Assembly (NCBI RefSeq): GCF_001306035.1
Contig: NZ_LGCM01000003.1
Location: forward strand, 1-64,000
Direction of reading: 5' to 3'
DNA length: 64,000 bases
From: Levilinea saccharolytica
GTDB taxonomy: Bacteria; Chloroflexota; Anaerolineae; Anaerolineales; Anaerolineaceae
The stretch's first letter is position 1. The number at the start of each line of letters is the position of its first letter. Below the pieces are notes generated by a model that was given only the letters and a program-made list of their open reading frames with translations, did not search any database and was not told the DNA's origin. The position numbers and the translations under genes are program-made. This document shows, in pieces, positions 1 to 64,000 of this stretch.

Positions 1-35
1 TTGACTTCTGGTATCTGTAAGGTGACAATAGACAT
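1..35 (-). CDS. Transposase, first 11 codons only (partial)
   Basis: The minus-strand ATG at 35-33 opens a frame reading MSIVTLQIPEV before the window ends. A GGAG six bases upstream would serve as ribosome-binding site. The short N-terminus resembles the start of Chloroflexota transposases that continue into a Cys-rich zinc ribbon, but that is recalled from memory and cannot be tested with 11 codons. The main support is its position inside an IS-like end. Confidence 0.35.
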   Translation of the reverse strand, partial: MSIVTLQIPEV

Positions 36-36
36 G

Positions 37-91
37 GCAAGCTCCGGTAACTTGGTGGCCTTAAGCACCTACCAGTTTACTCGGAGCTTGC
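37..91. promoter_or_regulatory. Fold-back hairpin over the transposase RBS; terminator on the + strand
   Basis: GCAAGCTCCG (37-46) pairs exactly with CGGAGCTTGC (82-91), and pairing continues imperfectly inward to about 58/69. On the minus strand the stem contains the GGAG that precedes the ATG at 35, so a transcript entering from outside would hide the ribosome-binding site. On the plus strand the stem is followed by TCTTTTTT, a typical intrinsic terminator. Fold-back control of this kind is known for IS10 and IS50. Confidence 0.5.
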
Positions 92-236
92 TCTTTTTTC
101 AAAACCTACCACTCTTGGGACAGACACGATGTCACTAATCTATGACAAAATCCCCGCTGATTTTTTGACGATGGGCCTGAGGCGTTGATGGTAGAATGAA
201 TCATCCATTGAAATTCCATTTGCAGGGAGGTTCGTC

Positions 237-1457
237 ATGAAAGAAGTGGTCATCCTAGATGCAGTGCGCACACCCATTGGCGCTTTGGGCGGGGCTTTAT
301 CGAAAGTGAGACCGGACGATTTGGCGGCGCTGGTGCTGCGGGCCGTTTTGGAGCGCAGCGGGCTGGACCCCGCGGTGGTGGAAGAGGTGTATTTGGGCTG
401 CGCCAACCAGGCGGGCGAAGATAACCGCAACGTGGCGCGCATGGCTGCCTTGCTGGCGGGGCTGCCGGTGGAGACGGCCGGGGTGACCTTTAACCGCCTG
501 TGCGCTTCGGGTCTGACGGCGGTGAACATGGCGGCGCGGGCCATCGCGGCTGGCGAAGGCGATGTCTTTTTGGCGGGCGGGGTGGAGAGCATGTCGCGCG
601 CGCCCTATTCGCTGCCCAAAGCTGAAAACGGCTTTCCTTTTGGCAATTTGACGGCCTTTGACACGGCTTTGGGATGGCGCTACCCCAACCCCAAAATGCA
701 GGAGATGTACGGCACGGACCCCATGGGGGAGACGGCCGAGAACGTGGCCGAGCAGTACGGCATTTCACGTGAGCGCCAGGATGCTTTTGCCCTCTCCAGC
801 CACCAGCGCGCCGTGGCTGCCATGGACTCAGGGCGCTTTGCGGCTGAAATTGTGCCGGTGAGCATCCCGCAGCGCAAGGGGGAGCCGCTGGTGGTGGCGC
901 AGGATGAGCGCCCGCGGCGGGATACCTCGCTGGAATCGCTGGCTAAACTGAAACCGGCTTTTCGCGCCGGCGGCACTGTGACCGCGGGCAACTCGTCGGG
1001 CATGAACGACGGCGCGGCGGTGCTTCTGCTGATGAGCGCGGAGCGCGCCAAAGCCCTGGGGCTGAAGGCCAGGGCACGTTGGGTGGGGTCGGCGGCGGCG
1101 GGCGTGCCCCCGCGGGTGATGGGCCTGGGGCCGATCCCGGCGACGGCCAAGCTGCTTCAGCGCACCCAGGTGAAAGCCGAAGCTCTTGGGCTGATTGAAT
1201 TAAATGAAGCCTTTGCCGCGCAGTCGCTGGCGGTGATGGATGAGGCCGGCTTTGCGCCGGAGATCACCAACGTCAACGGCGGCGCGATCGCCCTGGGGCA
1301 TCCTTTGGGCTGCTCCGGCGCGCGGATTTTGACCACCCTGTTCCACGAGATGAGCCGCCGTGCGGCGGACGCCAGGCAGCCTTTCTACGGCCTGGCCACG
1401 CTGTGCGTGGGGGTGGGGCAGGGCGAGGCCACCATAATTGAGTGGCTGGACCGGTAA
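237..1457 (+). CDS. Acetyl-CoA acetyltransferase / 3-oxoacyl-CoA thiolase, PcaF-like
   Basis: A cytosolic thiolase of 406 residues that cleaves or forms 3-oxoacyl-CoA. All catalytic residues are visible: acylated Cys89 in NRLCASG, the NEAF motif at 323-326, His355 in ALGHPLG and Cys390 in LCVGVGQG. The block [17 protein letters not shown] (54-70) is the signature I associate with 3-oxoadipyl-CoA thiolases (PcaF/PaaJ) rather than biosynthetic AtoB. No other aromatic degradation gene lies nearby, so the substrate is uncertain. The start is fixed by AGGGAGG at 224-230, six bases before the ATG. The SDR gene begins 3 bp after its stop, so the two form an operon. Length is normal for the family. 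Confidence 0.9.
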
Positions 1458-1460
1458 CGC

Positions 1461-2477
1461 ATGCGGGCGCTGGTGACGGGAGCCACGGGGTTTATTGGGG
1501 CCGCGCTGTGCCGCGGGCTGCTTGCGGCTGGCTACACGGTGCGGGCTTTGCGCCGTCCCACCAGTAATATGCGCCTGTTGGAAGACCTGCCCGTGGAACG
1601 GGTGGAAGGGGATTTGACCCAGCCTGAGTCGCTGGACGCAGCCATGCAGGATGTGCAGGTGGTGTTCCACGCGGCAGCCATGCTGGGGGATGATCATGAC
1701 GCCGGGCGGCTGTATGCGGTGACGGTGGAGGGCAGCCGGTCGGTGTTTTTGGCGGCCCACCAGGCCGGGGTGCAGCGTGTGGTGTTGACCAGCTCGGCGG
1801 CGGCTTTGGGCGTGCCCCAGGGGGGGCCGCTGGCCGGCACGGTACGCAGCGGCATGGATGAAAACCACACCTGGAATTACCCACCGCAGTCCTGGCCCTA
1901 CGCCTACGCCAAATACCTGTCGGAGCTGGAGGCCCAGCGCGCGGTGGCCGCGGGACTGGATGTGGTGACGGTTAACCCCACCCTGGTGATGGGCGCGGGG
2001 GATATTTACCGCCACAATACCTCCCTGGTGGTGCAGGTGGCCCAACGCAAGCTGCCCGCTCTGGTGGAAGGCGGGCTGAACGTGGTGCATGTGGCCGATG
2101 TGGTGGCGGGGCATTTGGCGGCGCTGGAACGCGGCCGCCGCGGAGAGCGCTATTTGCTGGCGGGTGACAATTTGACCCTGGTGGAACTGGTGAAGAAGAT
2201 TGCCGCCCTGGCTGGGGTGGAGCCGCCCACGGTGGTGCTGCCAGCCGGGGTGGCGCGGCGTTTGGCGCTGCCGGCCAGTTGGTTTTCACAGTATTTGACT
2301 CTGCAGTCGGCCGTCTTGGCCCTGCGCATGGCGGGGCGGCTGTTTTATGTGGACGGGCGCAAAGCCAGCGTGGAGCTGCGCCTGGGCCCGCCGCGCCCGG
2401 CGGATGAGGCCATCCGCGAGGCGTATGATTATTTTGTGAGCGTGGGGACCATTTCAGCGCGCGCAGCCGACCGGTAA
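1461..2477 (+). CDS. NAD(P)-dependent epimerase/dehydratase, extended SDR family
   Basis: A 338-residue extended short-chain dehydrogenase with the Rossmann motif TGATGFIG at 6-13, an Asp at 51 in the GDLTQ block, and the catalytic pair Tyr147/Lys151 in YAYAK. The overall pattern is that of dihydroflavonol-4-reductase-like or 3-beta-HSD-like proteins; the substrate cannot be read from sequence. It follows the thiolase by 3 bp and is probably translationally coupled, which suggests that it reduces or oxidises a product of the same acyl-CoA pathway, but that is inference. The next gene is about 100 bp downstream with its own RBS and a possible -10 box, so the operon likely ends here. Confidence 0.85.
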   Translation: MRALVTGATGFIGAALCRGLLAAGYTVRALRRPTSNMRLLEDLPVERVEGDLTQPESLDAAMQDVQVVFHAAAMLGDDHDAGRLYAVTVEGSRSVFLAAHQAGVQRVVLTSSAAALGVPQGGPLAGTVRSGMDENHTWNYPPQSWPYAYAKYLSELEAQRAVAAGLDVVTVNPTLVMGAGDIYRHNTSLVVQVAQRKLPALVEGGLNVVHVADVVAGHLAALERGRRGERYLLAGDNLTLVELVKKIAALAGVEPPTVVLPAGVARRLALPASWFSQYLTLQSAVLALRMAGRLFYVDGRKASVELRLGPPRPADEAIREAYDYFVSVGTISARAADR

Positions 2478-2542
2478 GTTAAGAGATTTGTTAGGCTTAA
2501 TACAAACGCTTTGGAGAGGATGAAATTAGCGATTGGAATCAG

Positions 2543-2548
2543 TATAAT
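2543..2548 (+). promoter_or_regulatory. -10 box upstream of the aldo-keto reductase
   Basis: TATAAT matches the sigma-70 consensus and lies 29 bp before the ATG at 2578, but no convincing -35 hexamer stands 16-18 bp upstream. It is the best promoter candidate in the 97-bp gap. Confidence 0.3.
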
Positions 2549-2577
2549 GTTTTTAATTCAGTTAAGGAGGATGTTTG

Positions 2578-3555
2578 ATGGAATACCGTAAAATGGGTAA
2601 ATGGGGGCTGAAGCTGAGCGAATTGTCTTTGGGTGCCTGGGTGACGTACGGCGGCCAGGTGGGCGAGGAGATCGCTGAACAATGTATGGTGGCGGCCTAT
2701 GAAGCTGGCGTGAATTTTTTTGATAACGCGGAAACCTACGCCAACGGCAATGCCGAGATCGTGATGGGCAATGTCCTCCAACGGGTCGGTTGGCGGCGCG
2801 AAAGCTACGTGGTTTCAACCAAAATTTTCTGGGGCGGCAAAGGCCCCAACGACCGCGGCCTGTCGTATAAGCATGTGTATGAAGGTGTGAACAACGCCCT
2901 GCGCCGCTTACAGCTGGACTATGTGGACCTGGTGTTTTGCCACCGCCCTGACCGCAACACGCCCATTGAAGAGACGGTGTGGGCCATGGATCAGGTGATC
3001 CGCCAGGGCAAAGCCCTGTATTGGGGCACCTCCGAATGGAGCGCCGCGGATATCATCGAAGCCGATAAGCTGGCGCGCCTCAACGGCCTGCGCCCGCCGA
3101 GCATGGAGCAGCCCCAGTACAATATGCTGCACCGCGACCGCTTTGAAATGGAATACGAACCGCTGTTCCGCAACCTGGGCTACGGCACCACCATCTGGAG
3201 TCCGCTGGCCTCGGGTCTGCTGACCGGCAAATACAACCAGGGGGTGCCCCAGGGCAGCCGGGCGAGTTTGCCGGGGTATGAGTGGCTGGCCAAGACCATG
3301 CTGCGGCCGGAAGCGATTGAAAAAGCCCGCCAACTGCAGCCCATTGCGGATGATTTGGGCTGCACCATGGCGCAGATGGCCCTGGCGTGGTGCTTGCTGA
3401 ACCCCAATGTGAGTACAGTGATCACCGGCGCAAGCCGGGTGGAGCAGGTGCATGAGAATTTGAAGGCGTTAAAAGTCTTGCCGAAACTGACTCCCGATGT
3501 GGTGCAGCGGATTGAGGACGTGCTGCAAAACCGGCCTGAGTTGGACGATTTCTAA
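2578..3555 (+). CDS. Aldo/keto reductase, voltage-gated K+ channel beta-subunit/YghZ-like
   Basis: A 325-residue NADPH-dependent TIM-barrel reductase of aldehydes and ketones. The catalytic tetrad is visible as Asp49, Tyr54, Lys82 and His122. The N-terminal [19 protein letters not shown] and the C-terminal [18 protein letters not shown] are typical of the Kv-beta/YghZ branch. The ATG at 2578 is chosen because AAGGAGG (2564-2570) stands seven bases upstream. A TTG one codon earlier and an out-of-frame ATG directly against the RBS (2571, six codons then stop) are less likely starts. It appears to be a single-gene unit between the thiolase/SDR pair and the HD-GYP sensor. Confidence 0.9.
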
Positions 3556-3704
3556 TCTCTCGTTTTCAGTGTGGGGCGCAGGGGGAACGGCATTGGGCTG
3601 GAGACCTTGCGCCCTGCGTGGTTAAAAATGGCGGTATACAGTGCTGGCGTGGTTGTGGTTGAACACACCTGGGCAAGCTGGTGCTAAAGCAAGGTGGGCG
3701 CATT

Positions 3705-6700
3705 ATGAAGCGTAGGGCTTGGCCGCTTGCGGTGCTTCTGGGGATGCTGGTGGGTGCGTTGGCGCTCAGCAGCCTGCCCGTGCGCGAGGCGCAGGCCGGC
3801 TGGCAAATCACCCCGACCCCCACCAGCGGACGCCGCACCCTGCGCATCGGCGGCGACTGGAACTACCCGCCCTACTCCTACACGACCGGCGACCAACCTC
3901 AGGGGCTGGATATGGAAATGGCGCGGGCGGTGGGGGAGGCGCTGAATGTCAATGTCGAAATCTGGCAGGGATCCTGGGGGGATGTGCGCCGTTGGCTGGA
4001 GGAAGGCAGCATTGACGCCGTCGCGGGCATGGCCTATTCCGACGAACGCGAGAAAATTTACGATTTTTCCACACCCTATGCCTATTTAAGCTTTGATCTG
4101 TTTGTGCCCCAAGCCTCTGAATTGAAGGGTATGGAGGATTTGCGCGACAAGGCGGTGGTGGTGCAGCGCGGGGGGGTGATGGAGGAATATTTGGTGCGCA
4201 GCGGTCTGGCGGAACAGGTGATTCTGGTGGAAAACGCCCCCGATGCGCTGACGCTGCTGGCCGCGGGACGCTACGACGCAGCTTTGCTCAACGAGGCGCA
4301 GGGACATTATTTCCTGCAGAAGAACCCAAATTGGCGGCTGAAGGCCCTGGGGGTGGACAGCCCGCAGACCGTGCGTTACGGCTTTGCGGTGCGCGAGGGC
4401 AATCAGGATGTTTTAAATCTCCTCAATCAGGGGCTTAACCTGGTAAAGCGCGAAGGGGTTTACGACCGTATTCTGGAAAACTGGACCCAGCTGTACCAGC
4501 CGCGCACATTTGGCCAGGCGCTGCGCACATGGCCTTACCTGCGCGTTGCCTTATTCGGACTGGGGGGGCTGCTGTTGTTCACAGTGCTGAGCCTGGTGTG
4601 GGGGGCAACCCTGCGCCGCGAGGTGCGCGCGCGCACGCAGGCCCTCAAGCAAAGCGAAGAGAAGTATCGTCTATTGGTGGAAACGGCCAGCGAGGCGGTT
4701 TTGGTTTCAACTCGTGATGGCCGCATCCTGTTTGCCAACGCGGCCAGCGAGCTGATCAGCGGTTACAGCCTGGCTGATTTGCTGCAGCTGCGTCTGGATC
4801 AAGTGGTACACCTCGAAGACTATGAAATGATCCGCACAGCGGTCTCACAGGTGCTGCTGCGCGAGAAGAAGACTCTGGAAGCGGTGCGGATCCTCACCCG
4901 TGAGGGAAATATCCGCTTTGTGCATATTCAGGCCGCGCCCATTGACTGGCAGGGGGAACAGGCTGTGCTGAGCCTGGTGACGGATGTGACCGAACGCGTG
5001 CAGGTGGAAGAAAGGCTGCGCGACAGCGAACGGCGCTACCGCACCATTTTCCAAAAGACGCCGGTGGGCATTTTTCAGTACGACCGCGATCTGCGCATCA
5101 CCCGCCTGAACCAGCGCTTCGCCGATATCCTGCAGGCTCCCCCCAAGCGGCTGATTCGCATGAATATGGGCGAGCTGAAAGATCAGCGGGTGATCCCCGC
5201 GCTGCGGGCCGCCCTGGAAGGCCGCGAGGGTTTTTACGAAGGCGAATATCAGACCACCCAATCCGGTGTGCAAATATTTGTATGGATGCGCACTGCGCCC
5301 TTTTTGAACGACCAGGGCGAGGCCGTGGGCGGCATTGGCATGGTGGAAGACATCAGTGTTCGCGTAAAAATTGAACAGGCTCTGCGCGATTCGGAAGAGA
5401 AGTTTTCAAAGGCATTCCGCACCACGCCCGATTCCATCAGCATTAACCGCATGTCAGACGGCGTCTTCTTAGAGGTAAACGACGGCTTTACGCGCGTCAC
5501 CGGCTATGAACCGCAGGAAGCGCTGGGAAAATCGGTGATGGACCTGGGTCTGTGGGTCTCAGCGGAGGATGAAAAGCTGCTGACTTCACGCTTGCGGGAA
5601 AGCGGCGAGGTGCTGGATTTTGAAGCTTCCATGCGGGTGAAGGGCGGCGCGCTGCGCATTGGGCAGGTGTCATCGCGCACGGTGGAGCTGAACGGGGAAC
5701 GGTGTGTTCTGACCATTTTGCGGGATGTGACCGAGCAGAAGCGCACTCAGGCGCGCCTTCAGCAGCAGTACCAGCAAATTGCCGCCTTGCGGGACGTGGA
5801 TTTAACCATCACAGCGCGCATTGATTTACAGGAGGTGCTGCGCACCGTATTGGAGCACATCACCTTGCAGACTCACGCCGAGGCTGCCGACATCCTCCTG
5901 ATGAACCCAGAGACGCAGCAATTAACGTACGCGGCCGGCCGAGGATTCTTTACCAACTCCGTACAGCACGTGCGCTACGCGCTGGGCGAGGGCTACGCGG
6001 GCCTGGCGGCCCAAAACCAGCACACTGTGGTGATTTCGCGCCTGTCCGAGGTGCCGCCGTCCTTCTTTGGAGGCATAGACCTTGCCGCCGAGCGCTTTAC
6101 CGGTTACCTGGCCTTCCCGCTGTTGGTGGAAGGGCAGGTGCAGGGCGTGCTGGAGGTGTATCAGCGTTCCACACCGGATTTGGAGCTGGAACATGTGAGT
6201 TTTATCGAGTCGATGGTCAACCAGGCGGCCATCGCCATTGATAACGCCGCCCTGTTCCGCAAGCTGACCCAGGCCTATGATGCCACCATCGCCGGTTGGG
6301 CGCGGGCGCTGGAACTGCGCGATTATGAGACGGAGGGACATTCCGAGCGGGTGACCGAATGGGTGGTGGAATTGGCGCAGCGCATGGGAATGAACGGCGA
6401 AAACCTGGCGCATGTGCGGCGCGGGGCGCTGCTGCACGACATCGGCAAGATGGGTATTCCCGATCAGGTGCTGCTGAAACCCGGCCCACTGACGGACGAA
6501 GAGTGGGTCATCATGCGCCAACATCCGATGCATGCCTATTACATGCTGGCGGATATTGACTTCCTGCGCCCGGCCTTAGATATCCCCTATGGGCATCATG
6601 AGCGCTGGGACGGCAGCGGCTATCCGCGCGGACTGCGCGGGGAAGAAATCCCCCTGGCGGCGCGCATTTTCGCGGTGGTGGATGTGTGGGATGCGCTGCA

Positions 6701-6851
6701 CAGCAGCCGCCCCTACCGCCCACAGCCGTGGGAGCCGGAAAGGATCGCGGCGTATCTGCACGAGGAATCAGGACGCTTGTTTGACCCGCAGGTGGTGATA
6801 GAATTTTTGGCGTACCTGCGCGAGCAGGGGGAATTGCCTAGCGGCGGTTGA
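3705..6851 (+). CDS. Membrane sensor: periplasmic solute-binding domain, PAS x3, GAF, HD-GYP
   Basis: A 1048-residue receptor likely to sense an extracellular ligand and hydrolyse cyclic di-GMP in the cytosol. Domains in order: signal peptide (1-31, ending AQA), family-3 solute-binding domain of the kind binding amino acids (about 40-265), one membrane span (about 272-297), three PAS domains (about 320-690), GAF (about 705-860) and HD-GYP (about 865-1040). The phosphodiesterase core looks complete: His911-Asp912 in HDIGKMG, His964-His965-Glu966, and GYP at 972-974. There is no GGDEF domain and no linked transporter. The ATG at 3705 is preceded by AAGGTGG (3691-3697); an upstream GTG at 3681 is less likely because it would precede the signal peptide. 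The last 14 bp overlap the convergent DMT gene. Confidence 0.9.
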   Translation: MKRRAWPLAVLLGMLVGALALSSLPVREAQAGWQITPTPTSGRRTLRIGGDWNYPPYSYTTGDQPQGLDMEMARAVGEALNVNVEIWQGSWGDVRRWLEEGSIDAVAGMAYSDEREKIYDFSTPYAYLSFDLFVPQASELKGMEDLRDKAVVVQRGGVMEEYLVRSGLAEQVILVENAPDALTLLAAGRYDAALLNEAQGHYFLQKNPNWRLKALGVDSPQTVRYGFAVREGNQDVLNLLNQGLNLVKREGVYDRILENWTQLYQPRTFGQALRTWPYLRVALFGLGGLLLFTVLSLVWGATLRREVRARTQALKQSEEKYRLLVETASEAVLVSTRDGRILFANAASELISGYSLADLLQLRLDQVVHLEDYEMIRTAVSQVLLREKKTLEAVRILTREGNIRFVHIQAAPIDWQGEQAVLSLVTDVTERVQVEERLRDSERRYRTIFQKTPVGIFQYDRDLRITRLNQRFADILQAPPKRLIRMNMGELKDQRVIPALRAALEGREGFYEGEYQTTQSGVQIFVWMRTAPFLNDQGEAVGGIGMVEDISVRVKIEQALRDSEEKFSKAFRTTPDSISINRMSDGVFLEVNDGFTRVTGYEPQEALGKSVMDLGLWVSAEDEKLLTSRLRESGEVLDFEASMRVKGGALRIGQVSSRTVELNGERCVLTILRDVTEQKRTQARLQQQYQQIAALRDVDLTITARIDLQEVLRTVLEHITLQTHAEAADILLMNPETQQLTYAAGRGFFTNSVQHVRYALGEGYAGLAAQNQHTVVISRLSEVPPSFFGGIDLAAERFTGYLAFPLLVEGQVQGVLEVYQRSTPDLELEHVSFIESMVNQAAIAIDNAALFRKLTQAYDATIAGWARALELRDYETEGHSERVTEWVVELAQRMGMNGENLAHVRRGALLHDIGKMGIPDQVLLKPGPLTDEEWVIMRQHPMHAYYMLADIDFLRPALDIPYGHHERWDGSGYPRGLRGEEIPLAARIFAVVDVWDALHSSRPYRPQPWEPERIAAYLHEESGRLFDPQVVIEFLAYLREQGELPSGG

Positions 6852-7719
6852 CCAGGAAAATGCCCAGGAGTACGGCCAGCCCACCCAGAAGCTGCGGCAG
6901 GCTGAGCAGTTCACCCGCCAGGGGGATGGCCAACAGGGCGGTGAAGACCGGCTGCAGGATCATGGTGGGGGAGACGACCGAAGCGGGCAGATGGCCCAGG
7001 GCGTAACCCACCGAAAAATACCCGATCACTTGTGAAATCAGCGCCGCCCCTAAGAAGGTGAGATACGCCTGGGCAGAATAGCCCGTCAGGGGGATGCCGG
7101 CCGCCAGGTTGACGCCCAGCAGAATGACGGCGCACACCACCACCACTGGCCAGATGTAAGACATGGTGTCCAGGCTGCGGCGGGCGCGCTGGGTGGTGAG
7201 GAAGTAAGCGGCGTAAAACAGGCTGGAGATGGTGGCCAGCAGGTCGCCCCGCGACAGGTGGGGGTTGCGCAGGATGTCATTGCCAAAGACGACGGCTGCA
7301 CCGGTGAGGGTGAGCACCAGACCGGCCCAGAAGACCCTGGGCATTTTTTCTTTCCACACCAGGAAGGCGAACACCGAAACCCACAGCGGGGCGATGTAAT
7401 TGAGCAGGGTGGCGTTGGCCACGGTGGTGTATTGGATGCCGACCGCCCAGAAGATGTGATCTAAAGCGGTGAACAGCCCGCCTACCAGGGTCCAGGCCAG
7501 CAGCCGCCAGGGGGTTCGTTGGGCGGCGCGCTGCTGGTGGCGCAGGTAAAAGGGCAGCATGAACAAGGCCGCAAAGGCCATGCGGTAAAAGGTGGTGATG
7601 GTTCCGGGGGCTTCGGCCCAGCGTACAAACAGGGCCGACAGGCTGAGGGCCAGGATGCCGGAGGCGAGGGCGATGTAGGGCAGGGCTTTGGGGGCAGGTT
7701 TTAGGGCTGAGGATTCCAT
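6838..7719 (-). CDS. EamA/DMT-family transporter
   Basis: A 293-residue inner-membrane protein with about ten hydrophobic helices in two EamA repeats (about 12-140 and 155-292), as in RhaT/YdcZ-type exporters of metabolites. Substrate is not predictable. The start at 7719 is chosen because the hydrophobic first helix follows soon after; the frame remains open upstream but there it runs antisense to the well-supported HAD reading frame. No Shine-Dalgarno sequence is visible, and the start lies inside the end of the HAD gene (19-bp overlap), so translational coupling is likely. The 3' end overlaps the convergent HD-GYP gene by 14 bp. Confidence 0.85.
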   Translation of the reverse strand: MESSALKPAPKALPYIALASGILALSLSALFVRWAEAPGTITTFYRMAFAALFMLPFYLRHQQRAAQRTPWRLLAWTLVGGLFTALDHIFWAVGIQYTTVANATLLNYIAPLWVSVFAFLVWKEKMPRVFWAGLVLTLTGAAVVFGNDILRNPHLSRGDLLATISSLFYAAYFLTTQRARRSLDTMSYIWPVVVVCAVILLGVNLAAGIPLTGYSAQAYLTFLGAALISQVIGYFSVGYALGHLPASVVSPTMILQPVFTALLAIPLAGELLSLPQLLGGLAVLLGIFLVNRR

Positions 7720-8450
7720 GTGCGCAGGAGGGGAGGCAGTTCGGCTAAGGTTTGAATGACCGCCGCGGGGGGCTGGCTGGGCTGCTGCCCCTGGGGGGCG
7801 CGGCGTGTGATCCAGATGGGATGAATCCCAAACCCGCGCGCGCCGTCGATATCGGCCAGGGGGGTGTCGCCGATCATGGCGGTCTGGTGGGGCAGAGCGC
7901 CCCAATGCGCCAGGGCGCGCTGGTAGATGGCGGGGTGGGGTTTGGTGAGGCCCAGCGAGGCGGAGACCAGGATGAAATCAAAATAGGAGCGCAGGCCGGC
8001 TTTTTGAACGAGGGCGTGCACATCCAGCGTGTCGCCCGCGTTGGAAACCACGCCCAGGCGGTATCCTTCCGAGCGCAGTTGGCGCAGGGTGAGGGCGGCG
8101 TCTGCTTCGGGCCACCATTGAGCCTCAGAGACGGCATACATGGCCGCCAGGGCCAGCCGCAGGCGGCTGGAGCTGAGCTGAATGTGGTGTTGGGCCAGCA
8201 CCTCTGTGACCAGATCGGCGGTGGCCAGTTCGCGGTATTCGGGGTCGGGTTCCAGGTGGTGATCCTGGTTGCGGTCGAAAAGTTCCGCGGCAATTTGACC
8301 GGCAGGGAAGGTATAGCCCCAGGCTGTCAGGCGGTCTTCCAGGCGCTGGGAGAACCGGCGGATGGTTTGGGACCAATCGCCGTCAAAGTACAGCAGGGTT
8401 CCGCCCAGGTCAAACAGCAGGTAGGGTATGCGGGTGGGTTTCATCGGCAT
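7701..8450 (-). CDS. HAD-superfamily hydrolase (subfamily IA)
   Basis: A 249-residue cytosolic HAD-fold protein with a helical cap (about 20-95). Motif I reads FDLGGTL: the nucleophile Asp is present but the second Asp of the usual DxD is Gly. Motif II is the Ser of VVSNAG, motif III the Lys in TKPHPAIY, and motif IV is GDTPLADIDGA. A DxG motif I occurs in part of the HAD-IA family; lacking the usual acid/base Asp, the enzyme may be a slow phosphatase or act differently. The start is either 8450 or the ATG two codons later; neither has a clear RBS, and a minus-strand TATGAT at 8470-8465 would give an eight-base leader. It is co-transcribed with the DMT gene. Confidence 0.8.
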   Translation of the reverse strand: MPMKPTRIPYLLFDLGGTLLYFDGDWSQTIRRFSQRLEDRLTAWGYTFPAGQIAAELFDRNQDHHLEPDPEYRELATADLVTEVLAQHHIQLSSSRLRLALAAMYAVSEAQWWPEADAALTLRQLRSEGYRLGVVSNAGDTLDVHALVQKAGLRSYFDFILVSASLGLTKPHPAIYQRALAHWGALPHQTAMIGDTPLADIDGARGFGIHPIWITRRAPQGQQPSQPPAAVIQTLAELPPLLRTWNPQP

Positions 8451-8499
8451 AATTTGCCAATGATATCATAGATTACCGCCCCTGACCGCGCCGCAGCAT

Positions 8500-8537
8500 A
8501 AAAAAAGCGCCCCACCCCCCGGAGAGGGTGGGGCGTC
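8500..8537 (-). terminator. Intrinsic terminator after the hydroxyacid dehydrogenase operon
   Basis: On the minus strand an 10-11 bp GC-rich stem (8526-8536 with 8507-8517) is followed by TTTTTTT. It lies about 20 bp after the stop of the dehydrogenase at 8557 and separates that operon from the HAD gene. Confidence 0.85.
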
Positions 8538-8556
8538 TTAAGGGTTCGAACCGGGC

Positions 8557-9588
8557 TCAGTAGCGCAGACTCAGGTCGTAACGGTTGAGCAGAGGCTGGT
8601 TGTTGAGATAGCGGATGAGATTATCGGAGAAAAGCTCCACAGCGCGTTCGGGGTAATGCGGGCTGATGCCGGCGATGTGCGGCGACATGAGCACATTGGG
8701 CATGCGCCACAGCGGGCTGGTGGAGGGCAGCGGCTCTTCGGGGAAGACATCCAGCGCGGCCCCGGCCAGGCGGTTTTCCTGCAGGGCCTCGATCAGCACG
8801 TCGTGCTGCACCACGCCGCCCCGCCCGATATCCACCAGGTAGGCGCTGGGTTTCATGGCGCGCAGCTCTTTTTCGCCGATCAGCCCGCGGGTGTTCTGAT
8901 TCAGGGGCAGGGTGATGACGACGAAATCGCACAGCTTGATCATGTGCGTGATGGCTTCGATGGGATAGAGCCGGTCGAAGTATTCACCGTTGGGGTCGCC
9001 CAGGCCAGGCAGGTGGTAGCCGCTGTCTTCGGGGTGGCGCACATCGCGCTTGGCGGCCAGCACCGTGGCCTGGAAAGACTTGAGCAGCCGGGCGGTCTCG
9101 CGGGCGATACTGCCGTAGCCCACCAGACCCACGGTGGCGTGGTGCAGTTCCACGGGGCTGAAGCGGTCCCAGCGGTCGCGGTCGCGCGGCCATTCGGCCT
9201 TGATCTGATTCTGGATCAGGCTGGGCATGCGGTGGCCGAGGGCCAGCAGCATCATGATCACATATTCGGAGGTCTGCAGGGCGTTCGCGCCGCTGAGGGT
9301 GGTGACCAGCAGGTCGGGTTTTTGCAGCAGGGGCGAGTCGATGGCAAAATCAATGCCGGCGTAGTGAAACTGCACCCAGCGCAAGTTGGGGGCGCTTTGG
9401 GGGTCAGGCAGCACGGAATCAGTGTAGAGCACCTCGCAGCGCTCCCAAAGATCATTGGGAATCTCTTCGGCGCGGCGGGCGTGGTGGTGGGTGATGTGCA
9501 GGCGCGGCGAAAGTTCGCGCAGCTCATCCATCAGCGCGTCCGAAAAACGGTTGGTGATCAGAACTTCAATGGGCGACGAATCACTCAT
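8557..9588 (-). CDS. D-2-hydroxyacid dehydrogenase, NAD-binding
   Basis: A 343-residue NAD(H)-dependent oxidoreductase interconverting 2-oxo acids and D-2-hydroxy acids. The nucleotide-binding motif GLVGYGSIARE is in the centre, and the catalytic Arg (DIGRGG), Glu (FPEEPLP) and His (SPHIAG) are present in the correct order, so it should be active. Residue choice for the substrate cannot be read. Its ATG overlaps the stop of the CoA-transferase beta subunit by 4 bp (ATGA), a strong sign of coupling. In this context the likely substrate is a small dicarboxylic oxo acid such as 2-oxoglutarate, but that is inference. Confidence 0.88.
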   Translation of the reverse strand: MSDSSPIEVLITNRFSDALMDELRELSPRLHITHHHARRAEEIPNDLWERCEVLYTDSVLPDPQSAPNLRWVQFHYAGIDFAIDSPLLQKPDLLVTTLSGANALQTSEYVIMMLLALGHRMPSLIQNQIKAEWPRDRDRWDRFSPVELHHATVGLVGYGSIARETARLLKSFQATVLAAKRDVRHPEDSGYHLPGLGDPNGEYFDRLYPIEAITHMIKLCDFVVITLPLNQNTRGLIGEKELRAMKPSAYLVDIGRGGVVQHDVLIEALQENRLAGAALDVFPEEPLPSTSPLWRMPNVLMSPHIAGISPHYPERAVELFSDNLIRYLNNQPLLNRYDLSLRY

Positions 9589-10343
9589 TTGAGATAGATC
9601 CGGTCAGGGTCCAATTCATCCCGCAGGATGCGCAGTTCTTCGGTGGTGGGGGGTTCGGTCAGACGCAGTTGGGAAGCGGCCTTTAACGGCCAGCCCGTAT
9701 TCTCCTGAGCCTGTTCCAGCGTGCAGCCGGGGTGCAGGGCGGTGAGGATCATCTCGCCGCTGTCGTCGGGTTCCAGGATGCCCAGGTTGGTGACCACAGC
9801 CTGAGGCCCGCCTCCGCGCAGCCCGGCGGCCTGTCGCTCGCCGTTCCCGTTCAGGAAGCCGGCCGAGGTGACAAAATCCACTTTTTCGGGGAAGCGGCGT
9901 TTCTGGTGGGGGGTCATGATGTAGCAGCGGTTAGCCCAGGCGGCAATTTCCTGCGAGCCACCCGACCCGGGCAGGCGCACTTTGGGATGGTCATAGGGGC
10001 CGATGACGGTAGCGTTGATGTTGCCGTAGCGGTCAATCTGCGCGCCGCCCAGGAAGCCAACATCCACGTTGCCGCGCTGCAGGTAGAGGGTGAAGACGTC
10101 GTACATGCTGCACACCAGCGACGCGCCGGAGACCAGGGTGGGGTCGCCAATGGACAGGGGTAGGCGGGCCGGGCGGGCGCCGATGACGCCGGCTTCGTAA
10201 ATCATCAGCAGGTTGGGCGCATGGGTGCGGCGCGCCAGGTTGCAGGCCAGATTGGGCTGGCCCACGCCCACGAACACCACGTCCCCATCGCGCAGCAGGC
10301 GGGCGGCATTGATAATCATCAGTTCTGAGGCGTTGTATTCCAT
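9585..10343 (-). CDS. CoA-transferase beta subunit, glutaconate CoA-transferase (GctB)-like
   Basis: A 252-residue subunit of a heteromeric class I CoA-transferase that moves CoA between acyl groups. Conserved blocks include GVGQPNLACNLA, YEAGVIGARPARLPLSIGDP and VGFLGGAQIDRYGNIN. Glu50 in YEAG sits where I expect the catalytic glutamate of GctB. That residue argues for a true transferase and against the related ring-cleaving hydrolase IpdB, which to my knowledge lacks it. It starts 1 bp after the stop of the alpha subunit (TGAAATG), so both are made in equal amounts. It overlaps the downstream dehydrogenase by 4 bp. Confidence 0.87.
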   Translation of the reverse strand: MEYNASELMIINAARLLRDGDVVFVGVGQPNLACNLARRTHAPNLLMIYEAGVIGARPARLPLSIGDPTLVSGASLVCSMYDVFTLYLQRGNVDVGFLGGAQIDRYGNINATVIGPYDHPKVRLPGSGGSQEIAAWANRCYIMTPHQKRRFPEKVDFVTSAGFLNGNGERQAAGLRGGGPQAVVTNLGILEPDDSGEMILTALHPGCTLEQAQENTGWPLKAASQLRLTEPPTTEELRILRDELDPDRIYLK

Positions 10344-10344
10344 T

Positions 10345-11247
10345 TCAGTACGCTCCGTAGTTGACAGGGCTGCTCAGGTTGGGGGTCACGCGCAGACGTT
10401 CGTGCGTTTCCGCGCCCAGTTTCTGCCAGTATTCGGCGCGGTCCTGAACGCCGTACACCCATTCATCCAGCCAGGCGCGCACGGCCTCGGGGGATTCGCT
10501 GATTTGATCCCAGGACAGATAAAAAGCATTGTCGCGGTCGTAGTAACCCTGGGTGTAGGAGGGGTGCGAGGCGAACGGCACTTCGCAAACGGCGTCCACG
10601 ATGAAACCGGGGATCATGGAGCGGTTGGGGTCGGAGCGGATGACCTCTTCATCCACCAGTTCTTCGGCGGTGAGGATGACATGGCGGGCGGCGAAGGCGG
10701 CTTCTTTCTGCTCGCCCAGGATGCCCCAGATGTGGGCATTGCCGCTGCGGTCGGCGCGCTGGACGTGGACGATAGCCACGTCGGGGTTGAGGGCCGGAAC
10801 CACCACCACTTCTTCACCGCTGTAGGGGTCGGTGACGCGGCGGATATTGGGGTTGGCCTTTTCCAAATCGGCGGCGCCGGTCTGCTTCATGGGCAGGAAG
10901 GGCAGCCCGCTGGCCCCGGCGGAAAGGCGGGTGATCATGCCGAAATGGGAATACTCTTCCCATTCCAGGCGGCCGGCTTCCAGCTCGGAGCGCACAATGC
11001 GCAGCGAGCCGACACCCGGGTTGCCCATATAGGAGAAGATCACCTTGCGCGCGCAGCCCGCCGCGACCATTTGGTCGTAGATCAGATCGGGGGTGGCGCG
11101 GGCCAGAGTGAGGTTTTTGCGGCCCTGGCGGATTATTTCATGCCCGGCGGCAAAGGGGATCAGATGCGTAAACCCGGCGGCATAGAGCGTGTCGCCGTCT
11201 TTCACGTAGCTGGCAACGGCTTCTTTTAATGAGCAGACTTTGGACAT
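10345..11247 (-). CDS. CoA-transferase alpha subunit, glutaconate CoA-transferase (GctA)-like
   Basis: The 300-residue partner of the beta subunit just downstream. It has the family's N-terminal glycine loop (DTLYAAGFTHLIPFAAGHEI) and the central LPFLPMKQTGAADLEK and NPDVAIVHVQRADRSGNAHI blocks. The start MSKVCSLKEAV at 11247 fits the family. The frame stays open for 58 more codons upstream, but that lysine/arginine-rich stretch runs over the preceding small gene and looks non-coding. No Shine-Dalgarno is visible, so translation may depend on coupling with the preceding gene, which ends 7 bp upstream. Confidence 0.87.
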   Translation of the reverse strand: MSKVCSLKEAVASYVKDGDTLYAAGFTHLIPFAAGHEIIRQGRKNLTLARATPDLIYDQMVAAGCARKVIFSYMGNPGVGSLRIVRSELEAGRLEWEEYSHFGMITRLSAGASGLPFLPMKQTGAADLEKANPNIRRVTDPYSGEEVVVVPALNPDVAIVHVQRADRSGNAHIWGILGEQKEAAFAARHVILTAEELVDEEVIRSDPNRSMIPGFIVDAVCEVPFASHPSYTQGYYDRDNAFYLSWDQISESPEAVRAWLDEWVYGVQDRAEYWQKLGAETHERLRVTPNLSSPVNYGAY

Positions 11248-11254
11248 AGGCTTT

Positions 11255-11554
11255 TTATTTTGGGCGCGACTCAGAGGGCGGTTCCGATTTCTGTTCTCTT
11301 TTGTCTTTTTTGTCTTTGCCCTTCTTCTCCTTTTTAGGTTTGGGCTTCCGTTTAAAGATACCGAATCGACCGCTGGCCGGAGGCGCGGGATTCGGATTTT
11401 TCCAGAATAAATAGATGCCAACCAGCAAAATCAACGTACCAGCCGCCAGCAGACCAATTTCAGGCGCGGCGGCGATGTCGGACAGAATAAACAGACCAAT
11501 GAGTGCGATGCCCAGCAGAATGAGAAATACGCCAATGCGGTTGCCAAGGGTCAT
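11255..11554 (-). CDS. Small membrane protein with lysine-rich cytosolic tail
   Basis: An unrecognised 99-residue protein: two hydrophobic helices (about 4-24 and 31-52) and then a highly charged tail from about residue 66, containing a KPKPKKEKKGKDKKDKREQK run. By the positive-inside rule the tail is cytosolic. It sits in the ALDH/CoA-transferase operon, 71 bp after the ALDH stop and 7 bp before the CoA-transferase start. The frame continues upstream to 11752, but that part is antisense-like and overlaps the ALDH. No RBS is obvious. A membrane tether or a housekeeping protein by chance in the operon are both possible. Confidence 0.6.
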   Translation of the reverse strand: MTLGNRIGVFLILLGIALIGLFILSDIAAAPEIGLLAAGTLILLVGIYLFWKNPNPAPPASGRFGIFKRKPKPKKEKKGKDKKDKREQKSEPPSESRPK

Positions 11555-11625
11555 GAGGAGACCTGGAGGGGGCGGCGGCAGCCCGCCCAAACGCCGCGGA
11601 GGGCTGCCGCCGGTGGAGGATCCGG

Positions 11626-13209
11626 TTAGATTTTGCGCACCAGGGTGCGGATTTGTTCGTGCATGTAGAGCTGCACGTAGTGCAGACCGCCTGCATTTTT
11701 GCCGGAGGAGCCAGAGCCTTTCCAGCCGCCGAAGGGTTGGAAGCCCGGCCATGCGCCGGTGGTGGCCCCTTGCGGACGGTTGGCGTAGGTTACGCCAGCT
11801 TCAATATGGTCGAAAAACCACTCGACCTCATCCGGCGCGCCGTAGAAGCCCGCCGTCAGGCCGTAATCCACGTCGTTGGCCATGCGCATGGCTTCTTCGC
11901 GGTCTTTGAACTTGGCCACGGTGGTGATGGGAACGAACATTTCCTGTTTCCACAGGGGGTGATCCAGGGGCAGTTCGGCCAGGGTGGGGGCGCAGAAGTA
12001 GCCCTTGTCATATTCGCCGCCGGTGAGGACTTTGCCGCCGGTCAGGAAGTGCCCGGCTGCGGCAATTTGGCCGGTGAAGTTCTGGAAATCGCGGTAGGAG
12101 GATTTGTTCACCACCGGGCCCAGGTATACGCTGCGCGAGGTGGGGTCGCCGACGACCAGCTTGTTGGTCAGCTCCACCAGGCGGGGAACCAGGCTGTCGT
12201 AGACCGATTCGTGAATGTACACGCGCGAATTGGCCGAGCATTTTTGACCCTGAAGGCCGAAGGCTGAACGCACGATGCCGATGGCAGCGGCTTCCAGGTC
12301 AGCATGTTGGGTGACGATGGTGGGGTTTTTTCCGCCCAGTTCCAAAATGGCAGGGCGCACCCAGCGACCGCTGCCGAAATCGCGGTAGATGCGCATGCCA
12401 ACGTCAAACGAGCCGGTGAAGGTGACGCCGGCTACGTCGGGGTGCTCGATGAGCGCCTGGCCCAGGGTGCTGCCGGGGCCGGTGACGTAATTGAATACGC
12501 CGTCGGGGACGCCGGCGTCGCGCAGACATTCGGCAATCAGACGCGCCGTCCAGGGGGTGTCGGTGGCGGGCTTCATCACCACCGTGTTGCCAGCCACCAG
12601 GGCTGCGCCGGTGGGGCCGCCGGTGAGGGCGCAGGGGAAGTTGAAGGGGCTGATGACCAGCCAGACGCCGTAGGGACGCAGGACGGAAAAGTTGGTGGAT
12701 AGATAGCCGGTGAGCGGGTCGCGGCCCATTTCTTTGACGAAGCCCTGGTTGGCTTCCATCTGGTCGCAGGCGTAGCGGAACAGGTCGGCGGTTTCGGCGG
12801 CGTCGCCGAGGGCTTCCATGCGGTTTTTGCCGACTTCCAGAGCCAGAACAACACCGAATTCAAAAATACGCTGGTCTATCAGGCTGGCGGCTTTGCGCAC
12901 CAGGGCCACGCGCTCCTGCCAGGGGGTGCGGCTCCATTGAGGGAAGGCCTTTTTGGCCGCCGTGACAGCGTCCTGAGCATCCTGGATGGTGCCTTTTTGG
13001 AAAATGCCCAGCACCAGGTCGGTGTTGGCGGGCGAGCGGTTCTCAAATTTTTCAGCGGATTTGCGTTCTTCACCGGCAATGATCATGGCGTGTTCTTGAC
13101 CCAGATGAGTCTTCATGCGCGCCAGGGTCTCATCAAATTGGGTGTGCAGCTCTTCGGGCGGGTTAAACATAGTCCCGTATGTGAGTTTGAATCCAGTATC
13201 AGCAGCCAT
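11626..13209 (-). CDS. Aldehyde dehydrogenase, 1-pyrroline-5-carboxylate dehydrogenase (RocA/PruA)-like
   Basis: A 527-residue NAD-dependent aldehyde dehydrogenase with Asn190 (SPFN), general base Glu290 (LELGGKNP) and nucleophile Cys324 (GQKCSANSRVY). GQKCSA and the N-terminal extension of about 60 residues match the L-glutamate gamma-semialdehyde dehydrogenase branch, which makes glutamate from proline breakdown products. It heads the minus-strand operon with the CoA-transferase and hydroxyacid dehydrogenase. AGGAGG (13222-13217) stands seven bases before the ATG at 13209, deciding the start against a longer open frame. No proline dehydrogenase lies in the window. Confidence 0.85.
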   Translation of the reverse strand: MAADTGFKLTYGTMFNPPEELHTQFDETLARMKTHLGQEHAMIIAGEERKSAEKFENRSPANTDLVLGIFQKGTIQDAQDAVTAAKKAFPQWSRTPWQERVALVRKAASLIDQRIFEFGVVLALEVGKNRMEALGDAAETADLFRYACDQMEANQGFVKEMGRDPLTGYLSTNFSVLRPYGVWLVISPFNFPCALTGGPTGAALVAGNTVVMKPATDTPWTARLIAECLRDAGVPDGVFNYVTGPGSTLGQALIEHPDVAGVTFTGSFDVGMRIYRDFGSGRWVRPAILELGGKNPTIVTQHADLEAAAIGIVRSAFGLQGQKCSANSRVYIHESVYDSLVPRLVELTNKLVVGDPTSRSVYLGPVVNKSSYRDFQNFTGQIAAAGHFLTGGKVLTGGEYDKGYFCAPTLAELPLDHPLWKQEMFVPITTVAKFKDREEAMRMANDVDYGLTAGFYGAPDEVEWFFDHIEAGVTYANRPQGATTGAWPGFQPFGGWKGSGSSGKNAGGLHYVQLYMHEQIRTLVRKI

Positions 13210-13361
13210 ACACAAACCTCCTGAGGTTGGACTGTTCAGGCGGAGCCTGTTTTTTCGTACGTTTAGTATAGCCCAGGCGGTGGCGCGAGTCAAAGTCACA
13301 AATGGATGAAAGCGATATGTCACTTGTCAGAAGCCCGGCGCGAACTGGAAGGGCGCACGGG

Positions 13362-13390
13362 TTGCGCGCCCGACAAAGATTTGCTACACT
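13362..13390 (+). promoter_or_regulatory. Promoter for a leaderless transcript (DUF429 gene)
   Basis: TTGCGC (13362-13367), a 17-bp spacer and TACACT (13385-13390). The ATG at 13399 is eight bases after the -10 box, where transcription should begin, and there is no RBS. The mRNA is therefore predicted to be leaderless. Confidence 0.5.
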
Positions 13391-13398
13391 GATGGCAA

Positions 13399-14196
13399 AT
13401 GTCCAGCAATTTGACCACTTACCTGGGAATTACCATCGGCACCGGCCGCCAGTGGCTGACCTACGCGGCGCTGGACGACGACCGTGCCGTCTTGGCATTG
13501 GGCCAGGGCCCTTTGGAGGCGGTGTTAGCCTTTGCTGCCGGACAAAGCCGGGCGCTGGCGGCGGTGGACTGCGCGGCGCGGCCCAATTTGGGGCTGATGG
13601 ATCGGGCAGATGTGCGCACCCAGCTCAACCCCCCGCCAACCCCAGGGCGGTGGACGAACATGCGCGTAGCCGAATACCAGTTGGCCAATTTGGGCTTCGC
13701 GGCGCCGCGCACCCCGGGGGTGGATCAGGCGTCTTTGCCGCGGGTGAAACGCGGCTTTGGGCTGGTGCGGCAGTTGGAAGAGCTGGGGTATGTGCCCTAT
13801 CCGGCGGAGGAGCAGGCGCGGCAGTGGCTGGAAACGCCGGTGGAGGCGGTTTTTTGGGCCTGGCTGGGGGGCAAGCCCTACCCGGCGGGCACGCTGGAAA
13901 GCCGCTTGCAGCGCCAACTGGCCCTTTTTGAACAGGGGCTGCCCATCCCCGACCCGATGGATTTCTTTGAAGAGGTGACCCGCTACCGCCTGCTCAAGGG
14001 CGCGCTGCCGCTGAAACAGATTTACGCGGCGGGGGAGTGCAGCGCTTTGGCGGCGGCTCAGATGGCCTGGCTGGCGGATCATGAGCCTGACGCGGTGATG
14101 CGCCTGGGCGACGCGCGTGAGGGGGAAATAGTCTTGCCGGTGGTGACGCGCCGCGCCGAAGAAGTTGTACACCCTTTCCAAAAATCGCTGGATTAA
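13399..14196 (+). CDS. DUF429 family protein (predicted RNase H-like fold)
   Basis: A 265-residue protein with the DUF429 pattern: an N-terminal GITIGTGRQWLTYAAL strand, a central acidic VDCAARPNLGL block with the following DRADVRTQLN, and NMRVAEYQLANLGFAAPRTP. DUF429 proteins are predicted nuclease-like enzymes of unknown role; the acidic residues here fit but do not prove activity. It lies alone between a divergent ALDH operon and the UbiA gene, and its ATG lies where its own promoter should start transcription. Confidence 0.7.
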   Translation: MSSNLTTYLGITIGTGRQWLTYAALDDDRAVLALGQGPLEAVLAFAAGQSRALAAVDCAARPNLGLMDRADVRTQLNPPPTPGRWTNMRVAEYQLANLGFAAPRTPGVDQASLPRVKRGFGLVRQLEELGYVPYPAEEQARQWLETPVEAVFWAWLGGKPYPAGTLESRLQRQLALFEQGLPIPDPMDFFEEVTRYRLLKGALPLKQIYAAGECSALAAAQMAWLADHEPDAVMRLGDAREGEIVLPVVTRRAEEVVHPFQKSLD

Positions 14197-14210
14197 TCCC
14201 TGAAACGGAT

Positions 14211-14216
14211 TATAAT
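14211..14216 (+). promoter_or_regulatory. -10 box for the UbiA gene
   Basis: TATAAT directly after the DUF429 stop, 73 bp before the UbiA ATG. A weak CTGGAT at 14188-14193 gives a 17-bp spacer. Confidence 0.4.
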
Positions 14217-14288
14217 AGACAAAAATTATCCGATTTGTCGGCAGCGCCTGCCTGAGGCGGACGGCTGGCGAATGAAAGGGGTTCATCG

Positions 14289-15278
14289 ATGAATGTGAAT
14301 ATGTGGGTGCGGGCGCTGCGGGTCATTCCGCGCATCAGCCCAGAAGAATGGCGTAAGCTGGATGTGATTTCGCGCTGGCTGGTTTCCACACGCGCGGCGG
14401 TGCTGATCATGACCTTCATCTCGGCGGCGGTGGCCGGTCTGCTGGCGGCCCGGGCGGGGATGTTCAGCCTGTGGCATTGGGCGCTGCTGGCGGTGGGGCT
14501 GATCTTTGCGCACGCCACCAACAATCTGCTCAACGATCTGACCGATTTTGAGCGCGGGGTGGACAAGGACAATTATTTCCGCACACAGTACGGCCCGCAG
14601 CCGCTGGAGGCGGGCCTGATGACGCGCAAGGAACTGCTGGTGTATGCGGCGGTGACCGGCGCCATCGCCCTGGCGGCGGGGCTGCCGCTGGTGTTGGAAC
14701 GCGGGCCTTTGGCCTGGGGGCTGCTGGCAGCGGGGGCTTTCTTCGTGCTGTTTTACACCTGGCCGCTCAAGTACATTGGGTTGGGTGAGGTGGCGGTCAT
14801 TTTGGTGTGGGGGCCGTTGATGATTGGCGGCGGCTATTTTGTGATCACCGGCCAATGGGATTGGCAGGTGGCGCTGCTGAGCCTGCCCTACGCCCTGGGG
14901 GCCACCACGGTGATTTTTGGCAAGCACATTGACAAGCTCAAGGAAGACCGCGCCCGCCGCATTTACACCCTGCCGGTTCTATTGGGGGAGAAGGCGGCGC
15001 GCCTTACCGCGGTGGGGATGATCGTTCTCATGTACGCCCTGGTGGTGTTTGCGGTGGTGCGCGGTGATTTCTCTCCGTGGATGCTGGTGACCCTGGCAGG
15101 GCTGGCCTATGCCCCACGGCCGGTGGGCATGCTGCTGCGGGCTAAGCCCGCCGAGCGCCCCGCGGATTACAGCGCGGAGATTTGGCCGCTGTGGTATGTG
15201 GCCGGGGCTTTTTATCACAACCGCGGCTTTGGCATGTTCTTCTTATTGGGATTGGTGCTGCAATTCTTCTTGGGATAG
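14289..15278 (+). CDS. UbiA-family prenyltransferase (MenA-like)
   Basis: A 329-residue integral membrane enzyme with about eight or nine helices that attaches an isoprenoid chain to an aromatic or other acceptor. The first Asp-rich motif is NDLTDFERGVD (82-92) and the second is KHIDKLKED (about 214-222), both intact. The pattern most resembles 1,4-dihydroxy-2-naphthoate octaprenyltransferase (menaquinone synthesis), but no men gene is adjacent, so the acceptor is unproven. GAAAGGGG (14274-14281) stands seven bases before the ATG. A strong terminator follows. Confidence 0.8.
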   Translation: MNVNMWVRALRVIPRISPEEWRKLDVISRWLVSTRAAVLIMTFISAAVAGLLAARAGMFSLWHWALLAVGLIFAHATNNLLNDLTDFERGVDKDNYFRTQYGPQPLEAGLMTRKELLVYAAVTGAIALAAGLPLVLERGPLAWGLLAAGAFFVLFYTWPLKYIGLGEVAVILVWGPLMIGGGYFVITGQWDWQVALLSLPYALGATTVIFGKHIDKLKEDRARRIYTLPVLLGEKAARLTAVGMIVLMYALVVFAVVRGDFSPWMLVTLAGLAYAPRPVGMLLRAKPAERPADYSAEIWPLWYVAGAFYHNRGFGMFFLLGLVLQFFLG

Positions 15279-15300
15279 GATGGGTTCGCGCTTGACCATG

Positions 15301-15336
15301 CCGCCCTGGAGGTCTAACCTCCAGGGCGGCTTTGGT
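15301..15336 (+). terminator. Intrinsic terminator between ubiA-like gene and gyrA
   Basis: A perfect 13-bp stem (15301-15313 with 15317-15329) with a three-base loop, followed by CTTTGGTTT. It ends the UbiA transcript; on the minus strand no T-run follows, though the hairpin may also slow gyrA transcription. Confidence 0.75.
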
Positions 15337-17805
15337 TTAAGCTTCAGGGGTTTCTTCGGGGGCCATGCGCGCCAGGGAAGCTACGGCATCGCCCTCGGCG
15401 ACGTTGATGAGGTGCACGCCGCGGGTGGAGCGTCCGCTGGGACGGATGGAGGAAACTTTCAGGCGCAGGACCATGCCGGCGCTGGTGATGGCGGTGATTT
15501 CATCCACCTCCTGCACCACGCGCGCGGTGGCGATTTTGCCGATGGTCTTGAGGGATTTCTGGTCAATGGTGGTGACCCCGCCCGTGGCGCGGCCTTTGGT
15601 GGGGTAATCTTCCAGGGGGGTGCGCTTGCCGAATCCGTTTTCGGTGACCACCAACAGGTAACCGCCCGGCTCCACCACTTCCACCGCGGCCACATGGTCT
15701 TGAGCGCGCAGGCGCAGGCCGGTGACGCCCGCGGCCTGGCGGCCCATGGGGCGGATCTGGTTTTCGGTGATGCGCAGGGCCTGGCCAAAGGCGGTGACCA
15801 TCAGGACATCGTCTTCGCCGCTGGTCAGCCGCACCCAGCCCAGGGAGTCGCCTTCCTCTAAGTTGATGGCGATCAGGCCGGAGGGGCGCACATTGGCAAA
15901 TTCGGCCAGCGAAACGCGTTTCACGCGCCCGCGCTCGGTGGCCATGGTGCAGTAGGCGGCGGCGTCAAAGCCGGGCACAGCCACAGCCGCGGTGATGCGC
16001 TCGCTGCCGCTGAGGGGCAGCAGGTTGATCATGGGCGTGCCGCGGTCGGTGCGGCCAGCCTCGGGGATCTGATAGGCGCGCTGGGAATAGACTTTGCCGC
16101 GATCCGAGAAGAACAGGATGGTGTGCAGGGTGCGGGCGTGGAGCATGATGATGATTTCATCCTCGCCCTTCACGTTTTGCCCGGTGATGCCGCGACCGCC
16201 GCGTCCGCGGGTGCGGTAGGCGGAAGGCGGCACGCGCTTGATGTAGCCGAGCTGAGTGATGCTGATGAGAATGGGCTGGTCGGCCACCAGGTCTTCTTCA
16301 TCGAAGTACTCATTGGCTTCGGCAGCGATGCGCGTACGGCGGGCGTCGCCGTATTTTTTGCCCAGTTCTTCCAGATCTTCGCGGATGACTGCCAGGATTT
16401 TCTTGGGGTCTGCCAGCAGCTCTTCCAGATAGGCGATGCGGGCTTTGATTTCGCGCTGTTCGTCCTCGATCTTTTGCCGCTCCAGGGCGGCCAGACGGCG
16501 CAGCTGCAGGTCGAGGATGGCCTGGGCCTGGATTTCGGTGAGGGAGAAACGCACCATCAGCCGGTCGCGGGCCTGATCGGCATCGGGCGAGCGGCGGATG
16601 ATTTCGATGACTTCATCCAGATTGGCCAGGGCAATCAGCAGGCCGTCTAAGATGTGCGCGCGGTGGCGGGCCTTGGCCAGCTCAAATTCGGTGCGGCGGG
16701 TGATGACGGTCTGACGGTGGTCGAGGAAGATTTGAATGGCGCGCTTGAGCGACAGATGGCGCGGCTCTCCGTTGACCAGAGCCAGCATGTTGACCCCAAA
16801 GGTGGACTGCAGGGGGGTGTATTTATAGAGCTGGTTGAGCACTTTATGGGGTTCGGCCCCGCGCCGCAGCTCGATGACAATGCGCATGCCTTTGCGGTCG
16901 GATTCATCCCGCAGATCGCTGATGGCGTCAATGCGGCCCTCGCGCACCAGGTCGGCGATGCGTTCAATCAGGGTGGTTTTGTTGACCTGATAGGGGATTT
17001 CGGTGATGCGGATGACGAAGTGACCTTTATTCTCTTCGATTTCAGCTTGCCCGCGCATGACCAAACGGCCGCGGCCGGTGGAATAGGCGGCGTTGATGCC
17101 TTCGCGCCCCACGATGGTGCCGCCGGTGGGAAAATCGGGGCCGGGCAGGTAGCGGGCCAGGTCTTCGACGGTGATGTCGTCCAAATCGTCGTAATTGTCA
17201 ATCACGTAGGTCAGAGCGCTGACCAGCTCGGTGAGGTTGTGCGGAGGGATATTGGTGGCCATGCCCACGGCGATGCCGGAGGAGCCGTTGAGCAGCAGGT
17301 TGGGCAGGCGAGCAGGTAAGACGGTGGGTTCCTGCAGGGTTCCGTCAAAATTTTCGGTGAAGTCAATGGTGTTTTTATCAATATCGGCGAGGAGTTCCTC
17401 GGCCATGGCGCTGAGGCGGGCTTCGGTGTAGCGCATGGCGGCGGGGGAGTCGCCGTCGATGGAGCCGAAATTACCCTGGCCGTTCACCAGTAAATAGCGC
17501 ATGGAGAAGTCTTGGGCCATGCGGGCCATCGCGTCGTAGACGGCCATATCCCCATGCGGGTGGTATTTGCCGAGCACTTCGCCGACGATGCGGGCGGACT
17601 TTTTGAAGGCGCTGTTGGCGCGAATGCCCAGCTCGTGCATGGCAAAGAGAATGCGGCGGTGAACGGGCTTGAGGCCGTCGCGCGCATCCGGCAGGGCGCG
17701 CGAGACGATGACGCTCATGGCATAGTCCAGATAGGCCGAGCGCATCTGGCTGTCAATATCAACGGTGGTCATTTTTCCGTACAGGGATTCAGGGGCATCG
17801 CTCAT
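15337..17805 (-). CDS. gyrA: DNA gyrase subunit A
   Basis: The 822-residue breakage-rejoining subunit of DNA gyrase. The N-terminal topoisomerase IV domain has the active-site Tyr126 ([11 protein letters not shown]); the C-terminal beta-pinwheel holds six blades of the [17 protein letters not shown] type and a GyrA-box variant (TRGRGGRG). The GyrA box supports gyrase rather than ParC. In the quinolone region ([11 protein letters not shown]) the position of E. coli Ser83 is Met87, while the Asp87 equivalent is kept as Asp91. The start [10 protein letters not shown] at 17805 fits the family; an in-frame ATG at 17850 would add 15 unusual residues. A minus-strand TATAAT at 17897-17892 is the likely -10. 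gyrB is not adjacent. Confidence 0.96.
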
Positions 17806-17891
17806 TTTTTGGCTTTCTACAGCCGCCCCCGGCTGCCCGAGAGCGTGCATGATCAGAATTGCGTTTACGCCGCGCTGGGCTTAACACCTTA

Positions 17892-17897
17892 ATTATA
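17892..17897 (-). promoter_or_regulatory. -10 box upstream of gyrA
   Basis: Minus-strand TATAAT in GGTATAATTAAGG, giving a leader of about 80 nt before the ATG at 17805. No good -35 is seen. Confidence 0.4.
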
Positions 17898-17936
17898 CCC
17901 TGAAATGGGGGGATGTGCGCTTGCCAGGATGGGCGG

Positions 17937-18503
17937 TTATTCCGCAAACAGCTCCAGCGGGTTGACGTTCTCGCCGCTGCGCTTGTCGAGAATATTGAGA
18001 TGGGTGTGGTAGCCGCAATCTCGGCCGGTGCACAGGCGGCCCCAGGCATCCACGGTGTAACCCTGGTTGGATTCTAACCCAATGATCTGGCCCAGGGTGA
18101 CGTGGTCCCCTTCTTGCACCTTATACAGACCGTGGAGCAGGGTGACCATATAGACATCGTTTTCGATGAGCAGGTTGGTGTTGCCGATGGCATCCACGAA
18201 GTGGGCTTTGATGTCGCCTTCGATGGGTGAGCGGATGGGGGCGCCTTTTCCGGCGGAAAGATCAATGGCGGCGTGGCCGTACTCGGCCCCGTGCAGGCCC
18301 TGGGTGAGGGTGTATTCTTTATACGGGGCGATGACGCGGGTGGGATCCTCGGGAACCGGTTTGGGCTGCGCGGCGGAGGAGGCGGGTTGAGCAGCCGGGG
18401 CGGCTGCGTTGGTGGTGAGGGCGCGGCCGGAGAACAGAACCACTGCCACCACCGCGATCCACAGGGCCGCAAACAAGGTAAGGCTGCACGATCCGCGCTG
18501 CAT
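17937..18503 (-). CDS. M23 family metallopeptidase (LytM-type), membrane anchored
   Basis: A 188-residue exported protein: one N-terminal hydrophobic segment (8-25), an Ala/Pro-rich linker and a LytM domain. The zinc-binding set is visible as His77/Asp81 (GHAAID) and His168 in the HTH motif (166-168), with His124 as candidate catalytic residue. Such enzymes cut peptide cross-links in peptidoglycan or activate amidases. Cys158 and Cys163 (LCTGRDCGYH) may form a disulfide. AGGAGG (18515-18510) is six bases before the ATG, and a minus-strand TTGCGT-N16-TATAAT (18565 to 18538) is a good promoter. It is divergent from the GH4 gene. Confidence 0.8.
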   Translation of the reverse strand: MQRGSCSLTLFAALWIAVVAVVLFSGRALTTNAAAPAAQPASSAAQPKPVPEDPTRVIAPYKEYTLTQGLHGAEYGHAAIDLSAGKGAPIRSPIEGDIKAHFVDAIGNTNLLIENDVYMVTLLHGLYKVQEGDHVTLGQIIGLESNQGYTVDAWGRLCTGRDCGYHTHLNILDKRSGENVNPLELFAE

Positions 18504-18537
18504 GATTGGCCTCCTGAATAATAGAATATATGTTCTT

Positions 18538-18565
18538 ATTATAACCGATTGAGCGAGAAACGCAA
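18538..18565 (-). promoter_or_regulatory. Promoter of the M23 peptidase
   Basis: Minus-strand TTGCGT (18565-18560), 16-bp spacer, TATAAT (18543-18538). Confidence 0.5.
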
Positions 18566-18573
18566 GCCAAAAT

Positions 18574-18583
18574 CAAGCGCTTG
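18574..18583. promoter_or_regulatory. LacI-type operator candidate
   Basis: CAAGCGCTTG is a perfect 10-bp palindrome with the AAGCGCTT core common to LacI/CcpA-family operators. It lies 30 bp before the TATAAT (18613-18618) of the GH4 gene and just behind the M23 -35 box, as expected for sugar-responsive control. A 10-bp palindrome can arise by chance, and no LacI gene is nearby. Confidence 0.3.
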
Positions 18584-18612
18584 TGCGGGCTGCCCGCAGA
18601 AAAAAGCGGTAT

Positions 18613-18618
18613 TATAAT
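18613..18618 (+). promoter_or_regulatory. -10 box of the GH4 gene
   Basis: TATAAT 77 bp before the ATG at 18695; no clear -35 hexamer. Confidence 0.35.
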
Positions 18619-18694
18619 TTTAAAGATCTCGCAGTCGACCCCTAATCAAAGGGCCGAAACCGGACTCATCCTCACACTGCGGAAGAGGTGCGCA

Positions 18695-20086
18695 ATGCTC
18701 ACGACGAAAATTGTGGTGGTTGGCGCAGGCAGCGCCAGTTTTGGGTTGAACACCCTGGGGGCATTGATGCGCAGCGCCCGCTTGCGGGGCAGCCATCTGG
18801 CATTGGTGGATCAAAACACGCAGACCCTGGGGGTGATTGAGCGGCTGGCGCTGCGGCTGAACCAGGAATGGGACGCGCAGATGCGCATCACCACCCACGC
18901 CCATCATCAAGATGCTTTGCCGGGAGCCGACTTTGTGGTCTCGGCCATTGAGGTTCCGCCGCGAGAGCAGCTTTGGCGGCAGGATTTTCAGATCCCTTTG
19001 AAATTTGGGTTGCGCCAACCCTATGCCGAAAACGGCGGGCCGGGGGGCTGGGCACACGCGGCGCGCAACCTGGGGCCGGTGCTGCAAATTGCGCATGATA
19101 TGGAAACGGCCTGCCCGGACGCCTGGTTCATCAATTTCACCAACCCGATGATGCGCATTTGCGACGCGGTGGCGCGCTATTCCACCATCAAGGTGGTGGG
19201 CCTGTGCCACCAGATTCAGGCGGGTTACGGCATGGTGGGATACTGCCTGGCAGAGGAACTGGATATTCGCGTTCCGCCGGGGGAGATTGCCACCCACGCT
19301 GACCCGCGCTTTTGGCCGAATTTAAAGAAGGTGGCCAAGCAGGCGATGGAGAAAATTGACATCAAAGCCGCCGGGCTGAACCACTTTACCTGGATGTTGG
19401 ATGTGCGCGATAAGGCCAGCGGGGCCGACCTTTACCCGCTGTTTCGCGAGCGCTGGGATTTAATGGACCCCAGCTTTGAGCCGCTGACGCGCAAGGTCTT
19501 TGCTGATTTCGGGGTGTTTCCCATTCCGGGGGATGAGCATCTGTGTGAATATTTGCCGTGGATGAGCGATGCGGCTGCCCGCCCGTGGGAGAAGTTTGAT
19601 TTGAGCCTGTATGATTGGGAAGCGGCGGAGGTGCGGCGGGGCGAGGGACACGCGGAGATTGAGCGCATGGGGCGCGGGATTGCGCCGGTGGCGCCTCTGT
19701 TGGAGGCCGACAGCGAAGGTGCTTTGGAAGTGATTGAGAACCTTTCGCGGGCCGGCAACCATTATCACCTGGCGGTCAACATCCCCAATGAAGGCTATAT
19801 TCTGAACCTTCCGCAAAAAGCCATTGTGGAAGTTCCCGCGGTGTTCAGCGGATTGGGGGCGCGCGGCATGGGGGTGGGGGCACTGCCGGTGGCTGTGGCG
19901 GAATTGTGCCGCCGCGAGATTGTGGTGGTGCAGTTGGGGGTAGACGCGGTGGTGCAGGGCGACCGGCAAAAGGCGCTGCAAAGCCTGCTCTTCAGCCCGG
20001 GGATCACCGATCTGCATCAGGCGGAGCAGATTTTAGACGCGTATTTGACGGAGTACCGGCCGTATTTGCCGACGTTTTGGGAGTAG
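18695..20086 (+). CDS. Glycoside hydrolase family 4 (alpha-glucosidase/galactosidase/galacturonidase type)
   Basis: A 463-residue cytosolic NAD- and Mn-dependent glycosidase. It has the Rossmann loop GAGSASFG (10-17), the FTNP motif (148-151), and the metal ligands Cys171 (LCHQ) and His230 (GLNHFTW). GH4 enzymes cleave glycosides by transient oxidation at C3; the sugar preference cannot be read here. The ATG at 18695 is preceded by GGAAGAGGTG; a longer frame to 18581 exists but adds 38 non-family residues. It is monocistronic with a possible LacI-type operator upstream and a terminator about 100 bp downstream. Confidence 0.88.
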   Translation: MLTTKIVVVGAGSASFGLNTLGALMRSARLRGSHLALVDQNTQTLGVIERLALRLNQEWDAQMRITTHAHHQDALPGADFVVSAIEVPPREQLWRQDFQIPLKFGLRQPYAENGGPGGWAHAARNLGPVLQIAHDMETACPDAWFINFTNPMMRICDAVARYSTIKVVGLCHQIQAGYGMVGYCLAEELDIRVPPGEIATHADPRFWPNLKKVAKQAMEKIDIKAAGLNHFTWMLDVRDKASGADLYPLFRERWDLMDPSFEPLTRKVFADFGVFPIPGDEHLCEYLPWMSDAAARPWEKFDLSLYDWEAAEVRRGEGHAEIERMGRGIAPVAPLLEADSEGALEVIENLSRAGNHYHLAVNIPNEGYILNLPQKAIVEVPAVFSGLGARGMGVGALPVAVAELCRREIVVVQLGVDAVVQGDRQKALQSLLFSPGITDLHQAEQILDAYLTEYRPYLPTFWE

Positions 20087-20187
20087 GGGGGGAATTGCCG
20101 GAGATATTCCATCATCCATTTCGGATCAAAACGGTCATGGTGGAACAGTTTGGGAAGATCGCGCGCAAGGTATGATCGCTGTGACAG

Positions 20188-20212
20188 ACGCCGGAAGGAG
20201 GCCGGCGTTTTA
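20188..20212 (+). terminator. Intrinsic terminator downstream of the GH4 gene
   Basis: A 7-bp stem ACGCCGG/CCGGCGT (20188-20194 with 20202-20208) followed by a short TTTT run. It lies in the 235-bp convergent gap between the GH4 gene and the export operon. Confidence 0.5.
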
Positions 20213-20239
20213 TCGGCGGATTGTCGTTTCGTGAGCTGA

Positions 20240-20304
20240 TGGAAAAGAAGATCTTGCGGGAGATGCCGAATTGCAGGGTGAGAACTGAGCGGCATCTCCC
20301 GCAA
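20240..20304 (-). terminator. Stem-loop terminating the MacAB-like operon
   Basis: A perfect 15-bp inverted repeat (20254-20268 with 20290-20304) with a 21-nt loop, followed on the minus strand by GATCTTCTTTTCC. It stands just downstream of the last gene of the export operon (stop at 20322). Confidence 0.6.
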
Positions 20305-20321
20305 CCGTTTAACGGTTTGGT

Positions 20322-21035
20322 TTATGACGCTGAACGTTCTGTCAGCATGTGAATCACAGGGTCCACAAAGAGCGCGTTGAAACCATTGCGAAATCCGCCG
20401 CCTGCTCTGGCTGGATTGGGCTGCGGTGTGCCCTGGAAGCCGTTGTTGGCCGGCGGATTTGCACCGTTGGCAAAACCTCCACCCATACCGCCGCCAGGGC
20501 CTCCGCCAAAGCCGCCCCCCAGCCCGCCCTCAAAACCACCTCCGCCCGGGCCGCCCGCGGCTCCATTGGTGCTGCGGCCGGCAATTCGCGTGGCCATTGC
20601 GCTTGGATCTCGTGTGACCGCCGCGTTTGGCTGGAATTGCAGACCGTATTTTTCCATCAAGGCCTGAACTTCCTGCGGATCCAGATCCAAATCTTGAATG
20701 GCTTGCACCTGATCGGGCGTTAAGGTTTGCTGGATTTGCTGATACAGCCCGCTGATTTCCTGAGCGGTGGTATTGGGGTCGGTTCGCAGGCTTTTGACTG
20801 CTTCCCAGAGGGGGAGCATGGCTTTCGCCTGATCGGCGGTGACGGCTTTGTCGGTCCCTTCCAGGCTCAAGATGCCGACGGCCAGTTTGTTTTCAACCGG
20901 CTGATTGGCAAAATCGGCCATTGGATCTCCCGACTGATTCTGAGCCGGAGCTTGAACCGCAGGTGTTCCAGAGCAGGCCGCCAGGATCAAAACCAGGAAG
21001 ATGGTCATGATGGAAGTGTTTATTTTTGTGCGCAT
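20322..21035 (-). CDS. Lipoprotein with glycine/phenylalanine-rich C-terminal region
   Basis: A 237-residue predicted lipoprotein with lipobox LAAC (Cys21). Residues about 35-150 carry a helical domain with the LTPDQVQAIQDLDLDP block, faintly like Spy/CpxP-type periplasmic LTxxQ motifs. Residues about 165-190 are almost only Gly with Phe, Leu and Met. Function unknown. It is the last gene of the MacA/MacB operon, so it probably helps or monitors export at the cell surface. The start at 21035 places the signal peptide at the N-terminus. An in-frame ATG at 21089, which overlaps the permease stop, would add 18 residues. Confidence 0.65.
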   Translation of the reverse strand: MRTKINTSIMTIFLVLILAACSGTPAVQAPAQNQSGDPMADFANQPVENKLAVGILSLEGTDKAVTADQAKAMLPLWEAVKSLRTDPNTTAQEISGLYQQIQQTLTPDQVQAIQDLDLDPQEVQALMEKYGLQFQPNAAVTRDPSAMATRIAGRSTNGAAGGPGGGGFEGGLGGGFGGGPGGGMGGGFANGANPPANNGFQGTPQPNPARAGGGFRNGFNALFVDPVIHMLTERSAS

Positions 21036-21081
21036 TTTCTTCGCCTTTTCCAAGTTTCTTATATTTTTTATTTGAGCATCG

Positions 21082-22311
21082 TTATTCATGTCTCAATGCA
21101 ACAATGGGGTCCAGTTGGGCAGCTTTGCGGGCGGGGATGAAGCCGAAGAAGACGCCGATGAGGGCTGCCGAGGTGAAGGATAAAACGATGGAATAGGGGA
21201 CAATCACCGTGCGCATACCGCTCAGTTTGCCAAATAGCTCTGAACCACCAACGCCCATCAACACGCCGATGAGCCCGCCGAATAGGCTTAACATCAGCGC
21301 TTCGGTCAGGAATTGGACTTCGATGTCCGCGGGGGTGGCGCCCACCGCCTGACGTAAGCCGATTTCACGGGTGCGTTCGGTGACGCTGACCAGCATGATA
21401 TTCATGATGCCAATCCCTCCCACGATCAGGGATACCCCGGCCACCCAGGCCAGCAGCGTGCGGAAGGATTCGGTGGTCGATTCCTGCGTGGAGATGATGT
21501 CAGATTGGCTGGTGATATTAAAGTCGAGGGTGTCGCTGGTCACTTTGTGGCGGCCGGTCAGCAGCAGGGTGATCTGTTCTTTGACCGTGTCCATGGAGGC
21601 GTTCTGGTCAACCGACACAAAAATGGTGCGCACACGGTCGCCCATGAAACGCGCGAACGGATTGTTTTCAAATTTCTTGAATACCACATTGATGGGGGTG
21701 TAGATTAATGAGTCAAAATCGGTTCCGCCGGAGATCCCTTTGGGGGCGAGCACGCCAATGACCACCAGCTGAACATTATTCGCATAAATCGTCTCGCCAA
21801 TGGGATCGGTTTCGCCGAATAATTCTGCCGCAATTTCGGATCCCAAGATCACGATTTTTTCTGCACGCTCATTATCGGTTTCGGTGATGAAACGCCCGGT
21901 TTTGATTTGCACGTTGCGCACCGTGGGATAATCGGGCGTGGTGCCCACCAGGGTGATATCCGTGAGGGTGTTGTCGTTATATTTGATGGTGACGCTGCTT
22001 TGCTGTTCCACCGAGACGCCAGCTACCCCCGGCACCTGGTCGCGAATGGCGGCCACATCGGAATACACCAGCCCGCCCTGTTGATTTCCCTGCCCTGGGC
22101 CTCCGCGCGTGAAGGCCTGATTGATAAAAAGCAGATTGGATCCCAGCCCATTGATCTTTTCGGCAATCGTGGCTTCGGTCCCTGCGCTGATGGAGATCAT
22201 GACAATGACCGCTGCCACGCCGATGATCACGCCCAGCATGGTCAGAATGGACCTTAACTTGTTTGAGGTCAGGCTTTTGAGTGCGATTTTTAAGATTTCG
22301 GAAATGTTCAT
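21082..22311 (-). CDS. MacB-type ABC transporter permease (FtsX-like)
   Basis: A 409-residue membrane protein with the type VII ABC layout: one helix near residue 20-45, a large extracellular MacB_PCD domain (about 50-240) and three helices in the FtsX domain (about 285-400). The loop ERTREIGLRQAVGATPADI before the last helices is the usual coupling motif. It overlaps the ATPase gene by 4 bp (ATGA). With the ATPase it should form a mechanotransmission exporter for a peptide, lipid or antibiotic; the substrate is unknown. Confidence 0.92.
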   Translation of the reverse strand: MNISEILKIALKSLTSNKLRSILTMLGVIIGVAAVIVMISISAGTEATIAEKINGLGSNLLFINQAFTRGGPGQGNQQGGLVYSDVAAIRDQVPGVAGVSVEQQSSVTIKYNDNTLTDITLVGTTPDYPTVRNVQIKTGRFITETDNERAEKIVILGSEIAAELFGETDPIGETIYANNVQLVVIGVLAPKGISGGTDFDSLIYTPINVVFKKFENNPFARFMGDRVRTIFVSVDQNASMDTVKEQITLLLTGRHKVTSDTLDFNITSQSDIISTQESTTESFRTLLAWVAGVSLIVGGIGIMNIMLVSVTERTREIGLRQAVGATPADIEVQFLTEALMLSLFGGLIGVLMGVGGSELFGKLSGMRTVIVPYSIVLSFTSAALIGVFFGFIPARKAAQLDPIVALRHE

Positions 22312-23090
22312 GGTTGAACTGCCTCCTGAGCAGGGCTGAAATCAATTCCGGTCGCATTTTGCCAGGTCACCCGTTTCCCGTTGGGATGGTCGTCGAACAA
22401 TTTGCCGTCGCGCACGGTGATGATGCGCTCCGTGTGATGGGCGACATCGGGTTCATGGGTGACCATGACGATGGTGCGGCCGCGGTCATGCAGGCTATGG
22501 AGCAGTTCCATGATTTCCTCGCTGGATTTGGAATCCAGATTGCCGGTGGGTTCATCCGCCAGCACCAACACGGGATCATTCACCAGCGCGCGGGCAATGG
22601 CCACCCGCTGCTGCTGACCGCCGGAAAGCTCATTGGGCATGTGGTGCATTCGTTCTGCCAGCCCCACATGCTCCAGCGCGTTTTCGGCGATGTGTTTTCT
22701 CTCGGCAAGGCTGATCCGGTTCTCACGCCGGTAGATCATGGGCAGCATGACGTTTTCCAGCGCAGACACGCGCGGCAGCAGGTTGAAAGACTGAAATACG
22801 AATCCCAATTTTTGGCTGCGGATCATAGCAAGCTCTGGGCGGGAATATTCACTGACATCTTCGCCGTCCAGAATGTACCTGCCCTCTGTGGGTTGATCCA
22901 GGCAGGCGAGGATGTTCATCAATGTACTCTTTCCAGAGCCGCTGGGCCCCATGATGGCGACAAACTCGCCTTTTTTGATTTTGATGCTGATGCCGTTGAC
23001 CGCCATCACCAGCGCGTCACCTGCACCGTATGCTTTTTTCAGGTCAATGGTTTCGATGATGATTTCATTTTCTGAGGTTGTGTTGTCCAT
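22308..23090 (-). CDS. MacB-type ABC transporter ATP-binding protein
   Basis: A 260-residue ATPase of the LolD/MacB subfamily. Walker A is [12 protein letters not shown], the Q-loop lies in [10 protein letters not shown], the signature is [15 protein letters not shown], Walker B is [14 protein letters not shown] and the switch is His in VTHEP, all intact. The ATG at 23090 is preferred because AAAGG stands seven bases upstream; in-frame ATGs at 23096 and 23117 are possible. The adaptor gene upstream ends 11 bp before it, and the permease overlaps its stop. Confidence 0.93.
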
Positions 23091-23100
23091 ATCCATGCCT

Positions 23101-24522
23101 TTATTTCGTCTGAACATCGCCGGTTGAGACAGTTTCGCCTAGGCTCAGCCCACTTTTCACTTCGGCGCTGGCGGCATCCATCAGACCGATCTGGACAAAT
23201 TTCAAGCTGGTTGCGCCGTCATTCCCCACCACAAAAACGCCGTACTTGCCGTTTCCAAGATCGCGAACCGCCTGAACGGGCACCAGAAGGACATCTTCTG
23301 CGCTGGCCTGGATCAATGTGACGGATGCGCTCAGGCCTTTCCGCAGGGTGGGCGGGTTCTGCATGCCGCTGAGATCGAGTTGAATCACGCCCGTGACCAC
23401 GTTATAACCGCCGGAAGTCTGCAATTCGGGGTTGATGCGCAGAACTTTCCCGGTGAAGGTCAGATCCGGAAGGGCATCAAAGGTCACTTCGGCGGTTTCG
23501 CCCACGCTGATTTTGTCCATATCGGTCTCATCAATGCTGAATTCGACCAGAGGGTGGGCAAGATCTGCAATCGTGATAAAGGCGTTGGTATCTGCGCTGT
23601 CTCCTGGATTACCGGCTACACTTAAGATGGTTCCATCAAAGGGGGCAGTAAGGGTCATGCCAGCTAATTTTTCTTTTGCCTGATCAAAGGCGAACTGAGC
23701 AACGGCCACTTTGTTTTCGGCGGCAGCCAGCTCAACGGGATCGAGGCCGTTATTTTTCATCAATGTGTCCAGCTTTTCCTGTGCAAGGGTCAGGTTGGCT
23801 TCTTCGAGGGATAGGGTCGCCTGGGAAGATGAAATTTCGTAGTCGGTATATCCAAAGCAATACTCATAGGTGGCATACGCAGATGCGGCGGCATTCTTGG
23901 CGGGCAAGATGACCCGGTTGTAGTAATCCATATCTCCAACCCCAGCGCCGAGCGCATCCAGCTTTTCTTTGGCCGTTTTATACGCGTAGTAATACACATC
24001 AATGGTGTCTTGATCGCAGCGCACCATGCCGGGTTGAATCAGGTCCGATTTTGCGTCAATCACCGCTTTTTGCGCGGAGGCCAGGGCCAACTGGGCATTC
24101 GCGATATTCGCGGCCGCATTTCCCTTCAAGGTTTGCAAATCCTCCTGGGCGCTGGCCAGTTCTTGCTGCGCGCTGGTGAGATTGACTTGCAGCTCTTCGG
24201 ATGGAACCAATTTTGCCAGTTCCTGACCTTGTTTCACCACATCGCCCACCTGCACGTTCACCTCCGCGACCGTGCCGGAGGTGGAAAAAGCGAGTGAGCG
24301 CTCTTTTCCGGCGGTCAGCGTGCCGGAGCCGCTAACGGAAAGGGTGATACTGCCTTGTTTTACTTTTGAGGTGTACAGGGTGGTTTCGGATGACTGCGCC
24401 TGCGCCGTTTGCTGCTGGTTCCAAATGAAATATCCAGCGGCTGCGCCGATGATCACCACAGCCAGCGCTGCAACTGCCCAAATTCTTTTGATGTTCCTGT
24501 TCATGATCGTCTTTGATCTCAC
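23101..24522 (-). CDS. MacA/HlyD-like efflux adaptor, third copy
   Basis: A 473-residue membrane-anchored adaptor: one N-terminal helix (12-34), split biotinyl-lipoyl domain, long alpha-hairpin (about 110-290), beta-barrel and membrane-proximal domain. Between the hairpin arms lies an aromatic-rich insert with Cys169 (MVRCDQD) and Cys222 (YEYCFGY), a pair conserved in all three adaptors of this operon. The GTG at 24522 has AGGAG seven bases upstream; the ATG at 24504 does not. It directly precedes the ATPase gene, so it is the most likely cognate partner. Confidence 0.88.
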   Translation of the reverse strand: MRSKTIMNRNIKRIWAVAALAVVIIGAAAGYFIWNQQQTAQAQSSETTLYTSKVKQGSITLSVSGSGTLTAGKERSLAFSTSGTVAEVNVQVGDVVKQGQELAKLVPSEELQVNLTSAQQELASAQEDLQTLKGNAAANIANAQLALASAQKAVIDAKSDLIQPGMVRCDQDTIDVYYYAYKTAKEKLDALGAGVGDMDYYNRVILPAKNAAASAYATYEYCFGYTDYEISSSQATLSLEEANLTLAQEKLDTLMKNNGLDPVELAAAENKVAVAQFAFDQAKEKLAGMTLTAPFDGTILSVAGNPGDSADTNAFITIADLAHPLVEFSIDETDMDKISVGETAEVTFDALPDLTFTGKVLRINPELQTSGGYNVVTGVIQLDLSGMQNPPTLRKGLSASVTLIQASAEDVLLVPVQAVRDLGNGKYGVFVVGNDGATSLKFVQIGLMDAASAEVKSGLSLGETVSTGDVQTK

Positions 24523-24566
24523 GGCTGCTCTCCTGACGAATTAAAAATTGCGGGTGATGACGGGCC

Positions 24567-25985
24567 TTATTGGTTTTCCACTTCAGAAATAATGACTTTT
24601 TCGCCTTCGCTCAAGCCGCTTTTGATTTCGGCCAAAGCGACTGTTTTTAAGCCCAGTTCAATTTCACGTTTTTCTGGCTGCACCTGGGTATTGAGGATGT
24701 ATACATAGGGTTTTCCGCCGTCTTTGGGCGGGTAGACGGCCTGCGCCGCGACGACCAACGCGTTTTGCGCCTCACCATAGGTCACTTCGACGGATGCCGT
24801 CAATCCAATGGGAAGGTTTTTGCCGGAAAGGGTCTTGCTCTGGTTCAGGCTGACGTATCCTTGAAGGCTGCTGCCGCTGTTGGATTCGATCAATGTAGGG
24901 GAAACCTGGGTGACCACCCCGGAGAAGGTTTGGCCGGGGATGCTCTCGAAGGTGATTTGCGCCAGGCAGCCCACGGCAAAATTGGCCAGATCGGTTTCGT
25001 CGATGTTGACCTGCACCTGCGGCGATTCCAGGTCGATGAGCGTGATTAAGGTGCCGGGGTTTACGATTTCGCCGATATCTCCGTTGACGGCTGTGACGGA
25101 TCCATCCATTGGGGCGGTGATGGCGGCACCGTCCAGATTGTTTTGGGCCTGGAGGAGCTGGAGCTGGGCGTTTTTCAGGCTGGCCTGCGCGATTTCCAGC
25201 GCGGTGCTGTCGATGCCGTTATTCGCTTTTAATGATTCATAATCGCGCGTTTTCTGCTGCAAGTTGGCTTTGGCAACCTGTAAGGCGGCCTGAGAGGCTT
25301 CAATCTCTGCATCCGTGAACGTCTGGCAATAGGTATAGTTGATATACGCCTGATCGCTTTTCGACCAGAGGGGTTTGAGCTGCTCCAGAATATAGTCTTT
25401 GCCGTACTTGGAGTTCCCGTCTTCCAGTTCCTTTTGCCAGGGGATGATTTGAACCTGCCAATCCAGCCATTCGTAGTAATACGTTTCGGTCACAGCTTGT
25501 TCGCAGCGGCCTTGACCTTTGGTGCGCAAATGAATTTTGGCGTCTTCATAAGCGGCTTCCGCTGAGGCCAGGTCTATGACCGCCTGTGCCAGGTTGGCAT
25601 TTGCGTTTGCTGTAAGCTCAAGCAGGTTTTTTTCAGCGCTTTGAACGGCGACCTGCTGAGACTGCACTTCCAGGGCTAAGGCTGCGGTGTTCTTTAGCCG
25701 CGCCAGGGTTTGGCCCGCCTTGACGGTGTCTCCAACCTGCACATTCAGCTCGGCGATCTCGCCGCTCACCGCAAAACCCAGGTTTGCGGTTTTGGAGGGA
25801 ACAACATTCCCCGTGCCAGACACCGTTACGGTAATATTTCCTCTGCGTACGGTGGCGGTTTGGTAGTCCCCGGCGGTTTGCGCGGCGTTTGATGGGACGG
25901 CTTTACCGCTTTGCCAGACGCCAAATCCCAGACCCAGCACTGCAACAGCGGTGATGAGGATGATGATCACAGTTTTTCTTTTCAT
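24567..25985 (-). CDS. MacA/HlyD-like efflux adaptor, second copy
   Basis: A 472-residue paralogue of its neighbours with one membrane helix (5-25), lipoyl half-motifs, long hairpin and C-terminal barrel. The hairpin insert carries Cys161 (GQGRCEQ) and Cys220 (YTYCQTF) and several Tyr and Trp residues. AAGGAG stands seven bases before the ATG. A third-helix block IDETDLANFAVGCLAQITFES follows the usual MacA layout. Having three different adaptors for one ATPase/permease pair suggests a mixed oligomer or alternative partners. Confidence 0.88.
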   Translation of the reverse strand: MKRKTVIIILITAVAVLGLGFGVWQSGKAVPSNAAQTAGDYQTATVRRGNITVTVSGTGNVVPSKTANLGFAVSGEIAELNVQVGDTVKAGQTLARLKNTAALALEVQSQQVAVQSAEKNLLELTANANANLAQAVIDLASAEAAYEDAKIHLRTKGQGRCEQAVTETYYYEWLDWQVQIIPWQKELEDGNSKYGKDYILEQLKPLWSKSDQAYINYTYCQTFTDAEIEASQAALQVAKANLQQKTRDYESLKANNGIDSTALEIAQASLKNAQLQLLQAQNNLDGAAITAPMDGSVTAVNGDIGEIVNPGTLITLIDLESPQVQVNIDETDLANFAVGCLAQITFESIPGQTFSGVVTQVSPTLIESNSGSSLQGYVSLNQSKTLSGKNLPIGLTASVEVTYGEAQNALVVAAQAVYPPKDGGKPYVYILNTQVQPEKREIELGLKTVALAEIKSGLSEGEKVIISEVENQ

Positions 25986-26029
25986 TTTTTACTCCTTAGG
26001 ATCACTTTGAGTCATGGGGGGGCTCTTTT

Positions 26030-27532
26030 CTAAGGAGGTGGCGGCATGCCGCCGCCCGGCATCATCATTCCGCCATCGGTAAATGGATTGGAGGATGGGC
26101 TGGAGGAACTGTTTCCCGTGATGGCAATAATTTTGTCGCCTTCATTCAGTCCACTGAGGACTTCAGCATACGTGCCGTCCTGCAGACCAATTTGAACTTC
26201 TTGCGAACGGGTGGTTCCATCGTTATCAACCAGTTGAACCTCGTAGCCTTCCCCATTCAATTTCTTTAACGCCGTGACTGGAATGATCAAAGCATCTTTG
26301 ATTTCTTTGTACACAATGGTGACGGAAGCATTGAGTCCTAAGGGGAGATTCTGCACCGTTCGAACGGCATCCGTGTTCAGGGTCAGCACGCCTTTCAAAA
26401 TACGGTATTGACCGGAGCTGGTCAGCGAGGGGTCGACCTGTGTGATCACCCCATGAAAGGTCTGGTCTGGGAGCGCATCAAAAATGACCGAAGCCGGGCT
26501 GCTGAGGACAAAGTGATCGATATCGGATTCGTCCACGCTCACGATCAATTGCGGGCGGCTGACATCGGCGATGGAGATGAATTTTGAGGTATCTACGATG
26601 GTGCCAACCCCAGACGCCAGATAGACCACTTTGCCGTCCATCGGGGCGGTGAGCGTCATCCCTTGCAGGTCTTCTTTGGCTTGAATGAGCTGAAGACGAT
26701 ACGTTTCGACCGCGGCTTCATCCAGGGCCAATTGACTGGGATCAATGCCGGCAGCCGATTTTAGGGTGTTGTATTTGCGTTCGGCTTGATCCATTTTTGT
26801 TTTTGACACATCCACGGCAGCCTGGGCTTCGATTTTTTCACTTTCGGTATAGGTGGTGCAGTAGGTGTAATTTGCCAGGGCGGTATCGTAAGTGTTTTTC
26901 GCATCCACCCATGCATCTGTGCCCAAAGAATGCACGGCCAGTTCATTCATTCTGGAGGAGGCCTGGTCCAATTGGGTTTTATATCGGGTGTTGACCTCTT
27001 CGCTGCAGCGTGCATAAGCCGTGCGCTGCTGGGCAGCGACGGCTTCTTGATAGGCTGCTTTGGCTGTGACCCAATCCTGATACGCCTCGGCCAGGGATAC
27101 ATCGGCGTTCTGCTGCAAATCGGTCAGGTCTTTTTGCGCTTGCAGCAATTTGAGCTGGAGGGATACGACATTGGCCTCCAGGGAGGAAGCATTGTCCAGC
27201 CGCGCCAATACCTGGCCTTCTTTCACCATGTCTCCGAGTTGGACATGAACATCAGATACCGTTCCGCCGGTAGAGAAACTGAGATCCACGGTGCGATTGG
27301 CTTCCAGCACCCCAGAGCCGGAGACGGTTACGCTTAAATCCCCTTTTTTCACCAGGGTGGTGTTCACCGCAGCTGCGGCCTTGGACGCCGATTGTGCCAG
27401 GACGGCTTGGGGCCCATACAAAAAATACCAGGCGGCTCCCCCGCAGGCCGCAAGAAAGAGGATCACCGCTGCCCAAATGCCTTTCTTTTGCCAAAGGCGT
27501 TGGTTGGACGCAGCCGGCTTGCTACGTTTCAT
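26030..27532 (-). CDS. MacA/HlyD-like efflux adaptor, first copy
   Basis: A 500-residue adaptor opening the export operon. The N-terminal hydrophobic segment (19-38) contains LAAC at 27-30, which could be a lipobox but may just be part of a membrane anchor. It has the same lipoyl, hairpin and barrel layout as its paralogues, and the same Cys pair in the hairpin insert (Cys176 in YARCSEE and Cys225 in YTYCTTY). The tail is Gly/Met/Pro-rich (GGGMPPPP end). The ATG at 27532 has GGGAGGG just upstream; an ATG four codons earlier lacks an RBS. Confidence 0.87.
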   Translation of the reverse strand: MKRSKPAASNQRLWQKKGIWAAVILFLAACGGAAWYFLYGPQAVLAQSASKAAAAVNTTLVKKGDLSVTVSGSGVLEANRTVDLSFSTGGTVSDVHVQLGDMVKEGQVLARLDNASSLEANVVSLQLKLLQAQKDLTDLQQNADVSLAEAYQDWVTAKAAYQEAVAAQQRTAYARCSEEVNTRYKTQLDQASSRMNELAVHSLGTDAWVDAKNTYDTALANYTYCTTYTESEKIEAQAAVDVSKTKMDQAERKYNTLKSAAGIDPSQLALDEAAVETYRLQLIQAKEDLQGMTLTAPMDGKVVYLASGVGTIVDTSKFISIADVSRPQLIVSVDESDIDHFVLSSPASVIFDALPDQTFHGVITQVDPSLTSSGQYRILKGVLTLNTDAVRTVQNLPLGLNASVTIVYKEIKDALIIPVTALKKLNGEGYEVQLVDNDGTTRSQEVQIGLQDGTYAEVLSGLNEGDKIIAITGNSSSSPSSNPFTDGGMMMPGGGMPPPP

Positions 27533-27698
27533 AATCCCTCCCATAAACCATAATTTGGTACACGAATGGCTTCGATACCATCTTAATTTTCAGATGTTCA
27601 GATTTTGTTTAGAAGGTGTGTTAATCGTGCTTCTTAATTTCTTGAATGGAATGATGGGATCGGGGGGTGATTTGCTTTCGTGGTTTTTGAAATTTGTC

Positions 27699-27727
27699 TT
27701 GCGAGTGAGGTAAAAGCGTGGTAAAAT
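27699..27727 (+). promoter_or_regulatory. Promoter of tRNA-Val
   Basis: TTGCGA (27699-27704), 17-bp spacer, TAAAAT (27722-27727), with the tRNA starting 14 bp later. Confidence 0.5.
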
Positions 27728-27740
27728 TTGCTACACAAAC

Positions 27741-27815
<75 letters not shown>

Positions 27816-27820
27816 CAAGG

Positions 27821-27852
27821 CCAGCCGATGAAAGTCGGCTGGTTTTTGTTTT
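27821..27852 (+). terminator. Intrinsic terminator of tRNA-Val
   Basis: An 8-bp perfect stem CCAGCCGA/TCGGCTGG (27821-27828 with 27835-27842) followed by TTTTTGTTTT, a few bases after the tRNA. Confidence 0.85.
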
Positions 27853-27872
27853 ATCATCAGGGGGGAAGAAGG

Positions 27873-28446
27873 ATCCGCAGATAACGCAGATGGGAAAGAA
27901 GAAAAGAAAATGATCCGCAGATTGCGCAGATTACGCAGATGATAAAATCATAAAAGATCGAAAGAATTCATCCGCAGATGGGCAAGAAGAAAAGAAATTG
28001 ATCCGCAGATTGCGCAGATTACGCAGATGAAAGCCTTAAGATCAAAGAAAAGTCATCCGCAGATTACGCAGATTTCGCAGATGAAAGCCTTAAGATCAAA
28101 GAAAAGTCATCCGCAGATTACGCAGATTTCGCAGATGAAAAGCTATAAGATTATAGAGAAGTCATCCGCAGGTTGCGCAGATGATAAAATCATAAAAGAT
28201 CGAAAGAATTCATCCGCAGATGGGCAAGAAGAAAAGAAATTGATCCGCAGATTACGCAGATTTCGCAGATGAAAGCCTTAAGATCAAAGAAAAAGTCATC
28301 CGCAGATTACGCAGATTTCGCAGATGAAAAGCTATAAGATCACAGAGAAGTCATCCGCAGATTACGCAGATTTCGCAGATGAAAAGCTATAAGATCACAG
28401 AGAAGTCATCCGCGGATGGCGAAGACGGTGCAGATGGCAATCTGTG
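27873..28446 (+). repeat. Interspersed direct-repeat array, ATCCGCAGAT...CGCAGAT type, 12 units
   Basis: Twelve units each begin with ATCCGCAG (or a one-base variant) at 27873, 27913, 27970, 28001, 28055, 28109, 28164, 28212, 28243, 28298, 28353 and 28408. The usual core is three CGCAGAT steps (ATCCGCAGATTACGCAGATT and then TCGCAGAT) followed by an AT-rich spacer, with a common period of 54-55 bp. There is higher-order order: a block of about 68 bp (27940-28007) recurs at 28181-28249. It is not a CRISPR, since spacers are repeated and of unequal length. It ends about 30 bp before the GxxExxY gene. No gene lies inside. Confidence 0.9.
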
Positions 28447-28478
28447 AATTGGAATGAACCAAAGGGGTAAAGAATACA

Positions 28479-28895
28479 ATGGCAATCCACCGCGACCCAC
28501 AAACCTATGCCATCATTGGCGCTGCAATGGAAGTTCACCGTGTGCTGGGAGCAGGCTTTTTGGAAGCAGTCTATCAGGAAGCCCTGGCTAGAGAATTTGC
28601 GCTGCGCGGGATCCCTTTTGCGCGAGAAGTGGGCCTGGTCATCACCTATAAAAATGAGCCCTTAACCTGTCGGTATCGTGCCGATTTTGTTTGTTATGAT
28701 GAAATCATCGTTGAGCTGAAGGCCCTGAGCGCGCTGAGCGGCATTGAAGAAGCCCAGATGATCAACTATCTCAAAGCCGCTGGTTTACAGCGTTCGCTGC
28801 TGATCAATTTTGGCGCGCCGTCCCTTGAATATAAGCGCATGGTGCTGAACCTTCAGCCATCCCATGAGACGCTTACCGAGAGCCCCGCGCAGTGA
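28479..28895 (+). CDS. GxxExxY family protein (PD-(D/E)XK nuclease-like fold)
   Basis: A 138-residue protein with the naming motif Gly26-x-x-Glu29-x-x-Tyr32 (GAGFLEAVYQEAL). The core RADFVCYDEIIVELKAL contains Asp69 and Glu79-x-Lys81, matching a PD-(D/E)XK nuclease site. Its function is unproven, and no DNA substrate is known to me. It stands just after the repeat array; I recall such genes often lying beside this kind of repeat. AAAGGGG (28461-28467) is 11 bases before the ATG, a long spacing. The C-terminal about 12 residues are not conserved-looking. Confidence 0.85.
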   Translation: MAIHRDPQTYAIIGAAMEVHRVLGAGFLEAVYQEALAREFALRGIPFAREVGLVITYKNEPLTCRYRADFVCYDEIIVELKALSALSGIEEAQMINYLKAAGLQRSLLINFGAPSLEYKRMVLNLQPSHETLTESPAQ

Positions 28896-28971
28896 GTCAC
28901 GGCTTCATCCGCAGGGATTTACCCGGAGTTCATGCTCAAAATTCAAAACCTATGAGAAGGATCGGATTCTG

Positions 28972-29445
28972 ATGGAAATGTCCCTTCGCAAAGCCGTCCT
29001 GGCAGACAGCCGTGCCCTGGCGGAATTGATCCGCGGGATCGGCTGGTTTCACCGTTTTGACACAGAAGATTTGGAAACGACCGCAGCCCGCATTGAGACC
29101 CACCTGGGTCTGTGCCTGGGGGATGATTCGCACGATGTGTGGCTGGCGGAGGACGAGCAAAGACACCTTTTGGGATATGTGGCAGTGCATTGGCTGCCGT
29201 ATTTAATCCTGAGAGGGCCGGAGGGATATATCTCGGAGCTGTTTGTGGAAGAGGCCGCCCGCGGCCAGGGGGTGGGCCAGCGGCTTTTGGCGGTGGTGCG
29301 TGAAGAAGGCCTGCGGCGGGGATGTTCGCGGCTGAGCCTCATCAATTTCCGCCAGCGCGAATCCTATGAGCGCGGGTTTTACCGCAAGGCCGGCTGGAGC
29401 GAACGTGAGACGGGCGCGAATTTTATTTTGAGCCTGATGGATTAG
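28972..29445 (+). CDS. GNAT-family N-acetyltransferase
   Basis: A 157-residue single-domain acetyltransferase. The acetyl-CoA pyrophosphate loop is ARGQGVGQRLL in motif A, after the strand ISELFVEE, and motif B has the Tyr of FYRKAGW. The acceptor substrate is unknown. ATG 28972 follows GAGAAGG (28954-28960); another ATG lies two codons later. The frame is open further upstream to 28864, but that stretch overlaps the GxxExxY gene and looks non-coding. Confidence 0.85.
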   Translation: MEMSLRKAVLADSRALAELIRGIGWFHRFDTEDLETTAARIETHLGLCLGDDSHDVWLAEDEQRHLLGYVAVHWLPYLILRGPEGYISELFVEEAARGQGVGQRLLAVVREEGLRRGCSRLSLINFRQRESYERGFYRKAGWSERETGANFILSLMD

Positions 29446-29453
29446 CCGGGGAA

Positions 29454-29480
29454 TCAAAAAGCGGCCTGGGTAGGCCGCTT
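29454..29480 (-). terminator. Terminator of the DUF7282-like lipoprotein gene
   Basis: A 7-bp stem GCGGCCT/AGGCCGC with a four-base loop (29461-29478), extended by AA/TT, followed on the minus strand by TTTTT. It may also serve the convergent GNAT gene. Confidence 0.7.
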
Positions 29481-29503
29481 GGAAGGATGAATTGAAAAAT
29501 GGA

Positions 29504-30010
29504 TTAGGGCAGACCGCCGGTGACTTTGAAGGTGGTCTCGACGGGGTTGCCGTTGAACAAATAAGGTTCATCTACCCCGGGGAACTCGAAGATTGATACC
29601 TTACCGACATCCACATGAATGATGGCGTGCAGGGTCTCGGTGGCTTTGGTGATGTCCACTTTGATCTGGGAATTCATGTTGCGGCCCTGGGCGAGGGTGC
29701 CGTAACCGATGACTTCATTGGCCGCGCCGTCTTTGTCGTTGTAGATGACCAACCAACCAGCCACTTCACTCCAGCTCTCGTCCAGGATGACGCGCTTGTT
29801 GGGGATGGCCTGGTCGCTGATTTTAATGTATGGCCCGGCGACTTCAGTGACGGTGACGATGGGGGCGGGAGCCTGGGCGCCGTTCCCACCAGTGCTGGTG
29901 CTGCCTTCGGCGGTGGGGCTGGCAGCGGGCTGGCAGGCCGCTACCATCAACGCGATCATGATCAGCAGGCTGAGAATAAACAACATGCGACTCCATTTAG
30001 CGATTTTCAT
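29504..30010 (-). CDS. DUF7282-like lipoprotein
   Basis: A 168-residue predicted lipoprotein: signal peptide with lipobox VAAC (Cys26), a Thr/Gly/Ala linker, and one beta-rich domain. The blocks GWLVIYNDKDG, VIGYGTLAQGRN and LHAIIHVDVGKVSIFEFPG match the pattern of DUF7282 domains known from archaeal and bacterial surface proteins. The role is unknown, probably at the cell surface. A minus-strand TAATAT (30082-30077) is the likely -10, with a palindrome across the -35 region. Confidence 0.65.
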   Translation of the reverse strand: MKIAKWSRMLFILSLLIMIALMVAACQPAASPTAEGSTSTGGNGAQAPAPIVTVTEVAGPYIKISDQAIPNKRVILDESWSEVAGWLVIYNDKDGAANEVIGYGTLAQGRNMNSQIKVDITKATETLHAIIHVDVGKVSIFEFPGVDEPYLFNGNPVETTFKVTGGLP

Positions 30011-30090
30011 CTTCCTTCTCCCTTGGTTTTTTAGGATGGCGTTTTCTGGAGCGCCATCTGCTGTGACAGTGAGATAATATTAGCATAAAT

Positions 30091-30110
30091 CCATATAGGA
30101 ATCTATATGG
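30091..30110. promoter_or_regulatory. Operator-like palindrome before the lipoprotein gene
   Basis: CCATATAGGAATCTATATGG has perfect 7-bp arms and a 6-bp centre. It covers the place where the -35 box of the minus-strand promoter should be (30100-30105), as a repressor site would. Confidence 0.4.
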
Positions 30111-30208
30111 TAAAAGATCAATTTTTCAATGTTTTGACAGAATCTTGACGGGGAATCAGCGTGGAGCCGGGGGTGAAACGAGCTTGAGACCGGCGTTGGC
30201 GCAGTATT

Positions 30209-30733
30209 TTAGGGGAGGAACCATTTGCGCAGCAGGGATTTCAGGCGCGGCGCCAGGGTTTGGTAAATGGGGCAGCGGTCGTATATGCCGGTGAACGCCA
30301 GGAGCAAACCTGCGGCCATGGGCAGCAGCAGCCCGCCCTGGCTGAGGCCGAGGATCACCAGGGCCAGTCCGGCGCCCAGGCGCAGCACACGATCTGCGGG
30401 GGAGGGGCCGCGGCGCAGGGGGCGGTTGGCGGACAGAGCGGTGAACATCTCACGGATGCCGTCTATATTTTGCGCTCCGGTGCGGCGAAAGACTTCCTGG
30501 CCTTGCTGGTAACCGATCAGGGTGGGGATGCCCATGACGCCCAGTTGGCGGAGCAGCTCGTGGGAGGAATCGGCGTTGATCCGCAGCAGGGTCACGCCGT
30601 CACGGTGCTCTTCGGCGGCGCGCTCCAGGTCGGGGGTCATGGCACGGCAGGGGGCGCACCAGGGGGCCCAAAATTCGACCAGGGTGGGGGTTTGGGTAGA
30701 TTGGATGTGCTGGGTAAACTCATCAGGCTGCAT
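30209..30733 (-). CDS. Thioredoxin domain fused to a DUF2892 membrane domain
   Basis: A 174-residue fusion. The N-terminal about 100 residues are a thioredoxin fold with the redox pair Cys26/Cys29 in WCAPC and the cis-Pro motif GIPT. The C-terminal part has two close helices (about 118-155) and a DRCPIYQTL motif, matching DUF2892, the membrane domain also found on the rhodanese YgaP. It may handle membrane-bound thiols or sulfur. The ATG at 30733 has GAGG six bases upstream and lies after a stem-loop; ATGs at 30745 and 30760 lack an RBS. A DUF2892-only gene lies just upstream. Confidence 0.8.
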   Translation of the reverse strand: MQPDEFTQHIQSTQTPTLVEFWAPWCAPCRAMTPDLERAAEEHRDGVTLLRINADSSHELLRQLGVMGIPTLIGYQQGQEVFRRTGAQNIDGIREMFTALSANRPLRRGPSPADRVLRLGAGLALVILGLSQGGLLLPMAAGLLLAFTGIYDRCPIYQTLAPRLKSLLRKWFLP

Positions 30734-30747
30734 AGCTGTCCTCATCG

Positions 30748-30773
30748 ACGGGGCGAGCATTGGCCCGCCCCGT
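30748..30773. other. GC-rich stem-loop between the two DUF2892 genes
   Basis: ACGGGGCG (30748-30755) pairs perfectly with CGCCCCGT (30766-30773). No T-run follows on either strand, so it is more likely an RNA-processing or attenuation hairpin than a full terminator. Confidence 0.45.
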
Positions 30774-30799
30774 GATCGGTCATGAATTTTGAATTGAGC

Positions 30800-31006
30800 C
30801 TAGGCGCGGTTGGTGCGGAACTTCAGCAGGGCGTAGATGGGGCAGAAGCCGAAAAGGCCGGTAAGCAGGGGCACAAAGCCGATGATCTTGAGGGCCAGGC
30901 CCCACCCGCCGCTCACAAAACCACCCCAACCTAAAACCAATAAAACCAGACCTAAAACCACGCGGACGACACGATCCCAACTTGCTTCATTAATCCACTT
31001 TTGCAT
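30800..31006 (-). CDS. DUF2892 membrane protein
   Basis: A 68-residue protein made of an amphipathic N-terminus (MQKWINEASWDRVVRVVLG) and two hydrophobic helices, ending in FGFCPIYALLKF. The CPIY motif is shared with the neighbouring thioredoxin fusion. Members of DUF2892 are linked to sulfur and thiol metabolism, but the role here is unproven. GGAGG stands eight bases before the ATG at 31006, which rules out the ATG at 31021 formed by the RBS region itself. Confidence 0.75.
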   Translation of the reverse strand: MQKWINEASWDRVVRVVLGLVLLVLGWGGFVSGGWGLALKIIGFVPLLTGLFGFCPIYALLKFRTNRA

Positions 31007-31031
31007 CTCACTATCCTCCATTCATTAATAA

Positions 31032-31049
31032 CCAATCGATAATGATTGG
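31032..31049. promoter_or_regulatory. Palindrome upstream of the DUF2892 gene
   Basis: CCAATC-GATAAT-GATTGG, perfect 6-bp arms with a 6-bp centre, 26 bp before the start codon at 31006. Possible operator; the length is modest and chance is not excluded. Confidence 0.25.
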
Positions 31050-31122
31050 ATGCGCGCACAGGAAAAAAGTGACAGGCGTACGCCGGCCGCTGTGGATTGG
31101 ACTGAATACTGATGGGCTGGGA

Positions 31123-31797
31123 TCAGGAAATCAATGACTGAACGCGCACAGCCTGGCACAAGGCTGTGCTTAGCTGAAGGCTTTGCCCGCTGGCTTCTAA
31201 GGTGATCAGCCGCCGTCCGCGGCCGTCCACCGCCTGCAGGGTCAAGATTTGACCAGCAGCCAGGCCGGCGCTTTGCAGGAAAGCGCTGTCGGCGGGTGGG
31301 GCGCTCAATTGCAGCACCTGGGCGCGCTCACCGGCCTGCAGCAGCGCCAGAGGCACCCCGGGGTCGGGCGGAGAGGTGCTGCCGGCGGGGATGGGGTGGC
31401 CCGAGGGGCTGGCGGTGGGGCTGCCCAAATACGTATCCAACTGGGCGGCAATTTGCTCACTGGTGAAGTGTTCCAGCCGGCAGGCCAAAGCTTCTGCTTC
31501 TGCCTGGGCAGTATGCAGGTGCTGCACCAGGAAGGTCTCCCACAGGCGGCGGCAGCGCAGGATGCGGCGGGTGATTTGCCAGCCCGCGGGGGTGAGTGAA
31601 ACACCTTTGTAGGGCTGGTAGGTGATCAGGCCGTGCTCTTCCAGGCGGCGCGCCATCTGGTTGGCTGAGATGGGCTGGATGGATAGTTGATCGGCCACCC
31701 GATTCAGCGAGACCGGTTGGGGATGGCCGTTTTCGATGAGCCGGGCTGCCGCCAGGAGGTGCATTTCTTCGTTTTCGCTTAAGTTTATCGCGTTCAT
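31123..31797 (-). CDS. DtxR/MntR-family metal-dependent transcriptional regulator
   Basis: A 224-residue regulator: winged helix-turn-helix (about 8-75; SLNRVADQLSIQPISANQMARRLEEHGLI split over helices), dimerisation and metal-binding domain (about 76-130), a Pro/Ser-rich linker and a FeoA-like SH3 domain (about 145-222). The LRCRRLWETFL block is typical of the second domain. Divergence from a manganese exporter suggests Mn sensing. A palindrome overlaps its own -10 region, pointing to autoregulation. The leader would be about 10 nt and no RBS is seen. Confidence 0.82.
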   Translation of the reverse strand: MNAINLSENEEMHLLAAARLIENGHPQPVSLNRVADQLSIQPISANQMARRLEEHGLITYQPYKGVSLTPAGWQITRRILRCRRLWETFLVQHLHTAQAEAEALACRLEHFTSEQIAAQLDTYLGSPTASPSGHPIPAGSTSPPDPGVPLALLQAGERAQVLQLSAPPADSAFLQSAGLAAGQILTLQAVDGRGRRLITLEASGQSLQLSTALCQAVRVQSLIS

Positions 31798-31805
31798 GAC
31801 ATTTT

Positions 31806-31821
31806 TTATGCCCTAGCATAA
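31806..31821. promoter_or_regulatory. Operator candidate for the DtxR/MntR-family regulator
   Basis: TTATGCCCTAGCATAA, perfect 6-bp arms around CCTA. It overlaps the minus-strand -10 region (TATGCT) of the regulator gene, 9 bp before its ATG. The size and AT-rich arms suit a DtxR-family dimer site. Confidence 0.5.
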
Positions 31822-31914
31822 CTTACATCTTTTCACGCGAAAATTCAAGCGGGAAACCCCCCGCAGTCTGCCAAAAACAGGATTGAATCAGCCCGCGTAG
31901 GTGACGTTTGAAAC

Positions 31915-31943
31915 CTGACTTCCCCGGCTGATGACGGTATAAT
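31915..31943 (+). promoter_or_regulatory. mntP promoter
   Basis: CTGACT (31915-31920), 17-bp spacer, TATAAT (31938-31943). The leader before the ATG at 31987 is only about 37 nt, too short for a yybP-ykoY manganese riboswitch. Confidence 0.5.
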
Positions 31944-31986
31944 GCAGGTCACCGCGGCGCGGCATATCACACAAACGAGACAGAAC

Positions 31987-32550
31987 ATGGACTTTTGGAC
32001 ATCTTTAGTCATTGCAGTGGGGTTGGCGATGGACGCCTTTGCGGTGTCTTTGGGGATTGGCACCACGGACGCGGCCCGCACGCCGCGCCCGATTTTTCGC
32101 TTATCGTTTCATTTTGGGCTGTTTCAGGGGGGCATGACCCTTTTGGGCTGGCTGCTGGGCAGCACCGTGGCGCATTTGATCTCCGCGGTGGATCACTGGA
32201 TCGCGCTGGCGCTGCTGGCCTTTGTGGGCATCCGCATGATCAAAAGCGGCCTCTCCCCCGATGAAGACCGCTGTGGGTGCGCAGACCCTTCCCGCGGGGG
32301 CACCCTGGTGATGCTGTGCGTGGCCACCAGCCTGGACGCGATGGCGGTTGGGCTGGGGATGGCGATGTTATCGATGAACGTGTGGGCGGCCAGCCTGTTG
32401 ATCGGTGTGGTGACGCTGGGGTTGTCGCTGGTGGGGCTGCTGATTGGTCAGAGCCTGGGGGCGCACTTTGGGAAAAAGATGGAGATCGTGGGCGGCCTGA
32501 TTTTGACCGGCATCGGCGTGCGCATCCTATTGAGCCACCTGCTGGTCTGA
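31987..32550 (+). CDS. mntP: Manganese efflux pump MntP
   Basis: A 187-residue inner-membrane exporter of Mn(II) with six helices in two repeats. The key acidic motifs are Asp16 in LAMDAFAVS and Asp117 in TSLDAMAVG, both intact. A cytosolic loop with Cys residues (DRCGCADP) lies between the halves. Its divergent neighbour is a DtxR/MntR-family regulator, giving a compact manganese-homeostasis unit. Confidence 0.92.
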   Translation: MDFWTSLVIAVGLAMDAFAVSLGIGTTDAARTPRPIFRLSFHFGLFQGGMTLLGWLLGSTVAHLISAVDHWIALALLAFVGIRMIKSGLSPDEDRCGCADPSRGGTLVMLCVATSLDAMAVGLGMAMLSMNVWAASLLIGVVTLGLSLVGLLIGQSLGAHFGKKMEIVGGLILTGIGVRILLSHLLV

Positions 32551-32560
32551 AGCCCGCGGG

Positions 32561-33013
32561 TTAAAGGGGCGCGGGCTGACCGGTGATCAAGTTGGCGCTG
32601 CAGAACGCGCAGGCGGGATCATTGACCGAACGCCAGACCACATCCGCGGGCTGCACCGGAGCGCCGCACATGGGACAGCGGTTGGGCAGGCGGCGGATAT
32701 CCCCCTGCACGGAGGATACGGGAGCGGGGGCAGGAGCAGCTTCCGGCGGGATGGGCTCGGCTTCAAAGCGGCTCTCCGGCTGGCTGGGCGTTTCGGCTGC
32801 TGGCGCAGGGGCGGGGTCGAGGGTCGGCTCCGGCGCGGCGGGGGCTTCGGGTTCGGCGCTGCGAACGAAGGACTTGGCGACCATGCTCAGGCCGATCAAG
32901 ATCAAGATGCCGGGCCACCACTGACCGGTGAGCCACAGGATGCCCAGGCCGATCAGCCAGATGGCGGCCTGAATGTTTTGACTGCTGTCTGCGTGTTTAT
33001 TCCAATCGCTCAT
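32561..33013 (-). CDS. Membrane protein with C-terminal zinc ribbon
   Basis: A 150-residue protein: two short hydrophobic segments (about 16-29 and 32-46, LiaI/DUF5668-like), a long Ala/Pro/Glu linker (about 52-105) and a zinc ribbon with CPMCG and CAFC pairs. AAGGAGCG precedes the ATG. The function is unknown; such proteins may sense or scaffold at the membrane. It converges on mntP with a 10-bp gap and no clear terminator. Confidence 0.65.
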   Translation of the reverse strand: MSDWNKHADSSQNIQAAIWLIGLGILWLTGQWWPGILILIGLSMVAKSFVRSAEPEAPAAPEPTLDPAPAPAAETPSQPESRFEAEPIPPEAAPAPAPVSSVQGDIRRLPNRCPMCGAPVQPADVVWRSVNDPACAFCSANLITGQPAPL

Positions 33014-33159
33014 AATGGCGCTCCTTATCTACATATACGCAAATTGTACCCGAAAGGTTGCAGGAACGACTGCGATTTTCCCCCTGTGAGCGCTGAGCGG
33101 GCGATGATATCATCGAAGGATCGAGCAGGGATTTATTCTAACGGCAGGGCAGAGGGTGT

Positions 33160-34053
33160 ATGGGTGAAGCTGCGGCGTTATTGACAGCTTGTTGTTGGGT
33201 GGTGTCCAGTCTGGCGTATTCGGCCTCGGTGCAGGTGGTGGGGGCGCCGGTGGTGAACCGCGCACGCCTGGTGATGGCGATAGCTTTCTTAATGGTAACG
33301 CACCGCCTGCTGATGGGCACGTGGTTCCCCGCGGCCGAAGGGGTGCGCTGGCTGTGGCTGGGGCTGTCGGGATTCGCCGGTTTGGTCCTGGGTGATTGGG
33401 CGCTGCTCAGCGCTTACGGATTGGTCGGCCCGCGTATCGCCACGCTGATGATGGCGGTCTCGCCGGTGATCAGTACCTTCCTGGCCTGGGCTTTTTTGGG
33501 CGAGCGCCTGCAGAGCTGGGAGTATCTGGGGGTGGCCCTGGCGCTGGCGGGGGTGGGGTTGGTGGTCTTTGAACGCACCGACGGCCTGGGGCGCAAAGTT
33601 GCGCCGCGGCGATACTTTTTGGGGGTGCTGGCCGGCTTGGGGGCGGCGGCGGGACAGTCATCCGGGTTGATTCTGGCGAAGGCCGGGCTGGTGGGGGGAT
33701 TTTCGCCCCTTTCGGGGGTGCTGATGCGCATGCTGGTGGCGGGGGCGATCCTGTGGCTGGCGACGCTTGTGGGGGGGCGGGTGCGCTCTACGTTGACGAC
33801 CTTAAACCAGAACCGGCCGGTGATCGGGCGGATAGCCCTGGGGAGCCTGATGGGGCCCTTTGTGGGTGTTTGGCTTTCGTTAGTGGCGGTGCAGGCCAGC
33901 CATGTGGGCGTGGCCTCCACCCTGATGGCCATGACGCCGGTGCTGATTCTGCCGGTGGTGCGTTGGGGGCTCAAAGAGCAGGTCAGCCGCCGGGCGGTGT
34001 TGGGAACGCTGGTTTCGATTGTGGGGGTTGCGGTGATTTTTGTGGGGGGATGA
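33160..34053 (+). CDS. EamA/DMT-family transporter
   Basis: A 297-residue membrane protein with about ten helices in two EamA repeats (about 3-135 and 150-296). The second repeat carries the GSLMGPFVGVWLS and GVASTLMAMTPVLILP blocks usual for the family. Substrate unknown. AGAGGG stands just before the ATG. Its last 71 bp overlap the convergent TIGR02206-like gene. Confidence 0.85.
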   Translation: MGEAAALLTACCWVVSSLAYSASVQVVGAPVVNRARLVMAIAFLMVTHRLLMGTWFPAAEGVRWLWLGLSGFAGLVLGDWALLSAYGLVGPRIATLMMAVSPVISTFLAWAFLGERLQSWEYLGVALALAGVGLVVFERTDGLGRKVAPRRYFLGVLAGLGAAAGQSSGLILAKAGLVGGFSPLSGVLMRMLVAGAILWLATLVGGRVRSTLTTLNQNRPVIGRIALGSLMGPFVGVWLSLVAVQASHVGVASTLMAMTPVLILPVVRWGLKEQVSRRAVLGTLVSIVGVAVIFVGG

Positions 34054-34729
34054 GGCGGCCAATCAGCCAGCAGGCCAGGAATGACAGGGTGACGCCGGCT
34101 TCGACAGTCAGGGCGTATGCCCAGCGGTTGGAGACGGCGCTGAGCGGACTGGCACCGGCCGGGGGGGCGAAGAGATACATGTAATTGCTGTGGGTGAGCA
34201 AGTTTACGATCACCACCAGCAGGGCAAACCCCTGGGCTGCGCCCCAGGCCAGGAAGAAATCGCGGGCGGTGGGGCGAAAACCGTCCGCTGCCAGAGCGAC
34301 CGTGACGCATACCAGCAGGCCGTGCGAGAGCATGTAATGAAAGAAAGCAAAGTGGGGAAAGCCGTACAGGCCCAGATCGGGGAAGAGCAAGGCCGCAGCC
34401 GCGCCGGAAATGCACCAGAAATACGCCGCAGATACCCAACCACGGCGCTGGGTGAGCAGAGCCGTAGCCCCCAGGAACATGCTGGCGCTGCACGGATGCA
34501 GCGGCAGCACGGTTTGCAGCGAGGCCGCCCCCACCGCCGCCAACCATGTAACCCAGACGGCTTGCAGGGCGAGCAAGGCAAAGGCCAGGGCGCGGTGAAA
34601 GCCCGGGCTGGGGCGCACCCAGCGGTACACGGCCCAGGCCGCCAGCGTGATGAGGATCAGCGCACCCAGGTGGGCAGGCCCAAAGGCTTCAAAGGGGGCG
34701 GCGAAGTAGTAACGGGCAAAGGGGGACAT
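33983..34729 (-). CDS. TIGR02206/YwaF-like membrane protein
   Basis: A 248-residue protein with about seven hydrophobic helices and the family-like blocks FGPAHLGALILI, LPLHPCSAS, FPHFAFFHYMLSHG and NYMYLFAPPAG. Its function is unknown. The start at 34729 begins a typical N-terminus (MSPFARYYF). A minus-strand TACAAT at 34760-34755 is a likely -10, giving a leader of about 20 nt. The C-terminal 24 codons run antisense through the end of the DMT gene and look low-complexity (Pro/Ser/Lys), as if a stop was lost. Confidence 0.75.
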   Translation of the reverse strand: MSPFARYYFAAPFEAFGPAHLGALILITLAAWAVYRWVRPSPGFHRALAFALLALQAVWVTWLAAVGAASLQTVLPLHPCSASMFLGATALLTQRRGWVSAAYFWCISGAAAALLFPDLGLYGFPHFAFFHYMLSHGLLVCVTVALAADGFRPTARDFFLAWGAAQGFALLVVIVNLLTHSNYMYLFAPPAGASPLSAVSNRWAYALTVEAGVTLSFLACWLIGRLIPPQKSPQPPQSKPAFPTPPGG

Positions 34730-34804
34730 GCGGACGGGGGTTCCTTTCCGCTCTGATTGTACCCTAAGGGGCGGCCGTGTTGGGCGAGGCGCAAGGCGCT
34801 TTGC

Positions 34805-34834
34805 TTGACAAAGGCAACGTGGAAAGGATATACT
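34805..34834 (+). promoter_or_regulatory. Near-consensus promoter of the SPFH-SPFH-TPR operon
   Basis: TTGACA (34805-34810), 18-bp spacer, TATACT (34829-34834), about 50 bp before the first SPFH-like gene. Confidence 0.7.
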
Positions 34835-34883
34835 GACGATAATTCCCGGACTCATCTTCTATTGATTCCCCAAGTGAGGGGGC

Positions 34884-36581
34884 ATGCCGTTCCGAAAATC
34901 CAAAGGACTATCCCGAAATACATGGATCGGCATCACGCTAGGATCGCTGGCGCTGCTGTTTTTGATTGCCTTTTGGCATGAGATTATGCTGGTGTTGGCG
35001 CGCGTGATCACGGTGCTTTTGGCGCTGTTGGCCCAGGAGCTGCCGGAAATCACCCTGGATATGCGCCGGGCGATCAATGTGGTGGTGTTTTTCAACCTGA
35101 TCGGCGGCTTTTTCCTGATGTTCCAGGCCTGGCTGCTGCTGACCTCAGCCCAGGCGCTGCTGCCGGTAGCGGGGTTTCGGGATGTGGCCCGCACTGCCTT
35201 TCACCTGGTGTTGTATATCTTCCGCCGGCATGGGGCGGCCGTTTTCATTAAAGACGGCGAGATCAAAGCCACCTCAGAGGAACTGCGCCGCTCAGGACGC
35301 GGGGTGGTGGTGGTGGATTTTAACAGCGCGGTGGTGCTGGAGGAGACTGTCCCTACCCCCAGCGTGATGCGCGTGTTTGAAAACCTGGCGGACTCCGTCC
35401 TGGTGGCTTTGGGATTGGCGGACCCCTACCAAAATCCGCGCACGATGGGCACCGGGATTGTCTTCACCCGCCCGCGCGAGCGTATTCGGGCGGCGGTGGA
35501 TTTGCGCAGCCAGTTCCGTTTGCGACCCCAGAACCTTTCCTATTCGCGCGACGGCATTGAGCTGCGCGCCAACGTGTGGACCAAATTCACCATCGGCCAG
35601 GAGCCGGAGGTGCTGCAAGTGACCTATCTGGGGGATATGCGCGCCGAAAATTTGCGTGTGGTGGGGTTGCAGGCCGTGGACGAGACCCATGTGCGCGTGG
35701 CTTCGGTGGGGCGCGCGGACGAATTGGATGACGCCGATCGGGCTGAAATTCACCATCAGACCTGGGTGGACCTGCGCCGCGGGCAGATGAGCGCGTATGC
35801 GCCCCTGCCCAGCACCTCACTGCTGCCGGTGTTTAACGCTCAGCGCGTGTTCGCGGCGGTGTTTTCAGAGGCGCGCAACGCCCAGGAAGAAGTCATCCCC
35901 TGGGATGAACTGCCCACCCTGGTGGCCACAGATCTGTACCGGCGGGTGGTGATGGAAACCAACTACGACGAATTCTATGATATCCGCACGCCGGATCATT
36001 TCCCGCTGGACGATATCAAGCGCAAACTGCGCATGCAGATGCGCAACAACGGCATTTTGGCCTACCGCCTGGTGCTGCGCGCGGGCGGCCAACCGCTATT
36101 GAAGGCCGACGAAAAGGGCGAATGGGTGCGGGGCGAGGTGTTCTCGGTGTTCGACCTGCAAACCTCCGCCGTGCGCAGCCTGACCGCGCCCAAGGTGCTG
36201 CGCGACCGCGGGATCAAGGTCATCGCCAGCGGTTTTGGCGATTTGATGCCGGTTTCGGAAGGGGTGTACCAGCAGCGCCTGGATCATCTGTTGGCGCGCT
36301 GGGACCGCGACACAGAATTGATTCACGCACGCAACGAGCTGGATGCGCTGCGCATTCGCGGACGGGCGCGGCGGCAAGCCCAGGAAGAGCTGAACGTGGT
36401 GTTGGCGCGCATCCTGGAAACCCGCGAACACACCCAGGAGATTATGGCCTTGCGGGTGTTCCAGGCCATTGACGGCATGGCCGCGGACCCGAAAACGCGC
36501 CGCTTCCTGCCGGCCGAGACGCTGGATATGATCAACAAGCTGCAAAGCTGGCTGCTGCCCCCTCAGCTGCCCAAGGCTTAA
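34884..36581 (+). CDS. SPFH/band-7-like membrane protein 1
   Basis: A 565-residue protein with two hydrophobic segments near the N-terminus (about 13-47 and 63-87), a prohibitin/SPFH-like region (about 105-330) and a long helical region. The C-terminus (about 480-560) is a coiled coil ending in LPAETLDMINKLQSWLLP, much like the end of other SPFH proteins. Such proteins form oligomeric membrane scaffolds. The region around TSEELRRSGRGVVVVDFNSA is the start of the domain. It heads a three-gene operon; the next gene starts 9 bp after its stop. The call rests on pattern similarity rather than a strict motif. Confidence 0.7.
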   Translation: MPFRKSKGLSRNTWIGITLGSLALLFLIAFWHEIMLVLARVITVLLALLAQELPEITLDMRRAINVVVFFNLIGGFFLMFQAWLLLTSAQALLPVAGFRDVARTAFHLVLYIFRRHGAAVFIKDGEIKATSEELRRSGRGVVVVDFNSAVVLEETVPTPSVMRVFENLADSVLVALGLADPYQNPRTMGTGIVFTRPRERIRAAVDLRSQFRLRPQNLSYSRDGIELRANVWTKFTIGQEPEVLQVTYLGDMRAENLRVVGLQAVDETHVRVASVGRADELDDADRAEIHHQTWVDLRRGQMSAYAPLPSTSLLPVFNAQRVFAAVFSEARNAQEEVIPWDELPTLVATDLYRRVVMETNYDEFYDIRTPDHFPLDDIKRKLRMQMRNNGILAYRLVLRAGGQPLLKADEKGEWVRGEVFSVFDLQTSAVRSLTAPKVLRDRGIKVIASGFGDLMPVSEGVYQQRLDHLLARWDRDTELIHARNELDALRIRGRARRQAQEELNVVLARILETREHTQEIMALRVFQAIDGMAADPKTRRFLPAETLDMINKLQSWLLPPQLPKA

Positions 36582-36590
36582 GGACGAGCG

Positions 36591-37913
36591 ATGCAAAACC
36601 GTATGCCGCGATTTAACCGCAGACGCGAACGGCCCCAGGTGGACACCGAGGCCTGGCAGCAGCTTTTGGCGCTGGTGCGTATGGGCCTGGTGGTGCTCAT
36701 GCTGAGCGGTTTCGCGTTTTTGGGCGGGGCGCTGTTTGAAGATGTGGATGTCAACGGCATTGCTGAAAGTCTGCACGGCGCCAACATCCTGCTGCGTTTC
36801 TTCCCTCTGTGGATGTTCCGCCTGGGGGTGTGGATTTTTCATCCGCTGCACGTGCGTTATGCCATCGCACCGCTGGCGGCTTTGGTGGCGGTGATGGTGG
36901 CGGGGGCGCGCTTTGTGCAGGATATTTACAATCTGCCGAAATTCTCCCACGGGCTGAAATATATCCTGTCCTCGATGTTCGGCCTGGATTACCCGGAACT
37001 GACCATTGACGGCGGTCAGATGATTCGCGGTAAGAAAGAGGTGAACCTGATTGACGCGGTGGGCGGGCCGGGCTACGTGCTGATTCAGCCGGGAAACGCG
37101 GTCTTGTTCCGCGAGCTGCGCCGCCCGTCCAACGTTAGCATCACCCGCTCTTACTTTGTGGCCCCCTTCGAAACCGTGGGGCAGATTGCCAACTTGGATG
37201 ACCAGCACGACTCGAACAACGACGTCAAGACCATGACGCGCGACGGGATCCTGGTGATTCTGCACGATGTGCAGTTCCGCTACCGCATTCTGCCGGAAGA
37301 ATCCGGCGGGCGCGTCATCCGGCGCTCCTTAGACCGACCTTACCCCTATTCCGAAGACGCCATGCGCAATATGGCCTATAACCTCTCGGTGACCAAAGAC
37401 GGCTTAGAGAGCTGGCATGCGGCCGTGCGCAAATCGGTGACGGGAGTGATCAGCGATTACATTAACAGTCATTATCTGGACGAATTAACCGCACCGATGA
37501 ACGAGGACCGCTCCCCGCGAGATGTGATCCGCGCGGATTTCGACCTGCCTGACCGCAAGGCGCGCCTGAAGAACCTGGGGGCGGAACTGCTGTGGATTGA
37601 TATCGGCCATATCGAGATCGTTCAAGAAGCCGTGGATGAGCGCCGTGTGGGTTATTGGGCGGCGGAATGGTTGGGGGACGCCAACGCGAAACGAGCCTTC
37701 AGCGATGCGCGCCGCCAGGCTTACACCGAATTGGGACGGGCTGAGGCCCAGGCCGAGGTGATCATCAGCATTGCCCACGCGTTGGAGAATGTGCAGATGA
37801 ACAACGATCCCCGTGAAAACCTGCGCACGATCTTCTTACAGCGGGTGGCCAGTACGCTGGATGCGCTGCGCGACCAAAACTTGAGAAATCAGGAGGGTGA
37901 GCCCCATGATTGA
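36591..37913 (+). CDS. SPFH/band-7-like membrane protein 2
   Basis: A 440-residue protein with two N-terminal hydrophobic stretches (about 27-50 and 82-106) and an SPFH-like domain from about 140 to 340. The core reads GGPGYVLIQPGNAVLFRELR, then MTRDGILVILHDVQFRYRI, which is the classic band-7 alternation of strands. The C-terminus (about 370-435) is helical with Ala/Glu/Arg-rich repeats. It differs clearly in sequence from the first SPFH-like protein, so the two may build a hetero-oligomer. It overlaps the TPR gene by 8 bp. Confidence 0.78.
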   Translation: MQNRMPRFNRRRERPQVDTEAWQQLLALVRMGLVVLMLSGFAFLGGALFEDVDVNGIAESLHGANILLRFFPLWMFRLGVWIFHPLHVRYAIAPLAALVAVMVAGARFVQDIYNLPKFSHGLKYILSSMFGLDYPELTIDGGQMIRGKKEVNLIDAVGGPGYVLIQPGNAVLFRELRRPSNVSITRSYFVAPFETVGQIANLDDQHDSNNDVKTMTRDGILVILHDVQFRYRILPEESGGRVIRRSLDRPYPYSEDAMRNMAYNLSVTKDGLESWHAAVRKSVTGVISDYINSHYLDELTAPMNEDRSPRDVIRADFDLPDRKARLKNLGAELLWIDIGHIEIVQEAVDERRVGYWAAEWLGDANAKRAFSDARRQAYTELGRAEAQAEVIISIAHALENVQMNNDPRENLRTIFLQRVASTLDALRDQNLRNQEGEPHD

Positions 37914-38871
37914 CCTGGAGGCCGTCCTGCAGTGGATGAATGAATTTGAGCCGATGCGCCTTTCGCAGGCGGTGCGTACGAAGGTGGAAGCGATGAACGC
38001 GCCGGAAGTGACCAAGAGCCGCATGGCGGTCCTGATGAACGACGCTCTGAACACCGCACGCGCCAGCGCAGACCGCCTGGAATACGCCGAAGCGCTGGTA
38101 TACACCGCGGTGAAGCGCTATCAACATAATTATCGGTTGACCGCCAGCCAGAATTTGCAGGAAGCACTGACCATTTTCCCGCAAAACTCCTACAAATTTG
38201 GAGTAACGGCTTACATGCTGGGTTGGGTGCTGTGGGATATGGAGGAGCGCGAAAACGCCCAATCGTATTGGCAGCAGGCGCGGGGCATTTTTGACACGAA
38301 ACGCGCCTTCCTTCAGCAGCGGCTGGATGGAATGCAGGCCGATATCGGCACGGCTGGCGTGGACGACATGAGCGAGGTGTATAACGACTGGCTGCACAAG
38401 TGGGGCGAAAAATACCTGCGGGAACAATCCGCTCAGTTGGTGGAAATCCTGGAGCGGAAACGCCGCCGCCGGGACGTGACCGCCTACGACACGATTGACC
38501 GTTTGTTGGACAGCGTGTTCCGAACCAAGGAATATCAAGCCGAAGCCGAGGCCTGTGTGGTCAGCGGGTACACCTGCTTCGTGCTGGAAAATTATCCCCT
38601 GGCCGAAGCCTATTTCACGCGCGCCGTGGCCACTTATCTTCCGGGGACTCACCCGCAGGCGGTGGCGTTGTGGATGTTGGGGATGGTGCAGTGGCGCATC
38701 GCGGGGGAATTTGGCCGGGCGGCACAAAGCTGGGAACGGGCCATCACCACGTTTGAGGATTTGGCGGTGGTGGAAAAGAACCAGAATCGTCACAACCGCT
38801 TCGAATGGTATTCTGAAAAACTGGCGCTGATGCGCTCGGCTTTAACCCTAAAGCTTCAGACAGCTTTATAG
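37906..38871 (+). CDS. TPR-repeat protein
   Basis: A 321-residue all-helical soluble protein. Helical pairs resembling TPRs occur at about 57-125 (YAEALVYTAVKRY...) and 205-300, the clearest being ACVVSGYTCFVLENYPLAEAYF with the next ALWMLGMVQWRIAGEFGRAAQSW. It probably binds partner proteins, perhaps the SPFH scaffold or the AAA+ protein encoded opposite. AGGAGGG (37891-37897) stands eight bases before the ATG at 37906. Its last 128 bp overlap the convergent AAA+ gene on the other strand. Confidence 0.75.
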   Translation: MIDLEAVLQWMNEFEPMRLSQAVRTKVEAMNAPEVTKSRMAVLMNDALNTARASADRLEYAEALVYTAVKRYQHNYRLTASQNLQEALTIFPQNSYKFGVTAYMLGWVLWDMEERENAQSYWQQARGIFDTKRAFLQQRLDGMQADIGTAGVDDMSEVYNDWLHKWGEKYLREQSAQLVEILERKRRRRDVTAYDTIDRLLDSVFRTKEYQAEAEACVVSGYTCFVLENYPLAEAYFTRAVATYLPGTHPQAVALWMLGMVQWRIAGEFGRAAQSWERAITTFEDLAVVEKNQNRHNRFEWYSEKLALMRSALTLKLQTAL

Positions 38872-41533
38872 GCGCAGCTTTCCAATCGGGCGCAGGCTTG
38901 CCGACCCTATCCTCGGCCTTGTACTGCTGAGTGGATTCTCTGACACACTCAGCATGTTTCGCCACGTGCGCTGGCGAGTTTCCATACACGCTGCTTGATT
39001 CCCGTTCGGCGTATGAGGTATGGGCTGGCGCTGACCAACCCGGCACGTCCTCCAGAGTGATTTTCCCCAGGTCATGCCGCGCAGACCGGGCGTGACCGGT
39101 ATATATGGCTTCAGCATGACGGTTTTTGACCTCTTCCCACAGGTTTCGGGCAGCGCGGGCGTTGCCAAAACTGCGCTTCTGCGCGGCGGCACGTTGGTTA
39201 AGGAGGGCCGTCATGTGTGTCAGGGCTTCCTCAGTGATTTGATATTGGTCGCGATGGGCCAACTGAGATAGGATTTCGCGCAGCTCGGCGGGGGTGTAAT
39301 CTGGAAACAGGATCGGATCCCCAAAACGTGAAGCCAGCCCGGGATTCAATTGCAAGAAACCCTGCATTTCTTCTGGATACCCGGCGGCGATGACCACCAG
39401 GCGGTGCCCCTCATCCTCCAGGGCCTTCACCAAGGTGTCCATCGCTTCCCGACCAAAATCCTGGCTGCCGCCGCGGGACAAGGTGTAGGCTTCATCAATA
39501 AAGAGCACACCACCGCGCGCCTCTTTGATCTTCTGCGCGGCTTTCAGCGCGGTCTGGCCCACATAACCAGCCACCAGATCGGCGCGGGAGACTTCCACCA
39601 GATGCCCCTGGCTCAGCAAGCCCAGGGCGCGAAAGAGGCGGCCCACTAAGCGGGCGACAGTGGTTTTGCCCGTGCCGGGGTTGCCGGTGAAAACAAAATG
39701 GCTTTTCGGATAATTGGGGATGTAGGCGGCATCCAGCGCCTTGCGTTGGTTTTCCATCTGAATGCGGTACGCCAGGGCGCGCAGGCTGCGTTTAACCGCC
39801 TCCAGACCCGTAAGGGAATCAAGCTCCCGAAAGACATCTTCCACGCAGTCTACCTGCGGCTGTAAAAAGCGCTGGTAATGTTTCGGCAGGTCCTGGGGCA
39901 GCAATACGGCTGGGGTGTGCGGCTCGGCGGCCGCGCGCACGGCATAAGCTTTTTCCAGGGCGTCGGCCAGGTTGCGCATCTCACCGGCATTGCCGAAATG
40001 TTCATCTTTGTCGCGCAGCAGGCCGGTGATGCACTCTTCCAGTGCGGATTCGAGGGTGGGGTGCAGGGCCAGCCCGCGGTTGTGGAGCAGCTGGCGCAGA
40101 ATCTCGGCCAGTTCATCACGGTCTAAATCGGTGAAAACCAAACGATTTTCTGCGGGAAAACGGCGGCTCAGCCCAGGGTTGGCATCCAGAAATCTTTGCA
40201 TTTTCTGGGTGTAACCCGCGGCGATCACCACCAACCGTTCGCGGTCGTTTTCCATGCGGGTGAGCAAGGTCTCCAGGGCTTCGGCGCCATACCCGCCGCG
40301 GTCAGCTTCCGTCAGGCCGTAGGCTTCGTCGATGAACAGCACCCCGTCGAGAGCGGAATCGATGATCTGATGGGTCTTGGCAGCCGTGCCGCCCATGTAT
40401 TGCGCCACCATCTGGCCGGGAGTGGTTTCTACCAGATGACCGCGGCGCAGCACGCCTGCGTCGTGCAGAATTTCACCCACCAGACGGGCAAACGTGGTTT
40501 TGCCGGTGCCGGGGCTGCCGGAGAAGACCATGTGCAGCAGCGGGGCTTCCTCCTGCGGAGGGCGACCGGGCGCCCATTGAAGGCGCACCCAGGCGCGAAA
40601 GTCCAGCAGGCGCTGCTTGAGTTCCGCTCGGCCGACGACAGCTTTCAGCTTGTCATCGAGGGAAAGATCCGGCCGACGCACCGAGGAAAACCAACCCTGG
40701 GCTCTTGCCGCGGCGAAGGACCATTCGGGTAATGAAGCCAGCCGCTCATGCCAGGTGCGCAGACTGCCCCCTTCGGCGGAAATCCAACGGAGCAGACGGC
40801 TGCGCTCCTCATTCGGCAGCGCCTGTCCGCGGGTGGTCTCCAAATGGTACAGCATGGCGTCCCACTCTTCGGGGGCAGGCTCTGGCAGGCAGTACACCGC
40901 GTTGGCAGCGGCCGCCATGCCCGCCGATTGGATTAACTCGCGCAGTTCGGGCACGGGCAGGTTGGGGCCGATCTCTCGCAGGGCTTCCTGATTCCGCGCC
41001 GAAAACAGGCAGAAACATTGGTTGCTGCTGCTGGACGGCAGGTTGAGCCAGGAGCCTACCATCCCGGCCAGTGTGCGCTGGCTGTCATTAAAGGCCATCC
41101 AGGATTCGGCCTGTTGGATCACCACTGCGGTGCGGATGGGACGGGGGTCGGTCATCAAGGCGTGCAGCAGGTGCACTGCATGGACATCACTCATGGGTTG
41201 GTAATTGGCGCGCACATTCATCAACCCACCGGTGAGCAGCTGCCGGTCTCGCAAGGGGCCGGCGCGGGGCTGAGGGGTGGATGCGGTTGGACTCATTTCT
41301 TCGGGACTGGCTAACTGCTCCGACTCAGCATCCAGATAAAACACCGGCCGGTGGGGGGCAACAAAGGCGATGCGCTGATAACCGGCTTCCCGTAGCGCGG
41401 TGTGAAAAGCGGTGAGGAAATTGCTCTCGCGGCCGTCGACTGAGAAGAAGGAATCACTCAGGCCCTCACCGATGATGATTTCAATCGGGCAGGGCAGGGG
41501 GTGAGAAAAGAGGGGGGCAAAGCGGGGGATCAC
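38744..41533 (-). CDS. Double CbxX/CfqX-type AAA+ ATPase with N-terminal ATPase-like domain
   Basis: A 929-residue protein with two intact AAA+ modules of the CbxX/SpoVK type. Module 1: Walker A GSPGTGKTT (339-347), Walker B LFIDEA (399-404). Module 2: Walker A GNPGTGKTT (617-625), Walker B LFIDEA (677-682). Each is followed by an RRF/SRF arginine-finger-like motif. Residues 1-200 resemble an ATPase fold (RTAVVIQQAESW looks like a Walker B strand) but have no P-loop. CbxX ATPases remodel protein complexes. The tail after about 835 is Ser/Pro-rich, and its last 42 codons are antisense to the TPR gene. The start overlaps the coiled-coil gene by 4 bp. Confidence 0.88.
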   Translation of the reverse strand: MIPRFAPLFSHPLPCPIEIIIGEGLSDSFFSVDGRESNFLTAFHTALREAGYQRIAFVAPHRPVFYLDAESEQLASPEEMSPTASTPQPRAGPLRDRQLLTGGLMNVRANYQPMSDVHAVHLLHALMTDPRPIRTAVVIQQAESWMAFNDSQRTLAGMVGSWLNLPSSSSNQCFCLFSARNQEALREIGPNLPVPELRELIQSAGMAAAANAVYCLPEPAPEEWDAMLYHLETTRGQALPNEERSRLLRWISAEGGSLRTWHERLASLPEWSFAAARAQGWFSSVRRPDLSLDDKLKAVVGRAELKQRLLDFRAWVRLQWAPGRPPQEEAPLLHMVFSGSPGTGKTTFARLVGEILHDAGVLRRGHLVETTPGQMVAQYMGGTAAKTHQIIDSALDGVLFIDEAYGLTEADRGGYGAEALETLLTRMENDRERLVVIAAGYTQKMQRFLDANPGLSRRFPAENRLVFTDLDRDELAEILRQLLHNRGLALHPTLESALEECITGLLRDKDEHFGNAGEMRNLADALEKAYAVRAAAEPHTPAVLLPQDLPKHYQRFLQPQVDCVEDVFRELDSLTGLEAVKRSLRALAYRIQMENQRKALDAAYIPNYPKSHFVFTGNPGTGKTTVARLVGRLFRALGLLSQGHLVEVSRADLVAGYVGQTALKAAQKIKEARGGVLFIDEAYTLSRGGSQDFGREAMDTLVKALEDEGHRLVVIAAGYPEEMQGFLQLNPGLASRFGDPILFPDYTPAELREILSQLAHRDQYQITEEALTHMTALLNQRAAAQKRSFGNARAARNLWEEVKNRHAEAIYTGHARSARHDLGKITLEDVPGWSAPAHTSYAERESSSVYGNSPAHVAKHAECVRESTQQYKAEDRVGKPAPDWKAAPIKLSEALGLKPSASAPVFQNTIRSGCDDSGSFPPPPNPQTW

Positions 41534-42906
41534 GGGTGTGCCAGGGGTCGGTTAGCGGGGAGCGGTTTGGATAGGCGCGTGCGTCCCAGCCCATTGGAGG
41601 CCAGTCGCACCTCGCGCGGCTGTTCCACGATCAATCCACTGTCGGTCAGGCTGCTTTGAATACCCAGGAAACGCTGACGGAAATCGTGTTCGGTGCTCTG
41701 GCTGCGGTCGAGGGAGATAATGTGCAGGTCATTTTCCAGGCTGTTGGCCGCGCGCGGGTGCACCTGGATGACCACTTCCTCACCAGCAAAATTCTTGAGC
41801 GAGGCCGAATAGGCGCGGCGCATGTCCTCAGCATCGTAATGGCCTTCGTAGAACACGAAACGCTCAGCCTCCAGCGACCGAACCACCAGATCGGCGATGT
41901 TGATGCGCAGTTGAGATGAAAGCACCGCGATGCGGGCCTGATGCACCAGGTCGGTGAACTCTTCTCGCATAGCGGGCAAATCGTGCGTGAGAATTTGCTG
42001 AAGTGTGCGCGTGGGGTTGTGTTCCATCCCGCTTTCCAGTTGGCTAACCAGGGCCTGCGAACGTTGTACCAGTTCAGCATATCCACCCTGGGTCCACACA
42101 TTGATATCGACTTGATCTTCGATTTCCTGACCCTCCAGATCCACGGCCGGCACGCGGGCCGAACGCTGCAGCACGGCAAGGTGGGTGTTGACCTGGAAGA
42201 CCGCCTGCTGATATAGGTGATTCCACCGCGCCAACCGCCGTTCCAATTCGATGCGGAAATCCGAAAGCTGGAAGAAGACCCTCTGAAAAGCGGAGAGGGC
42301 GGCCTGGAAGGCGGCGGCGTTGTAATTGCCCTCCGCGGCAGCCAATTCTTCCAGAATGCGCTGCACCTTGACGCGCCCCAAGAGCGGTGGGGGGTAGTGA
42401 TTCTGGATAAAATCTAAAAGGATCAAAGCCGATTCAGACCACTGCTCAGCCAGCGCCTGGTGCTGCCGGGCGCTGTGCTGGTGTTCTTCCATGTTGCGGT
42501 GCAGGTGAAGCAGCTCTACCTGGCGGGCGCGGTGTTCTTCCTGAATATCGCTGAAGATCTGATGAGCCCAGCTTTCGATTTGCTCTGCAGTTTGTTGTGA
42601 CCAGTTTTGTTCAAAGGAAGATAAGTTCTGAGACCAGGCTTGATAGAGGCTTTCATAGGCCTGGGCAGAGGCATTTTCCAGATCCTGCAAATTCTCGGAA
42701 AGAACCGCCACGGTCTCTTCATAGGCATGCTGGCGAGAGAGGGCTTCCCGGAGCTGATCTTGTGAGGACTGAACTGTCTGGCGGCGCATGGCCTCATGCA
42801 GGTCGTCGAGCTGGGCCGCCAGATCGTACACGCGCACACTGGCGGTGCGCAAGCGGTCATATTCTTCCTGGCTGATGCTGACCAGGGCTTTCTTATGCCC
42901 ACTCAT
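41530..42906 (-). CDS. Large coiled-coil protein of unknown function
   Basis: A 458-residue soluble protein without a recognised domain. Residues about 8-245 are strongly helical with Gln/Glu/Leu heptads; a mixed alpha/beta region follows (about 255-450), including RFVFYEGHYDAEDMRRAYSASL and the strand GEEVVIQVHPRAANSLENDLHIISL. It has 4-bp ATGA overlaps with both the radical SAM gene upstream and the AAA+ gene downstream, so all three products should be made together. It may be the substrate or an adaptor of the AAA+ ATPase. No signal peptide or membrane helix is seen. Confidence 0.8.
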   Translation of the reverse strand: MSGHKKALVSISQEEYDRLRTASVRVYDLAAQLDDLHEAMRRQTVQSSQDQLREALSRQHAYEETVAVLSENLQDLENASAQAYESLYQAWSQNLSSFEQNWSQQTAEQIESWAHQIFSDIQEEHRARQVELLHLHRNMEEHQHSARQHQALAEQWSESALILLDFIQNHYPPPLLGRVKVQRILEELAAAEGNYNAAAFQAALSAFQRVFFQLSDFRIELERRLARWNHLYQQAVFQVNTHLAVLQRSARVPAVDLEGQEIEDQVDINVWTQGGYAELVQRSQALVSQLESGMEHNPTRTLQQILTHDLPAMREEFTDLVHQARIAVLSSQLRINIADLVVRSLEAERFVFYEGHYDAEDMRRAYSASLKNFAGEEVVIQVHPRAANSLENDLHIISLDRSQSTEHDFRQRFLGIQSSLTDSGLIVEQPREVRLASNGLGRTRLSKPLPANRPLAHP

Positions 42907-43592
42907 GAGGTACTCCTTTGAACATCAAGCTGCCGCGCGGCCAAAGCACGGTGAAAGGCGCTGAGCACGGCTGGGCGGGGGATGCCGACCATCACGGCGG
43001 AATCCTCGTGGATGTGAATTTCCACCTTGCGTTCAGCCCGTTCCAGCGAACCAGCCGGGATGCGCTCCGTCAGGTAGATGAAATTCTGATTCCTGGAGCC
43101 GCGCAATCCCTGAGTTGTCTGGGCCAGCTCGCGCTGAAAAGGGCCGTCCACCAAGACATCCACCTGCGTCAACAGGTCAGCTACGCCCAGAGCGGGAGGG
43201 CTGCTGCGCAGTTGCTCGTAGGTGTAGCCGCTGAAGCAAATGACGCTGATTTCACGTTCTCGCCGGACAAGGCGCAGAAATTCGGCTGCCGCCTTGCTTT
43301 GCAGGGTTGGCTCACCGCCAGAGAGGGTCAGGGCGTGGACGTCGGGATCACGCAGGAACCACTCGGCCAGATCCTGGGGGGTGGTCTGCAAGGCCGGTTT
43401 GAAGGCCTGCCATTCCGGCGCGATGCAGCCAGGGCAGGCCAGGGGACAGCCCTGAAACCACACCACAGAGCGCACATCTCCCGGTCCCAGGGCGGAGGTG
43501 CGTCGAACCACGTGGGCCAGGTTGAGAATGCCCGCGGGCGGCAAGTGCGATGGCGAATAATGGTTCTGACCGTTCATGCAAATGGCCGTCAT
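42903..43592 (-). CDS. Radical SAM protein, activating-enzyme (NrdG/PflA)-like
   Basis: A 229-residue radical SAM protein. The 4Fe-4S motif is Cys49-x3-Cys53-x2-Cys56 in FQGCPLACPGCIAPEW, and the SAM-binding LTLSGGEPTLQ motif lies near residue 95. The start of the core (LGPGDVRSVVWFQGCP) is close to anaerobic ribonucleotide reductase activases, yet no nrdD or pfl gene is near. It may instead generate a radical on, or chemically modify, one of its operon partners. The ATG at 43592 is used; an ATG five codons later is possible and neither has a clear RBS. Confidence 0.83.
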   Translation of the reverse strand: MTAICMNGQNHYSPSHLPPAGILNLAHVVRRTSALGPGDVRSVVWFQGCPLACPGCIAPEWQAFKPALQTTPQDLAEWFLRDPDVHALTLSGGEPTLQSKAAAEFLRLVRREREISVICFSGYTYEQLRSSPPALGVADLLTQVDVLVDGPFQRELAQTTQGLRGSRNQNFIYLTERIPAGSLERAERKVEIHIHEDSAVMVGIPRPAVLSAFHRALAARQLDVQRSTS

Positions 43593-43664
43593 TCCAAAGT
43601 GATCATGCAGACGATGCCGATCTGACCGCCTTCGCGGAATCAGATTTCGGCACGATGACAGAAA

Positions 43665-43703
43665 TTATGTTCTAATCATACACCGAATTAGAACATAAGT
43701 CAA
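43665..43703 (-). promoter_or_regulatory. Promoter and embedded 12-bp inverted-repeat operator of the radical SAM operon
   Basis: On the minus strand TTGACT (43703-43698), exactly 17 bp, then TATGAT (43680-43675). A perfect inverted repeat TTATGTTCTAAT / ATTAGAACATAA occupies 43665-43676 and 43687-43698. Arm centres are 22 bp apart, two helical turns, so one arm fills the spacer beside the -35 box and the other covers the -10 box. This is the geometry of a tight repressor site. Confidence 0.75.
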
Positions 43704-43753
43704 ATAATTCTGAGGTGATTAAGAAACTGTAAGGTGAAGGGAGAGGTGCCCGA

Positions 43754-44803
43754 CTAGAACAGTTCTTCCACCAACGGTCGGATGACATCCCAATTGGGCA
43801 GCAGCACGGCGGCGCCCTCATTCGTGATAAAGGGCGTCACCGCCTCGCGCGGCAGGGTACGTGCATCCAGACCGCCGAGCACGGAACGGGCCAGGGCCAA
43901 CGCAATTCGCGGCCACTGCCAGAAGGGGAGATTGGTGTCCAGCGAACGCGAGAGGGCCGCGGCCACCGCGGGCAGATGTACCCAGGTGAGCGGGTTGAAC
44001 CATTTCTGCACGGCGGCTCTGAGCAGAATCTGGGCATGGGCCATGCGGAAGAAATCATCGGCGCCGCTGCGGTCGCGCACGAAGGCCAGGGCCTGGGTGC
44101 CGTCCAGGTGGTGGGTTCCCGCCTCCAACAAACCGGTGGGCTGCTCCAGGGTGATGGTCACCCCGTCCATGGCATTGATGATCTCCACAAAGCCGTCAAA
44201 GCGCACGCGCACGTAATAGCGGGTGGGCACGCCGAAATTCTGCCGCACTGTCTCCAGGGCGGCGCGCGGGCCAGAACCGGGATCCGCGGCCTCCGCAAAG
44301 AAATGGGCGGTATTGATGCGGTTTTCGCCCACATTGGGGATGGAAACCCACAGATCGCGGGGGATCGAGAGCATGGTCACCCGCGGCTGCAAGGGGTTGA
44401 CCGCCATGAGGATCATCGTGTCGGTGCGTGAGGCATCCGTGCCTTCGGGGGCGCGGTCCAGCCCCAGGAGCAGCACCTGAGTGGGCAGGGGGGCCAGCAG
44501 ATAGGCCAACAGGCACACCAGCATGAAAATGGGCAGCAGGGCGCACCCCAGCGAACGCGCCTTGCGCGGCTTGCGGGTTTGGCGCGGGATGCGGATGGGC
44601 TGGTAGGCCGCCATTTCATCCGGAGGATCAAAGGCGGGGGAGCTGTACTCCACCAGCACAGGCTGGGTGGCAGGCAGGTTGGAAGGCACGCGGTTGGGGC
44701 GGGTGTCTTCCAGCGAAGCGGGGGGCGGGGTGGGCGGGGTCGCGGGGGGGAAAGCCTGGGTCTGAGCCTCAGGATCGTAACGGCGGTTGTTATTTTGGTT
44801 CAT
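43754..44803 (-). CDS. LytR-CpsA-Psr (LCP) family protein
   Basis: A 349-residue membrane protein: Pro-rich cytosolic N-terminus (about 1-85), one helix (about 88-106) and an extracellular LCP domain. Family motifs are RTDTMILMAVNP, TMLSIPRDLWVSIP, NRINTAHFFA, VRVRFDGFVEIINAMDGV and LDGTQALAFVRDR followed by ADDFFRMAHAQ. LCP proteins transfer undecaprenyl-linked glycopolymers to peptidoglycan or other acceptors. The ATG at 44803 lies only ten bases after the -10 box (TACAAT), so the mRNA is nearly leaderless. It is divergent from the asparaginase gene. Confidence 0.88.
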   Translation of the reverse strand: MNQNNNRRYDPEAQTQAFPPATPPTPPPASLEDTRPNRVPSNLPATQPVLVEYSSPAFDPPDEMAAYQPIRIPRQTRKPRKARSLGCALLPIFMLVCLLAYLLAPLPTQVLLLGLDRAPEGTDASRTDTMILMAVNPLQPRVTMLSIPRDLWVSIPNVGENRINTAHFFAEAADPGSGPRAALETVRQNFGVPTRYYVRVRFDGFVEIINAMDGVTITLEQPTGLLEAGTHHLDGTQALAFVRDRSGADDFFRMAHAQILLRAAVQKWFNPLTWVHLPAVAAALSRSLDTNLPFWQWPRIALALARSVLGGLDARTLPREAVTPFITNEGAAVLLPNWDVIRPLVEELF

Positions 44804-44813
44804 ACGCAGGGGG

Positions 44814-44842
44814 ATTGTACCCGAAAGTGGGCTAATTGTCAC
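44814..44842 (-). promoter_or_regulatory. Promoter of the LCP gene (near-leaderless)
   Basis: Minus-strand GTGACA (44842-44837), 17-bp spacer, TACAAT (44819-44814); the start codon follows within about 4 nt of the expected transcript start. Confidence 0.6.
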
Positions 44843-44865
44843 CTTTGGGCGAGGCGGCCTGGGGG

Positions 44866-44871
44866 TATACT
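44866..44871 (+). promoter_or_regulatory. -10 box of the asparaginase gene
   Basis: TATACT, 40 bp before the ATG at 44912, in the divergent region with the LCP gene. The -35 is weak. Confidence 0.35.
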
Positions 44872-44911
44872 GAGAGAGATCTCATCTGCAAGGATCAAAA
44901 GGAGGTGCTGC

Positions 44912-45853
44912 ATGATTGTGGTGGCGAGCCGCAACGGCCGCGTGGGCATTTTAGCCGCGGTGGAGGTGCTGCGCGCGGGCGGGAGCGCCGTGGACGCGGT
45001 GGAAGCGGGCATCCGTCTGGTAGAAGATAACCCCGAAGAACATTCCGTGGGCCTGGGCGGCCTGCCCAACATCCTGGGGGATGTGGAACTGGACGCCAGC
45101 ATCATGCGCGGCAGCGACCGCATGGCCGGGGCGGTGGGCTGCCTGCGCGGTTACCGCCACCCTATCAGCGTGGCGCGCCAGGTGATGGAACGCCTGCCGC
45201 ATGTGCTGCTGGTGGGGGCAGGGGCCGAACGCTTTGCCGCTGAAATCGGCGCGGATCGCGGCGAGCTGCTGACCGAGGAAGCGCGGCGCATGTGGGCCGA
45301 GAAACAGGCGCTGCTGCCGCCGGAGGCGGCCGCCAACCTGCAGGACGGCGCGGATCTGGCCCCGTGGGTGGCGTACCTCACCGACCCGGTGCGTTCGCGC
45401 GGCACGGTGAACTTTTTGGCGCAGGACGCCCGCGGCGAGATCTGCTGCGGGGTCAGCACCAGCGGGTGGTTCAACAAGTACCCGGGGCGCCTGGGCGACA
45501 GCCCCCTGATTGGCGCGGGCGGTTACGCCGACAACCGCTACGGGGCGGCGGCCTGCACAGGGCTGGGCGAGATGGCCATTCGCGCCGGAACCGCGCGCAG
45601 CCTGGTGCTGTATATGAAGATGGGCATGAGCGTGCAAGAGGCCGGTCAGCAGACCATGCGCGACCTGGATGAGCTGGGCGGCAACTACCTGAGCGACATG
45701 AACATCATCGCCCTGGATGCGCAGGGAACGCCCGCGGGCTTTACCAATGAGAGCGAGGGCAAGTTCATATACATGCGCGCGGAGATGAGCGAGCCGCAGG
45801 AGGTGGAGCGCACCTTCACGGCCACCCGCCGCCGCTGGGCCGAAACCCTCTGA
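44912..45853 (+). CDS. Ntn-hydrolase, N4-(beta-N-acetylglucosaminyl)-L-asparaginase / isoaspartyl peptidase-like
   Basis: A 313-residue N-terminal-nucleophile amidohydrolase. The precursor should cleave itself before Thr165 in SRGTVNFLA, releasing the catalytic threonine. The beta-subunit motifs GDSPLIGAGGYADN and ACTGLGEMAIR bind substrate and are intact. It lacks a signal peptide, so it probably acts on asparagine-linked or isoaspartyl compounds in the cytosol. AAAAGGAGGTG (44897-44907) precedes the ATG; the longer open frame to 44579 is antisense to the LCP gene. Confidence 0.87.
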   Translation: MIVVASRNGRVGILAAVEVLRAGGSAVDAVEAGIRLVEDNPEEHSVGLGGLPNILGDVELDASIMRGSDRMAGAVGCLRGYRHPISVARQVMERLPHVLLVGAGAERFAAEIGADRGELLTEEARRMWAEKQALLPPEAAANLQDGADLAPWVAYLTDPVRSRGTVNFLAQDARGEICCGVSTSGWFNKYPGRLGDSPLIGAGGYADNRYGAAACTGLGEMAIRAGTARSLVLYMKMGMSVQEAGQQTMRDLDELGGNYLSDMNIIALDAQGTPAGFTNESEGKFIYMRAEMSEPQEVERTFTATRRRWAETL

Positions 45854-45873
45854 ACTCTCCCTTAACCTCACAG

Positions 45874-45901
45874 CCCCTGGCCGACCGCCAGGGGTTTTTT
45901 T
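45874..45901 (+). terminator. Intrinsic terminator after the asparaginase gene
   Basis: CCCCTGG/CCAGGGG stem (45874-45880 with 45888-45894) followed by TTTTTTT. Confidence 0.88.
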
Positions 45902-46039
45902 GATTCAGGAAAGGGAGCTGCAACTTCTGCCCGGAGCGCGCGTATATCTAGTAGCAAAGAAACAATGGATGCGCGTTCACGGGCGGCTGCTTTCACGGCG
46001 GCCGGCCGCAGCAATTTGAGAATAAGAAAGGATGGAAAC

Positions 46040-46198
46040 ATGAAACTGCTCTTGGGTTTGCTGGGTTTGATCTTTGGGTTTGTGATTTTGACCCTGGGCC
46101 TGGTTTTCGGGCTGGTCGGCGCGGTATTGGGCATTGTGCTGGGCATCCTGGGGGTGGTGTTCGCCATCCTGGGCGGCCTGCTGGATCTGATTTTCTAA
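46040..46198 (+). CDS. Tiny glycine-zipper membrane protein
   Basis: A 52-residue protein that is almost entirely hydrophobic: two helices (about 3-27 and 29-49) rich in Gly-x3-Gly spacing (GLVGAVLGIVLGILG). AAAGGA stands eight bases before the ATG. It resembles small stress-type or DUF-type membrane peptides, but I do not recognise it. It is a monocistronic gene with a terminator upstream and a stem-loop downstream. Confidence 0.6.
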   Translation: MKLLLGLLGLIFGFVILTLGLVFGLVGAVLGIVLGILGVVFAILGGLLDLIF

Positions 46199-46240
46199 CC
46201 TTTGCCCTCCGGACGAATGGTCGCGGTGGCCATTCTAAGT

Positions 46241-46270
46241 GATACCCCAGGAGTGAAAACCTGGGGTATC
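46241..46270. other. 11-bp stem-loop between the membrane peptide and the LRR gene
   Basis: GATACCCCAGG (46241-46251) pairs exactly with CCTGGGGTATC (46260-46270). No T-run follows on either strand. It lies 22 bp before the LRR gene start and could be an operator, an attenuator or an mRNA-stabilising hairpin. Confidence 0.45.
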
Positions 46271-46292
46271 ATTATGGGAGGAGAAAGGCTTT

Positions 46293-46814
46293 ATGGACGA
46301 TCAAGGATCTTCGTTTTCAACCGAGCTGGAGGTGCGCGTGTACACCCGGCCGGTCGGCGTTACCGGCAATGAATGGCAGGAAGCCGGGCAGGGGCCGGGC
46401 ATTTTTCACTTTGACCCGGGGGTCGAGGTGATGGTGCGCGCCCAGCGCATCGACAACCGCACCCTGCGGCAGCTGGCGGCGGACTTGAAGCCGCTGAGCA
46501 GCCTGCGCGCGCTGGTGCTGTCTGAAAACCGCAACGTCACTGACGACGGCGTGGCTTATCTGACGGAGCTGACCCAACTGCGCATGCTCAACCTGAGCTC
46601 GTGCGACATCACTGGCGAGGGGCTGGCGCATTTGAAGGCCCTGCCGCACCTGAACGACCTGAATTTGAGCTACTGCAACCGCCTGACGGAAAGCGCGCTG
46701 GCGCCGATTAAGGCGCTGAGCCATTTGACTTATTTGGATTTGCAGGGGACGATCAAAATCAAACGCGGGTGGATTCCGCGCCTGGAACGGCGCGGGCTGA
46801 CCATTCGGCGCTGA
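46293..46814 (+). CDS. Leucine-rich-repeat (RNI-like) protein
   Basis: A 173-residue soluble protein. After a non-repetitive N-terminus (1-60), about four LRRs of the AMN1/F-box type follow, such as LRALVLSENRNVTDDGVAYL, LRMLNLSSCDITGEGLAHL and LNDLNLSYCNRLTESALAPI. The 24-26-residue period and the NLS/NLSYC consensus match RNI-like LRRs. No catalytic domain or signal peptide, so it is likely a binding protein of unknown partner. AGGAGAAAGG lies upstream of the ATG. Confidence 0.78.
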   Translation: MDDQGSSFSTELEVRVYTRPVGVTGNEWQEAGQGPGIFHFDPGVEVMVRAQRIDNRTLRQLAADLKPLSSLRALVLSENRNVTDDGVAYLTELTQLRMLNLSSCDITGEGLAHLKALPHLNDLNLSYCNRLTESALAPIKALSHLTYLDLQGTIKIKRGWIPRLERRGLTIRR

Positions 46815-46827
46815 GCCGCCTTAAACC

Positions 46828-46869
46828 AAAAAATGACCGCGGCCTCTGAGCATACCCAGAGGCCGCGGT
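46828..46869 (-). terminator. Intrinsic terminator of the DUF4203-like gene
   Basis: A perfect 13-bp stem (46836-46848 with 46857-46869), followed on the minus strand by CATTTTTTGG. It serves the minus-strand gene and may also stop the LRR transcript. Confidence 0.8.
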
Positions 46870-46891
46870 TGGATTCAGGCGAGCGAGCGGA

Positions 46892-47491
46892 TCAGTCGCG
46901 CTCGGTCTGGTTTTGGAAGATGGTGCCGGCTGTGCCCACCCCGGCCCAAAAGAAGACCAGGAAGATGCTGTCGGTGAACAGCGCGGTCATGGGGGTGAAC
47001 AGGCGCGCGGCGCCGGTGGTGAGGATGAAGGCCCCCAGGAAACCGGTGGAGGCCATGGTCATGAATTCGTCAAAGCGCAGTGAGGCCGCGCCAAAGGCCA
47101 CCCCAAAGACCAGCATCATCATCAGCTGCACGGGGGTGATGTCGGTAGAGAAGTTGAAAATGCCCTCCACCACCATGCGGGTGATGCCCTGTTGGGTGAG
47201 GAAGAAACCGGCGATCACGCCTACCAGGCCGCCGAAGAGGCTGCTGGTGAGGACCACGATGATCATATACAGCGGCCCGGCGATGAGCGCGCCCACCAGA
47301 CCCCCGCCGATGAAGGCGGCGACGGGGATCCACACGGGGGAGGCCGCCACAAAGGTGATCACCAGGATGGTGCTGAGCAGGCCGCCGATCATAAACCCGC
47401 CCAACTGGGGCGAGGTCTTGTAAATGTTCTTGCCCGAAAAGCCAATCACCAGACCGATGATCAATTCCACCACAGCTAAGATATCCACCAC
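46892..47491 (-). CDS. DUF4203/TMEM198-like multi-spanning membrane protein
   Basis: A 199-residue protein with about six to seven hydrophobic helices rich in Gly (FIGGGLVGALIAGPLY, LFGGLVGVIAGFFL). The pattern fits the DUF4203 group (TM7S3/TMEM198-like); the role is unknown. It starts with two GTG codons; GGAGG stands six bases before the first at 47491, which decides the start. Confidence 0.65.
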   Translation of the reverse strand: MVDILAVVELIIGLVIGFSGKNIYKTSPQLGGFMIGGLLSTILVITFVAASPVWIPVAAFIGGGLVGALIAGPLYMIIVVLTSSLFGGLVGVIAGFFLTQQGITRMVVEGIFNFSTDITPVQLMMMLVFGVAFGAASLRFDEFMTMASTGFLGAFILTTGAARLFTPMTALFTDSIFLVFFWAGVGTAGTIFQNQTERD

Positions 47492-47546
47492 AGGGGGCCT
47501 CCTTTTCTACATACAGCGCATACCGCTATTGTACATGATTCGCGGC

Positions 47547-49208
47547 TTAGGGGAAGAGCAGCAGGGCAATCAGGGCCGTCAGAGCGCCCCCGGCGGCCAG
47601 CCCGGCCAGCAGCAGGCTGCCGGCCAGATAAAGCTGGGCAGCCGTGAGCAAAAAGGCGGCAAAGACCACCGCGGCGGCCGTGCGGCGCTGACTGCGCTCC
47701 AGGCGGGCCAATTGGGCGCGCAGATCGGGGGTGCGCACCTCCAGCTTGCCCTGCTCCAGGCGGCTGATGAGCGCATCCGCGCGCATGGGCAGCCCCACCG
47801 CGGTTTGCAGGATTTTTCCGGCTTCGCTGATCCAGGTTTTCCAATTTTGACCGCCCTCAGAGCGCATGAGCTTTTCGCCGTAAGGGGCTACCGAAGTCCA
47901 GATGTTAAACTCGGCGTCCAGGCCGGTGCAGATGCCGGAGAGGATGGCCAGGCAGCGCCCCAGCAGGATGAAATTTTCGGGCAGCTGGAAAGGCATTTCG
48001 TAGAGCAGCCCGCTGAACTCCTGCATGAACTGCAGGGCCTCTTCGGACTTCATCTCCAGAATTTCGGGGCTGGTTTTGCCCCAGAAACGCTCAAACACGC
48101 GGTTGTTGGCCTGCTCCAGCAGCTCCAGGTCGGCGTTGGGCAGCAGCACCCCCAGGATTTGATAAGCCTTCACCACGCGCGCGCCGTCACGGGTGACCAC
48201 GGCGAAGAGGCCCTCGCGCAGCCCGTCCAAGACGTTGGGGCTGATCGTGCCGACCATGCCGAAATCCACGAAGACCAGGGTCCAGGGGCGCGGGCTGCCG
48301 TCGGCGGGCAGGGGGCCGGGCTGGATGAAGAGATTGCCGGGGTGGGGGTCGGCGTGGAAGAAGCGGTCTTCGAAAATTTGCTGCAAATAGGTGTTGAACA
48401 GGCGCACCGCCACCTCGCTGCGGGGGATGCCGGCGGCTTCGATGGCGGCGTAGTCGGTGATTTTGATGCCGCGCACGTCCTCCAGGGTCAGCACCCGCTG
48501 GGTGGTGTGGCTCCAATACACCTGCGGCACGCGCACATCCGCGCGATCCGCGAAATGGGCGGCGAAGGTCTCGGCGTTCTTGCCCTCGTGCAGATATTGG
48601 ATCTCTTCGAACAGCGATTGGCTGAACTCCTCCAGCAGGGCGGGCAGGTTGACGTGCTTGCGCAGCGGGCGGTAGCGGTGTACCCAGCCGGCCACCACGC
48701 GCAGGGCGGACAAATCCACCTTCACCACGGCCTCAATGCGCGGGCGCTGCACCTTCACCACCACGGGCAGCTCGCGCTGGCCGTGTTCATCCATCACGCG
48801 CAGGCGGGCGGCGTGCACCTGGCCGATGGAGGCGGCGGCGATGGGCTGGGGGTCGAACCAGGCGTAGCGCTCTTCCAGCGGGGCCTGCAGCTCGCTTTCG
48901 GCCACGCGGCGGATTTCGGTGAAATCTTCGGGCTGCACCTCATCCTGCAAATCGGCCAGCTCCTGAATGATCTCCGGGGGGAGCACGTCCAGGCGGGCGG
49001 AGAGGAATTGGCCGACCTTGATCAGCACCCCGCCCATCTGCACGGCCAGCTGGCGAAAGGCGGCCGCGGCGCGGCGGTAGCGCTGTGACCGTCCGCGGGC
49101 CGACAGGCGGCGCAGCCCCACCGCCGGAAGGAAAATATCCCACCAGGCGGCGGCGATGAGCACGCGGGCAAAAAACCACAGAATCCGGCGGTAGCGGCGG
49201 CGTTCCAT
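47547..49208 (-). CDS. ABC1/UbiB-family atypical kinase
   Basis: A 553-residue protein. The KxGQ signature appears as GGVLIKVGQFLSARLDVLP, the nucleotide loop as AAASIGQVHAARL, the Lys in PVVVKVQRP, and the catalytic HADPHPGN and DFGMVG motifs are intact. Two hydrophobic segments at the C-terminus (about 505-550) anchor it in the membrane. UbiB proteins support quinone or lipid metabolism by ATP hydrolysis. A minus-strand TATAAT (49220-49215) is only six bases before the ATG, so the mRNA should be leaderless. The frame stays open far upstream to 50039, but that part is antisense to another gene. Confidence 0.88.
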   Translation of the reverse strand: MERRRYRRILWFFARVLIAAAWWDIFLPAVGLRRLSARGRSQRYRRAAAAFRQLAVQMGGVLIKVGQFLSARLDVLPPEIIQELADLQDEVQPEDFTEIRRVAESELQAPLEERYAWFDPQPIAAASIGQVHAARLRVMDEHGQRELPVVVKVQRPRIEAVVKVDLSALRVVAGWVHRYRPLRKHVNLPALLEEFSQSLFEEIQYLHEGKNAETFAAHFADRADVRVPQVYWSHTTQRVLTLEDVRGIKITDYAAIEAAGIPRSEVAVRLFNTYLQQIFEDRFFHADPHPGNLFIQPGPLPADGSPRPWTLVFVDFGMVGTISPNVLDGLREGLFAVVTRDGARVVKAYQILGVLLPNADLELLEQANNRVFERFWGKTSPEILEMKSEEALQFMQEFSGLLYEMPFQLPENFILLGRCLAILSGICTGLDAEFNIWTSVAPYGEKLMRSEGGQNWKTWISEAGKILQTAVGLPMRADALISRLEQGKLEVRTPDLRAQLARLERSQRRTAAAVVFAAFLLTAAQLYLAGSLLLAGLAAGGALTALIALLLFP

Positions 49209-49214
49209 AGCGTG

Positions 49215-49220
49215 ATTATA
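49215..49220 (-). promoter_or_regulatory. -10 box giving a leaderless ubiB-like mRNA
   Basis: Minus-strand TATAAT six bases before the ATG at 49208, leaving no room for an RBS. The -35 region is poor. Confidence 0.5.
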
Positions 49221-49255
49221 CCCTCGCTTAAGCGTGCGCCGCGTTGCGCAGGGTT

Positions 49256-49261
49256 GTACAA
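49256..49261 (+). promoter_or_regulatory. -10 box of the FG-GAP-like gene
   Basis: TACAAT in GTTGTACAAT, 26 bp before the ATG at 49287. Confidence 0.35.
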
Positions 49262-49286
49262 TTAACCATAGCGGAGGGGTGGGGAT

Positions 49287-50033
49287 ATGCGGCTTGGGGT
49301 GCGCGTGGGGATGTGGCTGGGGGCGGCTTTGCTGCTGACGGGGGCTGTGCGGCTGCCGGAGGCGGTGCTGTGGCGGCTGGCGGGGCACAGCCTGCGCGCG
49401 CACGGGGGACTGGCCGGCGCGGAATTTCTGACGGCGGAACGGTACGGCGATTTGGACGGCGGCGGGCGCGAAGGGGTGCTGTGGCTGCGCGCGGGGCGCG
49501 CGGGCCTGCGCAGCGCGGCGGGGCGGGCGCTGTGGGTCTCCCCGCCCGATTGGCAGGTGCGGCAGGCGGCCCTGGCCCCCGTGGACGGCCGCCCCGGGCT
49601 GGAGGCGGTTTTGCTGGTGCGGCGGCCCTACCGCCCCTGGCCAGTGGACGCTTTTTTGCCCAACGCCGGCCGTACGGCGGGCTTTCACAACGCTGCGGGC
49701 CTGTCTTGTCATGTGATCCTCATCGGCTGCGGGGCGCGCGGCTGCCGCGAGGTGTGGGCTGGTTCCCCTCTGGCCGACCCGCTGCAGGCGCTGGCGCTGG
49801 CTGATCTGGACGGGGACGGGCGGGCGGAACTGGCGGCGCTGGAAGGGCGCTACGCCGAAGCGGACGGGCAGCCCGCCTGGCGGCTTTCGGTGTGGGGCTG
49901 GGAAGGCTTTGGGTTTCAGCTGCGCGCGGCGCAGAAGGGGCGCTTTGGGGGGCTGGGCGCGGTGCGGGCCGTGGATGGGACGCTGGGGCTGGCGGTTTGG
50001 CCGGAACATGAGGCGGGGAGGAGGATTCCATGA
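49287..50033 (+). CDS. FG-GAP/VCBS-like repeat protein, exported
   Basis: A 248-residue protein with an N-terminal hydrophobic segment (about 7-22) that is a signal or anchor. Calcium-binding-like loops YGDLDGGGREGVLWL and LADLDGDGRAELAAL suggest two FG-GAP-type blades, so it may be a partial beta-propeller. The rest is not recognised. GGAGGGG stands upstream of the ATG. It overlaps the DUF3160 gene by 4 bp (ATGA), so the two are probably co-expressed at the cell surface. Confidence 0.6.
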   Translation: MRLGVRVGMWLGAALLLTGAVRLPEAVLWRLAGHSLRAHGGLAGAEFLTAERYGDLDGGGREGVLWLRAGRAGLRSAAGRALWVSPPDWQVRQAALAPVDGRPGLEAVLLVRRPYRPWPVDAFLPNAGRTAGFHNAAGLSCHVILIGCGARGCREVWAGSPLADPLQALALADLDGDGRAELAALEGRYAEADGQPAWRLSVWGWEGFGFQLRAAQKGRFGGLGAVRAVDGTLGLAVWPEHEAGRRIP

Positions 50034-52216
50034 GCGCAAAGGCGAAGCGGATGTGGACGGTGGGGGTGTGCGCGGGGCTGCTGACCGCGCTGTTGGCCTG
50101 CAATTTGCCCTTTGGGGGGCAGCCCAAGCCGGCGCTGACGGTGACGGCGGCTCCTGAGGCGGCGCCCAGCACCGCGGCAGCGGCCGTGCCCCTGGACCCG
50201 GCGGAGTTGTACCCGCCGCCCTTTGCCGAATACCCCCTGCGGACGGTGACTCTGCCGCAGGCTTCCCCTCCCAGCTACTCGCTGCCGGTCTCGCTGGACG
50301 GTATTCTGCCCGCCGCGGGGGTTGAGCTGACCCCCGCCCAGCGCCAGGCGCTGCAAGCCCACGGCTTTGTGGTGGTGCCGCCGGTGCCGGGGGCGCACAA
50401 GGAGTTTTACCAGGTGTACGAGCGTCTGCGCTATGAGTCCGGCGGGCATATCTACGTCACTGCGGACGCCGTGCTGCACGTCTATCACCTGCTGTTCAGC
50501 AAGCTGCTGCGCGATTTGGAACAGGATGTGTTCCTGCCCGACCTGCAAAGGCTGACCCAGGGCATGCTGGCGGCCAGCGCGGAGCAATACCAGATCCTGC
50601 GCGGGGGGCCTTTGGGTGAGGCGGCTTTGGGGAACGCGGCCTATTTTGGCGTGGCCGCGCGGCTTTTGGGGCTGGAGGACGCCGTCCCGCCGGAAGCTGA
50701 GGAACGCGTGCAGGCCGAACTGGCCCTGATTGAATCCGCCCAGGGGCCGGCGGTTTCGCCCATTTGGGAGCCGGGCGGCGAATATCTCGAAGATTACAGC
50801 CAGTACATCCCCCGCGGACATTACACCCGCAGCGCGGAGATGGAACGCTATTTTCGGGCGATGATGTGGTACGGGCGCATGACCTTCCGGCTGCGCTCCG
50901 AGCTGGAGACCCAGCGCGCCCTGCTGATCACCCTGGCCGCCCAGCAGGGGCAGAGCGGCGAGCAGGCCAACCTGGATCTGTGGAAAACCATTTACGAGCC
51001 CATCGGCTTTTTGGTGGGCAAGGCCGAAGACCCGTCCATTTACGAATACGGGGCGGCGGCGCGGGCGGTGTATGGCGATGCGCTGGGGTTGGACGCGCTG
51101 GCCGACCCGGCGCGGCTGGCGCAGTTCCGCGCCTCGGCCCGGGCGCTGCCCCCGCCGCGGGTGAATTCCATGTGGGTCTGGCTGGGCGAGGAGCAGGACG
51201 AGGCCACCCAGGGCTTTCGCTTTATGGGGCAGCGCTTCACCCTGGATGCGTATATCTTCGGCCAACTCATCTGGCAGAAGGTGGGCAGCTTTGAGAACCG
51301 CCGCGATCTGCCGCGGGGGATGGATGTGCTGGCGGCCATGGGCTCACAGGAAGCGCTGACCATTTTGGAGGAGATGGGCGAGACCCAGTACGATCATTAT
51401 TTGAGCCAGATGGACAAGGTGCGCGGGGAGGTGGCGGCTTTGAGCCAGGAGGATTGGACCCAAAACGTGTATTGGGGCTGGCTGTACAACTTTCAGCCGC
51501 TGCTGACCCCCAAGGATGGGCGCTACCCGGCCTATATGCGCACGGCGGCCTGGCAGCGCAAGGAGCTGAACACGGCCCTGGGGTCGTATACGGAACTGAA
51601 GCACGATACCCTGCTGTACGCCAAGCAGGTGATGGCCGAGATGGGCGGGGCCGAGCCGGAGGAGGGCGCCCAGGGGTATGTGGAGCCGGTGCCGGAGGTG
51701 TACGCGCGCCTGTACGCCCTGGCGCACATGACCCGCGCCGGTTTGCAGCAGCGCGGGCTGGCTGTGGATTCGCTGGGCGCGCTGGAAAACCTGATGGACC
51801 TGCTGGGTTTCCTGCAAACCTGTGCGGAAAAAGAGCTGGCCGGGCAGGCGCTGAGCCCGGAGGAGCGGCTGCGCATTTATTACTTCGGCGGTGAGCTGGA
51901 GGCGCTGACCCTGGCGGCGGCCGACAGCGCGGACATTCACGCGTCGGCATTGGAGGATCAGCCGGCGGCTTTGGTGGCGGATGTGGCCACGGGCATTGGG
52001 CGGGTGTTGGAAGAGGCGGTGGGCGACCCGGCTTTGATCTATGTGATTTTGCCGGATGAGCCTTACCGCCTGGGGGCAGGGGCGGTGTACAGCTATTATG
52101 AATTTGCCCTGCCCAGCGAGGAGCGCATGACGGACGAGACCTGGCGGGGGCTGGTGGCGGCGGGGAAGACGCCCCCTCTGCCGGAGTGGACGCGCCTGTT
52201 TATGCCCCAGGAGTGA
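50030..52216 (+). CDS. DUF3160 lipoprotein
   Basis: A 728-residue predicted lipoprotein with lipobox LLAC (Cys24), a short Thr/Pro/Ala linker and a large DUF3160 domain (about 75-720). Blocks such as FVVVPPVPGAHKEFYQVYE, HIYVTADAVLHVYHLLFSK and AMMWYGRMTFRL are typical. The family is common in Chloroflexota and some archaea; its role is unknown but it is likely exposed on the cell surface. It is the last gene of the pair with the FG-GAP-like protein. Its end marks the border to the toxin region. Confidence 0.85.
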   Translation: MSAKAKRMWTVGVCAGLLTALLACNLPFGGQPKPALTVTAAPEAAPSTAAAAVPLDPAELYPPPFAEYPLRTVTLPQASPPSYSLPVSLDGILPAAGVELTPAQRQALQAHGFVVVPPVPGAHKEFYQVYERLRYESGGHIYVTADAVLHVYHLLFSKLLRDLEQDVFLPDLQRLTQGMLAASAEQYQILRGGPLGEAALGNAAYFGVAARLLGLEDAVPPEAEERVQAELALIESAQGPAVSPIWEPGGEYLEDYSQYIPRGHYTRSAEMERYFRAMMWYGRMTFRLRSELETQRALLITLAAQQGQSGEQANLDLWKTIYEPIGFLVGKAEDPSIYEYGAAARAVYGDALGLDALADPARLAQFRASARALPPPRVNSMWVWLGEEQDEATQGFRFMGQRFTLDAYIFGQLIWQKVGSFENRRDLPRGMDVLAAMGSQEALTILEEMGETQYDHYLSQMDKVRGEVAALSQEDWTQNVYWGWLYNFQPLLTPKDGRYPAYMRTAAWQRKELNTALGSYTELKHDTLLYAKQVMAEMGGAEPEEGAQGYVEPVPEVYARLYALAHMTRAGLQQRGLAVDSLGALENLMDLLGFLQTCAEKELAGQALSPEERLRIYYFGGELEALTLAAADSADIHASALEDQPAALVADVATGIGRVLEEAVGDPALIYVILPDEPYRLGAGAVYSYYEFALPSEERMTDETWRGLVAAGKTPPLPEWTRLFMPQE

Positions 52217-52276
52217 GACGGCCGCTTGGGGCAGCTGGGAACGGTTTTCTGAAGTGAAAATCGAATATTTAGATGC

Positions 52277-52305
52277 TTGACACCCCCTGAATATTGCAAT
52301 ATAGT
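52277..52305 (+). promoter_or_regulatory. Strong promoter before the truncated RHS gene
   Basis: TTGACA (52277-52282), exactly 17 bp, TATAGT (52300-52305), in an AT-rich patch that also holds the palindrome ATATTGCAATAT (52291-52302) across the -10 box. It could drive the RHS fragment from about 52312, or be left over from a lost gene. Confidence 0.6.
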
Positions 52306-52381
52306 AATATACGATTGGGTGGATATTGGTAATTTTATACAAACTCGTGAATCAGAACGTACCGCGTATTCATGAAAACGG

Positions 52382-54307
52382 GTGGTCCGGTGTTGGAACG
52401 CGGCACAGGACGGCGGACGGCTGGCGAGCCTGACCAGCACCAATCTGGACGGCGCGGCGCTGCAAGGATTAGGATACGATTACGATAACCGCGGAAACAT
52501 CCTGGGGATTACCGACAGCCTCAGCGGTGAGATCTCGGAATTCACCTATGATGCCCTGGAGCGCCTGTTGAGTATGACGGTGACGGTCAACGGCCAGACA
52601 AGCCACAGCGAAACCTTCTCCTACGCCGACCCGCACGGGCGGATGGTGAGCAAGAGCCTGAATGGGGTTTCGAAGGCGTTTACCTATGATGCCAACCACC
52701 CGCATGCCGCTGCCAGCCTGGGCGAAAACAGCTACACCTATGATCTCAACGGCAGCCAGGTGGGGCGGGTCATTGGCAGCACAGCTTACACGCTGACCTA
52801 CGACGGAGAAAACCGGATGATCCGGGTGGAACCGGTGGGGGGCATGGCAGCCAACAGCGCCCCGGCGCGGCGAAAGGTGATGGCCCTGCAATTTGCACCG
52901 ACGCAGGGATGGGATGTTGAGACGCTTATCCCGTATACCCCAATGCCAACTTCGACGAGGACGCCCACACGTACTGTTGCTGTCACCACAGAAATACTAG
53001 AATTACCTCCAACGAAGACGCCCACACCTACGGCCACAGCCACGCCAGAGCCGTCGCCCACCGGGACGGCTGCGCCCACGCAGGAGCCGACGCAAACGCC
53101 CGACCTGCCGCCGACCGAAACGCCCACCCCCACCCCACAACCGCCGCCGCTGGAATCGGCGCAGTACTTCTATGACGGGGATGGAACCCTGGTGAAAAGC
53201 ATCGTGAACGGCGAAGTGACCTATTATGTCAGCCGCCAATTCCACCTGCGGGTGAGCGGTGAGGAGACTCGCATCCAGAAGTATTACCCCTTTGGCGGGC
53301 AGCCTATCGCCGTGCGAACGCAAGCCAACGGGACCGACACGCTGAACTGGCTGCTGACGGATCACCTGGGCAGCGCGCAGGTGACGGCGGCGGAGGGGGG
53401 CGCGGCCAGCGGGGTGCAGCGTTATACGGCCTTTGGGGAGGTGCGTTCCCGCGGCGGGGAGATGCCCACGGCGTACCAATACACCGGGCAGCTCAGCCAG
53501 ATGGAGCAGGTGGGGTTGTATCACTACGGGGCGCGCTGGTTTGACCCGGCCGGGGCGCATTTCACCCAGGCGGATACGCTAATCCCTGGTGTGGGCAACC
53601 CGCTGTCCTGGGATCGGTATGCGTATGTCAACGATAACCCCATTAATTACACAGATCCAACCGGCCATATGCAAGTGTGCGCAGATGGAGATGAGGGGGG
53701 AGGTTGCGGAACCGGATCAACGACGGAACAAATTTGGCTGACTTTTGCTGACCCTGATGATGGAAGACACAAGGGTGTTTATGATGGGTTATTTTCCGAA
53801 TATTATGCGAAACTACATCAAGCCAGGGTAGTAACATCGAGAGGGGATCCTAATGCAGATATATACTGGGCAGATGCAGCAACCGCAAAAGAGGTTGCAC
53901 TAAACTTTTTCCCGCAAAAAGAAATCAATCCTATAATGTTTATTTCGCCAGAAGCGATATACCGGTTTTCGCAGTTTTTGGTTGGGGCGGCGAAAGATTT
54001 ATTACTGAATGGTGGTGGCAATATTGTAAGTGCTTCTTTTTTGGCCCCCTCAGTTAAAGCCGCTTGGTCAAAAAGTACATTTAATACCGTTGAAGATTCA
54101 ATCACTTATCATTATCAGAAACATGGAGAACCCTGGAAGACTGCTGAGGAATATACCGAGGCCGCCCAGAACTTTTATACTCTTAACATAGATATGGCAA
54201 AGTCTCATAAGCTCAACTCCGGAGAGATAGGAGTGAAGATTACAACGGATCAATTTTTTGGAATCTATACAGCAGATGGCAGAATTATCTCATTTGGACC
54301 TAAGTAA
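52382..54307 (+). CDS. RHS-repeat polymorphic toxin, 5'-truncated, with C-terminal nuclease-like toxin domain
   Basis: A 641-codon frame that begins in the middle of RHS/YD repeats (GYDYDNRGNI, FTYDALERLLS); a stop codon precedes it and no RBS is seen, so the original N-terminus is lost. Order: YD repeats (about 30-155), Thr/Pro linker (about 185-260), RHS core (about 262-425) ending in the usual GNPLSWDRYAYVNDNPINYTDPTG, then a variable tip. The tip is visibly AT-richer than the core. Its end, HYQKHGEPWKTAEEYTEAA with a later FFGIYTADGRIISFGP, resembles the BECR-fold RNase group of toxins; that is inference. The immunity gene follows 14 bp later. Confidence 0.75.
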   Translation: MVRCWNAAQDGGRLASLTSTNLDGAALQGLGYDYDNRGNILGITDSLSGEISEFTYDALERLLSMTVTVNGQTSHSETFSYADPHGRMVSKSLNGVSKAFTYDANHPHAAASLGENSYTYDLNGSQVGRVIGSTAYTLTYDGENRMIRVEPVGGMAANSAPARRKVMALQFAPTQGWDVETLIPYTPMPTSTRTPTRTVAVTTEILELPPTKTPTPTATATPEPSPTGTAAPTQEPTQTPDLPPTETPTPTPQPPPLESAQYFYDGDGTLVKSIVNGEVTYYVSRQFHLRVSGEETRIQKYYPFGGQPIAVRTQANGTDTLNWLLTDHLGSAQVTAAEGGAASGVQRYTAFGEVRSRGGEMPTAYQYTGQLSQMEQVGLYHYGARWFDPAGAHFTQADTLIPGVGNPLSWDRYAYVNDNPINYTDPTGHMQVCADGDEGGGCGTGSTTEQIWLTFADPDDGRHKGVYDGLFSEYYAKLHQARVVTSRGDPNADIYWADAATAKEVALNFFPQKEINPIMFISPEAIYRFSQFLVGAAKDLLLNGGGNIVSASFLAPSVKAAWSKSTFNTVEDSITYHYQKHGEPWKTAEEYTEAAQNFYTLNIDMAKSHKLNSGEIGVKITTDQFFGIYTADGRIISFGPK

Positions 54308-54321
54308 AGAGGAGCAATGAT

Positions 54322-54618
54322 ATGGAGCAAATAAAGGAATCTTATGAAGATATGTATAACACCCCTATTCCTAAAGGGATCCAATCATTGATTGATGATC
54401 TAATCGTAGGATTGAATGATTACGACGGATATGTTATGGGTTTGGCCTCATCATATCTTAAGGGGGAGTGGGAGAATGAGGGGATCGATGTCGATAAAGA
54501 GATCGACAATATTATCGAGAAATTGATAATAAAACTTAATGAATACCGGACGTATAAACAAAAACTTGATGATCTCGTTCTCATTCTCAAGAACGCGAAA
54601 AAAACACCAAAGGAATGA
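54322..54618 (+). CDS. Putative immunity protein for the RHS tip toxin
   Basis: A 98-residue acidic, helical protein without recognised domain. AAAGAGGAGC stands about seven bases before the ATG at 54322. Its position right after the toxin tip, small size, AT-rich coding sequence and low pI-type composition fit a cognate immunity protein. No membrane helix is seen, so it would neutralise a cytosolic toxin. The family is unknown to me. Confidence 0.6.
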   Translation: MEQIKESYEDMYNTPIPKGIQSLIDDLIVGLNDYDGYVMGLASSYLKGEWENEGIDVDKEIDNIIEKLIIKLNEYRTYKQKLDDLVLILKNAKKTPKE

Positions 54619-54752
54619 AGTGAAAGGCGGGTAAATGCGGTGGAAGATCGCCTCTGCTCGCCTTTGTCTTGACGCAATTGTTAGGATCTCCTAACCTGGA
54701 TCACAAGCCAAGACGTTTACCGCCTCAGCACCATGAGAGGGATCTCGCGTAA

Positions 54753-55100
54753 GTGGGTTGCCGGAGATGCGGCTTAAAACGAGTTTACCGGGTGGGGCGC
54801 GCTAAGCCTGACAGAATGCACCACCCCTCATTCGCAGCAGATGCGTCGGGGACCGCACCCAAACGTGCAAAAAAAGAAATTTACTTCGTGATATCTGGCG
54901 GTAGTAAACCTGTCCGGTTCGGCGATGTGGGCATTTTTGATCAAAATGGCGACCTAGTTGCCGTTTACCAGGTTGGGGTTGGCACCCTGAGTGGACTTCC
55001 TATCGCCAGAGAGAGGCAGGCTATTACAGATATTTTTGAATATGGATCCTTAAAAAATGATCCTTTTGATGGACCTATAATATTCATACCATATAAGTAG
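54753..55100 (+). CDS. Orphan polymorphic-toxin C-terminal domain
   Basis: A 115-codon frame with no RHS core and no clear RBS; it starts right after a stop codon. The C-terminal part (YQVGVGTLSGLPIARERQAI then TDIF) matches a pattern I have seen at the tips of RHS and related toxins, where a VG-x-G-PxARE block precedes a helix. It is probably a displaced tip that could be swapped back onto an RHS core. An immunity-like gene follows 13 bp later. It may not be expressed on its own. Confidence 0.5.
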   Translation: MGCRRCGLKRVYRVGRAKPDRMHHPSFAADASGTAPKRAKKEIYFVISGGSKPVRFGDVGIFDQNGDLVAVYQVGVGTLSGLPIARERQAITDIFEYGSLKNDPFDGPIIFIPYK

Positions 55101-55113
55101 AAAGAAGGTGAGC

Positions 55114-55656
55114 ATGGGTAGACAGGTCAGGTTTTATATGCTCCTTGATGATGAACAGGAGTTTCTGGATTTTGTTTGCCAAAAACCTGGGGTAAAACTT
55201 CTGCGGGTTGTTTCCGATATACCGGAACTTGTCATTGGGAAAAAAGTTTTATTAGAGTCTCAAAATATGCGACAGGTGTATGTTTGGGATTCAGCTTTTA
55301 GTATTCCCCAAAATAGTATTGAAAAGCTATTCTACACGAACTACGACGAAAATCTTGGGCAATATGTTGACACAGAAAGAGCTTTTTTCACAATTAACCG
55401 TTCTTCATCCGCACCTTTTATTGAGTATTCACGCTCTTTTATTCGTGATGATGGAAAATTAACAGAAGGACGAATCTGGGCTGAAATGTACCGTTCTGAA
55501 GGTGATAAATTGGTTCGTAAAGAACCCGAGTTCATCTCCTGGTATGGAGAGGTCGCTCGCTGGTTTAGACAGAACCTACAACATGATAGGGAGTTGAATG
55601 CCTACGTGTCTAGAAGAGCGATGGAATGGAGAAAAAATGGTGGGGAATTTCATTAG
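55114..55656 (+). CDS. Putative immunity protein for the orphan tip
   Basis: A 180-residue soluble protein starting MGRQVRFYMLLDDEQEFLDFV, a start common in small immunity-like proteins encoded beside polymorphic toxins. AAGAAGG stands five bases before the ATG at 55114; a GTG two codons earlier is less likely. The coding region is AT-rich, like the toxin it follows. Later blocks (RAFFTINRSSSAPFIEYSRS and ISWYGEVARWFRQNL) look well-formed, so the gene seems intact. Confidence 0.6.
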   Translation: MGRQVRFYMLLDDEQEFLDFVCQKPGVKLLRVVSDIPELVIGKKVLLESQNMRQVYVWDSAFSIPQNSIEKLFYTNYDENLGQYVDTERAFFTINRSSSAPFIEYSRSFIRDDGKLTEGRIWAEMYRSEGDKLVRKEPEFISWYGEVARWFRQNLQHDRELNAYVSRRAMEWRKNGGEFH

Positions 55657-55794
55657 CCACTAGGTTGAAAATTTATCTTATAAAAGCGAAATTATACCGT
55701 TGTTCGGAATATCAACCAGGCGATCACAGGGCGCGCCCGTACAGGGGTGATGATGTACAATGAGGCATGGGCGGCATGAGTCCGATGGGAGATT

Positions 55795-55961
55795 GCAGCG
55801 CGCAGGTGACGGCGGCGGAGGGGGCGCGGCCAGCGGGGTGCAGCGCTACAGCACCTTTGGGGAGGTGCGTTCCCGCGGCGGGGAGATGCCCACGGCGTAC
55901 CAGTACACCGGGCAGCTCAGCCAGATGGAGCAGGTGGGGCTGTATCACTACGGGGCGAGGT
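55795..55961 (+). pseudogene. RHS core fragment, copy 2 (frameshifted)
   Basis: Nearly identical to part of the RHS core of the first gene (53375-53540), from GCAGCGCGCAGGTGACGG to the YHYGA codons. One G is missing from the GAGGGGGG run, so the two parts lie in different frames, and the match breaks off at GGGGCGAGGTG. It is followed by a stop codon after two codons. Confidence 0.85.
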
Positions 55962-56004
55962 GTGAATAGACCTAATGCCATCCTTTGCTGGATCATTAGA
56001 ATGT

Positions 56005-56039
56005 TGTACAAATATGCATTTTAATTGCATAATTGTACA
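56005..56039. promoter_or_regulatory. Promoter-overlapping inverted repeat of the AAA_14 gene
   Basis: TGTACAAATATGCA and TGCATAATTGTACA form 14-bp arms with one mismatch around a seven-base centre. The right arm covers the -35 box TTGCAT (56025-56030) that pairs with TATAAT (56047-56052) over a 16-bp spacer. It looks like an autoregulatory operator, or the end of a small mobile repeat. Confidence 0.45.
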
Positions 56040-56104
56040 GAAATGATATAATCATCATGTCGTTTATCACGCCGCCTGATCCATTGCTTATCGGAGCTTG
56101 TTCA

Positions 56105-57259
56105 ATGATTGAAAGGAAAATGGCGTCCAAAATAACTTCCCTGGCGCAGAAGTTCCAGGTCATCACGCTCACCGGCCCACGCCAGTCTGGAAAGACCACG
56201 CTGGTCCGTGCCGTTTTTCCGAACTTGCCCTACGTTTCTCTGGAGGAGCCTGATATCCGCCAAATTGCGCTGTCGGACCCGCGCGGATTTCTATCCAATT
56301 ACCCTTCTGGGGCTATTATGGATGAAATTCAAAATACACCGGAACTGTTTTCTTACCTACAGCGAATCGTAGATGAAAACCGCCAGATTCAATTTATTCT
56401 GACGGGATCGTCCAATTTTTTGTTAATGGAAAAAATAAGCCAGACCCTGGCAGGCCGTACCGCCGTTTTGCATTTACTTCCGTTCTCATTTGAAGAGCTG
56501 GAACCCCTGAATGATCCATATGAGAGCATGATTTTTAAAGGCCAATATCCGCGGATTTACGACCGCGATATTTCCCCTACAGAGTTCTATCCATCTTACA
56601 TCCAAACCTATGTGGATCGAGATGTTCGTTTGATCAAAAATGTCGGCGACTCGAACGCCTTTATTCAATTCACGCAGCTGTGTGCAGGACGCATTGGGCA
56701 GCCGCTGAACTATGCTAGTTTAGCGGCTGACGCCGGCGTCAGTCCAAATACAGCCAAGTCATGGATCTCGATTCTGGAAAGTTCTTACATTCTGTATCGC
56801 TTGCAGCCCTATCATCGGAATTTCAATAAAAGACTGGTGAAATCACCCAAGCTGTATTTTTATGATACCGGGGTCGCTTGCGCACTACTTGGGATCCGAG
56901 AATCGGAACACATCAACTTTCACTATCTTAAAGGTTCACTGTTTGAAAACTTGATTCTTAATGAATTCATCAAGCGCAGTTTCAACCGCGGCGAGAACAG
57001 CCTGCCGTATTATTGGCAAGATAATCACGGCAAAGAAATTGATTGCTTGATGGTGAACGGCGAAAGGGTCACGGCGGTTGAGATTAAATCGGGGAAAACG
57101 ATGTCAACCAGTTATTTTGACCATCTTCATTATTGGGAATCATTGGCGGCTTTAAGTGAATATCGAGGATATGTTGTCTATGGGGGTGATCAAACGATGC
57201 AAACCAGCGCAGGCATGTTATTAAGCTGGCGGGATCTCGATCGTATTCCACATGCATAA
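56105..57259 (+). CDS. AAA_14/DUF4143 ATP-binding protein
   Basis: A 384-residue ATPase: P-loop GPRQSGKTT (24-32), Walker B IMDEIQ (71-76), sensor-like FILTGSSNFLLM, a winged-helix part (about 200-255) and a C-terminal DUF4143 domain whose EIDCLMVNGERVTAVEIKSG is a PD-(D/E)XK-type core. Such proteins are widespread, of unknown role, and often found in mobile or variable regions. The ATG at 56105 has GGAG eight bases upstream. An ATG at 56057, five bases after the TATAAT, would give a leaderless longer form. It sits between two broken RHS core fragments. Confidence 0.88.
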   Translation: MIERKMASKITSLAQKFQVITLTGPRQSGKTTLVRAVFPNLPYVSLEEPDIRQIALSDPRGFLSNYPSGAIMDEIQNTPELFSYLQRIVDENRQIQFILTGSSNFLLMEKISQTLAGRTAVLHLLPFSFEELEPLNDPYESMIFKGQYPRIYDRDISPTEFYPSYIQTYVDRDVRLIKNVGDSNAFIQFTQLCAGRIGQPLNYASLAADAGVSPNTAKSWISILESSYILYRLQPYHRNFNKRLVKSPKLYFYDTGVACALLGIRESEHINFHYLKGSLFENLILNEFIKRSFNRGENSLPYYWQDNHGKEIDCLMVNGERVTAVEIKSGKTMSTSYFDHLHYWESLAALSEYRGYVVYGGDQTMQTSAGMLLSWRDLDRIPHA

Positions 57260-57307
57260 TCGATATTTCGAACTTTCTCCCCAACCATCGGCCTCACCTC
57301 GCCGTGT

Positions 57308-57578
57308 GGGCGCGGCCAGCGGGGTGCAGCGTTACACGGCCTTTGGGGAGGTGCGTTCCCGCAGCGGGGAGATGCCCACGGTGTACCAATACACCGGGCA
57401 GCTCAGCCAGATGGAGCAGGTGGGGCTGTATCACTATGGGGCGAGGTGGTTTGACCCGGCCGGGGCGTGTTTCACCCAGGCGGATACGCTGGTGCCCGGT
57501 GTGGGCAACCCGCTGTCTTGGATTGGTTTGGGTAAGGAAACTACAACCCCATAAATTCCACGGATCCAACCAGCCATG
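57308..57578 (+). pseudogene. RHS core fragment, copy 3
   Basis: The frame 57252-57554 encodes GAASGVQRYTAFGEVRSRSG through HFTQAD-type core to GVGNPLSW, then goes out of register. DNA similarity to the intact core (from 53400) continues to about 57578 with small indels, so the tip is lost. The 5' end joins unrelated DNA at 57308. Shares GGGGCGAGGTG with copy 2 but not with copy 1. Confidence 0.85.
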
Positions 57579-57696
57579 GGCTATTTAGGGATGACCTACA
57601 TTTTTCCGACTGCGAGGATGGGTTACCCCAGGCCTCTCAAATGACTCCAGATGAAACTGTTAAGCCCGATCCATACGATCGAGCTGAAGAGATTCG

Positions 57697-57718
57697 ATCG
57701 CTCAATCAGCGATTTTTA
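57697..57718 (+). terminator. Intrinsic terminator at the right border of the RHS region
   Basis: ATCGCT/AGCGAT stem (57697-57702 with 57708-57713) followed by a TTTTT run. It overlaps the 3' end of the minus-strand hydrolase. The stem is short. Confidence 0.4.
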
Positions 57719-58751
57719 AATAACGGTCAAAAAATTCGAGACAAGCCTGGTTTATCTCCTGCAAATACTTCGCTGCGTCGCGCGTTGTTTGCCCACCTTC
57801 CAGAATTTTTGTGAGTATCGGGCTGGTAAGCGAAAGGTCAGTCAGGGAGAAATGCCCCCTGCCGGGGAAATACAGGTTGATCACATCCTCGGATGCATCC
57901 GAGAGGAATTCAAAATTTCTGGCATATTGAGGCCATTCGGCGAGATGACCCCAGGAACTGTCTGAGTAGATGTTCAAGACAGGTGCGGGATAGGGCTGGT
58001 CGAGCCAAACGAATTCGCCATCTTTAACGCCGATGATATCGTCCATAAAGGGTGATTCGAGCGCAATCACGGCGTCTATGTCGTTTCGCTGCCGCGGAAT
58101 CGCCAGCGCCGCCGAGCCGCCGAGTGAATGTCCCATGACGCCGATTCGTTCCCCATCCACCAAGCCATACACGCCTTCCGCACCGCCGGCTGCGTTGGCC
58201 AAAATGGTATCCAGCGCGAAGTTGATGTCGTCTGTGCGGGTTTTCATCCATTTTTGGTATAAGCGAAAACTTTGCTGACGGTCGCGCCGGGCGTTTTCCT
58301 GCTGGATTTCGCGAAAGTAGTCCATGCTCACAAATGTGATGCGCCCATCGTCGCCTTTTATCCAGAAGGCATGATATGGGTGTCCGATGGAACATACCAC
58401 ATAGCCGTGACTTGCCAGTTCGAGATAGAGCGACTCGTTGCTGGTCTCCAGTCCCAGCCCGCCGTGTGAAAACATAATCAGCGGGTAGATTTCACCTGCG
58501 GTCTTATCGGGATGCCAGCAGGTCACGTTGATCTTGCGCTTCTCACCCGTGTCGGTATAAGTCTCCACGCGGCTTTCATCGGTGTAGGTGTAGCGGATAC
58601 TGGTGACTGTGTAAACCCCCGTCGGTTCCGGTTTGTGGTGCGGCGGGAACAGCAGAATGGGCATCATCACAAGTAAAACCAGCAGCAGCGCGCAGCCCGC
58701 CCTGGAGAGCACTTGCCTGGCTGGATGGGTTTGTTTAGGGAAAAGAGCCAT
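57702..58751 (-). CDS. Alpha/beta hydrolase, PAF-acetylhydrolase-like
   Basis: A 349-residue exported or anchored hydrolase with an N-terminal hydrophobic helix (about 18-35). The nucleophile is Ser209 in GHSLGG, the oxyanion strand is LIMFSHGGLG, and a His in GRGHFSLTD near 301 is the likely base. The block LASHGYVVCSIGHPYH is typical of PAF-acetylhydrolase-like lipases. The substrate may be an oxidised or short-chain lipid ester. The ATG at 58751 follows GAAGGC; a longer frame to 58898 adds 49 residues that look non-coding. Confidence 0.8.
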   Translation of the reverse strand: MALFPKQTHPARQVLSRAGCALLLVLLVMMPILLFPPHHKPEPTGVYTVTSIRYTYTDESRVETYTDTGEKRKINVTCWHPDKTAGEIYPLIMFSHGGLGLETSNESLYLELASHGYVVCSIGHPYHAFWIKGDDGRITFVSMDYFREIQQENARRDRQQSFRLYQKWMKTRTDDINFALDTILANAAGGAEGVYGLVDGERIGVMGHSLGGSAALAIPRQRNDIDAVIALESPFMDDIIGVKDGEFVWLDQPYPAPVLNIYSDSSWGHLAEWPQYARNFEFLSDASEDVINLYFPGRGHFSLTDLSLTSPILTKILEGGQTTRDAAKYLQEINQACLEFFDRYLKIAD

Positions 58752-58987
58752 GATGCCTTCGATCTCCACAGCGCCCTCACGCCGCCAATGAGGATGCCAA
58801 CGGCTGCGGTTTACCCTGTGCCATCCTGCAATGTCCATACAGGCAAGCATGCTTGGGCATCTCGCACGCGAACAGGTCGAAACCAGCCTTCGCCGCATTT
58901 TGGTCGGGGTATTAATCCATTGGCAGACGGTCGTGCATACGGTTGAGCATAAACGTGATGATAATCACGCTCATGTTTTTTTGAATA

Positions 58988-59710
58988 TTACAATGCTAAG
59001 AGCATGACGACGGTGGTCAGGTCCAGCAGGGCATGGCAGACCATCAGGTAAGGAAACATTTGCGGGCGAAGCTTCAGACTCAATCCCATCAGGAAAGCTA
59101 ACGGCAAGAACATGCCCAAGCGCCAGACGATGAAGCGCCAATCCAACACCAGCGGCAGTGTGGTGTGCTGCAGCGCTAAAAAGAAAGAAGCCAGCGCCCA
59201 GGCTGCCCAGCCGCTGCCAAGCTGCTTTTCGAGGCGTGGCATGACATAGCCAAAGTAGGTAGGCAATTCAGCGAAGGCAATCGTGAGCGGAAAAAGCAGG
59301 CTGACCAACCCGGCCCACAGCGGCAAAGGTTGAAACAGGATGGCATTGGCGGTTTCAGGCGAACCAAACAGCCAGGTCGCCAGCCATTGATTGGGTAAAA
59401 CCGTCAGGGGCATCAGTGCTGCCATCAAGAGCAGGGTAAGCCCGAGATCTTTCCAAAAAGTCTTCCGCACGGGAGGGATGTAATTGAAAAAACGCTGCTT
59501 TTCCTGCCGAAAGCACCAGGTCAGCAAGGCGATAGAAACCAGGTTGGTGAGCAAGGCGCTGATCATCCACCATCCGGCAGATGCTCGCCAGGGGGCGGCC
59601 GATCCAGACAGCGCCAGGGCCGCGGCAATCATCACCTGGAACAAAGCAAACAGCACGGTTCGGGAAAGCAACAAGATCCAAGGAGCCATTTTGTTTGTTG
59701 TGGGATTCAT
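58988..59710 (-). CDS. CPBP-like intramembrane protease homologue with altered motif
   Basis: A 240-residue protein with about seven or eight helices. The layout resembles CPBP (CAAX/Abi) proteases: a motif-1 region with AELPTYFGYVMPRL, then FLALQHTTLP and CHALLDL with the expected His residues. The usual EExxxR is reduced to one Glu without the Arg, so activity is doubtful. AGAGG stands before the ATG at 59710. It lies between the hydrolase and a nucleotidyltransferase gene, all on the minus strand. Confidence 0.55.
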   Translation of the reverse strand: MNPTTNKMAPWILLLSRTVLFALFQVMIAAALALSGSAAPWRASAGWWMISALLTNLVSIALLTWCFRQEKQRFFNYIPPVRKTFWKDLGLTLLLMAALMPLTVLPNQWLATWLFGSPETANAILFQPLPLWAGLVSLLFPLTIAFAELPTYFGYVMPRLEKQLGSGWAAWALASFFLALQHTTLPLVLDWRFIVWRLGMFLPLAFLMGLSLKLRPQMFPYLMVCHALLDLTTVVMLLAL

Positions 59711-59740
59711 AAGACCTCTTTTGTTGTATTTGTGAAAAGG

Positions 59741-60226
59741 TCAGCCGATGGCTCGCCGCCAGATTTCCAGACAAGGATACATCCTTTTGACCTGAATTCC
59801 GGCATTTGTGACGAGCCCGTTAAATCCTTTTTGGACTTTATATAAGCCAAAACAATCCAGCCCACCGATGCAACAAAGCCCATCTTGCCAGTTCTCCCTG
59901 GTAAAACAGAGCAAGCCGCAGGGGCGTGTTTCAAAGATCACAGCCAGGTCAGGCTCAACTTCAGAATGCCAGGCGTTAAAGGTGGTTTCAAAGACCTCGC
60001 GCAAGAACGGCTCAAACTGCGTAACTTCTAAGTTAGCCGGCAAATCCACAATCAGACTCAGGTCTATATCTGAATCAGGGCGAGCGCGGCCTGCTAATCC
60101 GCGCGAACCGTGCAAGACGATACGTACGACATTCGGATGGATAACCAGATGGGCGGCTTGGAGCAATGCATGGGTGTCTGGGAGGGAACGGACAAAGGCG
60201 GTGGAAAAATTGATAGGTTGTGTCAT
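59741..60226 (-). CDS. Nucleotidyltransferase-domain protein (MNT-like)
   Basis: A 161-residue protein with the polymerase-beta-type motif HGSRGLAGRARPDSDIDLSL (39-58), giving Gly40-Ser41 and the metal-binding Asp53/Asp55. Such domains transfer nucleotides; minimal forms act in toxin-antitoxin pairs with HEPN proteins, but no HEPN gene is adjacent. The C-terminal part (about 95-160) is not recognised and has four Cys residues. The ATG at 60226 is used; a frame start at 60271 is possible. No strong RBS is visible. Confidence 0.7.
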   Translation of the reverse strand: MTQPINFSTAFVRSLPDTHALLQAAHLVIHPNVVRIVLHGSRGLAGRARPDSDIDLSLIVDLPANLEVTQFEPFLREVFETTFNAWHSEVEPDLAVIFETRPCGLLCFTRENWQDGLCCIGGLDCFGLYKVQKGFNGLVTNAGIQVKRMYPCLEIWRRAIG

Positions 60227-60451
60227 GGCAGCAGATCTACGATCCTTTTGTAAATTCCAGCCCCTATGCAATGATTCCAGCGCCTCAGATTCAGGGTGTA
60301 TGCCGCATCGATGGATTGCACTTTCCTAAATGGGCCGTTGAAAATGAGCTGTTTTAGAGGTAATGAAACAGATGAACTGAACGCACCGCAACCACAGACC
60401 CAACCTGTGCATAAGAGACGGCACCCTACGGCGGGCGGATCGAGGAAATGC

Positions 60452-61573
60452 CTAGGCCGGGCGGGTCGTCAACTGCTGCCGCAGGCGCGCCAAGCCTTCG
60501 GCGAAATTTTGGCGGCCCAACCCCACCCGAAAATGATTGCCAGGGTAATCAAACAGGCTGCCCGGCACGATCATGACGCCCTGGTCTTCCAGCACCGTCC
60601 GGCAAAAATCTTCCACCGCTTCGGCCCCGCACCAGCGCGGGAAGGCGATCGAACCGGCCTGAGGCGGGATCCATTCGAAAAGCTGGGGGTACGCGCGGCA
60701 AAATTCCTCCGCCAGGGCGGTGTTGTGCAGCACGATGCTGCGGTTGCGGCTGAGGATGGGGCCGCTGTTCTGCAGGGCGGTGATGGCTAAGATTTCGCTG
60801 GGGGCCGAGCTGCAAATGGTGGTGTAGTCCTTAAACGCCAGCCAGCGCTGGGCCAGGGCGGGGTCTTGGGCGGCCAGCCAGCCGATGCGCAGGCCGGGCA
60901 GGGCGAAGGATTTGGACAGGCCCGCCAGCGAGACGCCTTTCTCATACACCTCGCACACTGCCGGAAGCCGGGCGGCGGGGTCATGTTCCAACAGGCGGTA
61001 CATCTCATCACAAAACACGGTGATTCCGTATCGGCCGGCCAGCGCCAGAACGGCTTCAAATTCTGCGCGGGTGGGCAAGAAGCCGGTGGGGTTGTGGGGG
61101 AAATTCAGCACCAGCAGGCGCGTGCGCGGGCTCAGGCTGCGTTCCAGGGCGTTCAGGTCTAACTGCCAGCCGGAGGCGGTGGGCGTGAGCGGCCACAGCG
61201 TCACCGGGCAGCCCAGGGCGCGGGCCACCTCCTGCAAAGACTGGTAGGCCGGCGCAACCGCCACCACGGCATCGCCCGGCTCCAGCAGGGTGTGCATGGC
61301 GATAAAAATGGCTTCTTCGGGGGCCATCACCACCAGGTTATCGGCGGGGATGCCGGCATATTGGCGGGCGATTTCGGCGCGCAGCCCCGGGTGGCCGGGC
61401 GATTCGGTGTAGCCCAGGCGCAGCGTATCCCACATCTGGCGCGTTTCGGGCGCAGCCATGCCGATCAGTTCCGACATGGACAGGCTTTCGCAATCTGATG
61501 AGCTGAGCAGGATTTCCACCTTGAACTCGTACAGGGCAAAAAAGCGTTCCAGTTTAAAAGGCGGGATGCGCAT
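60452..61573 (-). CDS. PLP-dependent aminotransferase, class I/II
   Basis: A 373-residue fold-type I aminotransferase. The PLP lysine is Lys221 (GLSKSFALPGLRIGW), with Asp189 in VFCDEMY, Asn161 in PHNPTG and Arg229 for the substrate carboxylate. The N-terminus (ERFFALYEFKVEILLSSSDCESLS) is that of a subgroup often annotated simply as aminotransferase; the amino donor cannot be told. AAGGAG lies eight bases before the ATG at 61573. The upstream MATE gene ends 29 bp away, so both are probably one operon. Confidence 0.87.
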   Translation of the reverse strand: MRIPPFKLERFFALYEFKVEILLSSSDCESLSMSELIGMAAPETRQMWDTLRLGYTESPGHPGLRAEIARQYAGIPADNLVVMAPEEAIFIAMHTLLEPGDAVVAVAPAYQSLQEVARALGCPVTLWPLTPTASGWQLDLNALERSLSPRTRLLVLNFPHNPTGFLPTRAEFEAVLALAGRYGITVFCDEMYRLLEHDPAARLPAVCEVYEKGVSLAGLSKSFALPGLRIGWLAAQDPALAQRWLAFKDYTTICSSAPSEILAITALQNSGPILSRNRSIVLHNTALAEEFCRAYPQLFEWIPPQAGSIAFPRWCGAEAVEDFCRTVLEDQGVMIVPGSLFDYPGNHFRVGLGRQNFAEGLARLRQQLTTRPA

Positions 61574-61602
61574 GGGCTGTCTCCTTGGGGGTGAGAAGCG
61601 TC

Positions 61603-62955
61603 TCAGGCGGCGTGCTGCACCAGGTTGTTCACCCAGCGGCCGGTGGCAAAACGCTGCAGACCGATGATGTATTTGCACAATTCCTCAGCCGCCACCATCA
61701 AGACCACCCAATACACCGGCAGGTGGAAGACAAAGGCGCCGAGCAGGGCCAGCGGCACGCCCACCAGCCAGATAGTGAGCATTTCTAAGATGAGGGCGTA
61801 GCGGGTGTCGCCGCCGCTGCGCAGGATGCCGACGATGATGGTCATATTGGAAACCTTGACCCACAGGGTGAAGGCCATCACCGTGAGCACTTTAATGGCG
61901 AAATCGTGGGCTTCGGGGGAGATCTCGTACAGCTCCAGGATCAGGCCGGAGGACAGCCAGATGAGCACGCCGACGAGGAAGCCGCCCAGGGTGACCAGGG
62001 TCAGGCTGTAGCGGGCGTAGCGTTTGGCGTTGGCCTCGTTGTTGGCCCCAATCTGGTTGCCGATGATCACCGCGCAGGCATCGGAAATGCCGATGAAGAT
62101 GACGAAGGCCAGGTTTTCGATGGTCCCGGCGATGTTGACGGCGGCGATGGATTGGGTGCCGATGTGGGCATACACCAGGTTATAGGTGCTCATGCCCAGC
62201 GACCAGAGCACCTCCTGCACCATCACGGGCAGGCCGACCTTGATATAGGCTTTGACAAATTCGGGGCTGAAGCCGCCCATCTCTTTCAGTTTGGCGGCGA
62301 TGGGCAGTTTTTGGGTGTAGATGGGGATGATGAGGATAAAGATTTGCAGCACGCGGGCCACGGCTGTGCCGATGGCCGCGCCTTCGACCCCCATCACCGG
62401 GGCGCCGAAATGGCCAAAGATGAGCACGTAGCTGATGGCAGTTTTGATCACCAGAGCGATGACGGTGGTGATCATGGGCAGGCGGGTGTTGCCGATGCTG
62501 CGCAGGACGGAGCCGTAGGCAAAGGTCACGGCGGTGGGGATGTAGCTGATGGCCACGATGCGCAAATAGCGTCCGCCGATGGCGATGACTTCGGGGTCGC
62601 GCGAGTAGATGCTCAACACGGTGTTGGGGATGGCCACGGCCACCACGGTGAAGAGCAGGCTGCCCACAAAGCTGACCCCCAGGCTCAGGCCGAGGACTTT
62701 GCGGATGGAGGTGACATCGCCTTTGCCCCAGTATTGGGCGGTGAAGACGGCTGCGCCGGAGCTGGTTCCAAAGAGCAGGAAGGTTAAAAGGAAGAAAACC
62801 TGGTTGGCCAACCCCACACCCGCCACCGAGGCGTCGCCCAGTTGACCGATCATGACCACATCCAGCAGGTTGAGGGCAGACCAGACGAACTGCTGGATGA
62901 TGATGGGCACGGCGATTTTGCGCAAACTGTTAAAGTATTCGCGATCTTGAAACAT
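61603..62955 (-). CDS. MATE-family multidrug/metabolite exporter
   Basis: A 450-residue membrane protein with twelve predicted helices in two six-helix halves. Family features include LLDVVMIGQLGDASVAGVGLA near the start, the SSGAAVFTAQYWGKGD loop and NQIGANNEANAKRYA in the second half. It should export drugs or metabolites with Na+ or H+. It is co-directional with the aminotransferase, so a shared metabolite or amino-acid-derived product is possible. Confidence 0.9.
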   Translation of the reverse strand: MFQDREYFNSLRKIAVPIIIQQFVWSALNLLDVVMIGQLGDASVAGVGLANQVFFLLTFLLFGTSSGAAVFTAQYWGKGDVTSIRKVLGLSLGVSFVGSLLFTVVAVAIPNTVLSIYSRDPEVIAIGGRYLRIVAISYIPTAVTFAYGSVLRSIGNTRLPMITTVIALVIKTAISYVLIFGHFGAPVMGVEGAAIGTAVARVLQIFILIIPIYTQKLPIAAKLKEMGGFSPEFVKAYIKVGLPVMVQEVLWSLGMSTYNLVYAHIGTQSIAAVNIAGTIENLAFVIFIGISDACAVIIGNQIGANNEANAKRYARYSLTLVTLGGFLVGVLIWLSSGLILELYEISPEAHDFAIKVLTVMAFTLWVKVSNMTIIVGILRSGGDTRYALILEMLTIWLVGVPLALLGAFVFHLPVYWVVLMVAAEELCKYIIGLQRFATGRWVNNLVQHAA

Positions 62956-63196
62956 GCTATCTTCTCAATAAAATGGGATTCCCGAGGTTGTGCGCGGGAG
63001 GGGGCAGAACGGGTTGATTATACCACTCGGATGGGCTTCACCCGGCGCGGAGGTGCACCTGGCGCAGCCGGATGCTCGTTTGATGGACAGGAATCGCATC
63101 GATACACCTGCTTGAATCCATTAAAAGGCAGAACTCCTGGAAACTGCACATCCAGAAGCTCCGCCGTCTCAAAACGCTGCCTGCCCGTCAGCTGTT

Positions 63197-64000
63197 TTAG
63201 GAATGTTTGTAATTTTCCCAGCCCATATAGGTGGTAAAGGCCTCATCTAACGCGTCCGAAACATGGCCCATGGTCATGGCTACATGATGCTCAAAACCGT
63301 TTTGGCACAGATAGGCCAGGAGCTTTTGTAAATCGGGTGTGTGGATGACGGCACGATGCCCAAAAGTATCCAATGGGTCGTCGGTGATCTCCCCTTGGCC
63401 GGTATACGCCCGAACCATCCCATAGCTGTCGTCGGTGCTGACCCGTGCATACGTCATATTTCCGGCAGCAGCCCGCCCAGACATGGCCCCAAAGGTGTTT
63501 TCTTCACCCAGAGTCGTGCCCAGGATTGGGGCGGTCTTGATCTCAAGATCTGGAACAAAAGATTTGGCCCAGTTCCCGCAGTGGAAGAAAACGCAGCGGT
63601 CGGGATCATCGGCATAGTTGTTGTTCCAATCCACCAACGCCGCCGGAGAGCCCGAGGCCAGCTGCAGCGCATACATTGAGACCACGCCGGTGATGTCTAC
63701 TTCGCAGGCCGACGGCAGCAGCTGGTTGCTCATCATGCTCATCAAGGTGCAGGCATTGACGCCGTAGTTCTTTTGCATCGAAGTCCAACACTGCAGGGCG
63801 GTGGCCTGAAGATCATTGGCCTGCATCCAATCGTCAATCACCAACCCCAATTTTGCCATGCGCAGCATGGCGGGGCTTGGAACGGTGCTGTGTTTGGCAT
63901 AGGATTGGATGGTTTCCAATTTTGCTTTGACGCGCGGCGAGTCGTCTTTCAGGCGGGCAGCGTCGCCCAGAATTTCGGAAAGATCAATGGTGGTGACCGT
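63197..64000 (-). CDS. L-fucose/L-arabinose isomerase-like protein (partial, N-terminus outside window)
   Basis: The frame is open from the right edge to the stop at 63197, giving the C-terminal 267 residues. Blocks such as CWTSMQKNYGVNACTLMSMM, LLPSACEVDITGVVSMYAL and FFHCGNWAKSF fit the C-terminal half of the FucI-like isomerases, in which the Glu and Asp of SACEVDI and the later His bind the metal ion. It probably isomerises an aldose to a ketose. The start codon is not visible. Confidence 0.8.
   Translation of the reverse strand, partial: TVTTIDLSEILGDAARLKDDSPRVKAKLETIQSYAKHSTVPSPAMLRMAKLGLVIDDWMQANDLQATALQCWTSMQKNYGVNACTLMSMMSNQLLPSACEVDITGVVSMYALQLASGSPAALVDWNNNYADDPDRCVFFHCGNWAKSFVPDLEIKTAPILGTTLGEENTFGAMSGRAAAGNMTYARVSTDDSYGMVRAYTGQGEITDDPLDTFGHRAVIHTPDLQKLLAYLCQNGFEHHVAMTMGHVSDALDEAFTTYMGWENYKHS

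Follow-up and report, generated by a model that had tools for sequence, protein, structure and literature searches.

The locus occupies positions 34884–43592 of a 64,000-nt stretch of Levilinea saccharolytica DNA (Anaerolineaceae, Chloroflexota; assembly GCF_001306035.1, contig NZ_LGCM01000003.1), called the window here. As an earlier sequence-only reading had proposed, six open reading frames were found in two convergent three-gene operons, the plus-strand operon encoding two SPFH-type proteins and a TPR protein, and the minus-strand operon a radical SAM protein, a coiled-coil protein (CC) and a large AAA+ protein. The dN/dS values of the six genes against the near relative L009 are low (0.03–0.14) and thus give no sign of positive selection. 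Of the gene overlaps of 4–8 bp claimed for both operons, those of radical SAM/CC (4 bp), CC/AAA (4 bp) and SPFH2/TPR (8 bp, with the TPR start at ATG 37906) were found, but SPFH1 and SPFH2 lie 9 bp apart. The operons themselves meet tail to tail, the AAA and TPR reading frames sharing 128 bp (38744–38871, both strands), of which 119 bases are the same in L009. Genes in the compared loci were predicted with a simple ORF caller, and the TPR genes of L009, L010 and the window are longest-ORF calls. No effector domain was recognisable with Pfam or PADLOC in the six proteins (for the AAA protein, among the best 25 of 45 Pfam families); in PADLOC the ATPase drew generic AAA matches from ten models, with IetA highest at 46 bits, and viperin was matched weakly.

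SPFH1 (565 aa; 34884–36581, plus strand) carries hydrophobic N-terminal segments at about residues 12–54 and 62–87 by hydropathy, and SPFH2 (440 aa; 36591–37913, plus strand) at about 23–52 and 85–110, so placed that the SPFH domains may lie on the cytosolic face. The SPFH assignment stood for both families, through Band_7 matches across their alignments, but was weak on the window proteins alone: Pfam gave no Band_7 match for SPFH1 and one under cut-off for SPFH2 (E 0.018). In the alignments, Band_7 was matched at E ≤ 0.1 by 9/12 members of the SPFH1 family (best 1.2e-6; window protein not among them) and by 12/20 members of the SPFH2 family (best 3e-11; window protein included). The family profiles matched stomatin (E 5e-4, SPFH2 family) and, weakly, HflC (E 0.02), and SPFH2 had no match in phage records. 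The third gene (37906–38871, plus strand) encodes 321 aa from ATG 37906, or 324 aa from GTG 37897; the former start was preferred since the BLAST alignment with the relatives L025 and L047 opens at residue 4. Its TPR assignment was borne out by PF07719 (28.1 bits, cut-off 27).

The radical SAM protein (229 aa; 42903–43592, minus strand; Fer4_12 and Radical_SAM) belongs to the superfamily by PF13353 (108 bits, cut-off 22), by PF04055 (34.4 bits, cut-off 29.5) and by a CX3CX2C iron-sulphur motif (C49, C53 and C56; 43425–43448, minus strand). The motif was read from the match frames in 80/80 loci collected for comparison, partly by selection, because the peptide patterns used to find the loci contain part of it. 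The protein resembles NrdG, as had been noted, but its 81.6 bits fall short of the 126.1-bit cut-off of that family, and a single-sequence phmmer search against solved structures returned nothing at E ≤ 0.01.

CC (458 aa; 41530–42906, minus strand) is predicted to consist of long helices and a C-terminal alpha/beta domain at about residues 345–425 (mean pLDDT 81.6). It begins with a near-invariant MSGxK motif, newly seen here and read as MSGHK in the window (42892–42906, minus strand); among 48 aligned members the residues are conserved as M in 45, S in 46, G in 44 and K in 46, with MSRGK and MSCRK among the variants. A second class of radical-SAM/AAA loci encodes a helical protein that proved to be a homologue of CC (hhalign probability 97.2) and in most cases begins with MSG too. 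Foldseek gave no solved fold at E ≤ 0.001 (KA1 of Chk1, TM 0.52 by target, E 0.08). In Methanoregula a small Ycf35-like protein adjoins a radical SAM gene; kinship of this protein with the C-terminal domain of CC, or with that of its relative, was rejected for want of signal (hhalign probabilities 2.0 and 2.9).

The AAA+ protein (929 aa; 38744–41533, minus strand) had been described as a CbxX-type ATPase with two active modules, which agrees with the two SpoVK/CbbX-type modules found, the first with its Walker A at residue 339 (39854–40648, minus strand, approximate boundaries) and the second with its Walker A at residue 617 and an AAA_lid_6 (39035–39841, minus strand, approximate boundaries). 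To these a third, degenerate AAA fold, newly seen, is added at residues 1–285 (40679–41533, minus strand), a predicted fold without a GxPGxGK Walker A. The AlphaFold model of residues 1–300 has a mean pLDDT of 84.5 and a best Foldseek E-value of 4.7e-4, and the N-terminal module aligned with the AAA domain of FIGL-1 (VIA Z 11.9, rmsd 3.7 over 198 residues). The protein scores above cut-off for SpoVK (TIGR02881, 464 bits as the sum of two stretches, cut-off 422.95) and below it for CbbX (TIGR02880, 387.4 vs 459.25 bits). No peptidase was found among the best 25 of 45 Pfam families, and the C-terminal tail had no match.

The minus-strand operon is a portable core. The 80 comparison loci are the best 80 of 212 from a scan with radical-SAM peptide patterns, so that the shares of phyla among them are not prevalences; the 82 loci handled included repeats on the same contigs (L004/L012 and L006/L025, and likewise G650/L034 and G670/L022), each counted once. 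CC and AAA genes occur together in 48/80 loci and are adjacent on the same strand in all 48 of these core loci, and the radical SAM gene, read by hand, directly adjoins CC in 42 and is not adjacent in six. Where no SPFH cluster is involved, the core is mostly accompanied by GTPase-, GAP1- or Hsp70-type genes, as in described NTP-dependent conflict systems. In actinobacteria, with taxa assigned from record titles, 31/34 core loci carry an F3–GTPase-like–F5 trio; the GTPase-like member tested was weakly DO-GTPase-like, and the F6 member tested had no Hsp70 match at E ≤ 0.01. Identity of F5 with GAP1 was not established (hhalign probability 0.2 against the L012 GAP1): among 17 aligned proteins, GAP1-M was matched by four and GAP1-N2 by one at E ≤ 1, and the best GAP1 E-values of the alignment belong to a Chitinophaga protein already scored as GAP1-N2. 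GAP1-N2 passed its cut-off at the Chloroploca (L012) and Chitinophaga (L058) core loci and, by coordinates, at L060. A mobilizable Calothrix plasmid, the one plasmid record matched by CC, combines Hsp70, the core and a DO-GTPase2 above cut-off (56.9 bits). A trypsin is fused to the AAA protein in L012 and L177, and in L058 the AAA protein is fused to TPR and a sub-threshold NB-ARC/STAND-like region, with a TIR gene alongside. L177 comes from the window's own family and has the core with the fused trypsin, a GTPase-like gene and no SPFH pair found at the locus, nor any SPFH match in its genome; the partner module thus differs within the family.

The convergent six-gene unit was found in five species (the window species, L009, L010, L025 and L047), all Anaerolineae, so that the two operons do occur together elsewhere. 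Their flanks are dissimilar except for those shared by the window and L009 and one UbiB gene in L047. The idea of the six genes as a single unit was upheld in that they recur together in divergent genomes; it has to be qualified in that the arrangement is modular, each operon also being found alone. CC is rare, present in 3/301 genomes of the phylum (single-sequence query) and 5/396 of the class (profile). Adjacent SPFH pairs were absent at the core loci L017, L034 and L043, the last labelled Chloroflexus and grouping with the Anaerolineales locus L034. Of 16 further Anaerolineae regions picked for SPFH2 matches, from genomes in which CC was not found, all 16 had an SPFH pair, in some cases with a third gene. 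In L022 core and SPFH genes are codirectional, and the SPFH lineage is not that of the six-gene unit: in trees, the SPFH pair of L022 falls among other SPFH genes of Anaerolineales (100/100) and the L022 core with L034 and L043 (99.9/100), which have no such pair. SPFH pairs are common in Anaerolineales without the core, but have apparently joined it twice.

It would be improbable, on these data, that two unrelated operons came to lie tail to tail by chance and were kept so by common descent. This explanation draws on the occurrence of both operons apart and on co-occurrence at a loose SPFH2 threshold, which was not significant (2/5 CC genomes vs 43/396 overall, hypergeometric p = 0.09). It also draws on the core tree, in which the six-gene loci form no well-supported clade, leaving room for one ancestral joining followed by losses. 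Against it stand the recurrence in five species with mostly dissimilar flanks, the second joining, in L022, where the genes are codirectional and the SPFH pair is of another lineage, and the confinement of close SPFH2 relatives (E < 1e-100) to CC genomes, 2/2 among 396 (p ~1e-4, uncorrected for relatedness, threshold post hoc). In the 301 genomes of the phylum, SPFH2 and CC co-occurred at 1e-40 with p ~2e-4, this threshold being post hoc as well; the thresholds 1e-100, 1e-20 and, in the 301 genomes, 1e-40 were all set after the results were known. Less probable still is ordinary metabolism, with the radical SAM protein as an NrdG activase of anaerobic ribonucleotide reductase and the ATPase as a CbbX RuBisCO activase. 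The resemblance is real (NrdG 81.6 bits, CbbX 387.4 bits), but both scores fall under the curated cut-offs, no NrdD match was found in the window's genome (97.65% complete; the control matches 6/14 genomes), and another gene of that genome scores more for NrdG (106.8 bits, also under cut-off); on these grounds the assignment was rejected. In addition, the sole glycyl-radical match has a partial-NrdG gene about 2.8 kb away, and the family is present in many Streptomyces and Actinomadura, which are aerobes.

A further alternative, possible though rather doubtful, is an envelope quality control or stress machine in which an HflK/HflC-like SPFH pair and the TPR protein would feed membrane complexes to a cytosolic AAA+ unfoldase, with CC as regulator and the GTPase, Hsp70 and trypsin forms also being stress systems. 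An SPFH pair with an AAA+ partner is established in HflK/C-FtsH, and PMC11237479 describes the recurrence of Band-7 proteins with AAA+ ATPases in envelope-stress operons. The SPFH pairs of the 16 further Anaerolineae regions, often near psuG-like and PHP-domain genes (assigned by eye), point the same way. The patchiness of the core, given the low counts of CC in phylum and class, argues against it, as do the plasmid copy, the trypsin, STAND-like and TIR partners, and the raised divergence at the locus. Between the window and L009, dS of the core is 0.91–1.35, against 0.14–0.29 for six distal flanking genes, a 4- to 6-fold excess in synonymous divergence newly seen in this one genome pair; the closest three flanking genes also show raised dS (0.41–0.55).

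The sequence-only reading had suggested a membrane-bound machine driven by ATP and using radical-based activation or modification, and such a machine, with a radical-SAM step, was retained as the best reading. More specifically, the cluster is interpreted, with a probability of about 0.5, as an ATPase system of the conflict (immune-like) type in a membrane-anchored variant, because the core is accompanied elsewhere by GTPase, GAP1, Hsp70, trypsin, STAND-like and TIR partners and occurs on a plasmid. The radical SAM protein, the triple-AAA+ protein and CC would make up the core engine. In it CC is probably modified by the radical-SAM enzyme, and the MSGxK N-terminus is, by conjecture, the best candidate site; the dead N-terminal module of the AAA+ ring would recognise CC, and the two active modules would pull or disassemble it. 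The SPFH pair probably forms a ring or cage in the membrane, the TPR adaptor may bridge membrane and engine, and the trigger would be an invading element or damage to the membrane. More tentatively, the trio may be a hitherto unnamed, portable signalling engine common to several classes of conflict systems and rewired in Anaerolineae to an SPFH cage, in which modification of the CC N-terminus by the radical SAM protein would set the trigger of the AAA+ ring, giving a radical-chemistry-gated membrane immune machine. Conflict-type loci that had been classed by their GTPase, Hsp70 or vWA components would then have one three-gene engine in common. For the radical-SAM enzyme in such loci, the conserved first few residues of the neighbour protein are suggested as the target, which is directly testable, and SPFH scaffolds, which in bacteria mostly have no clear role, would be tied to an ATP-driven, possibly defensive machine.

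The statement that no described system has this composition was too strong, since PMC7159879 (Kaur et al. 2020) describes kindred systems, some of the GTPase/Hsp70 kind and others of the FtsH-ternary kind that include radical SAM; among the papers listed by the literature searches, none was found to name the six-gene set. Among the closest known systems are the GTPase-centric (DO-GTPase/GAP1-N2) conflict systems of that paper, with their Hsp70 theme: the core lies beside GAP1-N2 (L012 and L058) and beside DO-GTPase2 and Hsp70 (Calothrix plasmid), while the text of the paper's section on these systems mentions neither radical SAM nor a SpoVK-type ATPase. The window cluster differs in having the SPFH-SPFH-TPR module instead of a GTPase: GAP1-N2 (PF20013, N2 type only) had no match in its genome, and GAP1 models, DO-GTPase and vWA were not among the Pfam matches of the six proteins (for the AAA protein, the best 25 of 45), nor were DO-GTPase (E ≤ 0.001) and vWA found in nine flanking window proteins. 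HflK/HflC-FtsH likewise pairs SPFH membrane proteins with an AAA+ partner, but the window ATPase has no peptidase among its best 25 of 45 Pfam families, and TPR, CC and radical SAM proteins are extra. With SpoVK (TIGR02881) the cluster shares active AAA modules above cut-off, but has two active modules and one degenerate, and no sporulation context was seen. The FtsH ternary (MoxR-vWA) systems, for which passages of PMC7159879 report radical SAM proteins and an inactive N-terminal AAA copy, probably include the second class of radical-SAM/AAA loci compared here: a radical SAM protein, a helical protein homologous to CC that mostly starts with MSG, and an AAA protein stand in a row, and the window ATPase also has an inactive N-terminal AAA copy (predicted fold, no Walker A), but its active modules are of the SpoVK/CbbX type and not of the FtsH/Cdc48 type.

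The six genes were located at window positions 34884-43592 in the arrangement that the sequence-only reading had assigned to them, with SPFH1, SPFH2 and TPR on the plus strand and the AAA+, coiled-coil (CC) and radical SAM genes on the minus strand. Overlaps of 4-8 bp, which had been stated for both operons, were found between SPFH2 and TPR (8 bp), AAA+ and CC (4 bp), and CC and radical SAM (4 bp), but not between SPFH1 and SPFH2, which are separated by 9 bp. The TPR and AAA+ genes overlap tail to tail by 128 bp (window 38744-38871). In L009, the near relative of the window, 119 of these 128 bases are identical, with 87% identity on the TPR side immediately before the overlap and a poor ungapped alignment on the AAA+ side immediately after it; this conservation fits coding in both frames, as far as an alignment can indicate. 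The length of this overlap varies among the relatives: L009 has the same 128 bp as the window, L010 has 149 bp, L047 (Anaerolinea thermolimosa) has 4 bp, and L025 has an 18-bp gap instead. The six genes behave as under purifying selection, because dN/dS between the window and L009 was 0.03-0.14 across all of them. The gene adjoining the cluster (window 33986-34855) matches TMEM164 (PF14808, 134 bits), a family named after an animal protein. Elsewhere in the window, at 54001-58000, G+C drops from 0.58 immediately before to 0.45 in one 2-kb step and 0.49 in the other.

SPFH1 and SPFH2 were assigned to the Band_7 family via their relatives, which upholds their description as SPFH-like, and both carry N-terminal hydrophobic segments; none was detected in the TPR, AAA+, CC or radical SAM proteins at the same hydropathy cut. 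The radical SAM protein matches Fer4_12 and Radical_SAM and is NrdG-like, with a score under the NrdG cut-off. Two active AAA+ modules had been proposed for the ATPase, and both were confirmed as SpoVK/CbbX-type modules, each with Walker A and B, but a further AAA fold precedes them. The first 285 residues gave no Pfam domain among the hits shown, and their predicted structure (mean pLDDT 84.5) is a third AAA fold, with AAA+-type chains accounting for its 21 Foldseek matches at E ≤ 0.001 (top VIA Z 11.9, rmsd 3.7 over 198 residues). Since this predicted module lacks the GxPGxGK Walker A, it probably serves as a dead module for recognition or spacing. The structure predicted for CC (mean pLDDT 81.6) is long and helical and has a small alpha/beta domain at the C-terminal end; CC had no Pfam match above cut-off and no convincing relative among solved structures. 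Its family shares 19-30% identity with the window protein, except for L009 at 77%, and the N-terminus MSGxK is near invariant (M 45, S 46, G 44 and K 46 of 48 aligned members). In two exceptions, L021 and L037, gene calling seems to have misplaced the start site; L067 (MSRGK) and L044 (MSCRK) seem to be genuine variants.

A collection of species genomes was scanned with a radical SAM alignment, and the best 80 of 212 relatives were kept. CC and AAA+ genes were present in 48 of these 80 loci, adjacent and on the same strand in every case; the radical SAM gene immediately adjoins CC in 42 of the 48, as read from gene order. Genes intervene between the two in L019, L027, L048, L055 and L064, and in L050 the radical SAM gene is on the opposite strand. 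The complete convergent arrangement was found in L009, L010, L025 (the same as L006) and L047 besides the window, so both operons do occur together elsewhere; the TPR genes of L009 and L010 were found by the first gene calling and missed by the second. Flanking genes are shared by the window and L009 only, apart from a single UbiB gene that L047 has at the opposite cluster end. In the core tree (radical SAM, CC and AAA+), the six-gene loci have no well-supported clade of their own (L010 placement 56/79).

The full unit in five species supports co-occurrence, but not as a fixed six-gene system, as each module was also found without the other. No SPFH pair adjoins the core in L017, L034 or L043; the L017 genome carries a window-type SPFH1-SPFH2-TPR set at a separate site, and the L034 and L043 genomes have one weak match each (E about 1e-8), in what is by eye an ordinary HflK/HflC-like pair. 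The L043 record is titled Chloroflexus sp., yet its core and flanks match Anaerolineales L034, and the title may be a mislabel. The core-bearing L177 genome, from the window's own family, gave no match to the SPFH2 profile, and an SPFH2-type match was found in none of the eight genomes tested outside Anaerolineae (seven with the core; that of L061 with AAA+ and radical SAM). Conversely, at least two SPFH genes were present in all 16 further regions fetched for SPFH2 matches from genomes without a CC match, some with a third gene and many, read by eye, beside psuG and PHP-domain genes. G080 carries a close SPFH1-SPFH2-TPR set without CC; close SPFH2 relatives are also present in G623 (E 4e-62) and G655 (E 2e-53), where CC gave no match. 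L117 (6561-15508), from a genome without CC, has a KAP-type P-loop NTPase-like gene (by eye) lying between an SPFH pair and a close SPFH1-SPFH2-TPR set. Across 396 genomes of the class, CC was found in 5, SPFH2 at E ≤ 1e-20 in 43 and both in 2 (p = 0.09); the closest SPFH2 relatives (E below 1e-100, a threshold set post hoc) were in 2 of the 396, both with the core (p about 1e-4, uncorrected for relatedness). In L022 a different SPFH pair and a further gene come after the core, all on the same strand. Because its SPFH proteins cluster with other Anaerolineales SPFH genes (support 100/100) and its core with L034/L043 (99.9/100), the trees indicate that core and SPFH pair were joined at least twice, or that the pair was replaced; under either history a functional link between them is likely.

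The core is also more diverged than the distal flanks. Between the window and L009, six distal flanking genes had dS of 0.14-0.29 (mean about 0.21), namely UbiB, two genes at 49287 and 50030, TM198, LRR and asparaginase. Towards and across the cluster, dS climbs to 0.55 in LytR, 0.91 in radical SAM, 1.35 in CC and 1.29 in AAA+, then drops to 0.69 in TPR, 0.61 in SPFH2 and 0.39 in SPFH1, with 0.41 and 0.45 in the two genes that follow. In this one genome pair, core dS is higher than the distal mean by a factor of four to six. As core dS is raised with low dN/dS, this looks like a diverged allele imported by recombination, judged from a single pair of which at least one is a metagenome bin. Contested loci are known to import diverged alleles in this way.

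In other lineages the core has different neighbours. Among 34 actinobacterial core loci, a trio of F3, GTPase-like and F5 genes was found in 31, and an F6 gene in 12. The F6 family includes the Hsp70 of L012 (Chloroploca); the one actinobacterial F6 member tested had no Hsp70 match at E ≤ 0.01, and the one GTPase member tested was weakly DO-GTPase-like (21.4 bits, cut-off 27). In a family present in six actinobacterial loci, the sole member tested is a trypsin-TPR protein. In the Chloroploca locus, Hsp70 and a weak DO-GTPase2 accompany GAP1-N2 (47 bits, cut-off 24), and the Chitinophaga locus (L058) carries GAP1-N2 (27.2 bits). The mobilizable Calothrix sp. PCC 6303 plasmid pCAL6303.02 (L160) has the annotated order Hsp70, TPR (1,316 aa), 4Fe-4S protein of radical SAM type, CC match and AAA ATPase, and a DO-GTPase2 (56.9 bits, cut-off 27) lies farther on, encoded by the opposite strand. 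Effector-like domains recur: besides the trypsin-TPR protein, trypsin is fused to AAA+ in L012 and L177. In L058 TPRs and an NB-ARC/STAND-like region slightly under cut-off are fused behind AAA+, and a TIR gene adjoins the fusion gene. This protein and its counterpart in L060 (L058:12046-18570 and L060:12023-18544, 2,173-2,174 aa) each contain three Walker A motifs within their AAA part, and that of L058 might be an immune receptor in a single protein, built on the shared AAA core. Archaeal loci L066:9992-17015 (Methanoregula) and L082:9998-16991 (Methanolinea) consecutively carry radical SAM, a small Ycf35-like gene, a Ycf46-like AAA, a long protein and an Hsp70-like gene (names by eye).

Composition, order and recurrence partly support the membrane-bound radical SAM/ATPase unit proposed earlier, but its modules swap. 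The radical SAM protein would modify CC, for which the MSGxK N-terminus is the best candidate site, as no other short stretch of CC is so well conserved and as the motif recurs, slightly changed, in a second locus class. Glycyl-radical activation is a less likely role, since many Streptomyces and Actinomadura, which are aerobic, have members of the family, and NrdD had no match in the window genome. The AAA+ protein probably remodels CC, and NSF with its TPR adaptor SNAP offers a loose parallel, hinted at by a TPR relative in L156 with a sub-threshold SNAP match. SPFH1 and SPFH2 probably build a ring or cage at the membrane, much as is described for HflK/C and other SPFH proteins. A defensive role is inferred from partners and distribution.

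The second locus class comprises a radical SAM gene, a helical protein mostly starting MSG, and an AAA protein that is Cdc48-type in the two members tested; some of these loci have kinase- and vWA-like genes by eye. Homology to CC was found for its helical protein (probability 97.2, E 3e-11, 257 columns), with MS and K6 kept in 7/7 and MSG in 6/7. Kaur et al. 2020 (PMC7159879) describe DO-GTPase/GAP1 and FtsH-ternary conflict systems; a subset of the latter carries a radical SAM whose suggested role is to modify a peptide effector, and an N-terminal AAA copy that is inactive is reported as well. The section text on GAP1-N2 systems names no radical SAM and no SpoVK-type ATPase (PMC7159879). The window cluster is best read as an SPFH-coupled form of a conflict-type radical SAM/AAA+ engine.
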